Source: Duganella sp. BuS-21 (GTDB lineage: Bacteria; Pseudomonadota; Gammaproteobacteria; Burkholderiales; Burkholderiaceae_D). From it: a DNA stretch of 64,000 bases. The notes below the pieces were generated by a model, which did no database searches, had not been told where the DNA came from, and saw only the letters and a program-made list of their open reading frames with translations. Positions 1 to 64,000 of the stretch are shown here, piece by piece. Numbering within the stretch: position 1 is the first letter of the stretch; every line of letters begins with the position of its first letter. The DNA is taken from the NCBI GenBank assembly GCA_041874725.1, contig CP097466.1, forward strand, positions 4,526,001-4,590,000, given 5' to 3'. The position numbers were made by a program, and so were the translations under genes.

Positions 1-45
1 CGGAAAAAACTTTAGGAAAGTGACTTTAGCTTATTCGACAACAAC

Positions 46-522
46 TTAAAGAACAACTGCATCGCGAAAAAAATCACTCAGATGATGAGCGACTAATTCC
101 ACGCCTTCCGAAAGAAAAAGTGCATCCTCGGCATCTCCGAACTCGTGCACGATCCGTACTAGCGGAGGATCGTCGTCGTTGGGATTTCTCAAATCCAAGA
201 AGTAAGGGTCGCCGGTGCCTTGAGCGCACTCGCCTATTGGTAAGAAACCTAGTCGAACTGCCGTGATTCCCGGATACGCCTCGAACGCTTCTTCAAGCAT
301 AAAGCTTGGCGACAACCATATCATTATGACTTCCATCTTTGACAGATCATGTTCCTCGGAGAGCGAAAAGTACGTGCCGCATATCCTGTGCTCAGAAATC
401 ATCTTCTCAAGCCAAACAGGAAATCCTATAGTCGAGAACTTCCTTTTCAGTGTCTCAATCTCCGATGGCGTCGCCGTTGTGCCGTCAAATTTAGCACCGT
501 AAGCTTCTGTGATTGTCGTCAT
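46..522 (-). CDS. SUKH/SMI1-KNR4-like immunity protein (candidate)
   Basis: This 158-residue soluble acidic protein has no signal peptide or membrane segment. Its middle (GFLPIGECAQGTGDPYFLDL, then an aspartate-rich turn and VRIVHEFGDAED) resembles the SUKH fold, where a glycine/aspartate-rich strand follows a 'lPig..g.gd.y.ldl' core; the assignment is by eye. SUKH proteins are common immunity proteins for polymorphic nuclease toxins. Its ATG overlaps the stop of the preceding gene in an ATGA, so the two are translationally coupled, and both lie directly behind the Rhs toxin gene. I infer that it neutralises the LHH nuclease tip or stands in as an orphan immunity gene. Family call is moderate; gene reality is good. 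Confidence 0.65.
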   Translation of the reverse strand: MTTITEAYGAKFDGTTATPSEIETLKRKFSTIGFPVWLEKMISEHRICGTYFSLSEEHDLSKMEVIMIWLSPSFMLEEAFEAYPGITAVRLGFLPIGECAQGTGDPYFLDLRNPNDDDPPLVRIVHEFGDAEDALFLSEGVELVAHHLSDFFRDAVVL

Positions 523-935
523 TCCTTTTCCAATACCTTAGCCACTGGCCCGTCCTTTTTGGCCATTCGACACCACCCGGGCTTCGCCCCTTCAGTTAGC
601 TCTGCAAACAAATTCTCAGCAAAGAATATTTGAGCTACGCGCCGCCCATTGCGATCAAGCCAACGTACAGACACATCATTTTGATAAACGGGCAGCTCAA
701 CTTTTATATCAGTGCGCACATAATCTGCGGAATTCGCGAATGGCATATTTTCCGAATCCGTCCACTCAGGAGAAGCTGGAGTAGGAATATGGTTGTAAAG
801 CCATACGTCACCGAGGATTTGATCCTCAGCCCCTAATAAGTATGCATATGCGACTCGTCCATCATCCGAAATAACGAGAATCAATTCCGTTTCTTTATCA
901 AAAAATTCAATATCATTATTTGTTAAAACGTCCAT
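519..935 (-). CDS. probable immunity protein directly behind the Rhs toxin
   Basis: This encodes 138 residues from the ATG at 935, which lies 20 bases inside the end of the Rhs gene. An in-frame start at 992 would overlap the toxin by 77 bases and is less likely. The protein is soluble and acidic with alternating strand-like segments, and I do not recognise a family. Position is the main evidence: in polymorphic toxin loci the gene immediately after the toxin tip normally encodes the cognate inhibitor, kept in the cytoplasm. It is followed by a second immunity-like gene with ATGA overlap. It could instead be an accessory protein. The Shine-Dalgarno sequence is weak, which fits translation coupled to the toxin gene. 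Confidence 0.6.
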   Translation of the reverse strand: MDVLTNNDIEFFDKETELILVISDDGRVAYAYLLGAEDQILGDVWLYNHIPTPASPEWTDSENMPFANSADYVRTDIKVELPVYQNDVSVRWLDRNGRRVAQIFFAENLFAELTEGAKPGWCRMAKKDGPVAKVLEKE

Positions 936-3900
936 TATCCCACTCGCTTTTCCAGTAATCCCTTTGTTTCTTTTTAAATAAGTCACGACCAATTTTCGAT
1001 TTCTCTTGACCGGTATTTGTGTGGTTTTCCTTAAAATTTTTACCCAATCTATGGTTGGTGCGCGTCATCTCTATCAAGGGACTATCATCTTCCTGCGTTA
1101 TATGGTGCAGTTCTATCGAATATCCATCCGCTCCAATCGGGGCCGTCCCGCGGTCCTTAGGATAACGTAAAAATTCATCATTCGGCATTTTCTTGATGAC
1201 TTTGAGCGGCTCCCGTTCCTTGCTCCCCTTTTTTTCGTCATCCTCGCTTTTTTCCTTCTTAGGCTCTACACCGTCGCTTAGAGCCGCTACAGTATCTTTC
1301 CCTTGATCGCCGCTGGCTAGAGGCAGTATGTATTTTTCAACATATGCTAAATGAGTCAATTCTCCCGTAAGTGGATCTATGGCACACAAATCCCCTCCTA
1401 GGCAACCCGTCTGTAACCAATTCTGGGAGGTAGCCATCGCCGTTATCCAGACACCTAGTCTGGTAAAGGAAATTTTTCCCTTCCAGTTCTTTGCATCTGT
1501 CTTGGAAACCGCATCTAGCCTCTTCGCCTCCGCTATTAGCCTCATCACGGATTCACGCGAACGCCGGGCGGCTTCGGCTTCAGCGTAGCTACCTTTAATT
1601 ACTACCTCAGTTAAAAATCCAGTCGGATCGGTTAAATTGGTAGGATTATTAAATACATAACTGTACCGATTCAACGACTGAGGGTTCGATGGGTCCTGAA
1701 CAAATGGATCGGCTGACAAGAATCTGCCTGAACGGGGATCATACACCCTCCCATTCATATGAACTAGGTCCACCTGGTCAAGCATTTCGTGCCCGGTGAA
1801 TCCTCGATTATCGATCGCAGCATCCAATGCATCGCTCGTGGACGAATGGTCCGCAGGACTCCTTCGCTTTCCCCATGAATCGTACTCCAGACGACCACCT
1901 TCACGATAACGGCCTAGTTCATCCGTCAATCCTACTACGCTTCCTAAGTGATCAGTATGGATCCAACTCATCTCCGTAGAGGCTGCGTCAGGTCGTACAA
2001 TTTCGACGCCTACACCATCTGGCCAATAAGTTTTGACAGTCGCCGCAGTGCCATACTTTACCACCTCCTGGGCGCCCGCATAGACAACTCCGCTGTCGCC
2101 GGTAAACCTCTGCCGAGTCCGCTGGTGCTCCGGCCCGTACACAAAATCAAAGGACTTACTTCCTTTGGAAATTCGCTGTGGCATGTTGAACGTGGTCCAA
2201 CTAAGTGATCGTACACCGTCGTTCGTCAAGTTTCCGTTATCATCGTACGTAAAGTTTCGCTCTCCATTGAAACCAATAACGGCGTGGGGACGTTTCACGC
2301 TAATACCTTCGTTGTAAGTATAGCTACCCACTCCCGATTTTCGAACAATATTCCCAATCGCATTATATTTATAGCTCAGAGTTTGGTCTGCGACACTACT
2401 CGTTTCTAGTCTATTGAGTTTGTCGTAAGTAAAACCTTCCCAATAATCATCGTCGTCTCGACTAATTGTCCGCTGAGTGACGTTTCCAATTTTATCGTAC
2501 AGATAGCCTTCGGTTAAAAGAGGAGTTCCGGTTGGTCCGATCAGCGAACCGCTATCAAGGCGGCCCGAGTATGGATTAAACATCTTGGTCTCACGTACAC
2601 CATTCCCAAACTCAACGCTTACTGGTTTTCCCGCAGCATCCCATTGACGCACTTCTTTCAAAGCCAAACCGTTTCGTTCCGTTCGATACATGGCACCAAA
2701 CGCGTTATACCGCCGGTCAAATACTTTGTCCGCATCCCCGCTGCGTTTGTACACGTGCCGAGCAACCCTACTCCAAGCGTCGTACTCAATGGCGTCAACA
2801 TAGGTACCGTCAAAAAGCTGGGTCGACACCTGCAACGGACGCCCTAACGCGTCATATATATGCGATCGGCTGTAGGTCTTAGCTTCGAGAGTTCCGATAT
2901 AGGCCTCGCCAAGCTTTCCTTTTGCATTTGTCGGATCGTAGACCCAATAACTCTTCTGCTCAGGCTCCAACTGGGCAGTAAGCCGATCCAAATTGTCATA
3001 GCTCAGCGAGACGCCCAAGCCCAAGCCATTCGCCGCACAGTCGACCGCTCCTTTCCGAAGCAATGGGTTACTACGTTTAAATACTCGGCCCAAAGGATCG
3101 ACGTAATAACAAATTTTCCCCAAGTCGGGATCTACCAGCTGCGTTCGCCGTCCCCAGTTGTCGTAAACTATCGACACTTTGTTCAGCGCTGGGTCAACCG
3201 TTTCAACCAAATTGCCAAAACTGTCGTATCTAAAACTCGTTGATTGGCCGTAGGCATCCGAGACTCCGACCAACTGTCCCAATGCATTTCGCCTTTCGAG
3301 CATTTCCTGCCCTAACGGGTTACGCAAAGTTCTACGATAACCGTCGAATTCAGTGGAGCTGAACACCCGCTCACCGTTCGTATCCAAAGAACTTACACTG
3401 GTTATCCGATCAAAGTCATCATACGTGTAACCAGTGGCCAAATGGCCCGGCGTCGTGTAAGCGGGTTGAAGTATTTCAGTCAGACGCCCGAACTCGTCGT
3501 AGTTCTGATCCACGGACGTTGCTTTCCCATCGGCGCTCCAAGTTTGAGTGCGAAGCACATGACCGGCGCTGTCGCTGAAGACCAAGGTCGGTGGGCGAAC
3601 ACGCCCACCGTTGAGGGCATCCAAGCTAAACAATTCTTTGATAGTAACAGTAGCGGCTTTGAGCGGGCAGCTGCTGTCGCATTTTTTGAAATACGAGCGC
3701 AACTGTGTCTTGTCCGGTCGGGACTCAGACTTCACACGTCCTAATCCATCGAAATCCCACGTAGTTACCAGTTGATTCGCATCGATCACTTTCGTGAGCG
3801 CCCCTGTACCAGAATCTGAAAATAGCGTTTCTTTGTGCCCCACCGCATTTTTGACCGCCGTCGGGTAGCGACCAAGAGCGTCGTATTCGAACTCGTTCAG

Positions 3901-6900
3901 GAAACGAGATAGGGAAGTACGGGAAACAGGGTCGTACCAGGTTTGATTCTTAAAGCGAATCAACCCAAATGCCTTCGCTCCGGTTACCGGCGTCCGATCA
4001 AACGAGGTGCGGACTTGGTATGTCTGCACACCAGGCTCGACGGTTTCCGAGGCCTTGCGCCCCAGGGTGTCATATCCATAACCCACTGTCCGGGAGACAG
4101 TGCTACCGGCAACCGTTTTTGTCGTTTGAACCGATGTTTTCAGGCCTATTTTCCAACTATTGTTTGTTACCGGTTGATAAAGATTTACTGTCTCCGTTGT
4201 AAAGGTTTCCCCGGCTCCCTCTACGGTGACAATTTGATTCTTCAGATTGCCGAAGCCGTCATCAGTGAATTTGTTGACTGTAGTGGTTTTACCAAGCTCC
4301 GCGCCTGTTAAATCCCATCGGGTCACGATACTTTTACCGATATATGGGAAGGAAATCACCGAGCCGTTAACTTGAGCTACAGAACGTTGTTCTGGCGTGT
4401 TTATGGTTTCCATTGTCTTGCTGCCGGCATGGGTCACCGAAATCTGCCCCACCATGCCGTGAAACGGCCATTGCTGCAAATATTGCGTCGTGATTGTAGA
4501 GTTTTTGTCGTCGGTGACCGCAATACTTCCGAATCCCAATGCCCCTCGCCCAGCCACGTCCGTAGCAGGATTCTGATATTTATAAGTGGTCTTCCTGGCC
4601 GCAAATGCACCGTTTCCAGTAAGTAGCGTGCTGACAATCTTGCCAACGCGAGCAGTTTGCCGTTGAGGATATTTCAACGCATTCGCTGTGTAGCTGACGG
4701 TGCCTGAAACAAGACCATCCTCATACACAACTGAACTAACTGCGCCCAACCCATTTTTTACGGAATAAATTTTATCTAATGCTTGTTTTGGCATGGCGGG
4801 GTCAGTCGGGCTCAACACCTCCCAACGCCCGTCCTCAAGCCATTGCCAATCGGGGCAATCGCACGAATAGCGTCCAGCATGGTAATACACTAACTGTGAT
4901 CGTCCAGTTCCCTCGACATCCACAACATACAGTTGGTCACGAACATCGCTTGGACCAGTGACGTTGATCGCTGCTCGCAGTTGTGCGGGGGTGATATCAG
5001 GAGTCCTCCAAGTGTTGCATTTGACATTTGCATCACTGGTGAACTGGCATACTTGAAGTTGATCACCGATGGCGGTCCCTTTAGGCTCAGCTTCAATCAT
5101 CAGCAGGTCCACTTGCCCGTCACCATCAAAATCGGCAACAGCCAACGGCTTCATGTATTTACTCCCCGCGACCGTCATATCATAACTAAGCGCATTTATT
5201 GGAGCGCAATCTAGATGGGCCCCAGTAGACAAGCATTGGATCAGCTGGAATTTGCGGGCGATCACATCGGCACTGCCGCTCAACTGTCCAGTAAGACCGA
5301 GGCCGAACACCAAACCGCTATAACCACTAGCATTGAAGTCGCCTGCCAGAGTACCTAAGTTGAGCGGCTTGTCAAAACCGTACGGGGCGTAAGGGACGTC
5401 CGAATAGGCTTCGTTAGACACAAACTTCAAGATCGGAGGCGGCACGGCGCCAGGGGGGACGAATGCATTCACGCGGACGGTAGGGACGGTATTATTCCAC
5501 CGGTAACAAACGCTTACTCGCGGATCGCAAGCGCAGTCCCGACCGATGCACGTTGGCACCCGCGTCGGCAACGACCATTGCGCCAACTCTGCCTTTCCGG
5601 TGCCGCTGTAATCAATCGACTGTTCGTAGCTGCTTTGGAAGAGAGCCCGGCCATACGAATCCATGAAGATAGAGGGGACATTCTTCAATGCCAGCACAGG
5701 CGGAAGATCAGTCACGTTCTCATAGCACTTGTCTTGGATGCACAAACTGGCGGAAGACACGCCTGAGTAGTTCCAAGTGGTCGGCCCGTATATCGCGTTT
5801 CGCCCATCCCCAACGACATCGACCACGGTTGGCATGCCTTGAAGCGAATTCTCTCCTACAGCCTTTAGCGAGCCACTGCAGTCAAACACAATATTGGCGC
5901 CAGCTGTCGGGAGTCCCTCCTTCAGAGTAGATAAACATATCCGAGGCACTCCGGCCCCCGTGCCGCCAGGATCAGCGTTCGTACTGGTCAATGCAAGTAC
6001 ATCAGGGAAGCCATCTCCATTAAAATCCGATGTCGACAGCACTGCGAAGTATTCGCCACTGCTCAGGCTATACGAATACTGCGTAAAGCCACTGCCAGTG
6101 CTATGAAAGTATCGGTAACCACGCTGCAAAGTCCCGTATCGATGCTTGGGATTGGACATAACGTCGGCAATGAACTCTGCTTCGGAAATTGATCCATACG
6201 GCAGGCCTAAAGAAACGTCCGCAACGCGAGTTTCCATCACACTGGTCCGCCCATTATTTTCGAAGTCTGCGAAACTAAAATAATCTGAATGCGTTACTCC
6301 CCCTTTAGACACGGACAGTGGCACCGCACCAAAAGTTAGCAAGCATGGAGCAGCGTTAACGCCGTCAGCGCATTGACCAGCGCTGCTGCCTCCCCAGCCT
6401 TTGCCGGGTGTTCTGTTAACAAACGCCTTCGCAGTATCCGGATTTGGTTCCCCCCAAGCGAATTCGGTCTTGTCCAAGCAGGCTGCGTTCGTCGCGCTGG
6501 TCGCGCTGCCGGGGCAAACCTGTAGGCTTAATAGCAAACTGCGGCCACTAGTAGGACTAGTCTGATATAGAAGTTCATAGTTGCGCACTTGCGTTCCGCT
6601 CGTCATGCTAGAACTGCCGCCGGTACTCACGAATGTATTGATTGAGGTAAGCCGACTACGGAGATCGCTACGCGCGTCAGCGCGGTATTTTTTCCAAGCG
6701 TCCGGTCTGCCCTGATAAGCAAACCGCACTGCGCTGTGAGGTGACTGTGGCGCCAGGAAGTTTCCGCCGTAGCGAACTTGCAACGGCAAGTGTTCGCCCG
6801 TATTGGGGTCGAGCTTGTAAAGGAAATCGATGTAATTGCCTGATTCATCGACAATGGCTGACAAACCCCATGAAACAGCCTGACCCAGCTTCCTGGTATC

Positions 6901-9900
6901 AGGCACGTTATTGACCAAATCCTGAGGGAACAATCTGGATGAAGCGACAGCAACATAACTGTTGGAAACGTTGGTCGAGGCGCACCCGGCCATTGAGGTA
7001 ACATCACAGCCGTAGTATCGGACGGCGCCTTCTTTTGTCTCCACTTTAAATGCTATCGTACTGGCCACACCGGCGATTGTCGGGCCGGGAACGGATGTGA
7101 TCCGGTTAAACGTGTCCGTCTCCGTTCGATATTCCCCATTAACTGACCAATAGGCGATGTCGAGGCTTGCCGCGCTAGTGTCTGCTGGAGCCGGACCATT
7201 CACACGAACTAGCCTCTGGCCGTCGAGACACAGCCGGTCCGACACTTCAAAACTAACCGCACGATTCACGTTGTCTTGTGCGATAGTCTTTCCACAACGA
7301 TGGATGCTAGATAGCCCATTGAGGTTCCAGCCCAAGCCGATAAAGCTGTTGGTTCCAGCACCACTGTAGCTGAGCGAGAGCTCGGGAGTCAGTCCGCCTG
7401 TGCCAGGTGGCAGTTCCAAGGCAACAGCATAGGTCGCTTCGCCGTCACCGTTGACGCCCAACTCCCCGTCCAATGTGCCGGCATCCGGAAGGAGGAGCTC
7501 GGGGACGTCCAGCGTTACCGCGATGGGTGTGCTTGAGGTCGCAGCGCCAGTTACAGACATAGTAACGGAAGAGGTAGTTGCCAAAAGCACGCCGCTAGCG
7601 TCGTAAGCTTTGGCGACGATAGTATAATTTCCGACAGATTGATTCAGCCAATAAGCAGTCCACGTATTCCACTCCGCGTTACTATTTGACCCTGACGCTA
7701 TCAAATTGCCGTTAGCATAAAATTTAACGCTGCTAATCGCGCTGACTTCGCCGCTTACTCTTGCCATCAAAGGCAGCGTTGTCGATGTCAAAAACGTGCT
7801 TCCTTCGAGCGGTGCGATCAATGCTGCCGTTACTGGGACAGTGGCACCGACCGTGATGAACGATTTGGCGGAGTAGACCGTAGTGTTACCCCTTCGCAAG
7901 CGCGCTTGCACAGAATACTGGTCCGAGCGGCCCGCTATCGATGATTGGATCAACGAGTAGCTATCCCTACCGTCGATACGGCCGGCCGACCATGGCCCAC
8001 CATCCACAGAGAATTCCACCAAGTCCTCTGCCTCCGGGGGGAGACCAGTAATTACTCCACGCATGAAGACTGCTGCAGGTCCAACATACCGATCACCAGT
8101 GGTTGGTGTGGCAAGGCCAATCCGTGCCGCGCTCGGCATGACGCAGGTATAGGAGGAGCAAGTCAAAACCCATCTACCATTCCCAGCCATCGTCTTAGCG
8201 ACTACGAAAAGTGGTTGACCAGCGTACTGATGTTGATAAGGCTTTATGTCGATGACCAACCCGTGCGCTTTGTAGCGTGGGGTACAAGACTCGCTTCCGT
8301 CGTCTGAGTCAGTTTTCTCGTTAGCGATGCCGGATTTCAGTACCGTTCCGCCCGTCGTAATGCTCGGGGCACCGACAAGAAGCTCATAGGCTAGCGGAGC
8401 GGCTATCCCAGCCTCGCACGCATATGCGCGTAACTCAAGTTTTTTGTCCTCCCCAGAGCGTATTTCCTGCACGACGCCACTTATCGACGAAGAAGCTTCG
8501 ACCGACACGACGACAGGTTCGCTATCTGTAGAAGCGTCTGTCGCATCAGTCACCCTCAACTTAAACAGGTGAATGCCTGCGCCGAACGATAAGGTGGGTG
8601 TCCACGTATAGGTGTTTGACGTTTGATTGATGCTCGCGACGCTTAAATAACCTTTGCCATCAGAATCGTCGCGGAATATTTCCAATTTTTTTAACGGCGT
8701 TGTTGAAGTAGATGCGGTACCGACCGCAGTAAAGCTCCAGTTGACTGGCGAAATCTTACCTGATTGGTAACTTGTACTAAGCGTCGCAGTTGGCCCCACG
8801 CCTTGCTCAACAGCAATCGAGCGCAGTTGGGTCGCGGCGCCAAAAGGAGTTGCTCCAGACAACATTTGCCACTGCATGGTGTAGATTCCAGGCATTCTAG
8901 GGGCGGTAACCGGAATGTTGAATGTGATTGTTTCTCCTGGGGCGACCGATTGAGGCACCTGAATTGTCGCCGTATCTACCCAAGTGCGATTGCCAAGTGG
9001 GTTTTGGGAGCTGAGACGGTAGCTTCCACTGTTCCATGTTGTAATGCCAGTATTTTTAAACGCGACACCTATCGTGTACGGTTGTCGGACTTGCAATTTA
9101 GGAGGTGGGGTCGATTCCGAAACGACAGTTGAAGCGTCACCTTGCGCGAACACTGTAATAGACAATTCCGCGATAGCAGTCTCGTCCTCACTGTCGATCA
9201 CACGGAGTCGAAGCAAGTGAGTTCCCGGAGCATATGACCTGGTATCGCTGATGGTCGGGGTCGTCACGCTTTTATTGGCATTTACGCCGTCGAACAATTC
9301 CAATTTCTTTATTGTCCTGCTGCCGTATACCGATGCTGTTCCCGCAATAGACACAGTCGCCAAACCATTATTGCTGGTGAAACTCGTTACCGTCGGCGCA
9401 TCGAACGACACCTTGGGATCAGTAGTAACTACGGTGATCGGGAATTCGGTAACGGATGATCTGTCGCTACTGTCGATTATGCGGAGTCCGAGTTTATAAT
9501 TGCCCGGCGGGTATTTCCGAGAGTCGCTGATTGTGGACGTTGTTACTGTCTTGTTAGGATTTCGACCGTCGTATAACTCAAGCGTTTTAACGGTCCGACC
9601 GCTTGGTATAGTTGCCTCACCGTTTATCAACACGGTCGCGGTGCCCTTAGTCCGGGAGACTGTAAAGCTCTTCATAGTCGGCGCTTTAAACGCGACGGTA
9701 GGGTCGGGCGCGGTTACAGTGATCGGCAGCTCTGCGACAGACAACTCGTCGCTGCTATCAGTCATGCGCAAGCGTAGCGTATAACTGCCAGGCTTGTAAT
9801 TTCTTGTGTCGCTGATTGACCAGAAGCCGCCTGTTAATACTAAATTTGGATTCACTCCGTCCTGAAATTCAAGCTTCTTTACGTACCTACCTTCAGCGGG

Positions 9901-12663
9901 GAATGCCTCGCCCAGAATCGGCACCGTCGCTGTCGCAGTCGCAATATCGCCGGTAGTAATGAAGTTCGTTTCTTGCGGCCAAATAAATTTAACTTTGGAA
10001 CTAGCCGTTATCACAGTGATAGGCAACTCTGAGAAGGTCGACCGATTATTGCTGTCGAGTACACGCAGGGTTAGCGTATAGTTTCCCGGGGCGTAAGTTC
10101 GAGTGTCCTCAATACTCGTAGTAGTGACCGTCTTATTGGGGTTTACGCCATCGGACAATTCCAACGAAGCAACGGTTCTACCGCTGGCCACCTTGGCAAT
10201 CCCGGCTATCGACACTGTCGCTTTGCCATTGGTTGCTGTGAAAGTTGTTTCCGTTGGCAACGTAAACGAGACGATCGGATCAGCCGCTACCACGGTGATC
10301 GGTAACTCTTTCACGGATGACGCATTTGCACTATCGGTAATACGTAGCCCCAACGTGTAATTTCCCGGAGCGTAAGATCGAGAGTCGTTGATCGTCGTCG
10401 TGGCTACAGTCTTATTGGGATAAACGCCGTCATAGAGTTCGAGCGCTTGAACGGTTCTACCACTTGCCACGGCAGCAACACCAGCGATCGAAACGGTTGC
10501 CGTACCATTGACGGTAGTGAAACTTGTCGCTGTAGGCGCGGTAAACGACACTTGAGGGTCAGTAACGATTGCCGTAACGTTTATTTGATAAGCCGAACTT
10601 TCCCCCGGCAAATCATCGCCATCGATAGCACGTAGTTTTAAGGTGTGTGGTCCGACACCCAATGGTATCAACTTATCGATGGCGCCGCCCTGGGCAGTAT
10701 CTATTACTGCAGTCCCATCGATAACCTCAATCCTAGAAACAGTCCCATCGGAATCCGTGGCGACACCAGAAACCCGCACAGCAGCGGTAGTGCCGTAAGG
10801 CACTGCATATAAGCTCTGGGGCGGCGTGAATGTCACGCTTGGTGGCGCCTTGACTGTTACCGTAACTTGATATTTTGGAGAGTCTACGTATCCGTCACGA
10901 AGCGTCAAAGCTCGGACATATATATCGTGAACTCCGCCGGACAATCCGCCAGTTAAGTTATAAAAGTTACGCTCTGTGTTTACAGGATTCTCGCCGTCAT
11001 TACTCATTTCAAATGGAAAGTCGACAGCATTTAAAACAGAATTTCCTTCACGAAGCTCAACCCGGTTGACCATATCGCCAAATGCAGTTGCTTTTACAAA
11101 CCCGTTTATACCGGTATAAAATTTCTGGCCAGCTGTAATTACTCCGGTAGACTTAATTAATGTTAGATTGGAAAATACTGCGGCCGATCCGGCTGGAACA
11201 ACACTAACGCTCACAGAGGCGGTAACAGGTTCAACGCTGCCGCTATCGCTCGCCGTCAATGTGATCGTATGGTTGCCTCCGGTCAACTGCACCATCTTAT
11301 TGACGGAACCTGTTAGCGGAGTCGGAACCAGCGCGCCATCTACCTTCAGGTCGAGCTTACTTAAGTTTTGTCCTGCAGTAGCCGCAGCGCTCCCCTGGAC
11401 TTGAACGCTGATGGAACTGGCTCCCACAGGCAAAATGAACACGGAGCCATTTGCTGGCTTGCTCAATGAAACTGTCGGCGCTGATGGGTCGAAGTATATT
11501 GTGACTGCGGAGCTCAGCGACGACTGTCCACGTGCGTCGATCGCCCGCAACCTAAACGTACGGCTGCTGGGTGGAGTAGCTGTACGGGTTATTGTTAGGG
11601 TTTCATTTATATTTGTTTGTGGAGACCAAGACTTGATTATTGGTGTCGCGCTGGAGCTGGGCAAAACCTCAATCAGGTCTAACGACGTCACCGCTGTACC
11701 AGTGCCAGCGGTTGCGCCACCAACAAATGCCACATATGCAAAATCCTCCGCATGGTGCCTACCATTGCCTGTGGAAGTTAAATTGACTGTGGGAGGGGGA
11801 ATGCCGATGACGGGCGTTGCCGTCGCGGGGGACGTCGCACCGAACGCCACACCATTATGATACATTTGCCAACGGAAATTATAGGTGCCGGCCGTGGTCG
11901 TCGCGGTGATCGGAATAGAAAACATTCGCGTCTGACCAGGCGCTAGCCCGGCGGCATCGACTCTCGTAGTTCCCCACGCGTTATCTCCTATCAACCCCAA
12001 CCAATAAGAACCGTCCCAAGTGGACGTTCCCGAATTCGTCATGTTGAGGTTTGCGGTATATTGTGCGCCTACAACAATTTGCGCGGGCATGGATAGGCTA
12101 CCTGAAACGTAGGTGGCGCCATCCTGCGCCGGAGGTCCCGCGACATTAACTCGGTAAGTAGGCGAGTACCCAGCGACGCCACCGTCCGTATAGGTCTTCA
12201 CCACCAAGTCGTACACACCAGGTCCGAGAACGGCACCTAGGTCAAAGCTTCGAACCGAGTTGATGGCAGACTCTCCATCGTTTCCCATTTGTCGAGGCCA
12301 TTCAACGCCATCGTGGCTGACTGCATTCGCCATCAACGTGGCCGAAAGGATTGTGGGCGTAGGCCAATTATCCACCGCAATAACGCTCCCCCGCACTCGA
12401 ACGCGTAGAAGTCCGTCTGTACCAACCGTTCCCGTTAATGGCGGAGCTACCATATGCGAAAAAATCGCACCGCCGTTCGTTTGAGCTTGCGCGAATTGGG
12501 GGACGCTTACTAAGCCCGTTATACAAAGTGCATGCAACACCAGCATCAGCTCGCGAATCTGCAGACGTGCCATCACGCTGGCTGATACGGTGGCGTTACG
12601 TCCATGGGCAAATGATGCAAAAAAGGGAAGGATGAGTCGAATTATTTGCGTGATTTTTTGCAT
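916..12663 (-). CDS. giant secreted SpvB/Rhs polymorphic toxin with LHH nuclease tip
   Basis: This is a 3915-residue protein. A Sec-type signal lies at about residues 38-60 (hydrophobic stretch ending AQAQ) after an unusual charged/hydrophobic extension; a second ATG at 12573 would give a conventional signal peptide. Domains in order: Ig-like and NBR1-type Ig-like modules (about 60-700), five related Ig-like repeats (about 705-1175), another NBR1-like module (about 1180-1290), more Ig-like sequence, an SpvB/TcdB N-terminal domain from about 1715 (GTGGLTPELSLSYSG), FG-GAP/TcdB-middle-like repeats (about 2100-2560), YD repeats (about 2760-3630), the Rhs core (RFLSADPFVQ to LTDPTGF, about 3640-3685) and a variable tip. 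The tip has L3852-H3853-H3854 followed by PLIEMTRTNHR, the LHH clade of HNH/EndoVII nucleases. It follows a T2SS-like operon and precedes two immunity-like genes. I infer Sec export, secretion by the neighbouring machine and release of a DNase tip. Confidence 0.9.
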   Translation of the reverse strand: MQKITQIIRLILPFFASFAHGRNATVSASVMARLQIRELMLVLHALCITGLVSVPQFAQAQTNGGAIFSHMVAPPLTGTVGTDGLLRVRVRGSVIAVDNWPTPTILSATLMANAVSHDGVEWPRQMGNDGESAINSVRSFDLGAVLGPGVYDLVVKTYTDGGVAGYSPTYRVNVAGPPAQDGATYVSGSLSMPAQIVVGAQYTANLNMTNSGTSTWDGSYWLGLIGDNAWGTTRVDAAGLAPGQTRMFSIPITATTTAGTYNFRWQMYHNGVAFGATSPATATPVIGIPPPTVNLTSTGNGRHHAEDFAYVAFVGGATAGTGTAVTSLDLIEVLPSSSATPIIKSWSPQTNINETLTITRTATPPSSRTFRLRAIDARGQSSLSSAVTIYFDPSAPTVSLSKPANGSVFILPVGASSISVQVQGSAAATAGQNLSKLDLKVDGALVPTPLTGSVNKMVQLTGGNHTITLTASDSGSVEPVTASVSVSVVPAGSAAVFSNLTLIKSTGVITAGQKFYTGINGFVKATAFGDMVNRVELREGNSVLNAVDFPFEMSNDGENPVNTERNFYNLTGGLSGGVHDIYVRALTLRDGYVDSPKYQVTVTVKAPPSVTFTPPQSLYAVPYGTTAAVRVSGVATDSDGTVSRIEVIDGTAVIDTAQGGAIDKLIPLGVGPHTLKLRAIDGDDLPGESSAYQINVTAIVTDPQVSFTAPTATSFTTVNGTATVSIAGVAAVASGRTVQALELYDGVYPNKTVATTTINDSRSYAPGNYTLGLRITDSANASSVKELPITVVAADPIVSFTLPTETTFTATNGKATVSIAGIAKVASGRTVASLELSDGVNPNKTVTTTSIEDTRTYAPGNYTLTLRVLDSNNRSTFSELPITVITASSKVKFIWPQETNFITTGDIATATATVPILGEAFPAEGRYVKKLEFQDGVNPNLVLTGGFWSISDTRNYKPGSYTLRLRMTDSSDELSVAELPITVTAPDPTVAFKAPTMKSFTVSRTKGTATVLINGEATIPSGRTVKTLELYDGRNPNKTVTTSTISDSRKYPPGNYKLGLRIIDSSDRSSVTEFPITVVTTDPKVSFDAPTVTSFTSNNGLATVSIAGTASVYGSRTIKKLELFDGVNANKSVTTPTISDTRSYAPGTHLLRLRVIDSEDETAIAELSITVFAQGDASTVVSESTPPPKLQVRQPYTIGVAFKNTGITTWNSGSYRLSSQNPLGNRTWVDTATIQVPQSVAPGETITFNIPVTAPRMPGIYTMQWQMLSGATPFGAATQLRSIAVEQGVGPTATLSTSYQSGKISPVNWSFTAVGTASTSTTPLKKLEIFRDDSDGKGYLSVASINQTSNTYTWTPTLSFGAGIHLFKLRVTDATDASTDSEPVVVSVEASSSISGVVQEIRSGEDKKLELRAYACEAGIAAPLAYELLVGAPSITTGGTVLKSGIANEKTDSDDGSESCTPRYKAHGLVIDIKPYQHQYAGQPLFVVAKTMAGNGRWVLTCSSYTCVMPSAARIGLATPTTGDRYVGPAAVFMRGVITGLPPEAEDLVEFSVDGGPWSAGRIDGRDSYSLIQSSIAGRSDQYSVQARLRRGNTTVYSAKSFITVGATVPVTAALIAPLEGSTFLTSTTLPLMARVSGEVSAISSVKFYANGNLIASGSNSNAEWNTWTAYWLNQSVGNYTIVAKAYDASGVLLATTSSVTMSVTGAATSSTPIAVTLDVPELLLPDAGTLDGELGVNGDGEATYAVALELPPGTGGLTPELSLSYSGAGTNSFIGLGWNLNGLSSIHRCGKTIAQDNVNRAVSFEVSDRLCLDGQRLVRVNGPAPADTSAASLDIAYWSVNGEYRTETDTFNRITSVPGPTIAGVASTIAFKVETKEGAVRYYGCDVTSMAGCASTNVSNSYVAVASSRLFPQDLVNNVPDTRKLGQAVSWGLSAIVDESGNYIDFLYKLDPNTGEHLPLQVRYGGNFLAPQSPHSAVRFAYQGRPDAWKKYRADARSDLRSRLTSINTFVSTGGSSSMTSGTQVRNYELLYQTSPTSGRSLLLSLQVCPGSATSATNAACLDKTEFAWGEPNPDTAKAFVNRTPGKGWGGSSAGQCADGVNAAPCLLTFGAVPLSVSKGGVTHSDYFSFADFENNGRTSVMETRVADVSLGLPYGSISEAEFIADVMSNPKHRYGTLQRGYRYFHSTGSGFTQYSYSLSSGEYFAVLSTSDFNGDGFPDVLALTSTNADPGGTGAGVPRICLSTLKEGLPTAGANIVFDCSGSLKAVGENSLQGMPTVVDVVGDGRNAIYGPTTWNYSGVSSASLCIQDKCYENVTDLPPVLALKNVPSIFMDSYGRALFQSSYEQSIDYSGTGKAELAQWSLPTRVPTCIGRDCACDPRVSVCYRWNNTVPTVRVNAFVPPGAVPPPILKFVSNEAYSDVPYAPYGFDKPLNLGTLAGDFNASGYSGLVFGLGLTGQLSGSADVIARKFQLIQCLSTGAHLDCAPINALSYDMTVAGSKYMKPLAVADFDGDGQVDLLMIEAEPKGTAIGDQLQVCQFTSDANVKCNTWRTPDITPAQLRAAINVTGPSDVRDQLYVVDVEGTGRSQLVYYHAGRYSCDCPDWQWLEDGRWEVLSPTDPAMPKQALDKIYSVKNGLGAVSSVVYEDGLVSGTVSYTANALKYPQRQTARVGKIVSTLLTGNGAFAARKTTYKYQNPATDVAGRGALGFGSIAVTDDKNSTITTQYLQQWPFHGMVGQISVTHAGSKTMETINTPEQRSVAQVNGSVISFPYIGKSIVTRWDLTGAELGKTTTVNKFTDDGFGNLKNQIVTVEGAGETFTTETVNLYQPVTNNSWKIGLKTSVQTTKTVAGSTVSRTVGYGYDTLGRKASETVEPGVQTYQVRTSFDRTPVTGAKAFGLIRFKNQTWYDPVSRTSLSRFLNEFEYDALGRYPTAVKNAVGHKETLFSDSGTGALTKVIDANQLVTTWDFDGLGRVKSESRPDKTQLRSYFKKCDSSCPLKAATVTIKELFSLDALNGGRVRPPTLVFSDSAGHVLRTQTWSADGKATSVDQNYDEFGRLTEILQPAYTTPGHLATGYTYDDFDRITSVSSLDTNGERVFSSTEFDGYRRTLRNPLGQEMLERRNALGQLVGVSDAYGQSTSFRYDSFGNLVETVDPALNKVSIVYDNWGRRTQLVDPDLGKICYYVDPLGRVFKRSNPLLRKGAVDCAANGLGLGVSLSYDNLDRLTAQLEPEQKSYWVYDPTNAKGKLGEAYIGTLEAKTYSRSHIYDALGRPLQVSTQLFDGTYVDAIEYDAWSRVARHVYKRSGDADKVFDRRYNAFGAMYRTERNGLALKEVRQWDAAGKPVSVEFGNGVRETKMFNPYSGRLDSGSLIGPTGTPLLTEGYLYDKIGNVTQRTISRDDDDYWEGFTYDKLNRLETSSVADQTLSYKYNAIGNIVRKSGVGSYTYNEGISVKRPHAVIGFNGERNFTYDDNGNLTNDGVRSLSWTTFNMPQRISKGSKSFDFVYGPEHQRTRQRFTGDSGVVYAGAQEVVKYGTAATVKTYWPDGVGVEIVRPDAASTEMSWIHTDHLGSVVGLTDELGRYREGGRLEYDSWGKRRSPADHSSTSDALDAAIDNRGFTGHEMLDQVDLVHMNGRVYDPRSGRFLSADPFVQDPSNPQSLNRYSYVFNNPTNLTDPTGFLTEVVIKGSYAEAEAARRSRESVMRLIAEAKRLDAVSKTDAKNWKGKISFTRLGVWITAMATSQNWLQTGCLGGDLCAIDPLTGELTHLAYVEKYILPLASGDQGKDTVAALSDGVEPKKEKSEDDEKKGSKEREPLKVIKKMPNDEFLRYPKDRGTAPIGADGYSIELHHITQEDDSPLIEMTRTNHRLGKNFKENHTNTGQEKSKIGRDLFKKKQRDYWKSEWDNGRFNK
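9150..10565 (-). repeat. five tandem Ig-like repeats coded within the Rhs gene
   Basis: Roughly 285-300-base units code for about 95-residue repeats. Each ends in a strand like ELPITVV, then a link such as DPKVSF, then a segment of the form GTATVSIAG...GRTVxxLELYDGVNPNKTVTT, SDSRSYAPGNYTLxLR. They are clearly homologous to one another but diverged at the DNA level, so the array is old rather than a fresh expansion. Such arrays usually form an extended stalk in surface-displayed or secreted proteins. The third unit carries an insertion around GGFW and a duplicated TATATV. Confidence 0.75.
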
Positions 12664-12703
12664 CGTTATTTTTCTGTCAGCGGTGGTATCAATTAGGCAA
12701 ACC

Positions 12704-12798
12704 TGATCTAGAAAGCTAGATCATGTTCATGGAATGCCAACTAACATTATCCGACAGGAAAAATTTCAGAAAATACACACATTGTCACAAATGACAAT
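12704..12798. promoter_or_regulatory. two inverted repeats in the Rhs 5' region
   Basis: Between the last secretion gene and the Rhs start, an 8+8 base inverted repeat TGATCTAG-AAAG-CTAGATCA occupies 12704-12723 and a 7+7 base repeat ATTGTCA-CAAA-TGACAAT occupies 12781-12798. The surrounding DNA is AT-rich. Either could be an operator or, in RNA, a stem-loop regulating read-through into the toxin gene. No convincing sigma70 promoter or T-tract terminator is visible, so function is inferred from position only. Confidence 0.4.
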
Positions 12799-12835
12799 AA
12801 ATAGTATTACAGAACAACACTTATGGCGCACGCTT

Positions 12836-13348
12836 CTATCGAGCAATCCTCATCCGAACCTCAAACTCGATAGTTTCCAACTGTCCGTGCGGCTTCCTTT
12901 TCTGACGCGTAAGATGAACAGCTTGGAGTGCGGGCTGTCTGGACAATGCAGCAAGGAACTCAATCAACGCATCAGCGTCTCTCGCCTCACCGCGCAGCGA
13001 TAGCGTGAGATCCAATTTTGCGGGCTTAAACTCAAGTAGTTCAATCTCAGTTGAACTGGCCCGCTCTATCGCCACAAAGATGGCATCCCACGAAAATTCC
13101 CGCTCCAGACGCAACGCGGACCAGCGCTTTTGATTTTCCAATTCAGATGGCTTCAGCTTGGGGGGCGGCGGGACAACCAACGAGGCCCTCAGCGCGTCGT
13201 AGCGCAGAGCGGTGCGCGCGAGCTGCTGATGCTGAAGTACAGCCTCGACAGCAAGCCAGGTTGCGGCGCCTAACAAGGCAAGGCAGCAACAAATAAACGG
13301 TCCGACATAGCGCGCTCGCGGTTTCAAGTAGTCAGAAAGGTTTTTCAA
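12836..13348 (-). CDS. PilN/GspM-like inner-membrane assembly protein
   Basis: This 170-residue protein has a short basic N-terminus, one transmembrane segment at about residues 15-37 (FICCCLALLGAATWLAV) and a periplasmic part with a coiled-coil stretch followed by an alpha/beta ferredoxin-like segment. That is the layout of PilN or the GspL C-terminal / GspM proteins. It starts in an ATGA overlap with the PilM-like gene, as pilM-pilN pairs do. It likely joins the cytoplasmic PilM-like protein to the periplasmic alignment complex. Sequence conservation in this family is low, so the assignment relies on topology and order. It is the last gene of the secretion operon before the Rhs gene. Confidence 0.65.
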   Translation of the reverse strand: MKNLSDYLKPRARYVGPFICCCLALLGAATWLAVEAVLQHQQLARTALRYDALRASLVVPPPPKLKPSELENQKRWSALRLEREFSWDAIFVAIERASSTEIELLEFKPAKLDLTLSLRGEARDADALIEFLAALSRQPALQAVHLTRQKRKPHGQLETIEFEVRMRIAR

Positions 13349-14109
13349 TCATGGCTCCAGCAATCACGCGGTAGTACTGCCAGTTCGACGTCGGGCAGCC
13401 ACGTGGAGACATCGGCACCCAATTCGCCCTTCCCGGCATCCCAGAGAGACACTTGCGACGCCAGGCCTGACGAAGCGGCCAATCGTTTGACCAGGCGCAG
13501 ACCAGCGCCAGCACCGGTTGTAAGGGGCTCGACATCCACGCTGTGCAAACAGCGGCCGCCGTAGCTAAGGGCAGTGATCCGTTTAGCCTCGCTGAGCAAC
13601 AGCGTGCTCGGTTTATTGGGCGATGGCGGCCGGTGACGCAAATAGGCCGCTGCGGATATCGGCAAGACCGACCGCAGGCTTAGGTCTGCGGTCTGCAAGA
13701 TCACCAGCAGTTGACTTATCCAGTCGGTTCGCACCGCGTAGGCCAAGCCCGCAGCACGATGATGGCGAAAGGCAGTTTGCAATGTCCAGCCATCGGTGAG
13801 TTCTATACTCTGTTGTTCAAAGCACGCCAGCGCATAGCCATGCAGTTCAGAGGGAGTGCTGAGCTGCTCCTGCCACGGCAGGACGGCAAGCATCGCGACA
13901 CTGTCAGAAACGAGCACGTCGATGCGGCTGCCTTTGCGCAGAGTCGGGGCATGCGCCGCCAGCATGGCCGCCAACGACACCAACAGATCGCTGTCGGCCG
14001 ACTCAAGCCGCGTAACTTCAGGCATCAGCAAGTCGGCCGCACCACGACGCAGCCAGCAGCCGCCGGAGAACAAGCCTGCTTGCAGGGTTTCAGGCCACAA
14101 ACGTAACAC
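13345..14109 (-). CDS. PilM/GspL-like actin-fold cytoplasmic protein
   Basis: I place the start at the GTG at 14109 (254 residues) because a perfect AGGAGG lies 6 bases upstream (14116-14121). The longer frame from 14163 would overlap gspE by 74 bases without such a site. The protein is soluble and resembles the PilM or GspL cytoplasmic domain in size and in segments such as LLLSEAKRITALSYGGRCLHSVDVEPL. It likely docks on the GspE ATPase and couples it to the inner-membrane platform. It overlaps gspE by 20 bases and the PilN-like gene by 4. The family call is by position and general form. Confidence 0.65.
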   Translation of the reverse strand: MLRLWPETLQAGLFSGGCWLRRGAADLLMPEVTRLESADSDLLVSLAAMLAAHAPTLRKGSRIDVLVSDSVAMLAVLPWQEQLSTPSELHGYALACFEQQSIELTDGWTLQTAFRHHRAAGLAYAVRTDWISQLLVILQTADLSLRSVLPISAAAYLRHRPPSPNKPSTLLLSEAKRITALSYGGRCLHSVDVEPLTTGAGAGLRLVKRLAASSGLASQVSLWDAGKGELGADVSTWLPDVELAVLPRDCWSHD

Positions 14110-15736
14110 GGTTAACCTCCTGTAACGTGGTGTGGCCGGAGCGCACGAGATCAAGCGCGACATCGCGCAAAAAACGCGTACCTTCCTTGCGCGCCTGCTC
14201 CTTCAATGCCCGAATTGACGCACGGGCCACAATCATTTCGCGGATTTCATCGGTCAGGCGCAAAACCTCAGCGATCGCACGGCGTCCTTTATAGCCGGTG
14301 TTGCGACACTGTGCGCATCCACGACCGGCATGAAAACGGTAGGTCTCCGGATCTCGAATACCCGACTCCAACAACAATATCGCATCAAGCTCCGTCGGCG
14401 CGTTGCAGTGCGGGCAGTTTTGGCGAAGCAAGCGCTGGGCCACCACCCCGGTCAGCGAAGACACGAAGTTGTACGGATCGACGCCCATGTGCATAAAGCG
14501 TCCGATCACATCGAAAGTGTTGTTCGCGTGGACCGAGGTGAACACCATGTGGCCGGTCAGCGCCGACTGCACGGCGATCTGGGCCGTCTCGGGGTCGCGG
14601 ATTTCGCCGACCAATATCTTGTCGGGATCGTGACGCAATATGGAACGCAGGCCGACGGCGAACGTCAGCCCTTTTTTCTCATTCACAGGAATTTGCAACA
14701 CGCCGGGCAGTTGATACTCGACCGGATCTTCAATCGTGATGAACTTATCTTCGCCATGATTGATCTCTGTAAGCGCGGCATACAAGGTGGTGGTCTTGCC
14801 GCTACCGGTAGGGCCGGTCACCAGCATCATGCCGTAAGGCTCCGCAGCAAGCCGTCGCAGAAGTTGTATGGTCTGGCTATCGAAACCCAGCGAATCGAGC
14901 GTCAGGCGCTGCACGCTGTCGATCAAGGCTTTCTTGTCGAGGACGCGCAGCACCGCATCTTCGCCATGGATGCTGGGCATGATGGACACGCGGATATCGA
15001 TGTCGCGTCCCTTGGCGGCGACGCGGAAGCGGCCATCCTGCGGGATGCGCTTTTCGCCGATATCAAGCTCGGCCAGCACCTTGATACGTGCAATCGCCTG
15101 CTCCGCCAACGCCGGATTGTTGACGGTTGCGATGCGATTCAGCACACCATCGATACGAAACTTGATGACCAGCCCTTGCGGCAGCGACTCCAGATGGATA
15201 TCGCTGGCCTCGAAACGCAGCGCATCAAACACCGTCGAATTGATCAGGCGAACCGCCGGACTGGCTTCGCCTTGGATAGAAGTCAGCGTGAGGTCAGAAC
15301 TGGCATCGCGCGCTATGTCGATGGTCTCATCGACACCTACCGCATCCGCCACCGCGCTGAAGCCCGACTCGTGCGATTCCAGCTTCTCCTGCACCGCGAC
15401 CGGATCGGCAAAGTAAATTTCCGTGACGGGAAGGCGCGCCAACCAAGCCCCCACATGCGGATCCAATGGCAAGCCCAGCGCGGCAACCAGCTTGCCGCTG
15501 TCATCGACGCCCAGCACCAGCAGACGGTTCGCCATCTCGGCGTAGCTGGCGAGTTCAAACGCGGGAAGCAGTGCCGCCACCTTGTCGGCATTGAGCGCCG
15601 GATAGGATAGCAGGTCCGCTACGGCGGCCAAGGCGGACGCGCGTGGCAAATCAATTTGTTCAACCAGCCGTGATAGCCAGGCCGCAGCGGGTGCCGCCTG
15701 GCAGCGCGCTTCGGAAATCAGTTTTACAGTCAGCAT
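14090..15736 (-). CDS. gspE: GspE/PilB-type secretion ATPase
   Basis: This 548-residue hexameric ATPase powers pseudopilus assembly. It has an N-terminal GspE/MshEN-type domain (about 1-150), then N2 (SDIHLESLPQGLVIKFRIDG), Walker A GPTGSGKTT at about residue 310, an Asp box (ITIEDPVEYQ), Walker B (ILVGEIRDPETA), a His box (FTSVHANNTFD) and a C-terminal zinc module with CPHC and CAQC pairs. All core motifs are intact. I chose the ATG at 15736, 7 bases after the gspF stop, over an in-frame start at 15766 that would overlap gspF. It is the cytoplasmic motor of this operon and could equally be named pilB/mshE-like. Confidence 0.92.
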   Translation of the reverse strand: MLTVKLISEARCQAAPAAAWLSRLVEQIDLPRASALAAVADLLSYPALNADKVAALLPAFELASYAEMANRLLVLGVDDSGKLVAALGLPLDPHVGAWLARLPVTEIYFADPVAVQEKLESHESGFSAVADAVGVDETIDIARDASSDLTLTSIQGEASPAVRLINSTVFDALRFEASDIHLESLPQGLVIKFRIDGVLNRIATVNNPALAEQAIARIKVLAELDIGEKRIPQDGRFRVAAKGRDIDIRVSIMPSIHGEDAVLRVLDKKALIDSVQRLTLDSLGFDSQTIQLLRRLAAEPYGMMLVTGPTGSGKTTTLYAALTEINHGEDKFITIEDPVEYQLPGVLQIPVNEKKGLTFAVGLRSILRHDPDKILVGEIRDPETAQIAVQSALTGHMVFTSVHANNTFDVIGRFMHMGVDPYNFVSSLTGVVAQRLLRQNCPHCNAPTELDAILLLESGIRDPETYRFHAGRGCAQCRNTGYKGRRAIAEVLRLTDEIREMIVARASIRALKEQARKEGTRFLRDVALDLVRSGHTTLQEVNRVTFVA

Positions 15737-15743
15737 GCGGTAC

Positions 15744-16928
15744 TCATACAATATTTGCCAAATCAAAAATAGGGCTGTACAACATCAGCACGATGGCGCC
15801 GACAATCAGTCCAATGCCCAGCATTAGCGCAGGTTCGATCAAACGCCCTGCCGTATCGATCCATATGGTGGTTTCCTGGTCATAGAAATCCGCGATCCGT
15901 TCCATCATCTCGTCCAGGTTGCCGGACGACTCTCCCGCCAACAGCAGCCGCTGCGCAATCTCGGTGCTCAGATTGCATTCGATCATGACTGAAGACATGG
16001 CCCGTCCCTCACTGACCGATTGCACAGCCTTCTGCAAATCCGACTGCATCGCGACAGGAAGCGAAGCCTGCGTCATCCGCATTGCCGCCAATACGCTGAT
16101 GCCGCTACTGAGCAGCATTCCCAAGGTACGATATAGACGCGCCAGTTGCAGTATCCAAACCCGCTCCCCTATCCAGGGCATGACCAGCACGCGACGGTAC
16201 AACGCAGTGCGTACACCTGGATGGACGAACAAGGTCACCACAGCAGCACAGAACAAGAAAAGCATGGACCACGCCATGGTGGTGTTCTCCCGTACAAAGC
16301 TGCCCCACCATTGCACAAATCCCGCATCGCCGCGATGCGCCGAACCGGCATCGTCATAAACCGCGCTGAAGCGCGGCAACACGTACAGCATCAGGAAGGA
16401 AATGACGAGAAAGCCCACGCCCAGCAAGATCGCAGGATAGGTCGCCGCAGCGGCGACCTTACCCCGTATTTCATCAACCTGACGCTGGTATTGCATGAAC
16501 CGGCGGATGGCCGAGCGCACAGTGCCCGTGGTCTCGCTGGCGCGCACCATTGCCACGTACAGCGGCGGAAATATGGAAGGCAAACCAGCCATGGCGTGAG
16601 ACAGTTGGTGTCCGTGCTGCAGGCCCTGCAGCACGGTGTCGTAGACCGCACGGTGGCGGCCCCGCTTGTCGTTCCGCCCAAGCACATCAATCGCATCGAC
16701 CACGGTCTGGCCCGCTTCCAGCAGGGAATACAGCTGCTGGTTAAAAATGGAGAGGTCGAACGCCTTCTGCGAGGAACGCCGCTTCAGCCCCGCGCGCGCG
16801 ACGCGCAGATCCAGAACGCGGGCGCCAGACGCGGCCAGCACTCTGCGCGCCTCCTCAAGATTGGTTGCGTCAACATCGACTGTCTCAACCTGCATGCTGC
16901 TGTTGAGTATCTTGCCTTGGAATTGCAC
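15744..16928 (-). CDS. gspF: GspF-type inner-membrane platform protein
   Basis: This is a 394-residue polytopic protein with two GspF domains (about 70-190 and 270-390). Hydrophobic helices lie at about 165-190 (YPAILLGVGFLVISFLMLYVLP), 220-245 and 365-390. The family signature region MVRASETTGTVRSAIRRFMQY and the second-domain equivalent LLAGESSGNLDEMMERIADFYDQE are both present. It forms the platform that the ATPase turns to add pseudopilin subunits. It sits between the GspG-like pseudopilin gene and gspE, the standard order. Length and motifs are those of a complete protein. Confidence 0.92.
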   Translation of the reverse strand: MQFQGKILNSSMQVETVDVDATNLEEARRVLAASGARVLDLRVARAGLKRRSSQKAFDLSIFNQQLYSLLEAGQTVVDAIDVLGRNDKRGRHRAVYDTVLQGLQHGHQLSHAMAGLPSIFPPLYVAMVRASETTGTVRSAIRRFMQYQRQVDEIRGKVAAAATYPAILLGVGFLVISFLMLYVLPRFSAVYDDAGSAHRGDAGFVQWWGSFVRENTTMAWSMLFLFCAAVVTLFVHPGVRTALYRRVLVMPWIGERVWILQLARLYRTLGMLLSSGISVLAAMRMTQASLPVAMQSDLQKAVQSVSEGRAMSSVMIECNLSTEIAQRLLLAGESSGNLDEMMERIADFYDQETTIWIDTAGRLIEPALMLGIGLIVGAIVLMLYSPIFDLANIV

Positions 16929-16949
16929 TATCGGCCTCTCTGCCTGAAT

Positions 16950-17396
16950 TCAGTTAGTGATGTCGGCATCTTCGCCAGCTCCCCCTGCCTTGCCATCGCC
17001 GCCAAGTGACAACACTTCAAAATCACGGCCGTTCGTCCCCGGCATGCGATACACGTAGGGATGATCCCAAGGATCAAGCGGCAAACTTTTTTTCAAGTAG
17101 GCGCCATGCCACATAGGCTCATCCACCGGCTCGATAAACAGGGCGGACAGGCCCACTTCGCTATTCGGATAGTGCCCGGTATCCAATCGGAACTGCTCCA
17201 GGGCCTTATCAAAGGATTCGATCTGCGCCAGCGCAATCTGCGCCTTGGAACGGCCGATTTGATTGAAATACCTGGGCGCCACAAAAGCCGCCAGAAGTCC
17301 GATGATGACGATCACCACAAGCAGCTCAAGCAGCGTGAATCCGTTCAGCATAACGCGCCTGCGGATAGACCGCGTCAATGTAGAAGCCTTCATCAT
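16950..17396 (-). CDS. gspG: GspG-type major pseudopilin
   Basis: This encodes 148 residues from the ATG at 17396, which shares an ATGA with the stop of the upstream gene; an in-frame start at 17447 would run well into that gene. The prepilin site is NG/FTLLELLVV with Glu at +5 of the mature protein, followed by the hydrophobic helix. The C-terminal part (DTGHYPNSEVGLSALF, YLKKSLPLDPWDHPYVY, EVLSLGGDGKAGG) is the canonical GspG globular domain, including the acidic calcium-binding loop. It should be the major subunit of the pseudopilus. It needs a prepilin peptidase, which this operon does not encode. Confidence 0.93.
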   Translation of the reverse strand: MMKASTLTRSIRRRVMLNGFTLLELLVVIVIIGLLAAFVAPRYFNQIGRSKAQIALAQIESFDKALEQFRLDTGHYPNSEVGLSALFIEPVDEPMWHGAYLKKSLPLDPWDHPYVYRMPGTNGRDFEVLSLGGDGKAGGAGEDADITN

Positions 17397-17884
17397 GGTG
17401 AGATAGCTGGGGTAACTTGTGGTGCCGGCTGATAGACAAACTGCCACCCGGAATAAGTTTTCGCGCCCTTGAAACTGGCCAGTTCCGGAGGGAACCCATC
17501 CTTCTTGATCGGCTCCTGGCTCGACAGCGAATAAACACCGATCAAGTCGTCACCGGAATATACTACCCCCCAATCTTTTCTACCTGTGATCGGGTCGCGC
17601 CACAACTGGCGCAGGTGGCGCTGCGGCCGACTAGCTCGCCCACTATCATTGATCAGAACGCTCAATCCATCGACTTTATGCGGAAAGGTCTTTGCTGTTC
17701 CGGGCGAATTTTCGTAATAGCTGCGGATGGCGTTCCGGTAAGCCTGGCCGACCATCAACAGTTCAGCTTCCTTTTCTCTGCGCAAGGTCATTCGCGTATT
17801 TTCCATGGCCCGCACCGAGATAAGCGACACTATCGCCACCAGAAACATCACAATCACATAGCTGAACCCTTGCTGCCTGCGCAT
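17393..17884 (-). CDS. pseudopilin-like protein lacking Glu5
   Basis: I start this at the ATG at 17884 (MRRQQGFSY, 163 residues), two bases after the upstream stop; that gives a normal short prepilin leader, unlike the in-frame ATG at 17905. The cleavage-like site QG/FSYVIVMFLVAIVSLISV is followed by a long helix, but residue +5 of the mature form is Ile rather than Glu. Missing Glu5 is typical of GspK-like minor pseudopilins that cap the tip. After the helix comes REKEAELLMVGQAYRNAIRSYYE, a pattern of 'type II secretion protein' partners near GspG genes. Likely a minor or tip subunit. Confidence 0.75.
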   Translation of the reverse strand: MRRQQGFSYVIVMFLVAIVSLISVRAMENTRMTLRREKEAELLMVGQAYRNAIRSYYENSPGTAKTFPHKVDGLSVLINDSGRASRPQRHLRQLWRDPITGRKDWGVVYSGDDLIGVYSLSSQEPIKKDGFPPELASFKGAKTYSGWQFVYQPAPQVTPAISP

Positions 17885-17886
17885 CT

Positions 17887-18258
17887 CTACCAATCCTTCA
17901 GCCATGTGCCGTCACGTCCCGTATTCGGGGCGGCGCTGTGCACATTGGCGACCGCGCCCAACTCCGGATCTTCGGCCGGCACCACCACCCAGCTGAACGC
18001 ACTCTGGGTAAACGGGTCCACCGGGATGGCGCGCAGATATTTTTCCGTCACAAGGTCCTTCAGCTCGTTGGGATAACGGTTCCTGTCGGCGTAATACTTG
18101 TCGATCGCGTCCCGCAAAATGAACAGGTCCTCCCTGAGCACGTCTTCTTTGGTACGGTCGACATTGCCGAAATAGCGCGGCACGGCCAAGGTCAATATCA
18201 TCGAGACAATCGCCAGCGTGACCAGCAGCTCTATCATGGTGAATCCACGTTTGCGCAT
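17887..18258 (-). CDS. GspG-like pseudopilin
   Basis: This 123-residue prepilin has a minimal leader (MRKRG), cleavage before FTMIELLVTLAIVSMILTLAVPRYF and Glu at +5. The short globular part (KYYADRNRYPNELKDLV, AIPVDPFTQ) follows GspG-type logic but lacks the long calcium loop of the neighbouring GspG. It is the second of four consecutive pseudopilin genes, with 1-base and 2-base gaps on either side, so it is clearly co-transcribed. Probably a minor subunit of the pseudopilus. Confidence 0.85.
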   Translation of the reverse strand: MRKRGFTMIELLVTLAIVSMILTLAVPRYFGNVDRTKEDVLREDLFILRDAIDKYYADRNRYPNELKDLVTEKYLRAIPVDPFTQSAFSWVVVPAEDPELGAVANVHSAAPNTGRDGTWLKDW

Positions 18259-18259
18259 C

Positions 18260-18754
18260 TCACCACTCCCTATACGGCACGCCGTTCAGTCCCGTCCGGT
18301 CAGACAGAGAATAAACGTCGAAGACATCATCGCCGGCGACCGGATTTGCCGGCTCGGACGCAAAGCTGCGCGTACCCCAGGTATCGATGGCGGCCGCACT
18401 GGCATCGGCCGCAAACGGGTCACGGGGAATACGTCGCAAGAAATAAAGCTTTGGGCCGGTTTTGTTGGCCAAGTCCTCAACGCCGCCGGCCAGCTCGATC
18501 AAGCTGGGCGGGTAGCCGCTCAGCTCCAACTTAGTGGCGATATGCCCTGTCGCCACCGCCTGCTTGTAGGCATCAATCGCTTGTCGGATATCACGCAAGG
18601 CGGTCTTCAACTCACGCTCCTTTTGGCGCTTGACCGTCGTTTCAACGAAGGGCACCGCCACGCTGGCTAGCAGGCCGATAATGGCGGCGGCGGCCAGTAG
18701 CTCCAGCAAACTGAAGCCAGTGTTGCGGTGACGGTGCAATGATGTCGATGTCAT
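18260..18754 (-). CDS. GspG-like pseudopilin
   Basis: This encodes 164 residues with a basic leader (HRHRNTG), a prepilin site before FSLLELLAAAAIIGLLASVAVPF and Glu at +5. The globular region has the segment DIRQAIDAYKQA, a YPPSLIELAGGVEDL block, and LRRIPRDPFA followed by WGTRSFAS and DVFDVYSLSD, all reminiscent of type II pseudopilins. It lies five bases behind the secretin gene and one base before the next pseudopilin gene. Likely a structural or minor pseudopilin; which of G/H/I/J it replaces cannot be told from sequence alone. Confidence 0.85.
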   Translation of the reverse strand: MTSTSLHRHRNTGFSLLELLAAAAIIGLLASVAVPFVETTVKRQKERELKTALRDIRQAIDAYKQAVATGHIATKLELSGYPPSLIELAGGVEDLANKTGPKLYFLRRIPRDPFAADASAAAIDTWGTRSFASEPANPVAGDDVFDVYSLSDRTGLNGVPYREW

Positions 18755-18759
18755 CGTGC

Positions 18760-21093
18760 TTAGCGCTCTACCGTCACACGATGCACCTGAGGCAAGGCCG
18801 GGCGGCTGATCGCGCGCTGGCTACCTACCGGGGTCATGCTGATGAGGCTGATACCCGCGTCCTGCGAAGGCGCCAGCGCTCTGGCCGTCACGGTGACAAT
18901 GCGCCCGGCGCCTTTGGCTCCTGACTGATCTCCGGCGCTGCTACCCACCGAGGCCCGCCCGCCGGGGTTGTCGATCGCCTGGCTGAAACTGGCTTTACCT
19001 GCTTTACTGAAATAGTCGCCCTCCTGCACCGCAAGCAATTCGAATTGCGCCGGATTGAATCCAAACTGCAGCGAAACAGCACGTAGCAATTCTGGACTGT
19101 CCATATTCAAAGTCAGCGTCACGACCTCGCCTACCTTGGCCTGGGCTGGGCCGGCCCAAGTGAATTTCGGCGCATCGGGCGAACTTGCCGGAGCCGGTAC
19201 GGCAGGCGTTCCGACTGGTGGGGCCGTAACGGCTACGGTGACCTCAGCCGCAGCGGGCTGGGCAGGCTTAGCGGCGACGCCGGCCACCGCGTCAAAATTA
19301 CGCAGTTGCAAAGGACGACTATGCAAACTGGCCTCGGTGCCGGACCAGAATGATTCGGACGCCGCATCCTTGCGTCGGATATTGCGTATCAAATGCGGGG
19401 TGATCGATAACACAATCTCGGTCTTCTGGCGATTGTCGTTCTGGCTGCCAAACAGGCGCCCCAGGATAGGCAACTCGCCCACCAACGGTATCCGGTTCGC
19501 GGAAGAACGGTCCTCGTCGCTGATCAGCCCGCCCAGCACCTGGGTCTCGCCATCACGCAGGCGCAACGCACTATTGAAATTGCGCGTACCGATCTGGTAG
19601 GCGGAGGAACCGTTGTTAGTCTTGATGCTTGACACCAGCGAGCTCACCTCCAGCGCCACTTTCAACCCGATTTCGTCGCGCAGATGAATGTCCGGTTCTA
19701 CTTCCAATTTGAGGCCGACGTCCAGGTACTGGATGTTTTCGGTCACGAAGGTGCCGCTGCTGGTGGTGGTAACGACCGGCACTTTGTCGCCAATCAGGAT
19801 CTTGGCCTTCTCCCGGTCGCGTACCCGGATGCGCGGATTCGCAAGCAGGTTGGCATCGCCATCCGTCTTTTGCAGATTGATCGTCGCGCTCGGCATGCTA
19901 ATGCCCAGCGTATCGAGGTTCAACGCCTTCAGATCGCTGTACTTCATCGCGGAGCTGCCGCTGGTACCAGTCCCAGGCAAAGTACCCGAGTTGGTCAGCG
20001 GTGCAATGGTGAGCTGGTTCGGCCATTGCACACCCAGGTTAAGCAGACGCGAGCGGTTGATTTCCAACACTTCGACGTCCAGCATTACCTCCGGCTCTTC
20101 CAAGTCATGCAACGCAATAAGCTTTTCAGCCAGGATAACGGTTTCGGGATTTTCGCGCATCACCAGCATGTTGTACTTGTCGTCGACGAACACGTCCTTG
20201 ATTTTCAACACGGTCTTCAACAAGTTCGCAGCCTGCTTTGCTTCCACATTGGACAGATAGAAGGCCTTGACGATCAGGTCCTGGTACTCACGGTTTTTCG
20301 CCGGCGTATTCGGATAAATCAGCACGCTGCTGGCATTCAGAATTTTCTTGTCCAACTGCCCGGTCGACAGAATCACGTCGATAGCGTCGTCCAGCGTGGT
20401 CTGCTTCAGGAACACGGTAGTGCGTTGGTCGCCCTTCACCTCGCGGTCAAAGATGAAGTTGATGCCGGTTGTCCGCGATAATGCATCAAACACCATCTTG
20501 ATACTGGCATCGCGGAACTCCAGGTTGATCGGTTTTTTGTACATTGCGCCCAGGCTAGGAACGATCAGCAACTCCTGCGCCTGTAGACTTTCCATCTCGC
20601 GCTTGAGCGCGCTGGCGCCCGCATGACTTGGCGCGTTTTTCAATGCCCGCGCCAGCAACTCGTTGGCCTGAGCGATTTCACCGCGCTTGAGTGCTTCGGC
20701 AGCTTGGGCTGCCTCGTCGTTCGCGCGACCTATGCGCTCCAACTTTTCAAGTCCAGCCAACGCGCGCGCGTTATCGCGGTCGTACGCCAGAACGGCGCGA
20801 TAAGCACGCTCTGCTTGCGGGATTTTTTGATCGAGCACAGCATTATTCGCTTCTTCCAGCAATTTGCCAGTGGCCAGTTCACGACCGCGCAGCCAGTCCT
20901 TGCGGTATTCATGGTCGCCCGGTTTCATCTCCGTGGCTTCTGCGAGTTGTTTGACCGCCGCGACATAATCACGTCGCTCCATGGCGATCATGCCATCGCG
21001 ATGTTTCAGGCTGGCCTCACAACCGCTCAATAACACGCACAGCAACAGCACGGCATGGAAAATACAAAAACGGATAGTCATCAATTGGCGCAT
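18760..21093 (-). CDS. gspD: GspD/PilQ-type secretin lipoprotein with TPR and cohesin-like domains
   Basis: This is a 777-residue outer-membrane secretin. A lipoprotein signal ends LLLCVLLSGC (lipobox Cys about residue 25). TPR-like helices follow (about 30-175), then an N0/STN-type domain (INLEFRDASIKMVFDALSRTTGINFIFD, about 190-260), N1-like modules, and the secretin beta-barrel domain (NPRIRVRDREKAKILIGDKVPVV to TQVLGGLISDEDR and NRIPLVGELPILGRLFG, about 410-570). The last 130 residues (from KFTWAGPAQAKVGEVVTLTL) look like a cohesin domain. Secretins form the exit channel for T2SS and pili. The extra cohesin-like end, placed where the channel meets the periplasm or surface, could hold substrate or pseudopilus. 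Confidence 0.92.
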   Translation of the reverse strand: MRQLMTIRFCIFHAVLLLCVLLSGCEASLKHRDGMIAMERRDYVAAVKQLAEATEMKPGDHEYRKDWLRGRELATGKLLEEANNAVLDQKIPQAERAYRAVLAYDRDNARALAGLEKLERIGRANDEAAQAAEALKRGEIAQANELLARALKNAPSHAGASALKREMESLQAQELLIVPSLGAMYKKPINLEFRDASIKMVFDALSRTTGINFIFDREVKGDQRTTVFLKQTTLDDAIDVILSTGQLDKKILNASSVLIYPNTPAKNREYQDLIVKAFYLSNVEAKQAANLLKTVLKIKDVFVDDKYNMLVMRENPETVILAEKLIALHDLEEPEVMLDVEVLEINRSRLLNLGVQWPNQLTIAPLTNSGTLPGTGTSGSSAMKYSDLKALNLDTLGISMPSATINLQKTDGDANLLANPRIRVRDREKAKILIGDKVPVVTTTSSGTFVTENIQYLDVGLKLEVEPDIHLRDEIGLKVALEVSSLVSSIKTNNGSSAYQIGTRNFNSALRLRDGETQVLGGLISDEDRSSANRIPLVGELPILGRLFGSQNDNRQKTEIVLSITPHLIRNIRRKDAASESFWSGTEASLHSRPLQLRNFDAVAGVAAKPAQPAAAEVTVAVTAPPVGTPAVPAPASSPDAPKFTWAGPAQAKVGEVVTLTLNMDSPELLRAVSLQFGFNPAQFELLAVQEGDYFSKAGKASFSQAIDNPGGRASVGSSAGDQSGAKGAGRIVTVTARALAPSQDAGISLISMTPVGSQRAISRPALPQVHRVTVER

Positions 21094-21096
21094 GGT

Positions 21097-21612
21097 TCAG
21101 TTTTCACGTACGGGGAACACCAGTGCCTGCTTCTGGCCGGTGGGTATATGTTCAAGCTCCATCTGGCTGGTGGTGACGCTGTTTACTTTGTAGGTGCCTT
21201 CCAGCACCTCTCCTGGGCGAGCGATCATGGTTTCGTCGCCTCGCGCCAGATACACCAAAAGCTCGGAGCCATCCTTCAAACTGCCGACAAAGCGGAACGG
21301 CAACGGAGGTGGCCCAGGCGGCGGTGCGAGAACGGTTGGCCCAGCAGCTACCGGGGAAGCAATAGCGGGTAAGGCCGGCGCAGGCGGTGGCGCCTGCCAA
21401 CCACGAGGAGCGAATGGATCGAGGTCCGCAGGCTCATCTTCCTCGACGCTGGCCTTGGCTATCACAGAAGTCAGGCTAATAACCGGCTTTGGCAGGGCCG
21501 ACGGCATTGCGGTCGGCGATTTCCCCTCATCGATCGGGTAGAACATCGCGATCAGCGTAGCTGCGAGGGCAGTTAGCAAAACAGCCCAACGTATCTTTGT
21601 CCCTTTATCCAT
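21097..21612 (-). CDS. PilP/GspC-like periplasmic coupling protein
   Basis: This 171-residue protein has an N-terminal membrane anchor (about 9-25), a Pro/Ala-rich linker with DPFAPRGW, and a small C-terminal beta domain (LPFRFVGSLKDGSELLVYLARGDE...VLEGTYKVNSVTTSQMELEH). That is the layout of the GspC HR domain or PilP, which bind the secretin N0 domain. It lies four bases before the secretin gene, the usual place for gspC or pilP. Its ATG overlaps the end of the upstream PilO-like gene by 8 bases. Confidence 0.75.
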   Translation of the reverse strand: MDKGTKIRWAVLLTALAATLIAMFYPIDEGKSPTAMPSALPKPVISLTSVIAKASVEEDEPADLDPFAPRGWQAPPPAPALPAIASPVAAGPTVLAPPPGPPPLPFRFVGSLKDGSELLVYLARGDETMIARPGEVLEGTYKVNSVTTSQMELEHIPTGQKQALVFPVREN

Positions 21613-22153
21613 GACCGTCCTTTTGGAAAAAAGCGGAGAACGAGAGGTCGCAGTTCAAGGCTGCGGCCGGAATATCATCCCGCGAACAGCTGATTTCATC
21701 GAGGGTGGTGTGCGGCAAATTCATCGCCATTTGATCGATAAACCGGCGAATCAACGGATATTTGGCCGCAGTTGAAAATGTCACGCGATAGCGCAAATAA
21801 GGAGCACTCGCCGCCGCTTCCAGGTGGTAGGACACCTCGTCGAACGGAATGCCCGCGCTGGTGGCGATTCGGTTGACGGCATCTACCAGCTCCGCGCTGG
21901 AAAATACCGGCAGCTGCGGCGCAATTTGGCGCGGGACGTTGGGAGAGACTGAGGCAGGTTTGCGGCGAACCTCGGCAACGAGCATTTGCAATTTGACCGA
22001 TGCATCCTCCGCTTCTCGGCATTGCTGGAAATAGACGAGTGCGCACGAGATCACTGCCAACAGTGACGCGAGAAATGCGAGGAATGTGACCGGTTGTACA
22101 CGCCACAGCCGCGCGACATGGAACGAGCAAAAAGAAAAGATTGGTGATTTCAT
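21605..22153 (-). CDS. PilO/GspM-like inner-membrane protein (first gene of secretion operon)
   Basis: This 182-residue protein has one transmembrane segment at about 22-42 (VTFLAFLASLLAVISCALVYF) and a coiled-coil stretch. Its periplasmic domain (SSAELVDAVNRIATSAGIPFDEVSYHLEAAASAPYLRYRVTFSTAAKYPLIRRFIDQMAMNLPHTTLDEI, described here in parts) has the repeated beta-alpha-beta form of PilO or GspM. With the PilM-, PilN- and PilP-like genes it completes an alignment complex. A candidate promoter lies about 100 bases upstream. The Shine-Dalgarno sequence is weak, and the start is the only convincing ATG before the membrane segment. Confidence 0.7.
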   Translation of the reverse strand: MKSPIFSFCSFHVARLWRVQPVTFLAFLASLLAVISCALVYFQQCREAEDASVKLQMLVAEVRRKPASVSPNVPRQIAPQLPVFSSAELVDAVNRIATSAGIPFDEVSYHLEAAASAPYLRYRVTFSTAAKYPLIRRFIDQMAMNLPHTTLDEISCSRDDIPAAALNCDLSFSAFFQKDGHG

Positions 22154-22249
22154 CGTCAGAGCCAGACTGCCAGCAACATGCCCCTTGACAGGAACTCACC
22201 GGTGACTGCAACAATCCATAGTTAGAAAGAAATTAATAAAACCATTGCG

Positions 22250-22278
22250 ATCTTACACAATGCAATAACCTAGTGCAA
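22250..22278 (-). promoter_or_regulatory. candidate sigma70 promoter of the T2SS-like operon
   Basis: On the minus strand a -35 TTGCAC (22278-22273) and a -10 TAAGAT (22255-22250) are separated by exactly 17 bases. The spacing is ideal and the hexamers match the consensus at four or five positions. The predicted start of transcription, near 22243, would leave a leader of about 90 bases before the first gene. No other strong candidate is seen in this AT-rich stretch. Confidence 0.5.
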
Positions 22279-22497
22279 CTTCATGGCAAATAAAAAACAA
22301 CGGTTTGTTATTCTATAAAAGACTTTCCGAAGTTTAAATTGGCTCCTTAGCCGTTCTGGCCTCCGTTGAATTCATTTGTTGGTCAATAAGCTGATCACGC
22401 TTCATTTGGGTCGCCGTGCGGCGGCCGGATGAGCTCACGTCACATCAGCTTGAAGTTCTAGGTATCGACGCGTATGCGACGCGAGAAGGAGAAAACC

Positions 22498-22641
22498 GTG
22501 GCGTGGCGGAGCGACATTAAGACCCCACCGCCCGAATTGTCTTCAGTCGTTTCAACGCGTATACCGATCTGGAGGCCTCCCCCTGGCCGAGTGCTAACGA
22601 GCAGTGAATTTGTTCAGAAGGACTGTGTTGAATTTACATAA
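22498..22641 (+). CDS. small open frame with strong ribosome-binding site (uncertain)
   Basis: A GTG at 22498 is preceded by AAGGAG (22486-22491) at 6 bases. It opens a frame of 47 residues beginning (M)AWRSDIKTPPPELSSVV and ending KDCVEFT. I do not recognise the product. It might be the remaining start of a host gene cut by insertion of the element, or chance. No membrane segment or known motif is present. Confidence 0.25.
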   Translation: MAWRSDIKTPPPELSSVVSTRIPIWRPPPGRVLTSSEFVQKDCVEFT

Positions 22642-22695
22642 CAGTCACTCACGATAGGTATCGATTTAACAGAGCAATAGCGTTCAGGAAGCGTC

Positions 22696-22750
22696 TGTTT
22701 CGCGATCAAAAGTAAACGGCATCGACACGGTTATGTATTGTCGCGAAACA
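22696..22750. repeat. 10-base inverted repeat near recombinase gene
   Basis: TGTTTCGCGA (22696-22705) and its exact complement TCGCGAAACA (22741-22750) flank 35 bases. A further TTTCGC follows at once. It lies about 150 bases past the end of the serine recombinase gene, where integrase binding or attachment sites are often found, but serine-integrase att sites are seldom simple perfect repeats. Function is a guess. Confidence 0.35.
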
Positions 22751-22898
22751 TTTCGCTACCACAAATGGCACCGTCCATTTTTCTACGGCTTACTTCCCCG
22801 TTACAGCCGCACTATCTCCGCGAACCAGCCGATTGCGCTAAGAATTCGTGTAGTAACTCAGTTCTCCGAACTTTGATTGGAACGCAAAAGCCTCGCGG

Positions 22899-25800
22899 CT
22901 AGCTCTGCTCCAATCCAAACAAAGCATGAAGTTCGTCAGCTTCCAAAACATCTACCTGTGATCGGTAATCATTGGTGACCCACAATTCCTGCTGGTCGAA
23001 GTGCTGCGGTTGAATTAGCAAATACCTGCTAGACAAGGTAGTATCGTGCACCGCCAATTCGGCCAAAAGAAAATCAGCGTTCGCCTTCGCCGCCGGCACC
23101 CGCCATCCGATGCTGCGCTTCTTTCTGCAAGGATGAAGCAGCGACAATTGCAATATCACCTTGTCGTCGATGCGCAGCAGGCCGTTTGAATTGACAGTTT
23201 CTACCGTATGCCCCGCCATGACAATATAGCGCCGTACTCGCGAGGAAAGCTCATCCCTCAAGCTCCATGTAAAAACATTCGGATTTAGCGCGCGACCAGA
23301 TTGCGTCAATCCAGGTACCGCCAGAGTGTAAGCATGGTGCAGGCTCCCAAATGTTTTCTTGATCAGTGCCGCATGCGGCAAGTCCGGCTCGGCCTCGATC
23401 AGACGGTAGCTCAAGCGCCCGTGACGTGCATGCAACTCCCGCAGCTTAACGAGCACTGCGTCGGGGGCCTGCCCTCGCTTGACGCGGCCTAGCTGCTGAG
23501 CACGCGCAAAATCCTCGGCGCTGACCAGGGCCTCGTGCGCACCTAGCGCTCTTAGCCATTGGTCTGTACCATTGACCATTCTCTCGTTGCCTAGCTGTTT
23601 GCTGGTGCGGTTGTATATCAGGTTGCCACAATATTTTTCGTTGGTGAGAATTGCGCGCACACGAACATCGCTCCAGAGACCGCCTGCGGTGAACGCCACC
23701 CCGTCATCGTTCAAACGGCGGGCGAGCGCGCTGAAGCTTAGCGCTTGCTCCAAATACAGTGCGAAGATGCGCCGTACCGTTGCCACCTCGTCCGGCGGCC
23801 CCGGCACTAGCACGACATGGTCGTCGGGAGCACTCTTGCGTTCACCGTTTTCCAGGATGCGTCGCAGCGTCCCGTCGCTGCGCACACCGGCGCGCCGCAA
23901 ACCAAACCCGGCGGCGCCGCCTGCCTTGTATCCGCTCGCCAGCATATAGGCGTGCGATGCAATGACCTTCTCCGAAAGCTGCCGGCTGTACTCGGCGGCC
24001 ATCAGGCGTTTCACATCTTTCATCACGTGAGTCAGCGGCGCTTCCTCTGCGGCAAAAGGCTCCGCACAATACACCACCCGCACGCCGGCGCGCCGGCACA
24101 CCACTTCGTAATACGCACTCTCGTCTACATCCTGAAATCGTCCCAGGCGGCTCACGTCGTAGACCAGCAGCACCGTGAACCCGGCCGCCCCGCTGGCGAT
24201 ATCAAGCAGCAATTGCTGCATGCCATCTCGGCGGCGCGCTGTAAGCCCGCTCTTGCCTTCATCCTTATAGATTCGCCCGAGTGCGAATCCAGCCGACGCG
24301 GCGTAACGTGAAAGATAGTCGATCTGCTGGCCGATCGACTGATCCTGCCGGTCCGTCGACATCCGCACGTACGCGGCGGCGCAGACCTGCGGCGGCCCTG
24401 CTGGATCCTTGTCAAAACTAGCAGCGTTGCAGACGCCTGCCGCCAGACCGAACACCGCCTCCAAGCTTGGATACATCAATTGTCCTACTTTGCCGGAGCG
24501 TCCGCTTTTGATATAGATGATTTCCCGGCCCTCGGCGGCATTGCTGACCAAAGCATAACGGGCAATACGCTGGTTATCCACATCAAGCAGTCCTGCCAGC
24601 ACGAAGTCACAAGCGACAGCGGACCGCACCCGCAAGCGCCAGACCTGCCGGCTATCGGCCCCGCAACACAGCAACACCACCCGCACGCGAATGGTGCCAT
24701 TGATCAGCAGCCGGTTGCCCCGCTTGTTCAGCGGTTCGGCCTCTCCGCCCGCCAGCCGCGCGGCCAGCGCGACCTGCTCGCTCAGCGCGGCGAGCCGTGC
24801 GGCTTGATCGCCGGCTTGCAAACGACGCGCGTGCGGAAAAGCCTGCACGATGCCGGCCTCCCGGCAAGCACCCGCAACCGATCCGAACATGTGCCGCAAC
24901 CTGCGAGCGCCCGGCATTCCAGGAAGGCTAGCCAGCAACGCCATGGTGATTTGCCCATGCTCGGCGTACAGGCGCCGCAGCAGGTCCAGAACGCCTGCTC
25001 GGTCCTGTCCGTTGCGCATGGCCCGTATTTGCAAGGCCGCCGCGCCTTCTGCAGGCGTGACGATAGACTTCAGCGCCTGCGAGCTGCATATCCACTGTTC
25101 TGGAGGGTTGGTCGTGATTGGACTACGCAGCCGCTGGGTGACCCGATTGTAGCTTTGCACGCCCCAGTACTGGGATCGACTAAGCACAGACGAAACCAGA
25201 TATGCACTCCACTGCCTCGCGCCGCACGGAACGCGCTCGAAATTGAGCTGCCGCGCGATCGCACTGACGCTTTGCCACTCCTGAATGTAGAGACGGAAGA
25301 TACGGCGTACGACTTCGACCTCGGCATCATCGCCCGGTGTAAGGCGCACCCGGTCCGTCGCATGCGGCTTGCGCTCGCCATCGGCCAATACCCGGACCAT
25401 TTGACCTTGGGCCGTGACAGCCACCCTGCGCATGCCATAGGTCGCCGCCCCGCCCTGTTTGAACCCCAGCAGCGCCAGGCGCCGCTGGCCGGCAAACACC
25501 TTGGCCGACAACTCTCTGCTGTATTCCGCCGCCATGCTGCGCTTGATGCTTTTCGTCAGCTGGGAAATGGGCGCACCATCATTGATGAACGGTTCTGCGC
25601 AATACAGGACGCTGATGCCGGCGCGCCGACATTGGAATTCGTAGAAGCCGGCATCATCGACGTTCTGAAAGCGTCCCCACCGGCTGACGTCATACACCAG
25701 AAGAACCGTGAACGCAGCTTCGCCGCTGATGACATCCGCCATCAACCGCCGAAATCCCGAACGTTTGTCCCCCAGCAGTCCGCTGCACGCTTCGTCGATA

Positions 25801-25916
25801 TATGTTTGATCGATCCGCATGCCGTGCGCATCCGCATAGCACTGCAATAATTCGATCTGTGCTTGCGGTGACTGCGACTGGGCAGCGGTCGAGGCTCGTG
25901 CATAAGCCGCTGCCAT
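22899..25916 (-). CDS. tandem-fused double serine recombinase
   Basis: I start at the ATG at 25916 (MAAAYARAST, 1005 residues), behind a GGGG-type ribosome-binding site; an upstream extension to 26033 lacks family features. Two complete large-serine-recombinase modules lie in one chain. Module A has catalytic Ser9 in YARAST, DVSRWGRFQ, and MAAEYSREL; module B has catalytic Ser520 in YVRMST, DVSRLGRFQ and MAAEYSRQL. Each resolvase domain is followed by a 'recombinase' domain (VRRIFRLYIQEWQSVSAIARQLN / VRRIFALYLEQALSFSALARRLN) and a matching C-terminal domain ending in a similar LFGL-type motif. Both active sites look intact. It sits at the end of the conjugative element, next to the relaxase genes, and is the likely integrase. 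The family normally has 450-600 residues per polypeptide. Confidence 0.9.
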   Translation of the reverse strand: MAAAYARASTAAQSQSPQAQIELLQCYADAHGMRIDQTYIDEACSGLLGDKRSGFRRLMADVISGEAAFTVLLVYDVSRWGRFQNVDDAGFYEFQCRRAGISVLYCAEPFINDGAPISQLTKSIKRSMAAEYSRELSAKVFAGQRRLALLGFKQGGAATYGMRRVAVTAQGQMVRVLADGERKPHATDRVRLTPGDDAEVEVVRRIFRLYIQEWQSVSAIARQLNFERVPCGARQWSAYLVSSVLSRSQYWGVQSYNRVTQRLRSPITTNPPEQWICSSQALKSIVTPAEGAAALQIRAMRNGQDRAGVLDLLRRLYAEHGQITMALLASLPGMPGARRLRHMFGSVAGACREAGIVQAFPHARRLQAGDQAARLAALSEQVALAARLAGGEAEPLNKRGNRLLINGTIRVRVVLLCCGADSRQVWRLRVRSAVACDFVLAGLLDVDNQRIARYALVSNAAEGREIIYIKSGRSGKVGQLMYPSLEAVFGLAAGVCNAASFDKDPAGPPQVCAAAYVRMSTDRQDQSIGQQIDYLSRYAASAGFALGRIYKDEGKSGLTARRRDGMQQLLLDIASGAAGFTVLLVYDVSRLGRFQDVDESAYYEVVCRRAGVRVVYCAEPFAAEEAPLTHVMKDVKRLMAAEYSRQLSEKVIASHAYMLASGYKAGGAAGFGLRRAGVRSDGTLRRILENGERKSAPDDHVVLVPGPPDEVATVRRIFALYLEQALSFSALARRLNDDGVAFTAGGLWSDVRVRAILTNEKYCGNLIYNRTSKQLGNERMVNGTDQWLRALGAHEALVSAEDFARAQQLGRVKRGQAPDAVLVKLRELHARHGRLSYRLIEAEPDLPHAALIKKTFGSLHHAYTLAVPGLTQSGRALNPNVFTWSLRDELSSRVRRYIVMAGHTVETVNSNGLLRIDDKVILQLSLLHPCRKKRSIGWRVPAAKANADFLLAELAVHDTTLSSRYLLIQPQHFDQQELWVTNDYRSQVDVLEADELHALFGLEQS

Positions 25917-26104
25917 GATCGCTACCCCTGTCCCGTGCTCAATTCCTGGCTGGGCCACTTTCCCTCCCGCGTGCTGCCGGACGCAAGGAGCGGACGGTCC
26001 TTTCAACCTAGACCATACCGACACGTGGCGCAAGGAAACGACAGCGTTATCTTCGCAGATTCATGCCGCCTGGCCATCACTGCAGCTAACAAAGTTGGCG
26101 GGCC

Positions 26105-26365
26105 TCAACGCAGCCAAGGATAGGCCAGCACATAAATCATGCCGAACAGGAAATTGCCTAGCAAAACCATGCCGAGTAAGCCGAACAATATCTTTGCCGT
26201 TGTTCGTAATGTGCCGGCGCCGATGGCAACCAAGATGCGCCACAACGCAAACGGCCACAACAGTATGCGCCAGACCATCGCAATACAATCGAGCGCGAGT
26301 GCAAACGCGGCGGCGCGCAGACACTCCAGGTGCGTGCTGTCGTCGGCAAAGCTGTCTTTTTTCAT
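26105..26365 (-). CDS. small two-helix membrane protein
   Basis: This 86-residue protein starts MKKDSFADDS and has two hydrophobic stretches, about 25-50 (LDCIAMVWRILLWPFALWRILV) and 57-80 (AKILFGLLGMVLLGNFLFGMIYVL). A longer frame to 26905 exists but is antisense-free shadow of the relaxase in another frame, so I use the internal ATG at 26365. It follows the relaxase gene by 22 bases and probably belongs to the transfer operon. I do not recognise a family. It could aid mating or protect the donor, but nothing in sequence shows this. Confidence 0.6.
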   Translation of the reverse strand: MKKDSFADDSTHLECLRAAAFALALDCIAMVWRILLWPFALWRILVAIGAGTLRTTAKILFGLLGMVLLGNFLFGMIYVLAYPWLR

Positions 26366-26387
26366 GTTCCAATTCCTGCAATGAGGA

Positions 26388-27347
26388 CTAACGTTCGGGC
26401 GCGCGTACAACATCCCTGTCACGCCATCGTTCGGCGAGGCCGGCGATGCCCACCGCCAGCGAACGGTCGCTTGGTTCATCCGATAAGGCGAGCACCTCGG
26501 CCACTTTGCCGTAGCGCAGCAACATTTCCTGCTCGCGCCGCTGCGCGCGTTCACGCCGCTGCTGACGCTCACCTTGATCGACCACTTGGCGCAATGCAGC
26601 GCCCCGCTCCAGCATGTGGCGCACGCTTTGCTTCCGGCCCCGTCGGGGCTGGAACCGTTCCAGCCGGCTCGTGGCCGCAGCGTCGATGCCATGCTCCCGC
26701 AGGCGCTCGGCGAAGCGTTCGCGCCAGCGGCGAAAATCCTGCTTGCGCGGGTTGAGCCGTCTCCCATCCGCGCCGGCCATCTTGACGCACAAGTGCACAT
26801 GCGGATGCGGCGACGGATCCTTGCCCGGATCTGAGTCGTAGCTGTGCAAGGCCATCGCATATTGGTGCCCGCTGAATTCGTCTTGGGCAAAGGCGCGCAC
26901 TGCACGGCGCAATGACTGCGAGTCGGTTCCTGCCGGCATCGAGAGCACGATATTCAAGGCCTCGCGCCGCCAAGAGTCTTCGGCGATCGGCATGCCGCCG
27001 CACTGCCACGCGTAGCCCAGCCATGCCAGGTCCTCCTTGCCGTGGTAGCGTTCTCCGTCCTGATCCTCGATCTCCAACCGGCCATGCCGGGATATATAGG
27101 CCAGATGGGCGCGGATACGCCCCATGCCACGGCCGCCGCCCGAAATACGCACCATTGCCTGGGGACTGCGCCGTACAATGCCCTGCAGGCGGCTGCGGAC
27201 CGCGTCGGCGCTGCGCGGCCGCGCGTACAGCTTGAGCGCGCCGGTGGACTTGCCGTAGACGCGTCGGATCTGCCTCTGGTTGAAACCGTCGGCATCCCAT
27301 TGCTTCAGATAGGCGTCGACTTGGCTCGGCTTCACGATCGGCTCCAC
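26388..27347 (-). CDS. VirD2-type (MOBP-like) conjugative relaxase
   Basis: This 319-residue protein nicks one strand at oriT and stays bound to its 5' end. It has a conserved tyrosine region (GRIRAHLAYISRHG, about 75-90) and the metal-binding HxHxH motif III in PHPHVHLCVKM (about 182-190). A basic C-terminus follows (RRGRKQSVRHML, ERQQRRERAQRREQE). This resembles the VirD2 branch, where RVHLRYVxRDG precedes the HxH motif. The gene overlaps the MobC-like gene by 16 bases, the usual mobC-relaxase order. It is shorter than TraI-type relaxases and has no helicase or primase domain. Confidence 0.85.
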   Translation of the reverse strand: MEPIVKPSQVDAYLKQWDADGFNQRQIRRVYGKSTGALKLYARPRSADAVRSRLQGIVRRSPQAMVRISGGGRGMGRIRAHLAYISRHGRLEIEDQDGERYHGKEDLAWLGYAWQCGGMPIAEDSWRREALNIVLSMPAGTDSQSLRRAVRAFAQDEFSGHQYAMALHSYDSDPGKDPSPHPHVHLCVKMAGADGRRLNPRKQDFRRWRERFAERLREHGIDAAATSRLERFQPRRGRKQSVRHMLERGAALRQVVDQGERQQRRERAQRREQEMLLRYGKVAEVLALSDEPSDRSLAVGIAGLAERWRDRDVVRAPER

Positions 27348-27901
27348 CGCGCGGCATTGCGGCTCAGGACCACCGCCACCTCGTCGATATGCGTGGTGAA
27401 CTGCACCCTCAGCGCGCCGAGCACGGCAATCAGAGCCACATGCTCCACCGCTTGCTGGGCGTTGAGCGCGCGCGCAATCTGGTTCAGGTTGCGTCCGATG
27501 CTCAGCAGCGCAAGATTGGACTTGCCCAGCGCTTCCATTTCGATGGGTCCCAGCTGTGGCCCGCCATGCATCACGGACCTCAACAGCGCGATCATCCAGC
27601 GAAGCTCGGACAATCCCTGGTGCCGCGCGGCCATGCGGATGAACTCGGCTTCGTCCACCGTCAGCAGCAGTTGGCGCCGGATTTTACGGACCGGTTCTCG
27701 TGTCCCTTGTTGCTTGCTGTTTTTATTTTGGCTGACAGCATCGGTTCCATTCGCATCGTCCACCAACTGCGCCTCGGTGAGCTTGGCGACCACTTGCCGG
27801 AACGCCGCGCTCGGCGTCACCTGATGGGCATGGCAATAGTCGAGCCAGCGCTGCTTGTAGGCGCCCAGGTCGATATTGATGCGGTTCGGTCTGCTGGTCA
27901 T
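27332..27901 (-). CDS. mobC: MobC-like relaxosome accessory protein
   Basis: This 189-residue protein ends in the hallmark of MobC proteins, GKSNLALLSIGRNLNQIARALN (in parts; about 125-150), after a basic central region (REPVRKIRRQLLLTVDEAEFIRMAARHQG) with ribbon-helix-helix character. MobC proteins bind oriT and help the relaxase open the nick region. It is directly upstream of, and overlaps, the relaxase gene. The intergenic DNA before it carries a strong palindrome, fitting oriT. Confidence 0.8.
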   Translation of the reverse strand: MTSRPNRINIDLGAYKQRWLDYCHAHQVTPSAAFRQVVAKLTEAQLVDDANGTDAVSQNKNSKQQGTREPVRKIRRQLLLTVDEAEFIRMAARHQGLSELRWMIALLRSVMHGGPQLGPIEMEALGKSNLALLSIGRNLNQIARALNAQQAVEHVALIAVLGALRVQFTTHIDEVAVVLSRNAARWSRS

Positions 27902-28093
27902 GATGGTCTCGCTCGATCGCGGTCCTGCATGACTTCAATGTACGCCACCTACAGTGGAGCACATTGATCGGCGTCAGCCTATCCTGCATTAATCAACCAA
28001 ATAATAAAAAGCTTGAAAATTTCAAGCTTTTTACGCGTGCGTCCTCAAAGCAGACTCCTCCGTACCACAACGGCTCAAGCAAGCGCAGCAACA
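27902..28093. other. candidate oriT region with perfect 13-base inverted repeat
   Basis: The gap upstream of the mobC-relaxase pair holds a perfect palindrome: AAAAAGCTTGAAA (28006-28018), one central A, TTTCAAGCTTTTT (28020-28032). It is AT-rich against GC-rich neighbours. Its position beside mobC is typical for oriT, where an inverted repeat lies beside the nic site. The A/T-flanked hairpin could equally end transcription in both directions. No nic consensus was identified by eye. Confidence 0.45.
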
Positions 28094-28462
28094 TCAGCCC
28101 TTGCAGCGGCTTCCCAAATCACCGACCTCGGCAATAAAGCAGCATCGCGCCCAAGACCCGCCATCCCCCTCTAAGCCCTCAGGCATCGTCATCGCCTCGA
28201 CAATCAAGCGCCACACCGCTGGCCGCACCTCCCGCTCGCTGACCGTGCGCCGACCCGCGCAAATCAACTGCCCATACAGCGTTGCCAGATCCTCGACCTC
28301 CGCCGACAGCTCGCCATCGACCGGTGGACAGCGCCGCAACCAGCCGTTGATGCACCGCTCCAGCACCACTATCCCAATCTCGTCCGGCATCGTCCCCTCC
28401 CCTTGCTCCATGCCCCGACCACCAGTATCGGCGGCCGGGGCACAGCCTTCCTTGTCAAACAT
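28094..28462 (-). CDS. DUF3717-like small protein
   Basis: Start is the ATG at 28462, sharing one base with the stop of the upstream gene (TGATG); 122 residues. The core EIGIVVLERCINGWLRRCPP, then LSAEVEDLATLYGQLI, resembles the DUF3717 pattern (helix with INxWR, then a helix with LAxxYGxMI) found on mobile elements of Burkholderiales; this is a by-eye match. Function unknown. A start further in (MPDEIG) is also possible. It is the last gene of the leftward ardB-parB block. Confidence 0.55.
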   Translation of the reverse strand: MFDKEGCAPAADTGGRGMEQGEGTMPDEIGIVVLERCINGWLRRCPPVDGELSAEVEDLATLYGQLICAGRRTVSEREVRPAVWRLIVEAMTMPEGLEGDGGSWARCCFIAEVGDLGSRCKG

Positions 28463-30432
28463 CAAGCTTGCTCATCGTCAGCATCCTCCTGCACCGCCTC
28501 GCTGGCCGCCAGCACCCCGGCCAGCAGGGGCGGCAGCCAGCCGCTATCGGCCACCGCCAGCGCCGCCGCCTCGGCCGCCGCGTCCTTGCGCAGCTTTTCC
28601 AGCGGCACCGCCTTGGCGGGCGAGACCGCCTGCGCCACCACCGCCAGCATCTGCTCCTTGCGCACGTGGGCGAAGTAGTCCTGTGCGGTCGGCTTCCACC
28701 AGCGGTGCATGTCGAGCCGCACGGTGCGCGCCAGCGTCTCCACCGCCGGACGCGGCTGCTCGCGCTGCTGCACGCCGTTGACCGCGCAGGCGGTGCAGAA
28801 TGCGATGCAGTCGTCCAGTATGCTGCGCGGCTGCCGTGTCAGCCACTCCATCAGCCCGACGCTGTCGCCGTGGGCAGGCAACAGGCCGACCAGCGCACCG
28901 CGCTGCGCTTCCCACGCCTCCCATGCCGGGCCGTGCTCGGCGTCGCCCGGAAGCTGCGGCAGCCGCAGCGCGATCTGCACCGCGCTGCCGTCGGCATCGG
29001 CATAGAACACACTGCGGATCAGGTGGTGGGCCAGGACACGCAGCGCTACCTCGGGCTGGCGCACCAGCTCCGCGCGCAGCGCCAAGGTACGCTGCGCCGA
29101 CAGCAGTTCGGTCAGGCGCTCGCTGTGCGGCCCGCGCTGGCGCGCCCGTGGACCGCCGCCCTCCGCGCCCGCGGCGGCCTTCGCCATGCGCGCCTTGTCC
29201 TGCGGCCGGATCAGCCCGCGCAGCACACTCGGCTTGCCCTTGTCGTCCAAGGTCACCAGAGTACCGGCCAGCGCGCGGTCGGCGCGGTCCGGTTGGCGCA
29301 GCTCATTGGCGATGCGGCCCTGCTCGAGTTCGATCGCGGCCAGTTCGCGCAACGCCGCTCCATCCTCAACCGCATCCTCGGCTCCGGCGGCGGTTTCTGC
29401 GGCCAGCGCCGCAGCGCGCCGCGCCAGTTGGTCCAGCTTGGCCTGCTGCTCGGCGTTGGGGGCCAACACCTCGGTGCGCACCCGCCCATAGACCGCCAGT
29501 TCGGCGGCATCCATGCGGCAGCGGACATCGATCCATAGCCAGCCTTCGCCGTGCAGCCGCGCAGCCACCCGCTGCAGCCGGTCATTCGCCAGCCGGTCGA
29601 GCAGCGCCACATCCTCGATATAGCCGTCGTTGTCCTCGCTGAACAGATCGCGCGCCACCGTGCCGCCCGTTTTTTCATAGGTCTTGACGCCGACATAGCG
29701 CACCACCCGGTCGCTACGGACGCTCACACAGTGCGCGGTCAGCAAGCGCCGCAGGCGCTGCGGCTGACGCTCCCATTGCGCCAAGCCGTCCCACGCGGCC
29801 AGCTGCGCCGCGTGGTCGTCGCTGACCGCCAAGGCCGCCATCTGCTCGTAACTGGCCTGATCGGCACGGTACAAGGCGAACAGGCGCGGCGCGACATTGG
29901 CGAGCTTGAGGCGACGCCGCACCGTCAATTCGCTGACCCCGAAGGCCAACGCGATATCGGCCACGCTGCGCTGCTGCTGCGCCAAGGTCAGCATGGCATC
30001 GAAGATATCGGCCGGATGCATGGGTGCACGCCCGAGATTCTCGGCCAGACTGACCAATACCGCCTCGTGCTCGGCCACCAGCATATACGGGAGCTGGTAG
30101 TCCTCGGGCAGGTCGCCCTCGGCGATCAGTTCGCCCACCACTTGCCATCGACCGTCGCCTGCCGCCACCTCCAGCAGTCCGGTGGGCTCTCCATCCTGCT
30201 GCTGGGCGAAGCACACCAGATTCTGCAACACCCCGTTGGCGCGCACCAAGGCTTTCAGTTCGCTCAAGTCCCGCGCCTTCTTGCGGGTATTGGCCTTGCT
30301 GCGCACCATGCGCGCGTGCGCCGCCGTACCCAAGGTCGCATGGGCCAGTATCGCCTCCGACGACCGCTGCACGGCGTTCCCCAATGCAACGGCACCATCG
30401 CCATCGTTTGCTACCTGTTCAAGTTCCGACAT
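28462..30432 (-). CDS. long ParB/Spo0J-like protein of YubM type
   Basis: I choose the ATG at 30432 (656 residues) because AGGAGG lies 4 bases upstream; the upstream extension has no family sequence. The N-terminal 200 residues hold a ParB-like N domain (KARDLSELKALVRANGVLQNLVCF, GRWQVVGELIAEG, then NLGRAPMHPADIFDAM) and a helix-turn-helix (SVADIALAFGVSELTVRRRLKLANV). The long C-terminal half is alanine/arginine-rich and helical. Long ParB-like proteins of this build (F-plasmid YubM) lie in the leading regions of conjugative plasmids beside antirestriction and ssDNA-handling genes, as here. It differs clearly from the 340-residue ParB at 41.4-42.4 kb, which is paired with ParA. Confidence 0.8.
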   Translation of the reverse strand: MSELEQVANDGDGAVALGNAVQRSSEAILAHATLGTAAHARMVRSKANTRKKARDLSELKALVRANGVLQNLVCFAQQQDGEPTGLLEVAAGDGRWQVVGELIAEGDLPEDYQLPYMLVAEHEAVLVSLAENLGRAPMHPADIFDAMLTLAQQQRSVADIALAFGVSELTVRRRLKLANVAPRLFALYRADQASYEQMAALAVSDDHAAQLAAWDGLAQWERQPQRLRRLLTAHCVSVRSDRVVRYVGVKTYEKTGGTVARDLFSEDNDGYIEDVALLDRLANDRLQRVAARLHGEGWLWIDVRCRMDAAELAVYGRVRTEVLAPNAEQQAKLDQLARRAAALAAETAAGAEDAVEDGAALRELAAIELEQGRIANELRQPDRADRALAGTLVTLDDKGKPSVLRGLIRPQDKARMAKAAAGAEGGGPRARQRGPHSERLTELLSAQRTLALRAELVRQPEVALRVLAHHLIRSVFYADADGSAVQIALRLPQLPGDAEHGPAWEAWEAQRGALVGLLPAHGDSVGLMEWLTRQPRSILDDCIAFCTACAVNGVQQREQPRPAVETLARTVRLDMHRWWKPTAQDYFAHVRKEQMLAVVAQAVSPAKAVPLEKLRKDAAAEAAALAVADSGWLPPLLAGVLAASEAVQEDADDEQA

Positions 30433-30496
30433 ATATCCTCCTGTGAATGAAACAATCAACAGGGCCGCCACGGCGGCGGCCCATTGCCGCCGCCGC

Positions 30497-30988
30497 TCAG
30501 TCGAGCAGGGCATACAACCGGCGCGACTCGGGATGCTCATCGATGAAGTCGCGCAGGCGGTAATACGACTCGGCAAAGCGCGCGCCGTCGCGTCCAAACG
30601 ACAGCTTGCACAGGGCAACGGCGGTCACCCCGATGCCAGCCGTCTCGGCGTCGAACCAGCCGTCGAAACCTTCGCCATCGCGAACGAGTCGGAAGGCCGG
30701 GACACCGCGCGGAGCCAGAAAGGCGCCGCCGTTGGAAAGACTGAAAAAATCCCAGTAGCCGCTGGTGTAATGCGGGCACAGGCGGCCCATGGTGTCGTAC
30801 ACCACGTTCTCCGCCAGCAGAAACAAGGGCCCGAACTGGCGCGGCAGGAAACCCAGCCGCTCGTGCTGTCCGACCAGCGTCGCCGTGATCGCCGCCGCCT
30901 CGGCACCGCCATCTGCCGCAGCACCGGCGGCGATGGCTGCACGGTCCGCGCCAACGGCAAGCGCCGCCCCATCGTGTGACTTGTCCAT
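30497..30988 (-). CDS. ardB: ArdB/KlcA-family antirestriction protein
   Basis: This 163-residue protein has an Ala/Gly-rich N-terminus followed by the ArdB signature: LGFLPRQFGPLFLLAENVVYD, MGRLCPHYTSGYWDFFSLS and NGGAFLAPRG. ArdB proteins block type I restriction enzymes in the recipient cell without binding DNA as mimics. It lies upstream of the YubM-like gene in the same direction, and right after an about 1-kb non-coding hairpin region that could supply its promoter. Leading-region genes like this act first after entry of the transferred strand. Confidence 0.85.
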   Translation of the reverse strand: MDKSHDGAALAVGADRAAIAAGAAADGGAEAAAITATLVGQHERLGFLPRQFGPLFLLAENVVYDTMGRLCPHYTSGYWDFFSLSNGGAFLAPRGVPAFRLVRDGEGFDGWFDAETAGIGVTAVALCKLSFGRDGARFAESYYRLRDFIDEHPESRRLYALLD

Positions 30989-31152
30989 GTTGTTCTCCTA
31001 AGAAAGGTTGCAAACCGAGGTGGCGTGATTGCTCATCCTCTTGCATGGACTCTCTCGCTCCCGCCGGGGCGGGCGGGGGGTGGCGAAAGCCTTCCCTCAG
31101 GGAAGGTTGGATGGGTGGTTTGCAGGCAGCGAGGAACGGGACGCGACTTCGT

Positions 31153-31230
31153 CCCATTGCGTGCGCTTATCCCCCCACAAGTCCCCCTCACCTCAGCTGG
31201 GGGGACTTGTGGGGGGATTGTCGCAATGGG
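31153..31230. repeat. long inverted repeat, 17-base perfect arms
   Basis: The arms CCCCCCACAAGTCCCCC (31171-31187) and GGGGGACTTGTGGGGGG (31200-31216) are exact complements around a 12-base loop. Outside them CCCATTGCG (31153-31161) pairs with CGCAATGGG (31222-31230), extending the stem after a bulge. The G/C strand bias makes the single strands very distinct. Nothing coding overlaps it convincingly. Confidence 0.8.
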
Positions 31231-31437
31231 TGGCCCGCGGCCCGTGCTGCCCCTCGTGGGGGTTGCGCCGAAGGTGCCCCGGGAAAGGAGGCGGCCGGCC
31301 TCATAGCGCAGCGGCGGCTCAAAGGCCATGACAGCGGCCTTATCGCTGGCGTGGCCTTTGAAAGCCTCCTGTCCTCATTTCAGGCCGTGCGCCCTGGACC
31401 TTGCGGTACGCGCAGCGTTCCGCCATGGTGTCGTCCT

Positions 31438-31563
31438 CCGGGAGGAGCGCAGCTGCTCCCGGCCGTTCAGGAAGTTGCGAGAGGAGGACTGGAGGCGGGC
31501 CGCAGGCCCGGTCCCGCAGGGACGGAGCGCAGCGACCCGCAAGGAGGACGGGCCCGCAGGGCC
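31438..31563. repeat. cluster of four hairpins with GCA triloops
   Basis: Four stems each close a GCA loop with a C-G pair: 31438-31462 (11-base stem with one mismatch), 31496-31510 (CGGGCC-GCA-GGCCCG), 31511-31523 (GTCCC-GCA-GGGAC) and 31551-31563 (GGCCC-GCA-GGGCC). GNA triloops closed by C-G are known for high stability in single-stranded DNA. Having the same loop in unrelated stems within 126 bases is unlikely by chance. Confidence 0.65.
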
Positions 31564-32056
31564 TCGCCCGGATGCCACCGTCGGCATGACGCCGCACGGG
31601 GCCGGACATGCACGCAGCAGCCGCAAGGCCAGAATAGTTGCGGTCGTAGAGAAACAAGCGGTAATTGGAGCAATGGGCACAGCACAGCGGCGGTCCCGCC
31701 GACCAGGCGCCCGTGCGCCTCACTGCGGGCATGCATTCGCCATGCCTGGCCAGACCAACCGCGCTGGAAAGGAAGGAAAGCCCAACCCATCCCGGTCACG
31801 AGCAATGCCGGCGAGCCTATGCGGGAAGCAAGTCGTGTCAGACATGCGGATAGGAGATTGGGCGCACAAACAGCGACAAAGGAAAGATGAAATCGCGCGT
31901 CCCGTAGCACGCCGACAAAGCAATATGACCTCCGTTGCATGCCGGCCCGTCCGCAGCACTCCAGACCGTCCGCCCTCATCGGCAAGCCTGCCCATGTAGC
32001 GTGGGATCACCACGGCTAAGCTACCAGCCGGCGTGGCTTAGAACCGGCAGACGTGA

Positions 32057-32812
32057 TCAGAACAAATCCGCCTGAACAGGAGGCGCCGAATCGACGGCCT
32101 CGCTCACCTCCTTTTGTCGAGGAGGTCTTGGCGCCGGCGCCGCGCTCAGTTCCTGCGCCGGATACAACCCGATGAGCGCACGCGCAAATTCCGGGTTATT
32201 CGAGCCCAGCCAATCATCGTAATGCTCGGGCCTGAGTATCGCCACGCCGCGCTTTTCCTCATCGGAGTGGAACCGCTTCAGCAGCGGGTGCTCATTGGCG
32301 TTGAGGGTGAAATGGTTGAACGTATGGACGACCGTACCGTCCTCCTCCTCCCACGTGCGCCACATGCCCGGCAGACCGAAAGGCTCCCCGCTGGCGAGCT
32401 TGATGAGCCAGCGCTCGTGCTGACCGGTCTCCCAGTTGGGCTCGAACACCCCCAGCGCAGGCACGATGCATAACTGCTGCTGCAGCCAGAAACGCTTATA
32501 GGTGACCTTGCTGCCGACTTCCTCCGCGCGCGCATTCATGGTGTGCATTGGGATGCGTTTGCGCTTCACCTCCCTGCCCTCTTCAACCGCCTGCTCTTCC
32601 GCCGGGGTCAGCTTTTTGTACGGCCGGTGCCGCTGCGGCACGAAACCATACGTGCCCACCTGGCCGCGTCGCTGTCCGCGCTCATCGTGGATGATGAACG
32701 GCGCGCGGTAATCCTGGTTGATGTCGTCCCGCCACGCCTCGTCGACCTCCATCGGCGTCTTGAACCAGTCGAAGCAAATCTGTCGGCCGACAGTGATGTA
32801 GTTGACACACAT
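32057..32812 (-). CDS. SRAP-domain (YedK/HMCES-like) abasic-site protein
   Basis: The start is the ATG at 32812, which gives MCVNY with the catalytic Cys2 exposed after methionine removal; AAGGAG lies 8 bases upstream. An in-frame start further up would bury Cys2 and destroy function. The 251-residue protein carries the SRAP residues: Cys2, TMNARAE (Asn), GVFEPNW (Glu) and FNHFTLNANEHPLL (His). SRAP proteins crosslink to abasic sites in single-stranded DNA and shield them. Location in a leading-region-like block suggests protection of the incoming strand. The acidic proline-rich tail ends in QADLF, which resembles a clamp-binding QxxLF motif. Confidence 0.88.
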   Translation of the reverse strand: MCVNYITVGRQICFDWFKTPMEVDEAWRDDINQDYRAPFIIHDERGQRRGQVGTYGFVPQRHRPYKKLTPAEEQAVEEGREVKRKRIPMHTMNARAEEVGSKVTYKRFWLQQQLCIVPALGVFEPNWETGQHERWLIKLASGEPFGLPGMWRTWEEEDGTVVHTFNHFTLNANEHPLLKRFHSDEEKRGVAILRPEHYDDWLGSNNPEFARALIGLYPAQELSAAPAPRPPRQKEVSEAVDSAPPVQADLF

Positions 32813-33155
32813 GGGCGCTCCTTGATGGTGATAGGAATGGATTTTATCGCATACCCGTGCAAGATTGATCGGCGATGACCGCACTTCCTTAGGCCGCCTA
32901 CATTGCTTCGATGCCAAGGCTGCGCTTGCTGAGAAGGCACGCAATATTGGCGAATGCTATATCTCCAATTCCAAGAATTTAGACCTCTTACGGCTATCTT
33001 TTCAGATCGACAACATGCTACTCTAGTGCCCACGTCCTCAGCTGGTCACGTCCCTCTCTCACCGAACCAAACCGTTTAATTTTACTAAAATAGTTTTCTC
33101 AGTTCTCAGCACGAGTGATGCTTTTTTAGAATTAAAAATTTTTCAGGGACTGCAT
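32813..33155. other. 343-base divergent intergenic region, drops in GC
   Basis: This separates the leftward SRAP gene from the rightward hydrolase gene. GC falls sharply towards 33.1 kb, marking the border of a cargo insert. It probably carries promoters for both sides. I see no repeat or clear promoter pair. Confidence 0.5.
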
Positions 33156-34406
33156 ATGACATACTCAGCTATATCTTTTTTTCGAAATATTTTTTTCATT
33201 TTTTTCGCAATTATTTTTAGCGGTTGCACACATTTGGCGAACAAGGCCGACACGAATCATGAGTGTGGTTATTTCGCTGCAACCTATCGAAATTCCAACA
33301 TTAAATTTGATCCGGAAACCGAAAACAGACCGTCGGGACGTCCCGCATTGAAAATTCTGGATTTGACGGACAATGGCGAATTGGTCGATCGGTGCCAGTG
33401 GAGCGATGTGCTCTATGAAGTACAAGGTAATTACAAAAAAAATCCTTTGATTGACCGCCCTAAATTTGTAGTTTTTTACATCCATGGTTGGAAGCACAAT
33501 GCCTCCAAAGATGATACCGACCTTGCCCATTTCAGCGATTTCATCAAACGCTTAAACGATTTACCTAACTTCAAAGATAAATCGGATGTTATCGGTATTT
33601 ATATCTCATGGCCAGGCTCATCTACTACAGTACCAATGGTAGACAACCTGACATTTTGGAGCAGGAAAAGTGCCGCAGACCGAGCCAGTGCTGTCGCAAA
33701 TGTATCCAAATTGATAAGTTCGGTCGCAAGCATAAAATCTCAGAGGAAAAACAACCAAGATTTTATTTTATCGATTGGCCACAGTTTTGGAGCGAGAATA
33801 CTGTTCTCTGCTGTATCCCCTTTGCTGCTCCACGAAATGCAGGTGCGGCACCCAGGAATAAGAGGAGGAAGTTATGGCAAAATCGATGGCGTTGTGGATC
33901 TCACTCTACTTCTGAACCCGGCATTTGAAGCTTCGAGATATTCGGCGTTTGACGCCACGCGGCGCTGGCAAGAAAAATTCAATTTTTCGCAGCAACCCTT
34001 GTTGTTGACCATTTCGACATCAAACGATTTCGCTACCAAGTTGGCGTTCCCTGTCGGTCAGACCATAGGGTTTCGCATTGATGAACGTGAACGTACGACG
34101 TTGGGGAATTATGACGAATATATCAGCCATCGCCTTGTATTGCGCGATCGAGAAGACCACAATATATCCGCGTGTACTTGGTACGACGACTTCTGTACAA
34201 ATAACTTGTGTCTCAGCCGAATGAATCATGTCGCTCAGCCAGGAAATCCTTTTTTAGTAGCAAGAACAGATGGGGCGATTCTGGATGGACACAACGGCAT
34301 TTGGGTCCCTTCGTTTCAGGATTGGTTGGTTTCTTTTGTCACCCAAGCGGTTGAGAAAAGAAGAGTCGCTGCGAAGGACATCTCAGGGAAATGTGATCAA
34401 AATTGA
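33156..34406 (+). CDS. lipoprotein alpha/beta hydrolase
   Basis: This 416-residue protein has a hydrophobic signal with lipobox (FSGC, Cys at about 23) and a hydrolase fold: VVFYIHGWKHNA (oxyanion-loop HGW, about 107-116), LSIGHSFGARI (nucleophile elbow GHSFG, about 208-213) and a late His region (LDGHNGIWVPS) that could complete the triad; an Asp near LLLNPAFEA/TSNDFATK is possible. It resembles DUF900-like esterases. The DNA is clearly more AT-rich than its neighbours, and the gene stands alone on the plus strand, so it looks like recent cargo. Substrate is unknown: lipid or peptide ester in the envelope is plausible. It could be a phospholipase-type effector or a defence lipase. Confidence 0.75.
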   Translation: MTYSAISFFRNIFFIFFAIIFSGCTHLANKADTNHECGYFAATYRNSNIKFDPETENRPSGRPALKILDLTDNGELVDRCQWSDVLYEVQGNYKKNPLIDRPKFVVFYIHGWKHNASKDDTDLAHFSDFIKRLNDLPNFKDKSDVIGIYISWPGSSTTVPMVDNLTFWSRKSAADRASAVANVSKLISSVASIKSQRKNNQDFILSIGHSFGARILFSAVSPLLLHEMQVRHPGIRGGSYGKIDGVVDLTLLLNPAFEASRYSAFDATRRWQEKFNFSQQPLLLTISTSNDFATKLAFPVGQTIGFRIDERERTTLGNYDEYISHRLVLRDREDHNISACTWYDDFCTNNLCLSRMNHVAQPGNPFLVARTDGAILDGHNGIWVPSFQDWLVSFVTQAVEKRRVAAKDISGKCDQN

Positions 34407-34440
34407 AGTGTCTATAGAGCTGGCCGCGAATTGATAGCAT

Positions 34441-37400
34441 TTAGTGAAAATCGCGCGAGCGCGTGTCCAGCTCGCCCAGCAGATGACTCAGATCGACCAA
34501 GCGCTTCGCCACCAGGTGCCTGACGTTGCTCTCGGATTGCCACACGCCGTACACCCCGAGCAGCTGCGCGCCCATCACCTCGCGCCGGAATTGCTCGACC
34601 AGGCTGGGCCAGCAAATTACATTCACTGTCCCGGCCTCGTCCTCCAAGGTCAGGAACACCACGCCGTTGGCGGTGCCGGGGCGCTGGCGCACCGTGACGA
34701 TGCCGCAGCCCCTGGCAAGCTGGCCGTTGTCAAACCCGGCCAGCACGTCCGATGGAATAAAGCGCAGCTTGGACAGCCGCTCGCGCAGAAACGACAGCGG
34801 ATGGCGCCCCAAGGTCAAGCCCATGTAACGATAGTCGGCCACCACGTCCTCCGCTTCGGTCGGACTCGGCAGCACCAACTCCTCCTCGACGATGTCCGCC
34901 GGCCGCAGCAGCCCCTTGTCCGGCACGCTGGCCCGCGCCTGCCACATCGCCTGGCGCCGGTTGCCCGACAGCGCCGCCAGCGCATTGGCGCTGGCCAGCG
35001 CGTTCATATGGCCGGCGTTCAGGTTGGCCCGGGCCGCCAGGTCGGCGGTGCCGGCGAAGCCGGCCACGGCGCGCGCCTCTTCGATGCGCCAGGCCGCCTC
35101 GCGCTCCATGCCCTTGACATTGTTCATTCCGAGCCGCACCGCCGGCTGCACGCGCTCGCCCACCGGCTCCAGTGACGCCTCCCAGCCGCTCACACAGACG
35201 TCGACCGGGTGTACCGCCACGCCGTGGCGGCGCGCGTCCTGCACTAGCTGCGACGGCGAATAAAAGCCCATCGGAGCGCTGTTGAGCAGCGCCGCCAGGA
35301 ACGCGGCCGGCTCATGACACTTCAGCCAGCTCGACGCGTAGGCCAGCAACGCGAACGAGGAAGCGTGCGACTCCGGAAAACCGTATTCCGCGAAGCCGCG
35401 GATCTGGCCGACGATCGACTGCGCGAAGTCCATCGTGTAGCCGCGCTCGGTCATGCCGCTCAGCAGGTCGATCTCGAACTGTTCGAGATTGCCCTTCTTC
35501 TTCCATGCCGCCATGGCGCGCCGCAGAGCGTCGGCCTTGCCGGCCGAGAAGCCGGCCGCCACCATGGCGATGCTCATCACCTGCTCCTGGAAGATCGGAA
35601 CGCCGAGGGTGCGCTCCAGCACATCCTGAATTGCCGCGCTGGGATAGGTGACCGGATCGATGCCCTGCCGGCGCCGCAGGTAGGGATGGATCATGCCGCC
35701 CTGGATCGGCCCCGGACGGATGATAGCCACCTCGATCACCAGGTCGTAGAAGGTGCGCGGCTGCAGGCGCGGCAACATCGACATCTGCGCGCGCGACTCG
35801 ATCTGGAACACGCCCACCGTGTCGGCCTCGCAGATCATCTGGTAAGTCGCCGGGTCCTCCGCCGGGATATCGCCCAGTTCAAAGCGCGCGCCGCGCTGCT
35901 CGGACACCAGCGCTAGCGCGCGCCGGATGCAGGACAGCATGCCCAGCGCCAGCAAGTCGATCTTCAGCAGGCCGACGGCGTCGAGGTCGTCCTTGTCCCA
36001 CTGCACCACGCTGCGCTCGGCCATGGCGGCGTTCTCGATCGGCACCAATCTGGACAGCTTGGTGTGCGAGATCACGAAGCCGCCCGGATGCTGCGACAGA
36101 TGGCGCGGCACGCTCATCAGCGCTTCGGCGAGATCGTTCCACTTCTGCGCGATCGCGGCCTGCGGATCGAAACCGCAATCGAGCAGCCGCTGCTCCAGAT
36201 CGGCCCTGCCGCCCCAGCCGCTGCCGGCCTTGGCCACCTTATCGACGATGCCGAGGTCGACGCCGAGCGCCTTGCCGACGTCGCGCAGCACCGACTTGGG
36301 GCGGTAGGAGATCACCACCGCCGTCAGCGCCGCGCGCATGCGGCCGTACTTGCGGTACACATATTGCAGCACCTCCTCGCGCCGCTGGTGCTCGAAATCG
36401 ATGTCGATATCGGGCGGCTCGTTGCGCTCCTTGGACATGAAGCGCTCAAACAGCAACGTGCCGCGCGAGGGATCGACCTCGGTGACGCCGAGGCAATAGC
36501 AGACCGCCGAGTTGGCGGCCGAGCCCCGCCCCTGGCATAGGATGTGTTGCGACCGTGCGAAGCGCACGATGTCGTAGACGGTGAGAAAATACGCCTCGAA
36601 CTGCAGCGCGGCGATGATGCCGAGTTCGTGCTCGAGCTGCTCCTGCACGTTGTCCGGGATGCCACGGGGATAACGCCAGTGGGCGCCGATATAAGCTTGC
36701 TGGCGCAGGTAGCTGGCGGCCGTATATCCCTCCGGCACCAGCTCATGGGGATATTCGTAGCGCAACTCGTCCAGCGAAAAGTCGCACAACCGCGCCAGGC
36801 GCACGGTCTCGTCGAGCGCCGCGCGCGGATACAGGTTGCCGAGCCGCAGGCGCGAGCGCAGATGCTGCTCGGCGTTGGACGGCAGTTTGTAGCCGCACTG
36901 CGCCACCGGCAGGCCGTGGCGGATCGCCGTCATGGTGTCGTGGATCGGCTTGTAGGAACGCACGTGCATGGCGACGTCGCCGGTGGCCACGATGGGCAGG
37001 CTGAACTCGTCGGAGATGTCCTGCACCAGTTGGCGGTGCGCGGCATCCTTGTTGCGGTGATGCAGGGCCAGCGAGATGCGCGCGCGTCCCGGCGCGCACT
37101 GCACCAGCCAAGCCGCCTGCTGTTCGACGTCCTGGTACCGTCCGCAGTAGCTGGGCGCCAGGATGAACTGGCAATCGGGCAGCCCGCGCAGATGCACCAG
37201 GTCGCCAACCGGCGCCGCGATGTCGCGCGGATGGACTAGGTAGGCGCCCTTTTCCGCGCGCATCCTGCCGACCGTGATCAACTCGCTCAGATTGCCGTAG
37301 CCGTTCTTGTTCGTGGCCAGGATGATCAGCCGGAACGGCGCGCTCGGCCCCTCGGGCGTGATGGTCATCTGGGCGCCGATGACCAGCTTGATGCCCAGCT

Positions 37401-37611
37401 CCTTGGCGGTGACGTGGGCGCGCACCACGCCGGCCAGCGAGCACTCGTCGGTGACGGCCAGCGCCTGGTAGCCTAGCTGGTGGGCGCGCGCGACCAGCAG
37501 CTCCGGCGCCGAGGCGCCGCGCAAGAACGAGAAGTGGCTGTAGCACTGCAGCTCGGCGTAGTCGGGCAGCGAGGCCGGCGGCTGGCCGGGATTCTGGGTA
37601 GCGGGATACAT
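34441..37611 (-). CDS. dnaE2: error-prone DNA polymerase DnaE2 (ImuC)
   Basis: This 1056-residue C-family polymerase starts with a PHP domain (YAELQCYSHFSFLRGASAPELLV) and has the catalytic acidic motif PDIDIDFEHQRREEV at about 400. It continues with polymerase motifs (IPIFQEQVMSIAMVAAGFSAGKADALRRAM; GFPESHASSFALLAYASSWLK), a helix-hairpin-helix region and an OB domain (GVVFLTLEDEAGTVNVICW), ending LDTRSRDFH. Size is that of complete DnaE2. It performs damage-induced mutagenesis with ImuA and ImuB, whose genes precede it with a 3-base gap. The cassette lies in the conjugative element, so it is mobile. Confidence 0.95.
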   Translation of the reverse strand: MYPATQNPGQPPASLPDYAELQCYSHFSFLRGASAPELLVARAHQLGYQALAVTDECSLAGVVRAHVTAKELGIKLVIGAQMTITPEGPSAPFRLIILATNKNGYGNLSELITVGRMRAEKGAYLVHPRDIAAPVGDLVHLRGLPDCQFILAPSYCGRYQDVEQQAAWLVQCAPGRARISLALHHRNKDAAHRQLVQDISDEFSLPIVATGDVAMHVRSYKPIHDTMTAIRHGLPVAQCGYKLPSNAEQHLRSRLRLGNLYPRAALDETVRLARLCDFSLDELRYEYPHELVPEGYTAASYLRQQAYIGAHWRYPRGIPDNVQEQLEHELGIIAALQFEAYFLTVYDIVRFARSQHILCQGRGSAANSAVCYCLGVTEVDPSRGTLLFERFMSKERNEPPDIDIDFEHQRREEVLQYVYRKYGRMRAALTAVVISYRPKSVLRDVGKALGVDLGIVDKVAKAGSGWGGRADLEQRLLDCGFDPQAAIAQKWNDLAEALMSVPRHLSQHPGGFVISHTKLSRLVPIENAAMAERSVVQWDKDDLDAVGLLKIDLLALGMLSCIRRALALVSEQRGARFELGDIPAEDPATYQMICEADTVGVFQIESRAQMSMLPRLQPRTFYDLVIEVAIIRPGPIQGGMIHPYLRRRQGIDPVTYPSAAIQDVLERTLGVPIFQEQVMSIAMVAAGFSAGKADALRRAMAAWKKKGNLEQFEIDLLSGMTERGYTMDFAQSIVGQIRGFAEYGFPESHASSFALLAYASSWLKCHEPAAFLAALLNSAPMGFYSPSQLVQDARRHGVAVHPVDVCVSGWEASLEPVGERVQPAVRLGMNNVKGMEREAAWRIEEARAVAGFAGTADLAARANLNAGHMNALASANALAALSGNRRQAMWQARASVPDKGLLRPADIVEEELVLPSPTEAEDVVADYRYMGLTLGRHPLSFLRERLSKLRFIPSDVLAGFDNGQLARGCGIVTVRQRPGTANGVVFLTLEDEAGTVNVICWPSLVEQFRREVMGAQLLGVYGVWQSESNVRHLVAKRLVDLSHLLGELDTRSRDFH

Positions 37612-37614
37612 GGC

Positions 37615-39090
37615 TCAGCCGAACAGTCCGTGCGCGTACCAGCGCAGGTCGCCGCTGACCCGCTCAAGGTAGATCCAATAGCAGGCGCCTTCGCTGCCCT
37701 GCGCCTTGTAGTAGTCGCGCGCCTCGGTCTGGTCGCTCCACCAGCCCGCCTCCAGCCGCTCGGGACCGGCTACGATCTTCAGCATGCTGCCGCCGTAGAA
37801 AGGCCGGTTGTCGCGCAAGATCAGCTTGATCGGCTTCGGGAACAGCCAGAATGGCCGGCCGTCGAGAATCTCCTCGACCTGGCTGCGCGCCTGCCTGGCG
37901 GTGGCCGGCACCCAGGCGTTGCACACCTCGGGACGGTGGTCGTCCACGTCCTCGATCACCAGCACATACTCGGCGCCGAGCCTCGCGCTCAGCAATTCGA
38001 GCAGGCGGGCGAAGTCCTCCGGCGCGCCGCCGGGCTCGGGAAACAGCGTCGCGTTGGGCGGCGCCATCGGCTCGACCTCGGGCGCCGCCAGCCGCAAGGC
38101 GATCACGGGAGCCGACAACGCTACCTTCGCCAGCCGTTCCTTGAGCAAGCGCATCATATGCTCTTCGCGCCAGCTCGGCTCGCCGAGCCGTATTTCGAGC
38201 AGGGTGGGCGGCACGGCGGCATGGCCGCGCTCGTGCTCCAGGTAAAACGCCAGCATGCGTACGCTCTGCTGGACGGCGGCCAGCCAGCCGACGAGCTGCA
38301 GCACCAGGCCGGCGGCGCCGTGCAACAGCGCTTCCGCGTGCTCGACCCGCTCGAAGGTTTCGATGCGTGCGCTGAACTGCAGCGGCGGCCGCAGCCATTC
38401 GAACATCTCCGGTGCTTCGCCATAGGCGCGGTCGAGCGCCGCCAGCAGCGGCTTGCTGGTGCGGCGCAGCAGCCCGGCGCGCGGCAAGCGCCTGAGCGCA
38501 CCGAGGTTCCTGGCGCCGACGTCGTTGAGCCAGGCGTCGAACGGCACGGCCGCCGGCACCAGCCCGCACGGCAGCAGGCCCAGGCGTCTGGTCAAAGAGG
38601 CCATGGACAGCACGCGGCGGCGCAGGAGCTGCCCTTTCAGCCGCCTGCTACGCGACAGCAGCCAGGCGCCGTAGGCGGTGGGCGCGGCGCCCAGCTGCAC
38701 GGTGAAGCCGAGCGCGGTCACGCTGCGGTGCACGCCCAGGGCCAGCGCATGCGGACCGCCGAACAGCCGCAGACTGGCGCTGACATCGAGCAGGATGGAA
38801 AAATCCTCCTCGAACGCAACTTCCGGCGTGTAGCGCATCAGGGCGGTGGCGATCGCCTCCAGCGCAGCGGCTTCCTTGTCGGGGCTGCGCTCCAGGAACA
38901 GCGTCTCCGGCGTGATCGCCAGTACGCCGGTTGCACGCATGCCGTGGCGCACACCGGCGCGCGCGGCTTCCCGCGACATCGCCAACACCCGCCCTTGGTC
39001 GATCACGACGCGGGGCGCCGGATCACACCAGCGCGGGCACAGCGCTTCGAGCGGCAGCAGTGGCAAATACACGTTGAGCAGGAGCTTCAT
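37615..39090 (-). CDS. imuB: ImuB, Y-family polymerase-like mutagenesis protein
   Basis: The start is the ATG at 39090 (MKLLLNVYLPLLPLEALC, 491 residues); an open extension to 39444 is the opposite frame of imuA. It has the Y-family fold (VVIDQGRVLAMSREAARAGVRHGM; EDFSILLDVSASLRLFGG) and the ImuB-type C-terminus. ImuB usually lacks the catalytic acidic residues and acts as a hub linking DnaE2 to the clamp and ImuA; here the first motif also lacks the usual metal-binding DxD pattern. It overlaps imuA by 68 bases, so translation is coupled. Confidence 0.92.
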   Translation of the reverse strand: MKLLLNVYLPLLPLEALCPRWCDPAPRVVIDQGRVLAMSREAARAGVRHGMRATGVLAITPETLFLERSPDKEAAALEAIATALMRYTPEVAFEEDFSILLDVSASLRLFGGPHALALGVHRSVTALGFTVQLGAAPTAYGAWLLSRSRRLKGQLLRRRVLSMASLTRRLGLLPCGLVPAAVPFDAWLNDVGARNLGALRRLPRAGLLRRTSKPLLAALDRAYGEAPEMFEWLRPPLQFSARIETFERVEHAEALLHGAAGLVLQLVGWLAAVQQSVRMLAFYLEHERGHAAVPPTLLEIRLGEPSWREEHMMRLLKERLAKVALSAPVIALRLAAPEVEPMAPPNATLFPEPGGAPEDFARLLELLSARLGAEYVLVIEDVDDHRPEVCNAWVPATARQARSQVEEILDGRPFWLFPKPIKLILRDNRPFYGGSMLKIVAGPERLEAGWWSDQTEARDYYKAQGSEGACYWIYLERVSGDLRWYAHGLFG

Positions 39091-39763
39091 GGTCGTTGTC
39101 CGGCTGGCGGCCGGCGGGAATTTCGTTAAGTGTGACAAAAACAGGATGCTCGCAGTGCGGGCCTTTACGCTTGATGATATCGACCGAGACGCCGCCAAAC
39201 GCCGGCCGCAGCGCCAGCCTGAGCGGCGACGGCGACGGATCCGAGGCCGCCGCCAGCGGGCGCACCAGCCACAGCCAGGTCTCCGTCCCTTGGGCGGCGA
39301 GGTTAAGCCGGCGCAGCGCCTCGGGACGTACATTCGACTGCCACAACACCACCGCCCCGAACGCGCCGCTCTTGAGCATCTGCTCGGCCGCCCACAAGGC
39401 GTCGGCCGAGCTGGCCGGCCTGACCCAGTAGACGCTGCGTTCATCCACGCGCCAGGCTCGGCACGTCATCGAATTCGGCAGGAACGGCGGCTGGATCAGG
39501 GCGACGCGCTGCCGCGCCGACAGCGCGGCCAACGCCGGCTTCAACAACTGCATCTCGCCGATGCCATGTTGCTGCACCAGCAGTTCGACCAAGACCGAGC
39601 GCGGCCAGCCCGCGCCGGGCAGCTCGGCGTCGAGCGTCGCGTGACCGGTGGGCCGCGTGGTATCGCGTGATATGGCGAGCTCGCTGGCGCGCCACACGTT
39701 GCGCATCGCAAGCGCACCCGCCTGGACGGCGGCATCGGTGATGGGGAGCGGAGGGGAAAGCAT
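39023..39763 (-). CDS. imuA: ImuA, RecA/SulA-like translesion synthesis protein
   Basis: This encodes 246 residues from the ATG at 39763, directly behind a LexA-controlled promoter; the longer frame to 39892 would start inside or upstream of that promoter. The RecA-like core is seen in TGHATLDAELPGAGWPRSVLVELL (GGW-type turn), IGEMQLLKPALAALSARQRVALIQPPFLP and AVVLWQSNVRPEALRRLNLAAQ. ImuA is needed for DnaE2-dependent mutagenesis. It is the first gene of the cassette. Confidence 0.88.
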   Translation of the reverse strand: MLSPPLPITDAAVQAGALAMRNVWRASELAISRDTTRPTGHATLDAELPGAGWPRSVLVELLVQQHGIGEMQLLKPALAALSARQRVALIQPPFLPNSMTCRAWRVDERSVYWVRPASSADALWAAEQMLKSGAFGAVVLWQSNVRPEALRRLNLAAQGTETWLWLVRPLAAASDPSPSPLRLALRPAFGGVSVDIIKRKGPHCEHPVFVTLNEIPAGRQPDNDHEAPAQRVFATAAARSAVPALV

Positions 39764-39795
39764 CTGAGAACCTATAACTTTAATTGCCAACTTAA

Positions 39796-39840
39796 TACTG
39801 TATGAATATACAGTATCTGCCATCCGGGGAAAATTGGCAA
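39796..39840 (-). promoter_or_regulatory. LexA box and promoter of imuA-imuB-dnaE2
   Basis: A LexA box, TACTGTATGAATATACAGTA (39796-39815), matches the CTGT-N8-ACAG consensus perfectly, and its outer TA ends also fit the E. coli form. It overlaps a minus-strand promoter with -35 TTGCCA (39840-39835), a 17-base spacer and -10 GATACT (39817-39812). Repressor bound there would block the polymerase; release on DNA damage would switch on the cassette. It lies 33 bases upstream of the imuA ATG. The rest of the gap up to 40114 contains only a small CCTGCG/CGCAGG hairpin at 39959-39975. Confidence 0.9.
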
Positions 39841-40093
39841 GTGGCCTCATCCGGTACCACATCACACCAAGGTTATCGATCGCACGCAGCAAGGGCTACG
39901 GCACCGCCAGCACAGGGCAGATACTCGGAACACGTACCGCAAATTTTGTCGTGCGAGGCCTGCGAAATCCGCAGGTATTGCTCGGTGCGGTGGCGGCAAA
40001 ATGATTCCGTGCCACGACAACGGCCAAGCAATGCAGCCGGGAGCTACATAGGAACCGCCCATATTGTCCTGGAAACCCCGCAACAAAAACTCC

Positions 40094-40140
40094 TTGTAAA
40101 ATGGTCAACGCGCGCTAAAATGTTAAATATACTTAACATT
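40094..40140 (+). promoter_or_regulatory. promoter with inverted-repeat operator before the HTH gene
   Basis: -35 TTGTAA (40094-40099), 16-base spacer and -10 TAAAAT (40116-40121) precede the HTH gene. A perfect inverted repeat AATGTTAA-N6-TTAACATT (40119-40140) starts in the -10 and covers the start of transcription. That is the usual place for an autoregulatory operator of an antitoxin. Transcription would start only some 15-25 bases before the gene. Confidence 0.6.
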
Positions 40141-40142
40141 AA

Positions 40143-40631
40143 ATGAAAGCGACCATGAACCTGGCCCAAGTCGGCGGAGAGATTTACACCCAGCGTATTC
40201 AGGCCGGCTTGCTGCAGGAGCAGGTGGCCAAATTCGCCGGACTGTCCCGCGTAACGATCAATCAATTGGAAAACGGCACATTGAAGGACCTCGGCTATAC
40301 CAAGCTCAAATCGGTGATGGACGTGCTGGGGCTGGATATGAAGACGGTGCAACACGCGGGTCTGAACAGCGCGCTGGCGACCGCCGCCCGCAGCGTCAGC
40401 ACCAGCTATCGGGACATGCTCACGCCGGACATGCTGTCAATGATGTTGCGCTCCGGCCAGGCGCCGGAACGGTTCCAGCCCCACTTGATGGCCTTGCTTG
40501 ACGAGACGCCGTTGCCGGTCGTCGTCAAGGCGGTCGCCGAGGCAGCCACGGCCGACGTGCCGGCAAAAAAAATTATGAAAAACCTCAGCCAATGGGCGAA
40601 ACAATGGAAAGTGTGCAGAACGGTCTGGTAA
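40143..40631 (+). CDS. XRE-type HTH protein, likely antitoxin/regulator
   Basis: This 162-residue protein has an XRE-type helix-turn-helix at about 15-60 (IQAGLLQEQVAKFAGLSRVTINQLENGTLKDLG), followed by a helical C-terminal part. It is followed by a nucleotidyltransferase gene with which it overlaps. HTH plus AbiEii-like nucleotidyltransferase pairs behave as toxin-antitoxin or abortive-infection systems, so I infer an antitoxin role and self-repression through the nearby inverted repeat. A second ATG at 40155 is also possible. Confidence 0.75.
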   Translation: MKATMNLAQVGGEIYTQRIQAGLLQEQVAKFAGLSRVTINQLENGTLKDLGYTKLKSVMDVLGLDMKTVQHAGLNSALATAARSVSTSYRDMLTPDMLSMMLRSGQAPERFQPHLMALLDETPLPVVVKAVAEAATADVPAKKIMKNLSQWAKQWKVCRTVW

Positions 40632-41353
40632 TGGCGGGCATGCCAGGTATTCCGCCGGCCTGGGAAACGCTGTTCTCCCAGGCGCTGACGGTGATCGGAG
40701 AGATTGCCAGTCACGGTCGCGATGATCCCTTCTGGACCTTGGGTGGCGGTACCGTTCTGATGCTGCGTTACGGCCACCGCTTCAGCAAGGACATCGACAT
40801 CTTTGTCCCAGATCCGCAGTCGCTCGGCTTCGTCACACCCAGGCTGAGCGATGTCGTCGATGCCATCACGGCCAACTACGTGGAAGGCGCCGCTTACGTG
40901 AAGCTGTATCTGCCCGAGGGTGAGATCGACTTCGTGGCCGCGCCCAACCTGACCTCGCCGGGATTTACCATCGAAACCATCCTGGGTCACCAGGTACGGG
41001 TCGAAACCTCGGCGGAAATCATCGCTAAAAAAATGTGGCACCGTGGCGACCGCATCACGGGACGCGACATCTTCGACTTTGCCCTGATCGCGGCGCGCGA
41101 ACCCGAGGCGCTGATGGCAGCGCGCGGCTTCATCATCCGGCATGCGGCGGCAGTATTCCTGCAGTTGGACCAGCGATACAGCCAGCTGAAACAGCAGTTC
41201 GATGCGATCGATGCCCTCGATTTCCACCCGACCTTTGACCAGGCCAGGCAAACGCTGAAAGACGCATTGACCGCCATGCAGGAAGAGCACGTTCACGCGA
41301 ACGCGCCGGCCGATGGCGCCGCCCCAGACCAGAAATCTGGTCCTGTCTCCTGA
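40592..41353 (+). CDS. AbiEii/MenT-like nucleotidyltransferase, likely toxin
   Basis: This 253-residue protein carries the nucleotidyltransferase core WTLGGGTVLMLRYGHRFSKDIDIFV (GG motif and DxD, about 45-70), with later EIDFVAAPNL providing a third acidic residue and AKKMWHRGDRITGRDIFDFAL. This is the DUF1814/AbiEii type. In characterised relatives the enzyme adds nucleotides to tRNA and stops growth. It starts inside the HTH gene; alternative starts are 40604 and 40631, the latter in a TAATG overlap with the HTH stop. The pair likely maintains the element or guards against phage. Confidence 0.8.
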   Translation: MGETMESVQNGLVMAGMPGIPPAWETLFSQALTVIGEIASHGRDDPFWTLGGGTVLMLRYGHRFSKDIDIFVPDPQSLGFVTPRLSDVVDAITANYVEGAAYVKLYLPEGEIDFVAAPNLTSPGFTIETILGHQVRVETSAEIIAKKMWHRGDRITGRDIFDFALIAAREPEALMAARGFIIRHAAAVFLQLDQRYSQLKQQFDAIDALDFHPTFDQARQTLKDALTAMQEEHVHANAPADGAAPDQKSGPVS

Positions 41354-41383
41354 TGCGCCGGCCGCGCTCCGCGCGCTGGCCCA

Positions 41384-42406
41384 TCAGCGCCGACGCAGCT
41401 CGGTGAGCTGAAGATCGGCCAAAGGAATCTGGCGCCGCGCGCCGTCGTCCTGATAACGCACCCAAGCCGCACCGTGCGCTTCGCAGTGCGACAGCAACAG
41501 CTCCACGGCCCGACCAGAATGCAATCCCAGCAGGCACCACTCCTCGGCTTGGCCGACGCCTACCGCGGCTGTCTGCCGTCGCGGCGACTGGGCCTTGAGC
41601 GCCGCGCGGACGCTTGGGCCGGCAGCGCCGCCGGCCAATGTGGCAGGAACTGTGACAGGAACCGGGCCAGGTAGCAGTGCAAGAGAAGGGCCGGCAATCG
41701 CGCCTGCATCCACCACCGCGTCAGGCGCGCAGGCAGCGCCCTCACCCACGCGCACCGACGTCAGCCGCGCCGTCAGCTCTCCGATCAGCGCCAGGTCAAC
41801 CACTGCCGCCTCGGCCACGATCTGCTCAACCAAAGCAGCATTCCTGCGTATCAGCTTGCGCAACAGGTAGAGCGTGTACGGCGCGCGGCAGCGATGTCCG
41901 TGATAAAGCTCCAGCAGCAGCGGCGGCGGTTCGTGCGCCAAGGCCAGCAAATGCGTGACGGCGCTCGGATCGATATGCAGCTTGGCCGCCACCGCGCGCC
42001 GGGTCTCGCCCGCAGCAAGCTTGCGCAGCACGAAACGCCCTAGCTCCAGCGGCTGCAACCGCAGGTGGTACTGGTTCTCCGCAACCTGCGAATAGTCGTC
42101 GAGCTGGCGCTCGTCTTCCGTTTCGACATACGGCAGCGTCTCCAGGCCGGCGCGCAAGGCCGCACGATATCGGCGCGCGCCAAAGCGTATCCGCAACCGG
42201 CCGTCTTCCTGACGACGCACCACGATGGGCTGCAGCACGCCGCGCGCCGCGATATCGGCCGCGAACGCCGCGAACTGAGCATCGTCGGCAAACTCAATGC
42301 GCGGCTGCGCCGGATCCTCCTCGAACATGGTGATGCGCGCCATCGGCGGTACCGCGAGCGAGACCGCCGGCAGACAGGCATCGAGCCGCGACAGGTCCAG
42401 CACCAT
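41384..42406 (-). CDS. parB: ParB partition protein
   Basis: This 340-residue protein has a ParB N domain (MFEEDPAQPRIEFAD, GVLQPIVVRRQEDGRLRIRFGARRYRAAL, VAENQYHLRLQPLELGRFV) with the GxRR-type box and a helix-turn-helix (GETRRAVAAKLHIDPSAVTHLLALA). The C-terminal 150 residues form an Ala/Pro-rich linker and a small domain. It follows parA by one base. It should bind parS sites and couple the element to ParA for segregation or stable maintenance of an excised form. Confidence 0.88.
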   Translation of the reverse strand: MVLDLSRLDACLPAVSLAVPPMARITMFEEDPAQPRIEFADDAQFAAFAADIAARGVLQPIVVRRQEDGRLRIRFGARRYRAALRAGLETLPYVETEDERQLDDYSQVAENQYHLRLQPLELGRFVLRKLAAGETRRAVAAKLHIDPSAVTHLLALAHEPPPLLLELYHGHRCRAPYTLYLLRKLIRRNAALVEQIVAEAAVVDLALIGELTARLTSVRVGEGAACAPDAVVDAGAIAGPSLALLPGPVPVTVPATLAGGAAGPSVRAALKAQSPRRQTAAVGVGQAEEWCLLGLHSGRAVELLLSHCEAHGAAWVRYQDDGARRQIPLADLQLTELRRR

Positions 42407-42407
42407 C

Positions 42408-43301
42408 TCACACCTCCCTCAGCAGCCGCGCCGTGATGGCGTCGAACGATGGCCGGATCTCGCGCCACGCATCGCGCGCCGCGCTGCGCAGCGGCATGGC
42501 CGACCTGCCCTGCAAAACCTTGCCCTCCACACCGTCGCATGGACTCGCCTCGGCCGGCGAGGTCTGACGTAGCTCCCACAAGGGGACGCCGGCTGCTTGT
42601 GCTTCGGCGATAGCGGTGCGCGTCGGCACATAGGCATAGCCGGCGGCTTGACCGCGCACGACCGGGATCAGCAGGCCAGGATGGCGCAGCACCAGCTGCT
42701 GCAGGTTGGCGCGCTGGAACGGTGTCGCCTCGACCAGGTTGGGCAGAATGCCGATCAGTTCGAGCTTGGGGTTCAACAACTCGCGCATGCGAAAGAATCC
42801 GTAGCGCTTATGCAGCATCAGGCTCTCGATACCGTCGATCGCCTCCTGGTTCAGCTGAACCGGCGCGAGCAAAAAGTCGGCGGTGGCCAGCGCCGCTGCA
42901 TAACGCACATCGGGGCTGGGATTGGTGTCCATCACGCACACGGCAAAGTCCTTGCCGACAGCGGCCAGGAAGCGCTGCAAGGCATTGACGAAATCATTGT
43001 GGCGCGCCGGCTGACGCTCCAAGGCGCCCAGACCACCGTGGCCCGGCACCAGCACCAGATCGCCCTCGGGCAGCACGCCCTCACGGCCTTCCAACACGTC
43101 CAGCATCGTGAATCCCGCCACTGCGACCCGCCCGCCACGTATCAGGCTGCGCGAAGCATTCATCTGCTGGTCCAGCTCCAGCAACAAGGTCCGTGCACCG
43201 GCCCGCGCAGTGTAGAACGACAGCTGGCAGGCCACGAAGGTCTTGCCGACGCCTCCTTTCTGGTTCGCTACCGCCACGACCGCCGCCATCGCCATCTCCA
43301 C
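42408..43301 (-). CDS. parA: ParA-family partition ATPase
   Basis: This 297-residue protein has the deviant Walker A of ParA (NQKGGVGKTFVACQLSFYTA, about 13-32), TLLLELDQQMNASRSL (usually DxDPQ; here LELDQQMN) and DFAVCVMDTNPSPDVRYAAAL as Walker B/A'. It forms an operon with parB and is divergent from the type IV secretion operon. Start could also be the next ATG (MAMAAVV or MAAVVAV). Expected to be DNA-bound in the ATP state. Confidence 0.88.
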   Translation of the reverse strand: MEMAMAAVVAVANQKGGVGKTFVACQLSFYTARAGARTLLLELDQQMNASRSLIRGGRVAVAGFTMLDVLEGREGVLPEGDLVLVPGHGGLGALERQPARHNDFVNALQRFLAAVGKDFAVCVMDTNPSPDVRYAAALATADFLLAPVQLNQEAIDGIESLMLHKRYGFFRMRELLNPKLELIGILPNLVEATPFQRANLQQLVLRHPGLLIPVVRGQAAGYAYVPTRTAIAEAQAAGVPLWELRQTSPAEASPCDGVEGKVLQGRSAMPLRSAARDAWREIRPSFDAITARLLREV

Positions 43302-43601
43302 GCAAGACCGTCACCTCTTCCGTTGTACCTCAACGCCGCACGCGCCCAATGAGGCAGATCAAGCGGGACGACGTTAGCGACCGCCGTTGCGGGCGTCGCC
43401 CTGCACTGACGCAGATCAAACCAAGGGCGACTTGTAGCGCAAAAATGCACGCGATTAGCGAAAGATCAAGCGGGCGCTGAATCGCAATTGCAGAGTAGGG
43501 AGGCTAGACGTAATGTTTAAACATGATTAGTAAACCTATAACCAAAGTTAATTGCAATCAATTTTTTCTAGTTCGAAAATTACTCTTCACAGGAGAACAT
43601 C
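43302..43601. promoter_or_regulatory. divergent control region of parA and virB operon
   Basis: A perfect 12-base palindrome ATGTTTAAACAT lies at 43513-43524. Behind it on the plus strand a -35 TTGCAA (43552-43557), 17-base spacer and -10 GAAAAT (43575-43580) form a moderate promoter, and AGGAG (43591-43595) serves virB2. The palindrome is a candidate operator at which a regulator could control transfer. The parA side shows no clear promoter. Confidence 0.45.
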
Positions 43602-43928
43602 ATGCGTACTTCTACACCCTTAGCCGCTTGTGCTCCGCCATCGACGCCAGTCAAACAGTCCAAGACAAAATGGATGCTTGCTGTCCTCCTGCTTGTAATT
43701 TGTGACCACGCGTTGGCCCAAGACGGAGAATTCAAGGTCACTCAAAACCTTAACTGGGCCAAGGCAATTTTGATCAGCGCGGCGTTGATTGTTTTCACCG
43801 GGCTAACGATTTTCGCGGGCATCGAAATAGCTTCGCGCAAAAAGCAACTGCTGGATGTTTGGCACATCCTGGTCGGCGCAGGAATTTCGGGCGCGGCCGC
43901 CGTCATCGCCGCCATCACTTATAACTAA
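43602..43928 (+). CDS. virB2: VirB2-like conjugative pilin
   Basis: This 108-residue prepilin has a long signal peptide (LAVLLLVICDHALAQ, cleavage at about 40) and two hydrophobic helices (ILISAALIVFTGLTIFAGIEIA; ILVGAGISGAAAVIAAITY) joined by a short basic cytoplasmic loop RKKQ. This is the layout of VirB2/TrbC. It is the first gene of the virB operon, four bases before virB3. Confidence 0.85.
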   Translation: MRTSTPLAACAPPSTPVKQSKTKWMLAVLLLVICDHALAQDGEFKVTQNLNWAKAILISAALIVFTGLTIFAGIEIASRKKQLLDVWHILVGAGISGAAAVIAAITYN

Positions 43929-43931
43929 GCC

Positions 43932-44345
43932 ATGGACACGTTCGAAGATCCCTTCTTCCGGGGCTGCACCCGACCGGCGATGTTGTTGGGCGTGCCGCTG
44001 ATGCCGATGCTGCTCACCACTGCGTCGTTCGCGCTGGTCGGTGCGTGGACGGCCTTTCTCGTCAGCGGTTACACGCTGCTGGTCGCGGGGGTCGTTTATG
44101 TGCCGCTGATCCTCGGCATGCGCGCCGTCACCAGGGAAGACGACCAACGTCTGCACCAGCTGTTCTTGCGTGCACGGATGCGCATCGGCCTCTCGCTGAC
44201 GCGGCGGCGTTGGGGAGCGTACTCCTATAGCCCGCAGCGCTACACGTCCAGCGCATTGTGCGAGGCGGCGCTCGCGCGACTGAACAAAGAAAAATCCCCG
44301 GTCAGGCAAAAAGCAACCGGATCGACTTACCTCTTCCCAGCATGA
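43932..44345 (+). CDS. virB3: VirB3-like inner-membrane protein
   Basis: This 137-residue protein starts with the VirB3 hallmark DPFFRGCTRPAMLLGVPLMP, followed by two membrane helices (about 25-45 and 47-65). VirB3 works with VirB4 in pilus biogenesis. The basic C-terminal part is longer than in the shortest VirB3 proteins. It sits between virB2 and virB4 as usual. Confidence 0.9.
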   Translation: MDTFEDPFFRGCTRPAMLLGVPLMPMLLTTASFALVGAWTAFLVSGYTLLVAGVVYVPLILGMRAVTREDDQRLHQLFLRARMRIGLSLTRRRWGAYSYSPQRYTSSALCEAALARLNKEKSPVRQKATGSTYLFPA

Positions 44346-44357
44346 CAAGGAGCTGAC

Positions 44358-46826
44358 ATGCGCCCTCTGTTTGCACGCCCACCATTCGTCAACCACGAGC
44401 CGCCGATCGCCGAGCATGTTCCGCTGGGCGGATGGATCACACCCGACGTGGTTCGTCTCCGGCACAACGGCGATCTGCTGGCAACCTGGCGCGTAGCAGG
44501 CATCTCGTTCGAGACCGCAGACATCCAATACATCGGCGACCGCAAACGCACGTTGCACAATCTGTGGAACGCCATGGGCGGCGGGCGCTGCGCGATCTGG
44601 GCGCACAAGGTGCGCCGCGCAGTCCGCGTCGTACCAGGAGGAAAACCGGACAATGCGTTCGCCCGCGCATTTACCGAACGCTACAACGCCAGCCTGGCCG
44701 GCGCCCCCGACATACCCGGCCATCGGCAAATGGTGACGGAGCTTTACCTGTCATTGATTTACCGCGCACCCGGAAACAAACGCAGCCTGCGGCAAAAGCT
44801 GGGCGGCTCTTCGACCGCGCAGCTGTACGACACCCAGCAAAGCAATCTCGACGCACTGGAAGAGCTGGCGGCCAGGCTCGAACACAGCTTGCAGCCATAT
44901 GGTCCCGAGCGCCTCAGCCTGTTCCAGCGCGGCGCAGCGACCTATTCCGAACAAGCGGCCTTCTATGGCTTCCTGATCAACGGGGTATGGGAGGATGTTC
45001 CATACCGTGATGTCCGTCTGGCCGAGCACCTGCCGGTGTCCCGCCTGCACTTCGGCGACAGCAACGGCATGGTGGAGATCTGGCATCCGCAAGCGCGACG
45101 CTTTGCCGGTCTGCTGGATTTCCGGGATTATCCGGCGCAGTCGGAGCCGGGCATGAACAATGCCATCCTGTACAGCGACTACGAATACATCGAAACCCAG
45201 AGCTTTTCCATGCTCGGCAAGCACGATGCCCTCGCAGCGCTCAGGCGCCAGGCCGGTCACCTCTACGCGGCCGAAGATCCATCAACCAGCGAGATCGAAC
45301 AGATGGATCAGGCCATGGCCGACGTCAACAGCGGCGACATCCAGATGGGGGAATACCACTATTCGCTGGCCGTGTTCGGCGACTCGCCCAAAGAGGTCGC
45401 GCGCCACATGGCCGCCGCCCGCGCGGCCCTGATGGACGGCCCCGGATTCAAAATGACGGTGGTTGATGCCATCCCGGAATGCGCGTGGTTCGCCCAGATA
45501 CCGGGGAACTGGAAGATGCGCCCGCGCCAGGCATCCATCAGCAGCAAAAACTTTACCAGCCTGGCGCCGCTGCATAATTTCGCGCAGGGCAAACGTCACG
45601 GCAACCCGTGGGGCGAAGCGCTGGCCTTGATGAACACACCTAGCGGCCAGCCCTACTTCTTCAACTTCCATGCATCGCCCGCCGATGACGACTCGACGGA
45701 TGTCAAGCGTCCGGGCAACACCATCATCATCGGCCAGACCGGCGTCGGCAAGACCGCGCTGGTCAGCGGCTTGATCGCACTGGCGCAGAAATATGTGGGT
45801 CTGCGCTGTATGGTCTTCGACAATAAGCGTGGTACCGAAATTTTCATACGCCGCATGGGTGGCCATTACACCTCTTTCAAACGCGGTGAGCCGACCGGGC
45901 TCAATCCTTACCAGCTGCCGCCGACCGAAACAAATATAGCCTTCTGCGAGCGTTGGCTGCAGCTGCTGGCTGGCCCGCCACAGGCAGGTCTCGCCACCCA
46001 AGAGGAACAGGAAGTCAGCCATGCCGTGCGCACCGTCATGAGCGATGCGATTCCCTTCGCATTGCGGCGACTGTCGACAGTCTGGCAAAACCTGAAAGTG
46101 CACCAAGGTGGCAACAGCCTGCGCGACCGCCTGTATAAATGGACGGCGCAAGGCCAACTTGGATGGGCGTTCGACAACCCTCTTCATACCCACGACCTGA
46201 ACCTGAACGGGGTGACGATCTACGGCTACGACTGCACCGACATCCTGGACGATCCGGAACTGTGCGCGCCGGTGGTGGACCTGCTGCTGCATATCAGCAC
46301 CGAACTAATTAACGGCAATCCCTTCATCTATTACATGGAGGAATTCTGGAAGTATTTGAAGAACCAGCACTTCGCCAGCGCGGTCGAGGACAAGCAGAAC
46401 ACCATCCGCAAGCTGTTCGGGATCGGCCTATATGTCACGCCATCTGCGAACGACGCCCTGCAGCACAAGATCAGCAGAACCATCGTTGAACAATGCGCGA
46501 CCAAAATTTTCCTGCCCAACCCGGCGGCCGACCATGACGACTACGTTAACGGCTTCAAGCTGAGCGAACAGGAGTTCACTCTGATCCGCAACATGAACGA
46601 AAACAGCCGTCTGATGCTGGTCAAGCAGGGACATCAGTCCGCCATCCTGAAGTACGACTTGGGCGGCATGCCGGACATGCTGAACATTCTCTCCGGTTCG
46701 CTTGACAACGTCATGCTGCTGGACGACATCCGCGAACAGTTCGGTGACGATCCGGAGATTTGGGAACCGATACTGCAGGAACGGATAACGCTACGTCGAT
46801 CAATCAGCAAGGAAAGGAAAAACTGA
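44358..46826 (+). CDS. virB4: VirB4 ATPase
   Basis: This 822-residue T4SS ATPase has a CagE/TrbE/VirB N-terminal domain (about 60-400), Walker A IIIGQTGVGKTALVSG at about 455-470, Walker B-like PFIYYMEEFWKYL at about 655, and the C-terminal Gln/Arg motifs around ATKIFLPNPAADHDDY. It powers pilus assembly and substrate translocation from the inner membrane. AAGGAG precedes its ATG. Length is normal. Confidence 0.95.
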   Translation: MRPLFARPPFVNHEPPIAEHVPLGGWITPDVVRLRHNGDLLATWRVAGISFETADIQYIGDRKRTLHNLWNAMGGGRCAIWAHKVRRAVRVVPGGKPDNAFARAFTERYNASLAGAPDIPGHRQMVTELYLSLIYRAPGNKRSLRQKLGGSSTAQLYDTQQSNLDALEELAARLEHSLQPYGPERLSLFQRGAATYSEQAAFYGFLINGVWEDVPYRDVRLAEHLPVSRLHFGDSNGMVEIWHPQARRFAGLLDFRDYPAQSEPGMNNAILYSDYEYIETQSFSMLGKHDALAALRRQAGHLYAAEDPSTSEIEQMDQAMADVNSGDIQMGEYHYSLAVFGDSPKEVARHMAAARAALMDGPGFKMTVVDAIPECAWFAQIPGNWKMRPRQASISSKNFTSLAPLHNFAQGKRHGNPWGEALALMNTPSGQPYFFNFHASPADDDSTDVKRPGNTIIIGQTGVGKTALVSGLIALAQKYVGLRCMVFDNKRGTEIFIRRMGGHYTSFKRGEPTGLNPYQLPPTETNIAFCERWLQLLAGPPQAGLATQEEQEVSHAVRTVMSDAIPFALRRLSTVWQNLKVHQGGNSLRDRLYKWTAQGQLGWAFDNPLHTHDLNLNGVTIYGYDCTDILDDPELCAPVVDLLLHISTELINGNPFIYYMEEFWKYLKNQHFASAVEDKQNTIRKLFGIGLYVTPSANDALQHKISRTIVEQCATKIFLPNPAADHDDYVNGFKLSEQEFTLIRNMNENSRLMLVKQGHQSAILKYDLGGMPDMLNILSGSLDNVMLLDDIREQFGDDPEIWEPILQERITLRRSISKERKN

Positions 46827-46828
46827 TC

Positions 46829-47032
46829 ATGAAAACCAAGCTTATTCCTGTCTTCATTGTCGCCGCCGCCCTTGCGATGACGGCATGCAACAACGATAAA
46901 AAGATGAACCTCGAGTCCCAGAAGGACGGGACGGAAAACTTTAAGTACGACCCAAATCACCCGAAGTATCCAGCCTTCCCAGGAAAGAATACAACACCGC
47001 CTAAGCAAGCAGATCGGCGTTCGCAGAAGTAA
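46829..47032 (+). CDS. small lipoprotein, VirB7-like position
   Basis: This 67-residue protein begins at the ATG at 46829, two bases after virB4 and behind GGAAAGGAAA. It has a signal peptide with lipobox (VAAALAMTAC, Cys at about 20), and a hydrophilic tail rich in Lys, Asn and Pro. It could be the outer-membrane-complex lipoprotein VirB7 or an exclusion-type lipoprotein. Sequence conservation in such proteins is too low to decide. Confidence 0.7.
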   Translation: MKTKLIPVFIVAAALAMTACNNDKKMNLESQKDGTENFKYDPNHPKYPAFPGKNTTPPKQADRRSQK

Positions 47033-47059
47033 TCACCAAAGTGTCACTTGGGAGGCGTC

Positions 47060-48082
47060 ATGGGAATCGCGCAAGAGCTTGATGCAGCTGCCGATCTGCT
47101 GCTGAACAATTATATCGTGGACAAGAGTACTGCAGTCTGCAGCATCCTTACGCCGATCGCACTCTGCGCGCTAACCATCCACTTCATTCAGGTTGGACTT
47201 TCGATCGCGCGCGGCCAAAGTCATGAACCAGTCAAGGACGAGCTGTTCCGGCTGCAGCGTACCAGCTTTATTCTCATGATGGCCCTGAGCGCGGGTATCT
47301 ATCAAATGTATATTGTCGCCAGCTTCGAAGGCATCGGGGTTGCGTTTATCTTTGCAGTCTCAGGTAAGACAGGCTTCGCGGCGCAATTAGATAATTTGGC
47401 AGAGCCTTTTGCGGCCCTTGGCGACAGCTTGTGGAGCCAGGCAACCACGGGCGTCTTCCCGCATGTAGGACTACTTTTCGCCGCAGCGATTGTCGCCCTG
47501 ACCCAAATCTTTTTGTTCTCTATCGGGATAGGCTTTTATTTGCTGGCAAAGATATCCGTTACGCTGACCATGGCGGTAGGACCGGCGTTCATCCTGTGCG
47601 CGATCTGGCCTTCAACGCAGAAGTATGCGGAAAACTGGGTGGGACAAACGTTAAACTTCGTCTTCCTCAAGGTACTGGTCACCTGCGCGATTGTCATGCT
47701 GACTTCATTCGCTAGTCAGTTTGCGGAAAGCATGCCAAAAACAGTTGATGCGATTAACGTCGCCCGCAGCTCGTGCGCGCTCCTGATAGCCTGCATCGCG
47801 CTGGCTATCGTCATGCTCAGTCTGCCACGACTGTCCAGCGCCTTGTTCGGCGGTGCATCAGTGGCTGGCATAGGCCGAACCTTGACGCAACAAGCGCTGC
47901 ACAACCTGCAACCTGGTCGCTCCCGTCACTCGGGCGGTCGCCAGCCACGTTCCAACAACTCGACCCGACCGGGACCGGGGCTGGCCAGTCGGCACGACAA
48001 CACCATCAGCAATCGCAACCCGATGTATCAGCGCCATGCGTTGAGCAACCTCCAGCGGCATCAATCAAGGAGAACGGCATGA
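47060..48082 (+). CDS. virB6: VirB6/TrbL-like polytopic membrane protein
   Basis: Start is the ATG at 47060, behind GGGAGG at 4 bases; a TTG at 47048 in the same frame is unlikely. The 340-residue protein has about six membrane helices (25-45, 75-95, 130-160, 165-195, 205-230, 240-260) and a hydrophilic Arg/Asn/Ser-rich tail. This is VirB6 topology, forming part of the DNA path through the inner membrane. Its stop overlaps the next start in an ATGA. Confidence 0.88.
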   Translation: MGIAQELDAAADLLLNNYIVDKSTAVCSILTPIALCALTIHFIQVGLSIARGQSHEPVKDELFRLQRTSFILMMALSAGIYQMYIVASFEGIGVAFIFAVSGKTGFAAQLDNLAEPFAALGDSLWSQATTGVFPHVGLLFAAAIVALTQIFLFSIGIGFYLLAKISVTLTMAVGPAFILCAIWPSTQKYAENWVGQTLNFVFLKVLVTCAIVMLTSFASQFAESMPKTVDAINVARSSCALLIACIALAIVMLSLPRLSSALFGGASVAGIGRTLTQQALHNLQPGRSRHSGGRQPRSNNSTRPGPGLASRHDNTISNRNPMYQRHALSNLQRHQSRRTA

Positions 48083-48786
48083 GAGTCAAGTTCATCAAAT
48101 TAGTCGCCGTCGCGGCACTCTGCGCAAGCTTCGAGGCACACGCCCAGTTCGCGGTCATCGACGTCGCCAATCTGACCCAAGCCATCAAGGAAGTGGAAGC
48201 TTGGGCCAAGCAGTACAAGCAAATGAGCGACCAGCACAAGCAGCTGCAGCAGGAATACGCCTCGATCACCGGCTCGCGCGGGCTGGGCAATTTTTCCAAC
48301 AACCCCTTGCTGCAAGGGACCGTGCCGCCTGAACTGCTACAGATCTACGGCGCGATGCAAAATCAGGGCGCGCAAGGCCTGACCGGAGCCGCCAAGGCCA
48401 TTCGCGAAAAACTCAAAATCTACAATTGTGAAGACCGTAAAGGCACCGACCGCATTACCTGCGAGCAGCTGTTGAACAACCTCTCGCAGCAGCAGGCGCT
48501 GCTGCAGCAGGCCCTGACACTGACCGGCATCCGCACGACGCAAATACAGGCATTGCAGGACAAGATCAATGCCACCAGTGATCCCAAGTCCATCGCCGAA
48601 CTGCAAGCGCGGCTTCAAGCCGAGACCACCCAGGTCGCGAACGACGCCAACCGGCTACTCCTGATGCGCAGCCTGTCCGATGCCGCCGACCGGGCGGCGG
48701 AACAGTCGGTGCGCGAAAAATACCTGCACAGCCTGTCGCTGCATACGGACGGTACCGAATCGTTCAAATTCGTTCCGATGAAGTAG
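48079..48786 (+). CDS. virB5: VirB5-like minor pilus component
   Basis: This 235-residue protein begins MRVKFIKLVAVAALCASFEAHAQ, a clear signal peptide, then FAVIDVANLTQAIKEVEAWAKQYKQM and long glutamine-rich helices, as VirB5/TrbJ. It overlaps virB6 in an ATGA. VirB5 sits at the pilus tip and aids recipient contact. Order B6 then B5 differs from Agrobacterium but is common in other T4SS. Confidence 0.88.
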   Translation: MRVKFIKLVAVAALCASFEAHAQFAVIDVANLTQAIKEVEAWAKQYKQMSDQHKQLQQEYASITGSRGLGNFSNNPLLQGTVPPELLQIYGAMQNQGAQGLTGAAKAIREKLKIYNCEDRKGTDRITCEQLLNNLSQQQALLQQALTLTGIRTTQIQALQDKINATSDPKSIAELQARLQAETTQVANDANRLLLMRSLSDAADRAAEQSVREKYLHSLSLHTDGTESFKFVPMK

Positions 48787-48813
48787 GGCCCTAAAGCGAA
48801 ACCGGAGCACACC

Positions 48814-49560
48814 ATGTCTAACCTGCCACCGCAAGTTCCAGCTGCGCGAATCAAGGCGGACGAAAATTTTCCGCCTTGGGAAGTCAAGATTGATGAACTT
48901 CTACTGCGGTCTGAGCGCCGCGCCTGGTGGGTAGCGGGAGTGGCCAGCATCATCGCACTGACGGCCATCGTCGCGCTGGCCATGCTGGCGCCTTACCGCC
49001 GCTATATTCCCTTCCTGCTGGGAATGGACCGGGTGAACGGCAACGTCGAGGTGATCGGCGCGATAGACGACCGCACCGTCAAAGGCTATCAGGAGCTGGT
49101 CGACAAGTACTGGGTGCAGCGCTACGTCTCCTCCCGCACATCCTACTTTTACAGGCTGCTGCAGGAAGACTACGACACCACGCTGGAACTCAGCGAGGGC
49201 CAGGCCAGAACGGACTACATGCGTGAATACGAGGGGACCGACGCACGCGACAAGCGCTACGGCGCCAATGTGGAGGTCCAGGTCAAGATCGTCAGCATCC
49301 AGCTCTTTTCCAACGGGGTCGGCCAGCAGGCCTCCGTACGCTTCAGCAAAACCACGCGCCACCTCGACAGCAACACAACGGAACCCGTGCAATTCGCCAT
49401 TGCCACCATCGGCTACCGCTACCAGCCAAGTATGTTTGCCAAGGAAATCGCACTGATCCGCAACCCTCTTGGTTTCAAAGTATCGGTCTATCGCGTGGCC
49501 AACGAGCTGGCGCCGACTGTGAGCAAGCCGGAAAAAGCTGCGGGCGACACAGGAGAATGA
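48814..49560 (+). CDS. virB8: VirB8 assembly factor
   Basis: This 248-residue bitopic protein has a cytoplasmic N-terminus (about 1-40, WEVKIDELLLRSERRAWW), one helix (about 42-62) and the periplasmic VirB8 fold with YWVQRYVSSRTSYFYRLLQEDYDTTLELS and RNPLGFKVSVYRVANEL. VirB8 is a scaffold of the inner-membrane complex. It is followed one base later by virB9. Confidence 0.93.
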   Translation: MSNLPPQVPAARIKADENFPPWEVKIDELLLRSERRAWWVAGVASIIALTAIVALAMLAPYRRYIPFLLGMDRVNGNVEVIGAIDDRTVKGYQELVDKYWVQRYVSSRTSYFYRLLQEDYDTTLELSEGQARTDYMREYEGTDARDKRYGANVEVQVKIVSIQLFSNGVGQQASVRFSKTTRHLDSNTTEPVQFAIATIGYRYQPSMFAKEIALIRNPLGFKVSVYRVANELAPTVSKPEKAAGDTGE

Positions 49561-49561
49561 T

Positions 49562-50434
49562 ATGAAAACGCTTTATCTTATTTTCCTCCTGTTCTACTCG
49601 GTCGGCTGCGCATCGGCCGATCTGCCGTTTTCCACAGGAACAGAGCCTCGGGTGCGCTACGTCGACTACCACGCTGACGCCGTAACATCGGTCCGCGTGC
49701 AGCGCGGCACGGCCACCCGCATCGTCCTGGCGGAAGACGAACGAATCTCGCGCGACGGCGCAGCGACCGGATTTTCAGCAGACTGCCGCAAGGCGGACGA
49801 TGAGTGGTGCATGCGGGCCGACGCCGGGATGAATTACATGCTGGTGCGCCCCAAATCCGGTGCACGATTCAATAACCTCGAATTGCGTACTGACAAACGC
49901 GACTACAGTTTCCGCTTCGATGTGATCGACGACAGCGCGCAGCGCAAGCAGCAAAACAAGGTCATGCCGGCTAACGACCAAGCTACGTACCGCGTGGTTT
50001 TTCGCTACGCTGCCGTACCAAAAGCGGTACCGGCGTCCCAAGGCGCGCCTTCGGTCCGCACCGTTGCCGAAGTGGTCAACGCGGCACGCCCCCACCCACG
50101 TAACTGGCGCTACTCCATGCAGCCGCTGCCTGGCTCGGACGACATCGTACCGTCCCTGGTGTTCGATGACGGCCGCTTTACCTACTTCCGCTTCCCCGCC
50201 AATCGCGAGGTGCCGACGATTTATTTCGTTTCCCCCGCCGGCGAAGAGGGCCGTGTCAACTTCCACGTCGATCAGCACGACTCAGGCCTGATCGTGGTCG
50301 AGCGCATGGGGCTCCAGTTCATCTTGCGGCTTGGCGGCGCCGTCATCGGCATCTGGAACGATGCCTTCGATCCCGACGCCGAGGGGCCGGTCGACGGCAC
50401 CACGATCGACGGCTTGAAACGTGTAATGCGTTAA
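49562..50434 (+). CDS. virB9: VirB9 outer-membrane complex protein
   Basis: This 290-residue protein has a signal peptide (YLIFLLFYSVGCASA) and the VirB9 N-terminal beta domain (TGTEPRVRYVDYHADAVTSV, WCMRADAGMNYMLVRPK). The C-terminal domain that binds VirB7/VirB10 carries FDDGRFTYFRFPANREVPTIYFV. It forms the periplasmic and outer-membrane ring with VirB10. It is 11 bases ahead of virB10. Confidence 0.93.
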   Translation: MKTLYLIFLLFYSVGCASADLPFSTGTEPRVRYVDYHADAVTSVRVQRGTATRIVLAEDERISRDGAATGFSADCRKADDEWCMRADAGMNYMLVRPKSGARFNNLELRTDKRDYSFRFDVIDDSAQRKQQNKVMPANDQATYRVVFRYAAVPKAVPASQGAPSVRTVAEVVNAARPHPRNWRYSMQPLPGSDDIVPSLVFDDGRFTYFRFPANREVPTIYFVSPAGEEGRVNFHVDQHDSGLIVVERMGLQFILRLGGAVIGIWNDAFDPDAEGPVDGTTIDGLKRVMR

Positions 50435-50445
50435 GGACCAACATC

Positions 50446-51822
50446 ATGACGACCAGTGAAGCGAACGACTTCGGGAATGCCCAGGAACGCATCGTCTCGG
50501 TAAACGACTACGGCGGCGCCAAGCAGCCTTTGTGGCGGAGGGCACTGTGGGCCACCATCATCGCGGCATTGCTGGCAGTCTCAGTGATGGCCAGCATTAA
50601 CAACTGGCGCGCGCGGGCTAGTGCAGCCGAGAGCGATCAGACGAAAGCGAAAAGGCAGGCAGCAAGATCGGACAACGATCCATCCCGCCGCACCTTCCCA
50701 CTCGCCGCTTCGCCTCCCGCCACTGTCCCGCGCGCACAACCGGGTGCCGAGGTGGGCCTGCCGTTGCCGGCGCCCAGCGAGCGCCGTTGCGACGATGGTA
50801 TGCCGGGCGAACCGATGACTGGATTGGATGGAAAAGTGATGCTGGCCCCGGCAGGCCAGCCCATACGGATTTGCCGTAACGGGCAGATGCTGATTCCACC
50901 ATGGCCCGAGCCGGCTGTTGCCGGAAACCGCCAAGCGCAGGCCGCGGCAGCTACTGGTGTTCCCGCCTCGGCAGGCGCCACGAAAACGCCCCATGCACGC
51001 GCCGACCGCTACGGCGGCGACATAGTGCTGCCATCGGCTTCCGGCGAACTTGCCGCAGGCAGTACACCAGCGGTAGTTGCAACATCGGCGCCAGCCATTG
51101 GAAGCAAACATGACGAAACATTACCTGCTCTCGGCAAGGATCAGGACGCAGGCCCAGGCCAGGCTGCGGCAGGCAGCTTGCACGCGCTACTGCGTCCGGC
51201 GCGCATCAGCGCTGTACGCGCGCAACTACTTGAAAACCGCGACATGCTGCTGCCGCAAAGCCGCACCATCGATTGCAACCTCTCGCTGCGTGTAGTGAGC
51301 GAAGTCGCCGGCATGGCGGTTTGCGTGTTGTCGTCCTACGTGTATGGAGACACCGGCGTCGCGGTGCTGGCGGAACCGGGATCCGTCGCCACCGGCGACT
51401 ATCTCGCCCTCGCCGCACAAGGCCAACGCCGACTGTTCATCATCTGGAACCGCTTGAAAACCCCGAGTGGCGTGGTCATCGAACTTGCCTCACCCGCGTC
51501 CGATGCGTTGGGCACCTCTGGAGTGGAAGGCTACGTCGACAACCGCTGGGCCGAGCGCATCGGCGCCGCCGCCCTGCTCTCCACAGTGCAGGACACCATC
51601 GCTTATCAGACGGCACGCGCCAGCGCGGGCGATGGCAACGGCAATGGCGGCATCGCCGTCTTCCCCAACACCAGCCAGGCCGGCAGCCGGTTGGCGGAGC
51701 AAATCCTCGCCAGCACCATCAACATCAACCCCACCATTTTCAAGCAACAGGGCGACCGCGCATCCATCACCGTCGCCCGTGACCTTGACTTCGGGAGTGT
51801 CTATGCCCTGCGCACCAAATAA
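50446..51822 (+). CDS. virB10: VirB10/TrbI channel protein
   Basis: This 458-residue protein has a cytoplasmic N-terminus, one membrane helix (about 34-54), a long proline/alanine-rich periplasmic linker with Cys residues (RRCDDG, IRICRNG), and the TrbI C-terminal domain (LENRDMLLPQSRTIDCNLSLRVVSEVAGM, YVDNRWAERIGAAALLS, INPTIFKQQGDRASITVARDLDFGSVY). It spans both membranes and senses energy from the ATPases. The linker is longer than in the shortest homologues. Confidence 0.93.
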   Translation: MTTSEANDFGNAQERIVSVNDYGGAKQPLWRRALWATIIAALLAVSVMASINNWRARASAAESDQTKAKRQAARSDNDPSRRTFPLAASPPATVPRAQPGAEVGLPLPAPSERRCDDGMPGEPMTGLDGKVMLAPAGQPIRICRNGQMLIPPWPEPAVAGNRQAQAAAATGVPASAGATKTPHARADRYGGDIVLPSASGELAAGSTPAVVATSAPAIGSKHDETLPALGKDQDAGPGQAAAGSLHALLRPARISAVRAQLLENRDMLLPQSRTIDCNLSLRVVSEVAGMAVCVLSSYVYGDTGVAVLAEPGSVATGDYLALAAQGQRRLFIIWNRLKTPSGVVIELASPASDALGTSGVEGYVDNRWAERIGAAALLSTVQDTIAYQTARASAGDGNGNGGIAVFPNTSQAGSRLAEQILASTININPTIFKQQGDRASITVARDLDFGSVYALRTK

Positions 51823-52924
51823 ACCGCTGCCCCTGGATACCTCGGTACGCGAGCTATTCCGGCCGCTCGCACCCTACCTGGACATCCCCGGCGTCACCGA
51901 GATCGCGGTCAACCGTCCAGGCGAAGTCTTCGTCGAAGCGGGCCCGCACTGGACCCGCTTCGAAGCGCCGGAGCTGACGCTGGAGCGCTGCTGGAGCATG
52001 GCGACTGCCATCGCCTCCTACGCCAACCAGCGCGTCGACAGCATGGCGCCGCTGCTCGGTGCGCAGTTGCCGGGCCTGCAGCGGATCCAGATCGCCGTGC
52101 CCCCTGCTGTCGAGGAGCACACGGTGGCCATGACCATTCGCATCCCCGACGCCCAGGTCCGCAGTTTCGACGAGTACGAGGCGCAGGGCTTCTTCAGCCG
52201 CTTCATGTGGCCGCAGCCGTCCAAACTCGGCAATCGAAGCCAGGACCTCGATCAGGTACAACTGAGGTTGATAAATTGCCTCCAGGCCGGCGCTTTGGCC
52301 GACTTCCTGCGGATCGCCGTACGCCACAAGCTCAACATCGCTTTCGTCGGCGATACCGGCTCCGGCAAGACCTCGTTGATGAAGGCCGCCTGCCAGTACA
52401 TTCCCGCCGAAGAACGCCTGATCACCATCGAGGACGTGCGTGAGCTGTTCCTGCCCAAACACGCCAACCGGGTGCACATGCTGTACAGCCGCCCCACGCA
52501 AGGCATGGCATCGGTGTCACCGGCCGACCTGATCGCCACCAATATGCGCATGAAACCCGACCGTGTGCTACTGGCGGAACTGCGCGGCGGTGAGGCGTTC
52601 GACTTCCTCAAGCTGCTGACCACGGGCCACAGCGGCTCGCTCACCAGCTTTCACGCAGAGTCCTGCGCACTGGCCGTCGAGCGCTACATCCTGATGTGCA
52701 AGGAGCACAGCCAGGCCGCCATCTACGACGCCGAAGCCTTGCGCCGCTTGGTGGGCTTGACCATCGACGTCATCGTGCATATCAAGGTCGATCTTCAATA
52801 TGCCGAGGATGGCCAACCCTTGCGCAAGGAACGCTATGTGGCAGAGGTCAGCTACGATCCGGTCGCCAAACTCAACCACCGCTTTGGTGCCGCCAGCCTC
52901 TTACACACAAGAGGCTTGCCATGA
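51803..52924 (+). CDS. virB11: VirB11 traffic ATPase
   Basis: Start is the ATG at 51803, 20 bases inside virB10; the frame is open further upstream but only as virB10 shadow. This 373-residue hexameric ATPase has FVGDTGSGKTSLM (Walker A, about 180-193), ITIEDVRELFLP (Asp box), VLLAELRGGEAFDFL (Walker B) and TGHSGSLTSFHA (His box). It switches the machine between pilus assembly and DNA transfer. It shares an ATGA with the next gene. Confidence 0.95.
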   Translation: MPCAPNKPLPLDTSVRELFRPLAPYLDIPGVTEIAVNRPGEVFVEAGPHWTRFEAPELTLERCWSMATAIASYANQRVDSMAPLLGAQLPGLQRIQIAVPPAVEEHTVAMTIRIPDAQVRSFDEYEAQGFFSRFMWPQPSKLGNRSQDLDQVQLRLINCLQAGALADFLRIAVRHKLNIAFVGDTGSGKTSLMKAACQYIPAEERLITIEDVRELFLPKHANRVHMLYSRPTQGMASVSPADLIATNMRMKPDRVLLAELRGGEAFDFLKLLTTGHSGSLTSFHAESCALAVERYILMCKEHSQAAIYDAEALRRLVGLTIDVIVHIKVDLQYAEDGQPLRKERYVAEVSYDPVAKLNHRFGAASLLHTRGLP

Positions 52925-53247
52925 CCGCGCGTAAGATCGTGCTGATGCTAGTGGTTTGCGCCTTGGCCACCGGCGTGCTTGCGTGCTGCCTGTACGCGGC
53001 CGGCTACGTGTACTTCCTGCTCAATAAGGCGACTCCCTCCCATATCGAACTCGGTACCTGGTGGATGTACTGGAAAGCGTACGGCGACCATCCGCAGCAG
53101 CGCATCCGGTTGCTGGTATCCGTGGCGATACCGCTGATCGCGGTCATTGCGGCTGTACTGTTAGCACTCCGGCCGACCCCGCGTTCGCTGCACGGCGACG
53201 CCCGCTGGGCAACTCGCAGGGATATCGACGACGCGGGGCTGCTATGA
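52921..53247 (+). CDS. virD4: membrane half of a split VirD4/TraG coupling protein
   Basis: This 108-residue protein contains two membrane helices (about 8-35 and 65-84) and ends LHGDARWATRRDIDDAGLL, a segment that in intact VirD4/TraG proteins continues directly into the ATPase domain. Here it stops with a TGA that overlaps the ATG of the next gene (ATGA at 53244-53247). The two chains probably associate to form the coupling protein. A one-base frameshift, real or a sequencing error, is an alternative; the same ATGA coupling elsewhere in this operon favours a natural split. Confidence 0.8.
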   Translation: MTARKIVLMLVVCALATGVLACCLYAAGYVYFLLNKATPSHIELGTWWMYWKAYGDHPQQRIRLLVSVAIPLIAVIAAVLLALRPTPRSLHGDARWATRRDIDDAGLL

Positions 53248-55262
53248 GCGACATCATCGTCGGCCGCTACCAGGGCCGCTACCTCACCGCCAAGGACCAG
53301 CAGTTCGTGCTGGTCGCGGCGCCGACCGGCGCCGAGAAAGGCGTATCGGTCATGCTCCCCAACCTTCTCAACTACCCGGACTCGGTGGCCGTGCTCGATC
53401 CAAAGCTGGAGAACTTTCGCTACACCTCGCTGTACCGGCAGCGCTGCGGCCAACAGGTCTACCTGTGGGCGCCGTTTGCCGAGGATGGCAAGACCCACCG
53501 CTGGAACATGCTCGACGCCATCGACCGCAACTCGGTATTCCGGATCGGCGACGTGCTGGCCATCGCCCAGGCCTTCTACCCCAGCGACTGCCATCCGAGG
53601 GACAAATACTGGAACGACAACGCCCGCAACCTGTTTCTCGGCCTAGTCCTGTATTTGATGGAGACGCCCGAACTCCCCTGCACGCTCGGTGAAGTATTCC
53701 GCCAATCGTCCGGCGGCGGCAAGCCGGTCAAGCAGCACATCGAAGACATCCTGGCGAGTCGCAAGGCGGGCAGCCGCGCCTTGAGCCGCGAGTGCGTCGA
53801 TGCCTTCCACCGTTTCCAGTCCGCCTCCAGCGAGTCGGTGGGCAACATCATCTCCACTTTCAACGCTCCGCTGCTGATCTTCGCCAATCCGCTAGTCGAT
53901 GCCTCCACCAGCACGTCCGATTTCGACATCACGCAGGTACGCCGGCAGCGCATGTCGATCTACCTGGGGATCCCGCCCCACCGGCTCGCCGATGCCGGCG
54001 TCCTGGTCAACATCTTCTTCTCGCAATTGATCGATTTGAACACCAAGGAATTGCCGGACAATGATCGATCCTTGCGATATGAATGTTTGCTTGCTCTCGA
54101 CGAACTGGCCGCCATCGGCAAGCTACGTGCGCTGGCCAAATCCAATTTCTACATCCGCGCCTACAAATTGCGTCTGCTGACCATCCTGCAAAGCGTGGCT
54201 CAAGCAGTCGCCCATTACGGAGACGCCGACGCCCGCACGCTGTTGGCCGACCATACGATCAAGATCGCCTTCCCGCCGGCGGACCAGGCGGAAGCCGAAG
54301 AACTCAGTCGCTCCCTGGGCTACCTGACCCAGAAGGTCACGAGCACCAGCAACAGCACGGGCGGTACTGGCGGCAGCAACAGATCGGAAAGCACCAGCGA
54401 GCATGCGCGGGCATTGATGCTGCCGCAGGAGCTGGCGTACATGGATCGCCGCCAGCAAATCGTTCTGGCACGTTACTGTCGCCCCATCCTGTGCGATAAG
54501 GCGCGCTACTACGAGGACCATCGCTTCATCGATCGTCTCAAGTCCGTGAGCCCGATGCTGGCTGCCCTGGATCGCCAAGGCTGGCGCGGTAGATTGCCGC
54601 AGCTATTGTGTTCAATCGCGCCCGGTTCGGTGCCATCGGAGGAACAGATGAAGCACGCGGCCTATGTGCTGCGGGAGCTCAGCATCGAATTGCCACGCAT
54701 CGACATGACCGTCGTACCTTCAGTCAAACTGCAGCTGGAGCTGAATCTGGGGACCGATTCGGCTTCGGATCCGGTGTCGGGAATGGCGACGCCGCCCAGT
54801 AACAGGTCCGTGCCGATGCCTGTGCTGCCGAAGTTCAGGGAAGCCGCAGCGCCAACACCCGAAGAGGCCCGCGCCATCGTTGATGCGTTTTTCGCCCAGC
54901 TTCCGATGTTCGACCACGATATTCCCGGCCCCGCTCCAACAGCGAAACAGCCGGAGGCAGTAACGCACGCCCCAGGAGAGCGCACCAAACCGTCGGCGCC
55001 GAAGCTGCCGCGCTTTAAAAATGCCGAGGCACCGACGCCGGCGGAAGCGGACGCCATCGTCGACGCCTTCTTCGCGCAGCTCCCACTGTTCGATCCCGCA
55101 ACGACGCAGAACAAGACCAAGCGACCGGCCAGTGGCCCCAATTCAATCGGCCCCGCGCCGCCGCGCTCCCACGACCAGTCCACACCTGGACGAGCGGTGC
55201 CGTGCCAAACCACGAGCCACGCAACGTCCCTGGATATCGACCTGTCCGCACTGGACCGCTGA
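53244..55262 (+). CDS. virD4: cytoplasmic ATPase half of split VirD4/TraG, altered Walker A
   Basis: This 672-residue protein begins MSDIIVGRYQGRYLT and has the VirD4 ATPase: Walker A region VAAPTGAEKGVSVMLPNLL (about 29-48), VAVLDPKLENFRYTS, WAPFAEDGKTHRWNMLD, Walker B CLLALDELAAIGKL (about 275-290) and TILQSVAQAVAHYG. In relatives the Walker A reads APTxSGKG; here Glu (GAG) takes the place of the Gly before Lys. The C-terminal about 170 residues add a low-complexity link and two 30-residue repeats. VirD4 recruits the relaxase-DNA complex to the channel. Confidence 0.88.
   Translation: MSDIIVGRYQGRYLTAKDQQFVLVAAPTGAEKGVSVMLPNLLNYPDSVAVLDPKLENFRYTSLYRQRCGQQVYLWAPFAEDGKTHRWNMLDAIDRNSVFRIGDVLAIAQAFYPSDCHPRDKYWNDNARNLFLGLVLYLMETPELPCTLGEVFRQSSGGGKPVKQHIEDILASRKAGSRALSRECVDAFHRFQSASSESVGNIISTFNAPLLIFANPLVDASTSTSDFDITQVRRQRMSIYLGIPPHRLADAGVLVNIFFSQLIDLNTKELPDNDRSLRYECLLALDELAAIGKLRALAKSNFYIRAYKLRLLTILQSVAQAVAHYGDADARTLLADHTIKIAFPPADQAEAEELSRSLGYLTQKVTSTSNSTGGTGGSNRSESTSEHARALMLPQELAYMDRRQQIVLARYCRPILCDKARYYEDHRFIDRLKSVSPMLAALDRQGWRGRLPQLLCSIAPGSVPSEEQMKHAAYVLRELSIELPRIDMTVVPSVKLQLELNLGTDSASDPVSGMATPPSNRSVPMPVLPKFREAAAPTPEEARAIVDAFFAQLPMFDHDIPGPAPTAKQPEAVTHAPGERTKPSAPKLPRFKNAEAPTPAEADAIVDAFFAQLPLFDPATTQNKTKRPASGPNSIGPAPPRSHDQSTPGRAVPCQTTSHATSLDIDLSALDR
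54825..55094 (+). repeat. pair of 30-residue repeats at the VirD4 C-terminus
   Basis: Two 90-base units start at 54825 and 55005, exactly 180 bases apart. They code for LPKFREAAAPTPEEARAIVD and AFFAQLPMFD, and for LPRFKNAEAPTPAEADAIVD and AFFAQLPLFD. They look like short amphipathic helix motifs ending in LPxFD, perhaps docking sites for the relaxosome or for a clamp-like partner. Confidence 0.8.
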
Positions 55263-55274
55263 ATAGGAGGCCAC

Positions 55275-55985
55275 ATGTCCCGCACCATATTCACCATCCC
55301 GACACTGCTATTGGCGCTATGTGCCTGCGGCAGTCCGCCGAACGCAAAATCGCCTGATGGGCGAGAGCGTATTCCCGTCAACAGCGCGACCGCGATGGCG
55401 CAATACCAGGCGACAGCGCGCCCATCGAACGTCACCGGCATCGGCTTGCCGTCCGACCGCGTGCCGGCGCTGGAACAGGAAGTCCATGTGCTGCGACAAA
55501 GGGTGACCGAATTGGAAGGCCGGAGCCGCGCACCAGGCAAAAAGATGGCTGACAAGGAACCGCCGCGCGTCCAGCTGGTAGACGGTGCGGAAGTCGAGCA
55601 TCGCCCGGGAGGTCTGATTGTGCGCATGATGCATCCGATCGGCCAGGCGACGTTCCAACCAGGTCCCAGTCTCGAAGCGCTGGTGCTCACCGAAGCGGCT
55701 GCGAGCCGCCGTATTGAAGTTCGCGGCAGGACGGATGCCTGGCAAGCCGACCCGCTTAACGACAAGCTGGCCGCGAGGCGGGCGGCACTCGCGCGCGACT
55801 ACCTCGTCGGCCGGGGCGTGCCGCCTGCCACGATTGAAACCGGACACCTTGCGGCCGGCGATTTCGTCGCCGACAACCGCACCGTCGCCGGACGCGCACG
55901 CAACCGCCGCGTCGAAATCGCATTCATCGCTGCCGTCCCAGCCATATCAGACGAAACCGCAGCCACGCAAAGGAGCAAGCCATGA
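55275..55985 (+). CDS. OmpA-family lipoprotein of the transfer operon
   Basis: This 236-residue protein has a lipoprotein signal (LLLALCACG), a coiled-coil stretch (VPALEQEVHVLRQRVTELEGR) and a C-terminal OmpA-like peptidoglycan-binding domain (IEVRGRTDAWQADPLNDKLAARRAALARDYLVGRGVPPATIETG, described in parts, then NRRVEIAF). It probably links the outer-membrane ring of the T4SS to the cell wall, in place of a dedicated VirB1-type factor, which is not seen here. The next gene begins within its stop (ATGA). Confidence 0.85.
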   Translation: MSRTIFTIPTLLLALCACGSPPNAKSPDGRERIPVNSATAMAQYQATARPSNVTGIGLPSDRVPALEQEVHVLRQRVTELEGRSRAPGKKMADKEPPRVQLVDGAEVEHRPGGLIVRMMHPIGQATFQPGPSLEALVLTEAAASRRIEVRGRTDAWQADPLNDKLAARRAALARDYLVGRGVPPATIETGHLAAGDFVADNRTVAGRARNRRVEIAFIAAVPAISDETAATQRSKP

Positions 55986-57397
55986 ATAGCATTGAAAACC
56001 CCGATGACGCGACCGCTGACACTACAGGTTCGGGGCCAAGCCGACGCAAGCGGGAAGTGAGCGCACAACTTGCCCTGCCCGGCCTGGACGGCGCCAACCA
56101 GCAAAGCCCGGAACTGGGGAAGCACCATGCCGAGTCCCGCGATACTGTCAACAATGCAGACCTATTGAGTCCAGCGAACCCGGCGCACGGCGATTCGCTA
56201 CTGCGCACGCTCGCCAGGCGCCTGGGTTTCGCACGCCAAGGCGCCTCGTCCGGCCATGAGAGCGGCGAGCGCCTGCAGCGCGACGACGCCGAAAACGCAC
56301 CTTCCATCAACGAATCTGCACCCCAAGTCGGCGATACGAGTCCCAAGGCACCAGGTCCCGTCAGAGAGAGCCAGGAGACGCAGGTCCCTGAATACCTGCG
56401 CAACCGCTATGTGATCGACGCCAACCGGAACTACTATTTCCGTGATGGAGACCACGGCCTGGCATTTGAAGACATGGGCAGCAAAATACGGACCCGCCAT
56501 GATGAAGCCGAGATCGCGGCATCGATGGTAGAGCTGGCGCTGGCTAAAGGATGGACCCATCCAAAGTTGCGAGGATCCGAAGCATTCAAGCGCGAGGCCT
56601 GGCTCGCAGGCGCCGAGCGCGGCATGCAGATGTCCGGGTATCGCCCGACGCCACTGGATAAGGCGAGGCTCGCGGAACGTCTGGCAGCACGCGAACTCAA
56701 TCCCACGCAGTCTGCGCAATTCAACGAAATCGAAGAAAAACCGGAGCAAAAGCAGCAAGCCGCAACGCCGGACGCCAAACCCGTCCGACAACGAAAACAA
56801 AATAACCCCTCCCCGAAGAAAGACGCCGGACGCGCAAATAAAAACCCGCAACACCGGCGCGCGGTCAAGCAGCTGGAGAGGTTCCTGCGCCAGCGCGGCG
56901 ACAGCGAAACAGCGATCGGCATGACCTGCCAGCTCGCCGCCGAAGAATTGGCCAAGCACCGTACCCATTTCGGAAAGCTGCTTGAACACGGCGAAGCACG
57001 CTACCATCATGATCGGGACAACGATTTGAATTACTTCGTGACGCTGGAGACGCCGGACGGCCGGGAGACCATCTGGGGCATCGACCTGGCGCGGGCCATC
57101 ACTGAAAGCGGCACCGATATCGGCGAAGGCATCGTGCTGGCGCAATATGGACGGCGCGGTGTAACGATCACGGGTCCGGAACGCGACGACAGTGGCAACA
57201 CTACCGGCAAGCGCACAAGCGTAGCCACTCATCGCAACGACTGGCACGTCATCTCTCTGGACAATGCCAGGGAGTTCCTCCGTCCGCAAACGCATCCTGA
57301 TCACGACCGCACCGCGCCTGTTCAACACTCGGACGGCGGACAGCCGCAACGCATCGGCCATCCCACACCCGAACAGCAGGTGAGGAGAGCACGTTAG
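55982..57397 (+). CDS. LPD7/KfrB-domain protein of the transfer operon
   Basis: This 471-residue hydrophilic protein has a low-complexity start and an LPD7-type domain (VPEYLRNRYVIDANRNYYFRDG, LAFEDMGSKIRTRHDEAEIAASMVELALAKGW, FKREAWLAGAERGM, about 130-235). After a basic linker comes a KfrB-like region (TIWGIDLARAITESGTDIGEGIVLAQYGRRGVTI, about 355-395). LPD7 and KfrB-like domains occur in relaxase, TraC-primase and phage polyvalent proteins that travel with DNA, so it may be translocated to the recipient. It is the last gene of the virB operon; no catalytic motif is seen. Confidence 0.75.
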   Translation: MNSIENPDDATADTTGSGPSRRKREVSAQLALPGLDGANQQSPELGKHHAESRDTVNNADLLSPANPAHGDSLLRTLARRLGFARQGASSGHESGERLQRDDAENAPSINESAPQVGDTSPKAPGPVRESQETQVPEYLRNRYVIDANRNYYFRDGDHGLAFEDMGSKIRTRHDEAEIAASMVELALAKGWTHPKLRGSEAFKREAWLAGAERGMQMSGYRPTPLDKARLAERLAARELNPTQSAQFNEIEEKPEQKQQAATPDAKPVRQRKQNNPSPKKDAGRANKNPQHRRAVKQLERFLRQRGDSETAIGMTCQLAAEELAKHRTHFGKLLEHGEARYHHDRDNDLNYFVTLETPDGRETIWGIDLARAITESGTDIGEGIVLAQYGRRGVTITGPERDDSGNTTGKRTSVATHRNDWHVISLDNAREFLRPQTHPDHDRTAPVQHSDGGQPQRIGHPTPEQQVRRAR

Positions 57398-57430
57398 GCA
57401 GCAAAGTCGCCGGCAGGATGGCACCCAGCA

Positions 57431-57550
57431 TTAGTCGCTGTCCTTGCCAATCAGCGCCCAGCCTATCACCGTTACAGCGGCCAACAACATCAACCATCGA
57501 ATCGTGACAAGGACTGCCTCAGAGAAGTAATCAAACATCGCATCGCCCAT
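57431..57550 (-). CDS. 39-residue single-helix membrane protein
   Basis: This short gene begins MGDAMFDYFSEAVLVTIRWL and continues with a hydrophobic stretch (LMLLAAVTVIGWALIG) and a charged end KDSD. AGGAGC sits 8 bases before its ATG. The bases before the ATG (GAGCGTTT) nearly match those before the interrupted membrane-protein gene at 60644 (GGGCGTTT), so both may belong to one family of leaders. It converges on the transfer operon. Function unknown; small inner-membrane partner or exclusion peptide are possible. Confidence 0.55.
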   Translation of the reverse strand: MGDAMFDYFSEAVLVTIRWLMLLAAVTVIGWALIGKDSD

Positions 57551-57586
57551 AAACGCTCCTATCGCTCACGCCTGAAAAGCTCCCCA

Positions 57587-57606
57587 CAAGGTGGTCGACC
57601 ACCTTG
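57587..57606. promoter_or_regulatory. perfect 20-base palindrome
   Basis: CAAGGTGGTC and GACCACCTTG form a gapless palindrome, the shape of a dimeric repressor site. It lies 37 bases upstream of the 39-residue gene and downstream of the original end of the interrupted membrane-protein gene. A hairpin CTAAAC-GCTG-GTTTAG follows at 57635-57650. An operator for the small gene is the simplest reading. Confidence 0.5.
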
Positions 57607-57707
57607 CCCAGCCCCCCCCAAATGAGGCCCCGAGCTAAACGCTGGTTTAGGCCGCGGTCATACACCTTTTTCGGCCGGGCCGAACCCGGCTCTAACCTTT
57701 GCTGGGT

Positions 57708-57862
57708 ATTCCGGCCCATCGTGACCAGTGATTCCGGTCTATCGTGACCGCTCATTCCGGTCCATCGTGACCACCCATTCCGGTCTATCGTGACCGATTT
57801 CGGCGGCCACCGGAATCGACGGTCACGATACCGGAATCAGCGGTCATGATGCCAGAATGGTG
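57708..57862. repeat. subterminal repeats of the IS21 left end
   Basis: Four copies of ATTCCGGYCYATCGTGACC start at 57708, 57731, 57754 and 57777, spaced exactly 23 bases. Two inverted copies follow (57815-57832 and about 57836-57858, less exact). The right end has two further copies in the inverted direction at 60286-60332. They are the likely IstA-binding sites. Confidence 0.9.
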
Positions 57863-57937
57863 TCGTACAGTACCGAAATGATGTTACGCATATAGCAACC
57901 GACCGGTTACGCTGCCAGCTTTTTGTCTGGAGATAGC

Positions 57938-59461
57938 GTGCCGGTACCAAGGATCAATATGCGTAAGATAAAAGACGTATTGCGTTTGAAGTTGGACGCC
58001 AAGATGTCGCACCAACAGATCGCCACCGCGCTGGGGATTTCGAAGGGCGTCGTCACCAAGTATGTTGGCTTGGCCGTTGCCGCCGGCCTGGATTGGACGT
58101 CCGTGCAAGGCGCCGACGAAGGCGCCCTCGAACGACGTCTCCTGGCCGCTCCAGAGCAGCCACGCGACCACGTACAGCCAGACTATGGCCGCCTGCATCA
58201 GGAACTGCGCCGCAAGGGTATGACGTTGATGCTACTGTGGGAAGAACACCGTGCCGACTACGCGGATGTCCAGACCTACAGCGACTCCCAGTTCTGTGAA
58301 AATTACCGCCGCTTCGCCAAGCAACTTAAGCGTTCAATGCGCCAAGTCCACCGCGCCGGCGAGAAGCTGTTCATCGACTACGCCGGCCCGACGATAGCGC
58401 TCACCGACGGCACGCGTGCGCACATTTTCGTGGCTGCGCTGGGAGCGTCAAGCTACACCTATGCCTGCGCCACGCCGCGCGAGACGATGGCCGATTGGCT
58501 CGAATCTACGGCGCGCGCGCTGGCCTTTATCGGTGGTGTGCCGCAACTCATCGTGCCGGACAATCCGAAGGCGATGATCGCCGACGCCAACCGCTACGAG
58601 CCACGCAGCAACGACACTGTGCTCGACTTCGTGCGGCACTACGGCACCTCCATTCTGCCAGCACGTCCACGCCATCCGCAGGACAAGGCCAAAGCCGAAT
58701 CAGCAGTGCAAATCGTCGAGCGCTGGATCATGGTGCGCCTGCGCCATCAGCAGTTCGCCAATGTGCACGAGGTCAATCAGGCTATGGTGCCGTTGCTCAC
58801 ACGCCTCAATGAGAAGCTGTTCCAAAAACTGCCCGGCAGCCGCGCCAGCACCTTCGCCGAAATCGACGCACCGGCCTTGCTGCCGTTGCCGCTGCAGCGT
58901 TACGAAATGGCCCACTTCAAGACCGTCAAGGTGCATATCGACTATCACGTCGAGGTCGAACGCCACCGCTACAGCGTACCGCACGCGCTGGTCGGGCAGA
59001 CGATAGAAGCGCGCATTACGGCGGCGGTGGTGGAACTGATGCATTGCGGCCAGCGCGTGGCCAGCCATGCCCGCAATAGCCGCCAGGGCGGATTCACCAC
59101 GGTCACCGCCCACATGCCGGCCGCGCATCGTGCGCACATGGAGTGGACGCCGACCCGCCTCATTCATTGGGGCGCGAGTATCGGGCCGGCGACCGCCGAA
59201 GCAGTGACGCGGCTGATGGCGGAGAACAAACATCCAGAACACGGCTACCGTGCCTGCCTTGGCTTGCTGTCGCTGGCCAAGCGCTACGGCAAGGTTCGGC
59301 TGGAGGCAGCCTGCATGCTGGCCCTGCAGATCGGCGCCTGCCAGTACCGCCATGTGAACGACATCCTGAAAAACAACCGCGATCAAAGCAAACCGGCCGC
59401 CGCCGGTGAGTGGGTCAGCCCAGACCATGTCCACGTCCGTGGCCCTGGCTACTACCAATGA
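57938..59461 (+). CDS. istA: IstA transposase (IS21 family)
   Basis: I start at the GTG at 57938, with GGAG 5 bases upstream; it gives the family-typical VPVPRINMRKIKDVLRLK (507 residues). An HTH lies at about 15-45 (MSHQQIATALGISKGVVTKYV). The DDE catalytic domain shows FIDYAGPTIAL (first Asp), IVPDNPKAMI (second Asp) and DKAKAESAVQIVERW (Glu). A C-terminal Mu-type beta domain follows. It cuts and joins the ends of the element. It shares an ATGA with istB. Confidence 0.95.
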   Translation: MPVPRINMRKIKDVLRLKLDAKMSHQQIATALGISKGVVTKYVGLAVAAGLDWTSVQGADEGALERRLLAAPEQPRDHVQPDYGRLHQELRRKGMTLMLLWEEHRADYADVQTYSDSQFCENYRRFAKQLKRSMRQVHRAGEKLFIDYAGPTIALTDGTRAHIFVAALGASSYTYACATPRETMADWLESTARALAFIGGVPQLIVPDNPKAMIADANRYEPRSNDTVLDFVRHYGTSILPARPRHPQDKAKAESAVQIVERWIMVRLRHQQFANVHEVNQAMVPLLTRLNEKLFQKLPGSRASTFAEIDAPALLPLPLQRYEMAHFKTVKVHIDYHVEVERHRYSVPHALVGQTIEARITAAVVELMHCGQRVASHARNSRQGGFTTVTAHMPAAHRAHMEWTPTRLIHWGASIGPATAEAVTRLMAENKHPEHGYRACLGLLSLAKRYGKVRLEAACMLALQIGACQYRHVNDILKNNRDQSKPAAAGEWVSPDHVHVRGPGYYQ

Positions 59462-60240
59462 GGAACGACGAGATGATGATGCACACCACCCTGGCGCAAC
59501 TGCGCTCGCTGAAGCTGGACGGCCTGGCGGCCGGCCTTGAAGAACAACTGGCACAACCCGGCATGGCTGCATTGAGCTTCGAGGAGCGCGTGGCGCTGTT
59601 GATCGACCGCGAGGTCCACGCACGCAACGACCGCAAGCTGGTGCGACTGCTGAAGAACGCGCACCTCAAGTACGGGCAGGCTGCGATCGAGGACATTGAT
59701 GCGCGCGCAGGTCGCGGCATCGACCGCCGCGAGGTGATGAGCCTGGCGCTAGGTGAGTGGGTCAGCGCTGGCCACAGCGTCCTGATTACCGGGCCAACCG
59801 GCGCCGGCAAGTCGTGGTTGGCTTGTGCACTGGCGCAGTACGCCTGCCGGCGTGGCTACAGCGCGATCTATCAGCGTGTACCCCGCTTGCAGGAAGAACT
59901 GCGCATCCGGCACGGCAGCGGGGCATTCGGAAAATGGCTGCTCCAGATGGCGAAGACCGAAGTGTTGGTGCTCGATGATTGGGGCATGGGTGCCATCGAC
60001 AGCACGACGCGTTCGGATCTGTTGGAGGTCATTGACGACCGGGCCGGCAACAAGGCGACGAACATCACCAGCCAGCTGCCGGTCGAACACTGGCATGCCT
60101 GGATCGGCGACGCCACCATCGCCGACGCTATCCTCGACCGCATCATGCAGCGCAATCATCGCTTCACCCTGACCGGCGACTCACTGCGTGCCCAACGACC
60201 TAAATCCAGCAGAAAGGAGAGAAATATCGACCTATCGTGA
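59458..60240 (+). CDS. istB: IstB AAA+ ATPase (IS21 family)
   Basis: This 260-residue transposition helper begins at the ATG at 59458, overlapping the istA stop. It has the IstB N-terminal helix region (TLAQLRSLKLDGLAAGLEEQL), Walker A ITGPTGAGKSWLACALA (about 113-128) and Walker B VLVLDDWGMGAID (about 170-182). It loads IstA onto target DNA. A start at the later ATG run (MMMHTTL) is also possible. Confidence 0.95.
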   Translation: MRNDEMMMHTTLAQLRSLKLDGLAAGLEEQLAQPGMAALSFEERVALLIDREVHARNDRKLVRLLKNAHLKYGQAAIEDIDARAGRGIDRREVMSLALGEWVSAGHSVLITGPTGAGKSWLACALAQYACRRGYSAIYQRVPRLQEELRIRHGSGAFGKWLLQMAKTEVLVLDDWGMGAIDSTTRSDLLEVIDDRAGNKATNITSQLPVEHWHAWIGDATIADAILDRIMQRNHRFTLTGDSLRAQRPKSSRKERNIDLS

Positions 60241-60311
60241 CCGCAGCCATTACAATTTGAACGCGTAACATCATCGAATGCGCAGCGGTCACGATAGGCC
60301 GGAATCAGCGG

Positions 60312-60644
60312 TCACGTTGACCGGAATACGCACTTTGCGGCAATCCAACCAGGAATGATCAAGTACGCGATCTGGGCAAACGCAATCACAAACGTATGAA
60401 CCAGTAAAAGATCCGCAGTGGGCATTGACGAGTGCGGCATATTTGCGTCGAGCCAGTTCCGTAGTGATGCGAGCAGGCTTGCTCCTGACAATGCTAGCGC
60501 AATAATCATGAAACAAAAGCACGTCATATTTAAAAGGACAAAAGTTTTCACAATTGGATTGCACCGCTTGACGGTTGTGATATCGGCAACAACACTCGCC
60601 CAGATACCTAACATAAACGGCACGACAATGACCAAGCTGAACAT
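60312..60644 (-). pseudogene. small membrane-protein gene with 3' end replaced by IS21
   Basis: The present frame codes for 110 residues with three hydrophobic helices (about 3-22, 34-60 and 83-103), starting MFSLVIVVPFML behind GAGGGG. Its last six residues CVFRST are read from the IS end. Removing the IS and one target copy joins ...PGWIAAK (codon ending at 60333) to bases 57696-57658, which read VRAGFGPAEKGV and a TGA in frame. The original protein was thus 116 residues. The helices are intact, so the altered product may still work. Family not recognised. Confidence 0.7.
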
Positions 60645-60955
60645 AAACGCCCCCTCAAGTAGCGACTGAGCATTGCGGGAAAAAGCTCGCGACGCACCAC
60701 AGATTTCAAGTGTGGCACAGACGCACTATGCAACTTCTGATCCAGATCAACGCCCGTCGTTTTTCGAAGGCAAGATCTCGATAATAGTCCAGTGACGTCA
60801 ACTATTCTGTTTAAGGTAACCGGAGCCGAGAACAAATCGATGGTGTCTAGTACCGGCTGCGGAACGCCCATAACTACGGGCGAATTTGGGCAGTTTCCAT
60901 AGAATCCGAGAATGGCAACTAACAATTTGGTGCCGAAGTGCTGTCCCCACCCCAT
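60608..60955 (-). CDS. uncertain hypothetical protein
   Basis: An open frame of 115 residues (MGWGQHFGTKLLVAILGFYG...) overlaps the start of the interrupted membrane-protein gene by 37 bases in another frame. No family, signal or clear ribosome-binding site is seen. It may be a fragment or chance. I list it because nothing else accounts for this stretch. Confidence 0.25.
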   Translation of the reverse strand: MGWGQHFGTKLLVAILGFYGNCPNSPVVMGVPQPVLDTIDLFSAPVTLNRIVDVTGLLSRSCLRKTTGVDLDQKLHSASVPHLKSVVRRELFPAMLSRYLRGRLCSAWSLSCRLC

Positions 60956-61338
60956 CTCAGCCGTTCGCCTTAAATTGAAAACGCAGAATTTCCATATCTG
61001 CGGCAGAAGGCATATATATCTTTAAACTAAGGGATTACCGCTCACCCCGATGTGCTGTCCATCTTGATCAGCAGGAGTTTCAGATTTTGGAGGGCCTTGT
61101 CTTGCATCAATGTCCGGTCAAGACGTTGGAACATGGTCTGGGAGCTCAGACGGGGACAGCGGCGGCATGACGCACAATGTACACCGGCATTGCGTCAAAT
61201 CGACACCAGCGCATAGGATTCGGCGTCTACATCGGCGAGGTACAGTTTATTGCGCATTGGGGTTCTGGACTTCACAAGATAAACCGACCCACGACGGTTT
61301 CGCCGAACTAAGCCCAAACTTACAGGTCGAAAGTATCT
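60956..61338. other. 383-base intergenic region without recognised features
   Basis: The stretch lies between the uncertain frame to the left and the NACHT gene end to the right. A short AT-rich run lies near 61009-61030. I see no hairpin followed by a T-tract for the NACHT gene, no tRNA and no repeat. The composition differs from the transfer genes, and the border of the conjugative element may lie here or beyond the window. Confidence 0.4.
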
Positions 61339-64000
61339 CTAAGCCGGCGCGGAAAAAAGCGTATTACCAGTTCGCATAATGCGGTAGCCAAGGCGACTGG
61401 CAAGTGGTTCCAAATTAGTAATTATGTCTTGTTGGAGCCATGCTGAATCGGTTTCCTGATAAAGCCGTGTCAACAGATTCAATGCTTCTTGGGTACTGTG
61501 CGCTGCGATTAGAACAACGGCGGTGGCCGCAAGGTTGTAAGAGCTATTTTTAACGAACGTTTCAAGCTCGTCTTCGCTTAGTCCTTCTCCATTTACTTGA
61601 AGAATTCCAAGTGCCCGCCCCGCAAGAGCTGAATCGTTGGTATCGCTACCGGCACCGGCCTCCAATGCTGCATCAAGCGCACGGCGTAGCAATTGCTGAT
61701 CGCTTTCGAAGCCCAATAGAATGGCGTCTAATACTAGCCGAAGTCGGTCGATTGCCTCGTAATCCTCGTGCATGAGCCAAGTGTTAAATAGCTCGTGACA
61801 TGCTGCTCGTCCATGATGAAACGGGGTGGATTCGATAGAACTGGCGGTTAAACTAAATCTCGATATGCGGTGAGTTAGTCCGATCGCTAGCGCACTAGTG
61901 ATGGCCACCCGGTCCTTCGCAGTCCAAGGACGGTTTGTAATTGCTGCGACAGCTCTATCGACCGGGCCTCGCTCCGGAAAGTGCCCTAGCAATGTCAATG
62001 TGGCGCACACAAATTCAGCCTCTAGAACGTCGAATTGGCTAAGTAGCTCCTCAAACGCACCTATATCTCCAACACTCATAGAATAAAGAAGCGTGATGTT
62101 GCGAAGTGGTCCGGTGAGCTGATCCAGGGCGAGTAGGTTTTGAATGCGATCACGATTGTTCGATTTGCACCAGTCCGAAATCAAATATCCGAGTCCCTTC
62201 TGTGCGCCGGCGGTCGGCAAATCCTTATCACTCAATAAACGCACTACTGTGCGGGCGTCGACAGTTGAGCATGCTAAGGCACAAGCTGCTGTTGACCTAC
62301 GGTGATGATCCTCTGCAGTTAAGCCTTCGATGATAAGGCGCTCTATGATGCTGTCGAGACTGCGCCCGGACTTGCTCCAGGCGGCGAGTCTTATTTGCAA
62401 TGGCATTACATCGTCCATCGCGACGCTATAAGCAGTATCGCCGTCTATGCATCCGAATTTCATGTGGCCTATCAGGCAGCTGATCGCATCTGCCTCTTCG
62501 CCATCTCTTGACCCGGACTTATATCGTTCGATATACAGAACAAACGCTTCGGTTCCGAGGCGATCAACCTCGTCTTGAAGATCCGATATATGTAGTAGGT
62601 TGTTGATGTTGCCAGCGACGAGTTCTCGAAGGACCGAAATGGAAAGCGTACTGTCTCGGTTTAACGCCACGATAGTACCTGCTCCATTGTGGAGCAGAGA
62701 GCGATTGCTGAGTTTTGCGCGGATCGCGCTATGAAGTGGCCTCGAGAAAACATCTACAATAATTCCGTCGACCAGCCTATTAGTTTGCCAGGAGTTGGTT
62801 CCCCAAATGGTTGCAAGACGATGGCCAATTTCCTCCCATTGCGCAGGAGTCACAAGCATGCCATTGGCTAGACACCGCCCAATAAGCCGAAGTCCTGTAT
62901 AGAATGCATCGTCGTCCTGAGCGAGTATCTGGGCAACAATTGGAGTGGAATCAGGATGTCGCTCAAAAGCGAACTGAAGTGCTTGTGCCCAAGGCCGCTT
63001 AAACATCATTTTGAGTCGTTGGGCTAGGTGGTCGTCTGGCAGCTCGAGCAGTTCTCTCGAGGCGAGATACTCTTGAACGATCGGGAACGGAAATGAAAGC
63101 CGTACTAGGCCTGTGCGCCGCAATACACCGCGCCGGATTAGGGCTTCTCGTGCGACGTCCGGCGAAATAGAAGGTCCCACATCTTTAGAGCAAGTCGAGA
63201 ACAACTGCTTCGATACGCCGACAGAGTCTGTTTCTAGTGCCTTGAACGCCGCCCGTTCAACAATTCTTCTTAGGGTCTCGACATCAAGTGAGTCACTCTC
63301 CGTGCGCTTGAATTCGAATGGCCTGAAAAGCGTCTCGATATACGACTCCAGCAGGTCGCTGCGTCGCAAATCTTCGGACTCGAGTCGCATTACCAGCATG
63401 AGGGCCAAGAAAATTGGGATGCGAACTAAATGTGCAAGATCGGTCCGGGAAGCGATTCTCCTCAATATAGCGTCAGCCAGCGTCGGCTCTCCTGCTCGAT
63501 AAAATGCGACATACTGTCGAATTTCGGTATCGCGCAACGGAGAAAGCTCTATCATCGTTGCTCCGTGAAACGGAGGCAATGCGGCGGCATCCCGCACGGT
63601 GAGCATCCATCGGATTCCTGAGTGTGCCGCACAATATACTTTTAGTCGTTCTATGACAAGCGTGCGCTTCTCGCTCGAAACCTCATCAAGACCATCAACG
63701 AATAGAACCAATGCTCCCGTCGCTGCAGCCGCTTTCCAATCTATCTGAACACCGAATTCGCGATTCACATTCTGTTGGAGAAAGTCACCAATCGTAAGCC
63801 CTGAATCAGAAAAGCTGGTGACTTGTATGATTGCTGGTATAAGACCACCTGCGGAGATTTTCCGAGCGATTGCGTGCACTAAGGTTGACTTGCCAAAACC
63901 AGGTCCGGCGATCACCACCGTTGCATTTAACCCATTGCTCGGGAAGTTCCGAAGATCGATTTCCTCACTATCCATGAAATCGCGCCACCGAGGCAGATCG
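61339..64000 (-). CDS. NACHT-domain NTPase, partial (N-terminus outside window)
   Basis: The frame stays open to the window edge: DLPRWRDF precedes the first visible Met (63975), so the protein is longer than the 878 residues from that Met. Numbered from that Met, Walker A is AGPGFGKST (about 23-31, 63883-63906) and Walker B LVLFVDGLDEV (about 89-99), the acidic pattern typical of NACHT; a sensor-like RWMLTVRDAAALP follows, then winged-helix-like sequence with RLSFPFPIVQEYLASREL. From about 450 the protein is built of helical repeats (HEAT/ARM-like). Bacterial NACHT proteins are NLR-like anti-phage sensors with an N-terminal effector, which here is not visible. Confidence 0.85.
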   Translation of the reverse strand, partial: DLPRWRDFMDSEEIDLRNFPSNGLNATVVIAGPGFGKSTLVHAIARKISAGGLIPAIIQVTSFSDSGLTIGDFLQQNVNREFGVQIDWKAAAATGALVLFVDGLDEVSSEKRTLVIERLKVYCAAHSGIRWMLTVRDAAALPPFHGATMIELSPLRDTEIRQYVAFYRAGEPTLADAILRRIASRTDLAHLVRIPIFLALMLVMRLESEDLRRSDLLESYIETLFRPFEFKRTESDSLDVETLRRIVERAAFKALETDSVGVSKQLFSTCSKDVGPSISPDVAREALIRRGVLRRTGLVRLSFPFPIVQEYLASRELLELPDDHLAQRLKMMFKRPWAQALQFAFERHPDSTPIVAQILAQDDDAFYTGLRLIGRCLANGMLVTPAQWEEIGHRLATIWGTNSWQTNRLVDGIIVDVFSRPLHSAIRAKLSNRSLLHNGAGTIVALNRDSTLSISVLRELVAGNINNLLHISDLQDEVDRLGTEAFVLYIERYKSGSRDGEEADAISCLIGHMKFGCIDGDTAYSVAMDDVMPLQIRLAAWSKSGRSLDSIIERLIIEGLTAEDHHRRSTAACALACSTVDARTVVRLLSDKDLPTAGAQKGLGYLISDWCKSNNRDRIQNLLALDQLTGPLRNITLLYSMSVGDIGAFEELLSQFDVLEAEFVCATLTLLGHFPERGPVDRAVAAITNRPWTAKDRVAITSALAIGLTHRISRFSLTASSIESTPFHHGRAACHELFNTWLMHEDYEAIDRLRLVLDAILLGFESDQQLLRRALDAALEAGAGSDTNDSALAGRALGILQVNGEGLSEDELETFVKNSSYNLAATAVVLIAAHSTQEALNLLTRLYQETDSAWLQQDIITNLEPLASRLGYRIMRTGNTLFSAPA

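Follow-up and report, generated by a model that had tools for sequence, protein, structure and literature searches.

It is an open question why certain elements require two or even three distinct large serine recombinases (LSRs), and the 64-kb window (the whole stretch of DNA that was analysed) raises it in a particular form: what is a single polypeptide that appears to carry two such enzymes head to tail, and what would it do? The open reading frame (ORF) at issue lies on the minus strand; its 1005 codons, counted from an ATG, run without a stop and encode 1005 amino acids. The frame stays open on the 5' side to a TTG at 26033, and the conserved fold starts at the ATG. The parts of this protein to which we refer below are the following.

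22899..25916, minus strand: the whole 1005-aa fused protein, a double large serine recombinase in the order module A, linker, module B
24444..25916, minus strand: module A, residues 1-491, with catalytic Ser9 at 25890-25892
24444..24848, minus strand: corresponding C-terminal domain of module A, residues 357-491, placed by alignment (this half is modelled poorly)
24381..24443, minus strand: linker of 21 residues (492-512), without an in-frame start codon inside
22902..24380, minus strand: module B, residues 513-1005, with catalytic Ser520 at 24357-24359
23940..24380, minus strand: Resolvase catalytic domain of module B, residues 513-659 (PF00239)
23493..23795, minus strand: Recombinase domain of module B, residues 708-808 (PF07508)
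23319..23465, minus strand: helical stretch of module B, residues 818-866, from the structure model
22902..23288, minus strand: C-terminal domain of module B, residues 877-1005, with a modelled fold like that of I-Ssp6803I

An earlier note on this DNA had claimed two complete serine recombinases in one chain, and the comparison of the halves bears this out. Residues 1-505 and 506-1005 align over nearly their whole length with 38% identity (E 4e-98), and Pfam places two stretches each of Resolvase (PF00239) and Recombinase (PF07508) in the protein, one per half. The serine motifs YARAST (Ser9) and YVRMST (Ser520) and the two DVSRxGRF motifs are found as that note had located them. Judged from sequence, then, the modules are LSRs, two complete ones, and no new enzyme class. 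The note had also held that LSRs are normally single-module; in agreement, 223 of the 231 proteins listed in our protein searches are 785 aa or shorter.

The catalytic residues are intact in both modules. R7, S9, D41, R52, D76, R79 and R82, together with their module B counterparts, are the same residue in all 65 aligned modules, so that the degenerate active site that the earlier note had considered is not what we find. Serine replaces the usual aspartate of the DRLxR motif (giving DVSR) in 64 of the 65 modules, the canonical motif being taken from alignments of TP901-1 and TnpX; we therefore regard DVSR as a trait of this LSR branch and not as decay. The “matching C-terminal domain” of the note is present in both halves, but it is their least alike part, with 22% identity as against 52% in the catalytic domain. 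Since the C-terminal domains of B modules differ from one another just as much (22-32% identity) as those of A and B modules do (22-28%), this divergence alone is no proof of two specificities.

If the protein is a fusion, its halves might be expected as separate genes elsewhere, and such genes exist. Some relative of the fused protein occurs in 29 of 74 genomes of the genus, its own genome counted. In two of the 73 others, designated G004 and G050, an A-like gene is followed by an adjacent B-like gene in another frame. Identity is 55% (G004) and 50% (G050) for the A-like genes and 50% and 49% for the B-like genes. The overlap between neighbours is 4 bp in G004; in G050, where the stop codon of A lies inside B, it is 20 bp counted from the ATG start of B.

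Locus L014 (G004), 8993-10549: A gene, grouped with module A (support 100/100)
Locus L014 (G004), 10546-12081: B gene, grouped with module B (support 100/99)
Locus L015 (G050), 9226-10824: A gene, grouped with module A (support 100/100)
Locus L015 (G050), 10793-12343: B gene, grouped with module B (support 100/99)

In a tree of 65 modules, an A clade (100/100) and a B clade (100/99) are sisters (99/95); a second tree, of 51 rows, gives corresponding supports of 100/99, 100/100 and 98/90. Because the two halves group apart from each other, each with its matching unfused gene, the order of events was duplication, then a two-gene pair, then fusion. The trees thus place the joining of an A/B pair into one chain in the lineage of this ORF, after the duplication. 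The pseudo-dimer reading of the earlier note gains from this result, for the halves derive from two paralogues whose genes are neighbours in relatives. Elsewhere, the host genome holds a second relative, a single-module protein of 538 aa (G000:C1:3065781-3067100; L059 9439-11055) that belongs to another clade.

End branches are of similar length in the fused halves (0.60 and 0.78) and in the split genes (0.40, 0.77, 0.59 and 0.55), which argues that neither half is decaying. A chance or decaying fusion that has no function and is heading for loss would fit an A-B fusion that occurs once; the long open frame, the retention of all catalytic residues and these branch lengths make it, in our judgement, highly improbable. 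The same data bear on the proposal that only one module catalyses while the other serves as a partner in DNA binding or synapsis. In its favour, partners with unequal roles occur in some two-subunit recombinases, and the halves have diverged most in their C-terminal domains. Nevertheless, catalytic residues intact in both modules across all 65 rows, and end branches of similar length, render one-module catalysis distinctly unlikely.

A more prosaic explanation is that A and B are still separate genes in this bacterium and were joined by a one-base assembly error. The A-B fusion is seen in one genome and one assembly only, and both nearest relatives, G004 and G050, have separate genes in different frames. 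We simulated one-base changes in the 60 bases before the linker and through the linker, and 75 of 246 yielded two overlapping ORFs, in which A ends at residue 476-499 and a start codon for B lies 25-33 codons ahead of the module; a single assembly error could therefore mimic the fusion. Against this, the host genome is one closed contig of 6.49 Mb, the longest homopolymer near the junction is 4 bases, and in most of the 75 cases the overlap amounts to roughly 20 codons at least, as against 4 and 20 bases in G004 and G050. Moreover, double LSRs are certain in other lineages, on several contigs. We thus consider a sequence error unlikely. The earlier note had named separate genes in close relatives, joined here by an assembly error, as the outcome that would count against it: the first part is what same-genus relatives display, and the second is the sequence error that we consider unlikely.

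We found no second A-B fusion in the genus (74 genomes) or in samples of the family (392 genomes) and order (399 genomes). In the family sample 51 of the 392 genomes had a match at E 1e-60, and in the order sample only the host genome itself did at E 1e-100. A phylum sample queried with P0001, a double LSR described below, gave matches in 27 of 398 genomes at E 1e-90, with no frame above 593 aa. In the family, order and phylum samples, most rows scored at most two candidates per genome. Matches on plasmids (165 records) were all under 60% identity, and among the best 40 of these 165 only that of the Massilia litorea plasmid NZ_CP062942 spans two genes. A scan of genome contigs gave one distant locus, and viral contigs searched with P0001 gave 14 loci whose matched stretches of about 1.5 kb or less correspond to single modules.

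Double LSRs do occur beyond the genus. Searches of about 5.8 billion proteins, which scored only the roughly 8000 candidates sharing most words, gave 231 different proteins among the best 120 of 177 and the best 120 of 310 matches. Eight of the 231 (P0001-P0005, P0121, P0122 and P0124) exceed 850 aa and have two LSR modules; they are 973-1089 aa long. All eight have two YxRxS sites and seven have DVSRxGRF twice, the first module of P0124 having DVTRWGRF instead. None of their source names mentions fusion. P0124, of 973 aa, comes from a 135-kb contig and represents a fusion of its own on the tree. P0002 has no firm placement. In the P0001-type set, the N and C modules fall in different single-module clades, so that this chain joins two distinct LSRs. 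The fused label changes five times on the tree when halves are counted apart. By this reconstruction there were at least three fusions: that of the ORF 22899-25916 protein, that of P0124 and that of the P0001-type set. Double LSRs are thus, on present sequences, rare but recurrent.

The P0001-type proteins allow the two modules and their spacer to be compared. Among P0001, P0003, P0004 and P0005 the N modules are 55-87% identical and the C modules 67-79%, and the linker of 46-48 aa has 15-23% identity in five of six pairs. Conserved modules with a variable linker are what is expected of selection on both modules with a free spacer between them. Trees of the N and C modules of the P0001-type set agree in part, with P0122 outermost and P0003 and P0004 together in both, whereas the position of P0001 differs between them and is well supported; the trees thus do not establish that the halves were strictly inherited together. 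A four-protein tree agreed on the congruence of the halves, with weak support.

Adjacent genes for different LSRs are likewise not confined to the A/B type. Neighbouring LSR genes from clades C and D occur in four genomes of the family (G325, G265, G359 and G380), and a pair of yet another kind occurs in G073; two different LSRs side by side thus arose several times on this branch. G325 was at one point a candidate for a fused gene (an open frame of 1042) and was rejected, a TAA standing between two genes. At this locus (L049, 6307-9369) two LSR genes lie in the same frame, 48 bases apart with the TAA, one stop codon away from a double chain.

What might the fused recombinase move? The genes beside it, which also include one for an antirestriction protein, are those of a conjugative element.

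26388..27347, minus strand: relaxase (PF03432)
41384..43301, minus strand: ParB/KorB-like and ParA-like partition genes (PF02195, PF13614)
44358..52924, plus strand: type IV secretion genes VirB4, B6, B8, B9, B10 and B11
53061..55262, plus strand: VirD4-type coupling protein (PF02534)
55982..57397, plus strand: LPD7 protein (PF18821)

Relaxase, coupling protein, type IV secretion ATPase and recombinase stand in one block, and the same set is found in G050. From its gene content (relaxase, ParA/ParB, VirB/VirD4 and LPD7) the 22.9-57.4 kb block is most probably an integrative conjugative element (ICE). Nineteen of 21 queried element ORFs, including VirB10, have matches in G050 at 39-81% identity. 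Because the A/B pair of G050 sits in this orthologous element, the fused protein is probably the recombinase of the element. Among the ORFs scanned between 26.4 and 60.2 kb, a part of those present, there was no other recombinase except an IS21 pair (57923-60240). The A/B pair of G004 has no type IV secretion genes beside it, and LPD7 fragments only.

In G050, recombinase gene B adjoins the LPD7 gene in convergent orientation, and the order relaxase - recombinase - LPD7 on a circle is the same in both elements. If both are integrated, the circle is cut at different points: 3' of the recombinase in the 64-kb window, but 5' of it in G050; the G050 recombinase then lies beyond the presumed att junction, and the element ends do not simply agree. 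When 22150-22960, on the 3' side of the recombinase, was scanned against 57-75 kb for exact att repeats, the 16 matches obtained, of 10-11 bases, equalled the number expected, and a control stretch of equal length gave matches of up to 12 bases. A 10-mer at 22798 and 57469, near both presumed ends, is not significant, and comparison of the flanks with G050 and G004 for att sites gave nothing above chance. A search for an empty site found none: other genomes match the left flank (20000-22899) no further than about 22260, through a secretin-type operon.

Several further features of the region deserve record. The secretin-type operon (20000-22259) occurs twice in the host genome, the other copy (G000:C1:510781-513043) having 78% identity to it over 2260 bases. 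Within the element, ORFs for a DnaE-type polymerase and an ImuB-type (IMS) protein (34441-39444) resemble by their look an inducible-mutagenesis cassette, and the G050 element also has DnaE (81% identity) and ImuB (64%). A perfect 18-base palindrome, AAGGTGGTCGACCACCTT, lies at 57588-57605, just after the LPD7 gene; it has one copy in the window, with 0.01 expected, and its 16-base core is in none of 121 loci compared. It could be an operator or an end signal. Transfer RNA genes surround the region (tRNA-Gly at three places and tRNA-Cys; -5705 to -5512, 74032-74107 and 87014-87487), and an ORF at 85773-86882 resembles a tyrosine integrase by eye; together, these suggest nested islands at a tRNA cluster. 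A single ORF of 3915 aa occupies 916-12663.

DNA recognition would fall to the C-terminal domains, and here the protein departs from familiar LSRs. The full-chain structure prediction that the earlier note had proposed was obtained (mean pLDDT 65), the single-module rows having aligned to module B; as module A was poorly modelled, we used the model for module B only. In it, the C-terminal domain of module B resembles PD-(D/E)XK nucleases such as I-Ssp6803I and not the usual zinc ribbon. Module B has one cysteine from residue 809 on and no coiled coil in the model, and neither C-terminal domain of the fused protein has a Pfam match at E up to 10. The single cysteine and the lack of a Pfam match indicate a branch of LSRs that does not have the canonical C-terminal domain, and the single-module relatives belong to the same branch. 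The homing-endonuclease-associated repeat PF18780 is found in P0001 (862-914) and P0002 (857-908), where module B has its helical stretch; Pfam gave no match to it in the 1005-aa protein. A profile search of the PDB for the nuclease-like fold reached a best E of 1.2, and Pfam searches of 42 C-terminal domains gave stray matches in one or two members each, the best (E 0.0042) to a DUF. The catalytic motif of PD-(D/E)XK enzymes is D...(D/E)xK. By eye, no (D/E)-x-K signature is visible in the alignment in the strand region of 64 rows, and the domain is therefore probably one for binding and not a nuclease.

We propose that A and B are a co-evolved pair of LSR genes that became fused and that the product acts as the integrase/excisionase of the element at 22.9-57.4 kb. 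The stop-start junction of the split genes would have become the 21-residue linker, and as a result A and B would be made 1:1 in cis as a covalent heterodimer. The fusion would fix this ratio, to which coupled translation of the overlapping genes probably comes close in the relatives. A and B may bind different half-sites or different att sites by means of their diverged C-terminal domains. Both serines would act, and two chains would form a four-subunit synapse that always contains two A and two B modules.

The consequences of the tether depend on where the modules sit. Serine recombinases, as outlined in PMC11607074, act on two sites as a tetramer, one half of which rotates after cleavage. 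Because strand exchange rotates the halves of the tetramer against each other, a short tether across the interface could limit rotation. If A and B occupy the two halves of one site, the tether would span this interface and may limit rotation to one turn; if it joins subunits on the same side, rotation would be free.

A different arrangement would be two enzymes on one string, with A-A acting on one site or in one direction and B-B on the other; the fusion would then only fix their ratio, and internal starts may add free B. The LSR arrays of Streptococcus ICEs, with their position-specific clades as sketched in PMC4701971, offer a precedent. Free B could arise from the in-frame ATG of residue 481, the Shine-Dalgarno sequence of which is weak (-4.7, rank 25 of the 84 in-frame start-like codons), although it is not outstanding by rank; the ATG of the ORF itself has -6.7 and ranks 7 of 84. 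The first in-frame start-like codons 3' of the linker, GTG517 and ATG519, both fall within the first strand of module B. Yet a linker of 21 residues is short and would favour A and B lying close together, and we regard this arrangement as improbable.

Our preferred reading thus remains a fused pair acting in concert. That the fusion is real, that it is the recombinase of this element and that both modules act together is one joint claim, towards which we lean with modest confidence on the strength of the sequence comparisons. Most likely, the protein would be a covalent A-B heterodimer, like CcrA/CcrB but tethered. We offer only tentatively, and as doubtful in its entirety, the fuller picture of a single-chain heterodimer that reads two half-sites, has a tether that limits rotation to one turn, is of a kind with at least three independent origins and carries a disarmed, homing-endonuclease-like tail.

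The covalent A-B chain and its split relatives allow a direct test of why an element would need more than one LSR. Binding of each module to half-sites, cutting by both serines and the effect of the tether on subunit rotation are all testable on this chain. If the proposal is true, directional DNA integration could profit from single-chain heterodimers that act on asymmetric sites. Further, recurrent fusion and the modelled nuclease-like tail would make LSR architecture wider than that of the solved zinc-ribbon integrases. We know of no publication on a natural double LSR, on the recurrence of such proteins or on their nuclease-like tail, and the titles and abstract starts among the openly licensed papers listed mention neither such a double LSR nor an LSR tail of this type.

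The protein can be set against several known systems. LSRs and serine integrases such as TP901-1, LI/A118, Bxb1, phiC31 and the SPbeta type have one module per chain, whereas the fused protein has two. These integrases also differ in the C-terminal region: the fused protein is without a zinc ribbon and, in the model, without a coiled coil, and has a predicted homing-endonuclease-like domain in their place. LI integrase, for example, has a zinc-ribbon DNA-binding domain with four cysteines and a coiled coil (PMC3783163). The modelled resemblance to the homing endonuclease I-Ssp6803I and the restriction enzyme NhoI, both of the PD-(D/E)XK fold, does not extend to a sequence-level match.

The best-known LSR pair is CcrA/CcrB, the mechanism of which is reportedly the subject of Misiura 2013. 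There, too, two different LSR genes are adjacent, on the same strand and in a mobile element, as in G004 and G050 and, fused, in ORF 22899-25916. The ccrAB genes of Enterococcus are described as sharing a single bicistronic mRNA, and it is this pair that moves the element (PMC6222049, PMC7581432). The likeness is one of arrangement: CcrA and CcrB are separate proteins with SCC targets at rlmH, whereas the fused protein is a single polypeptide, and its conjugative element belongs to a Gram-negative genus. The Streptococcus ICEs carry serine integrase triplets in tandem that, according to the outline in PMC4701971, arose by successive duplications and cluster by position; these are three separate genes, and the A-B recombinase is fused. 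Like it in architecture are the metagenomic double LSRs P0001-P0005, P0121, P0122 and P0124, with two full LSR modules and two sets of catalytic motifs. Where listed, they are 30-37% identical to the fused protein and represent separate fusion events, and the linkers of P0001, P0003, P0004 and P0005 (46-48 aa) are longer than the 21 residues that join A to B.
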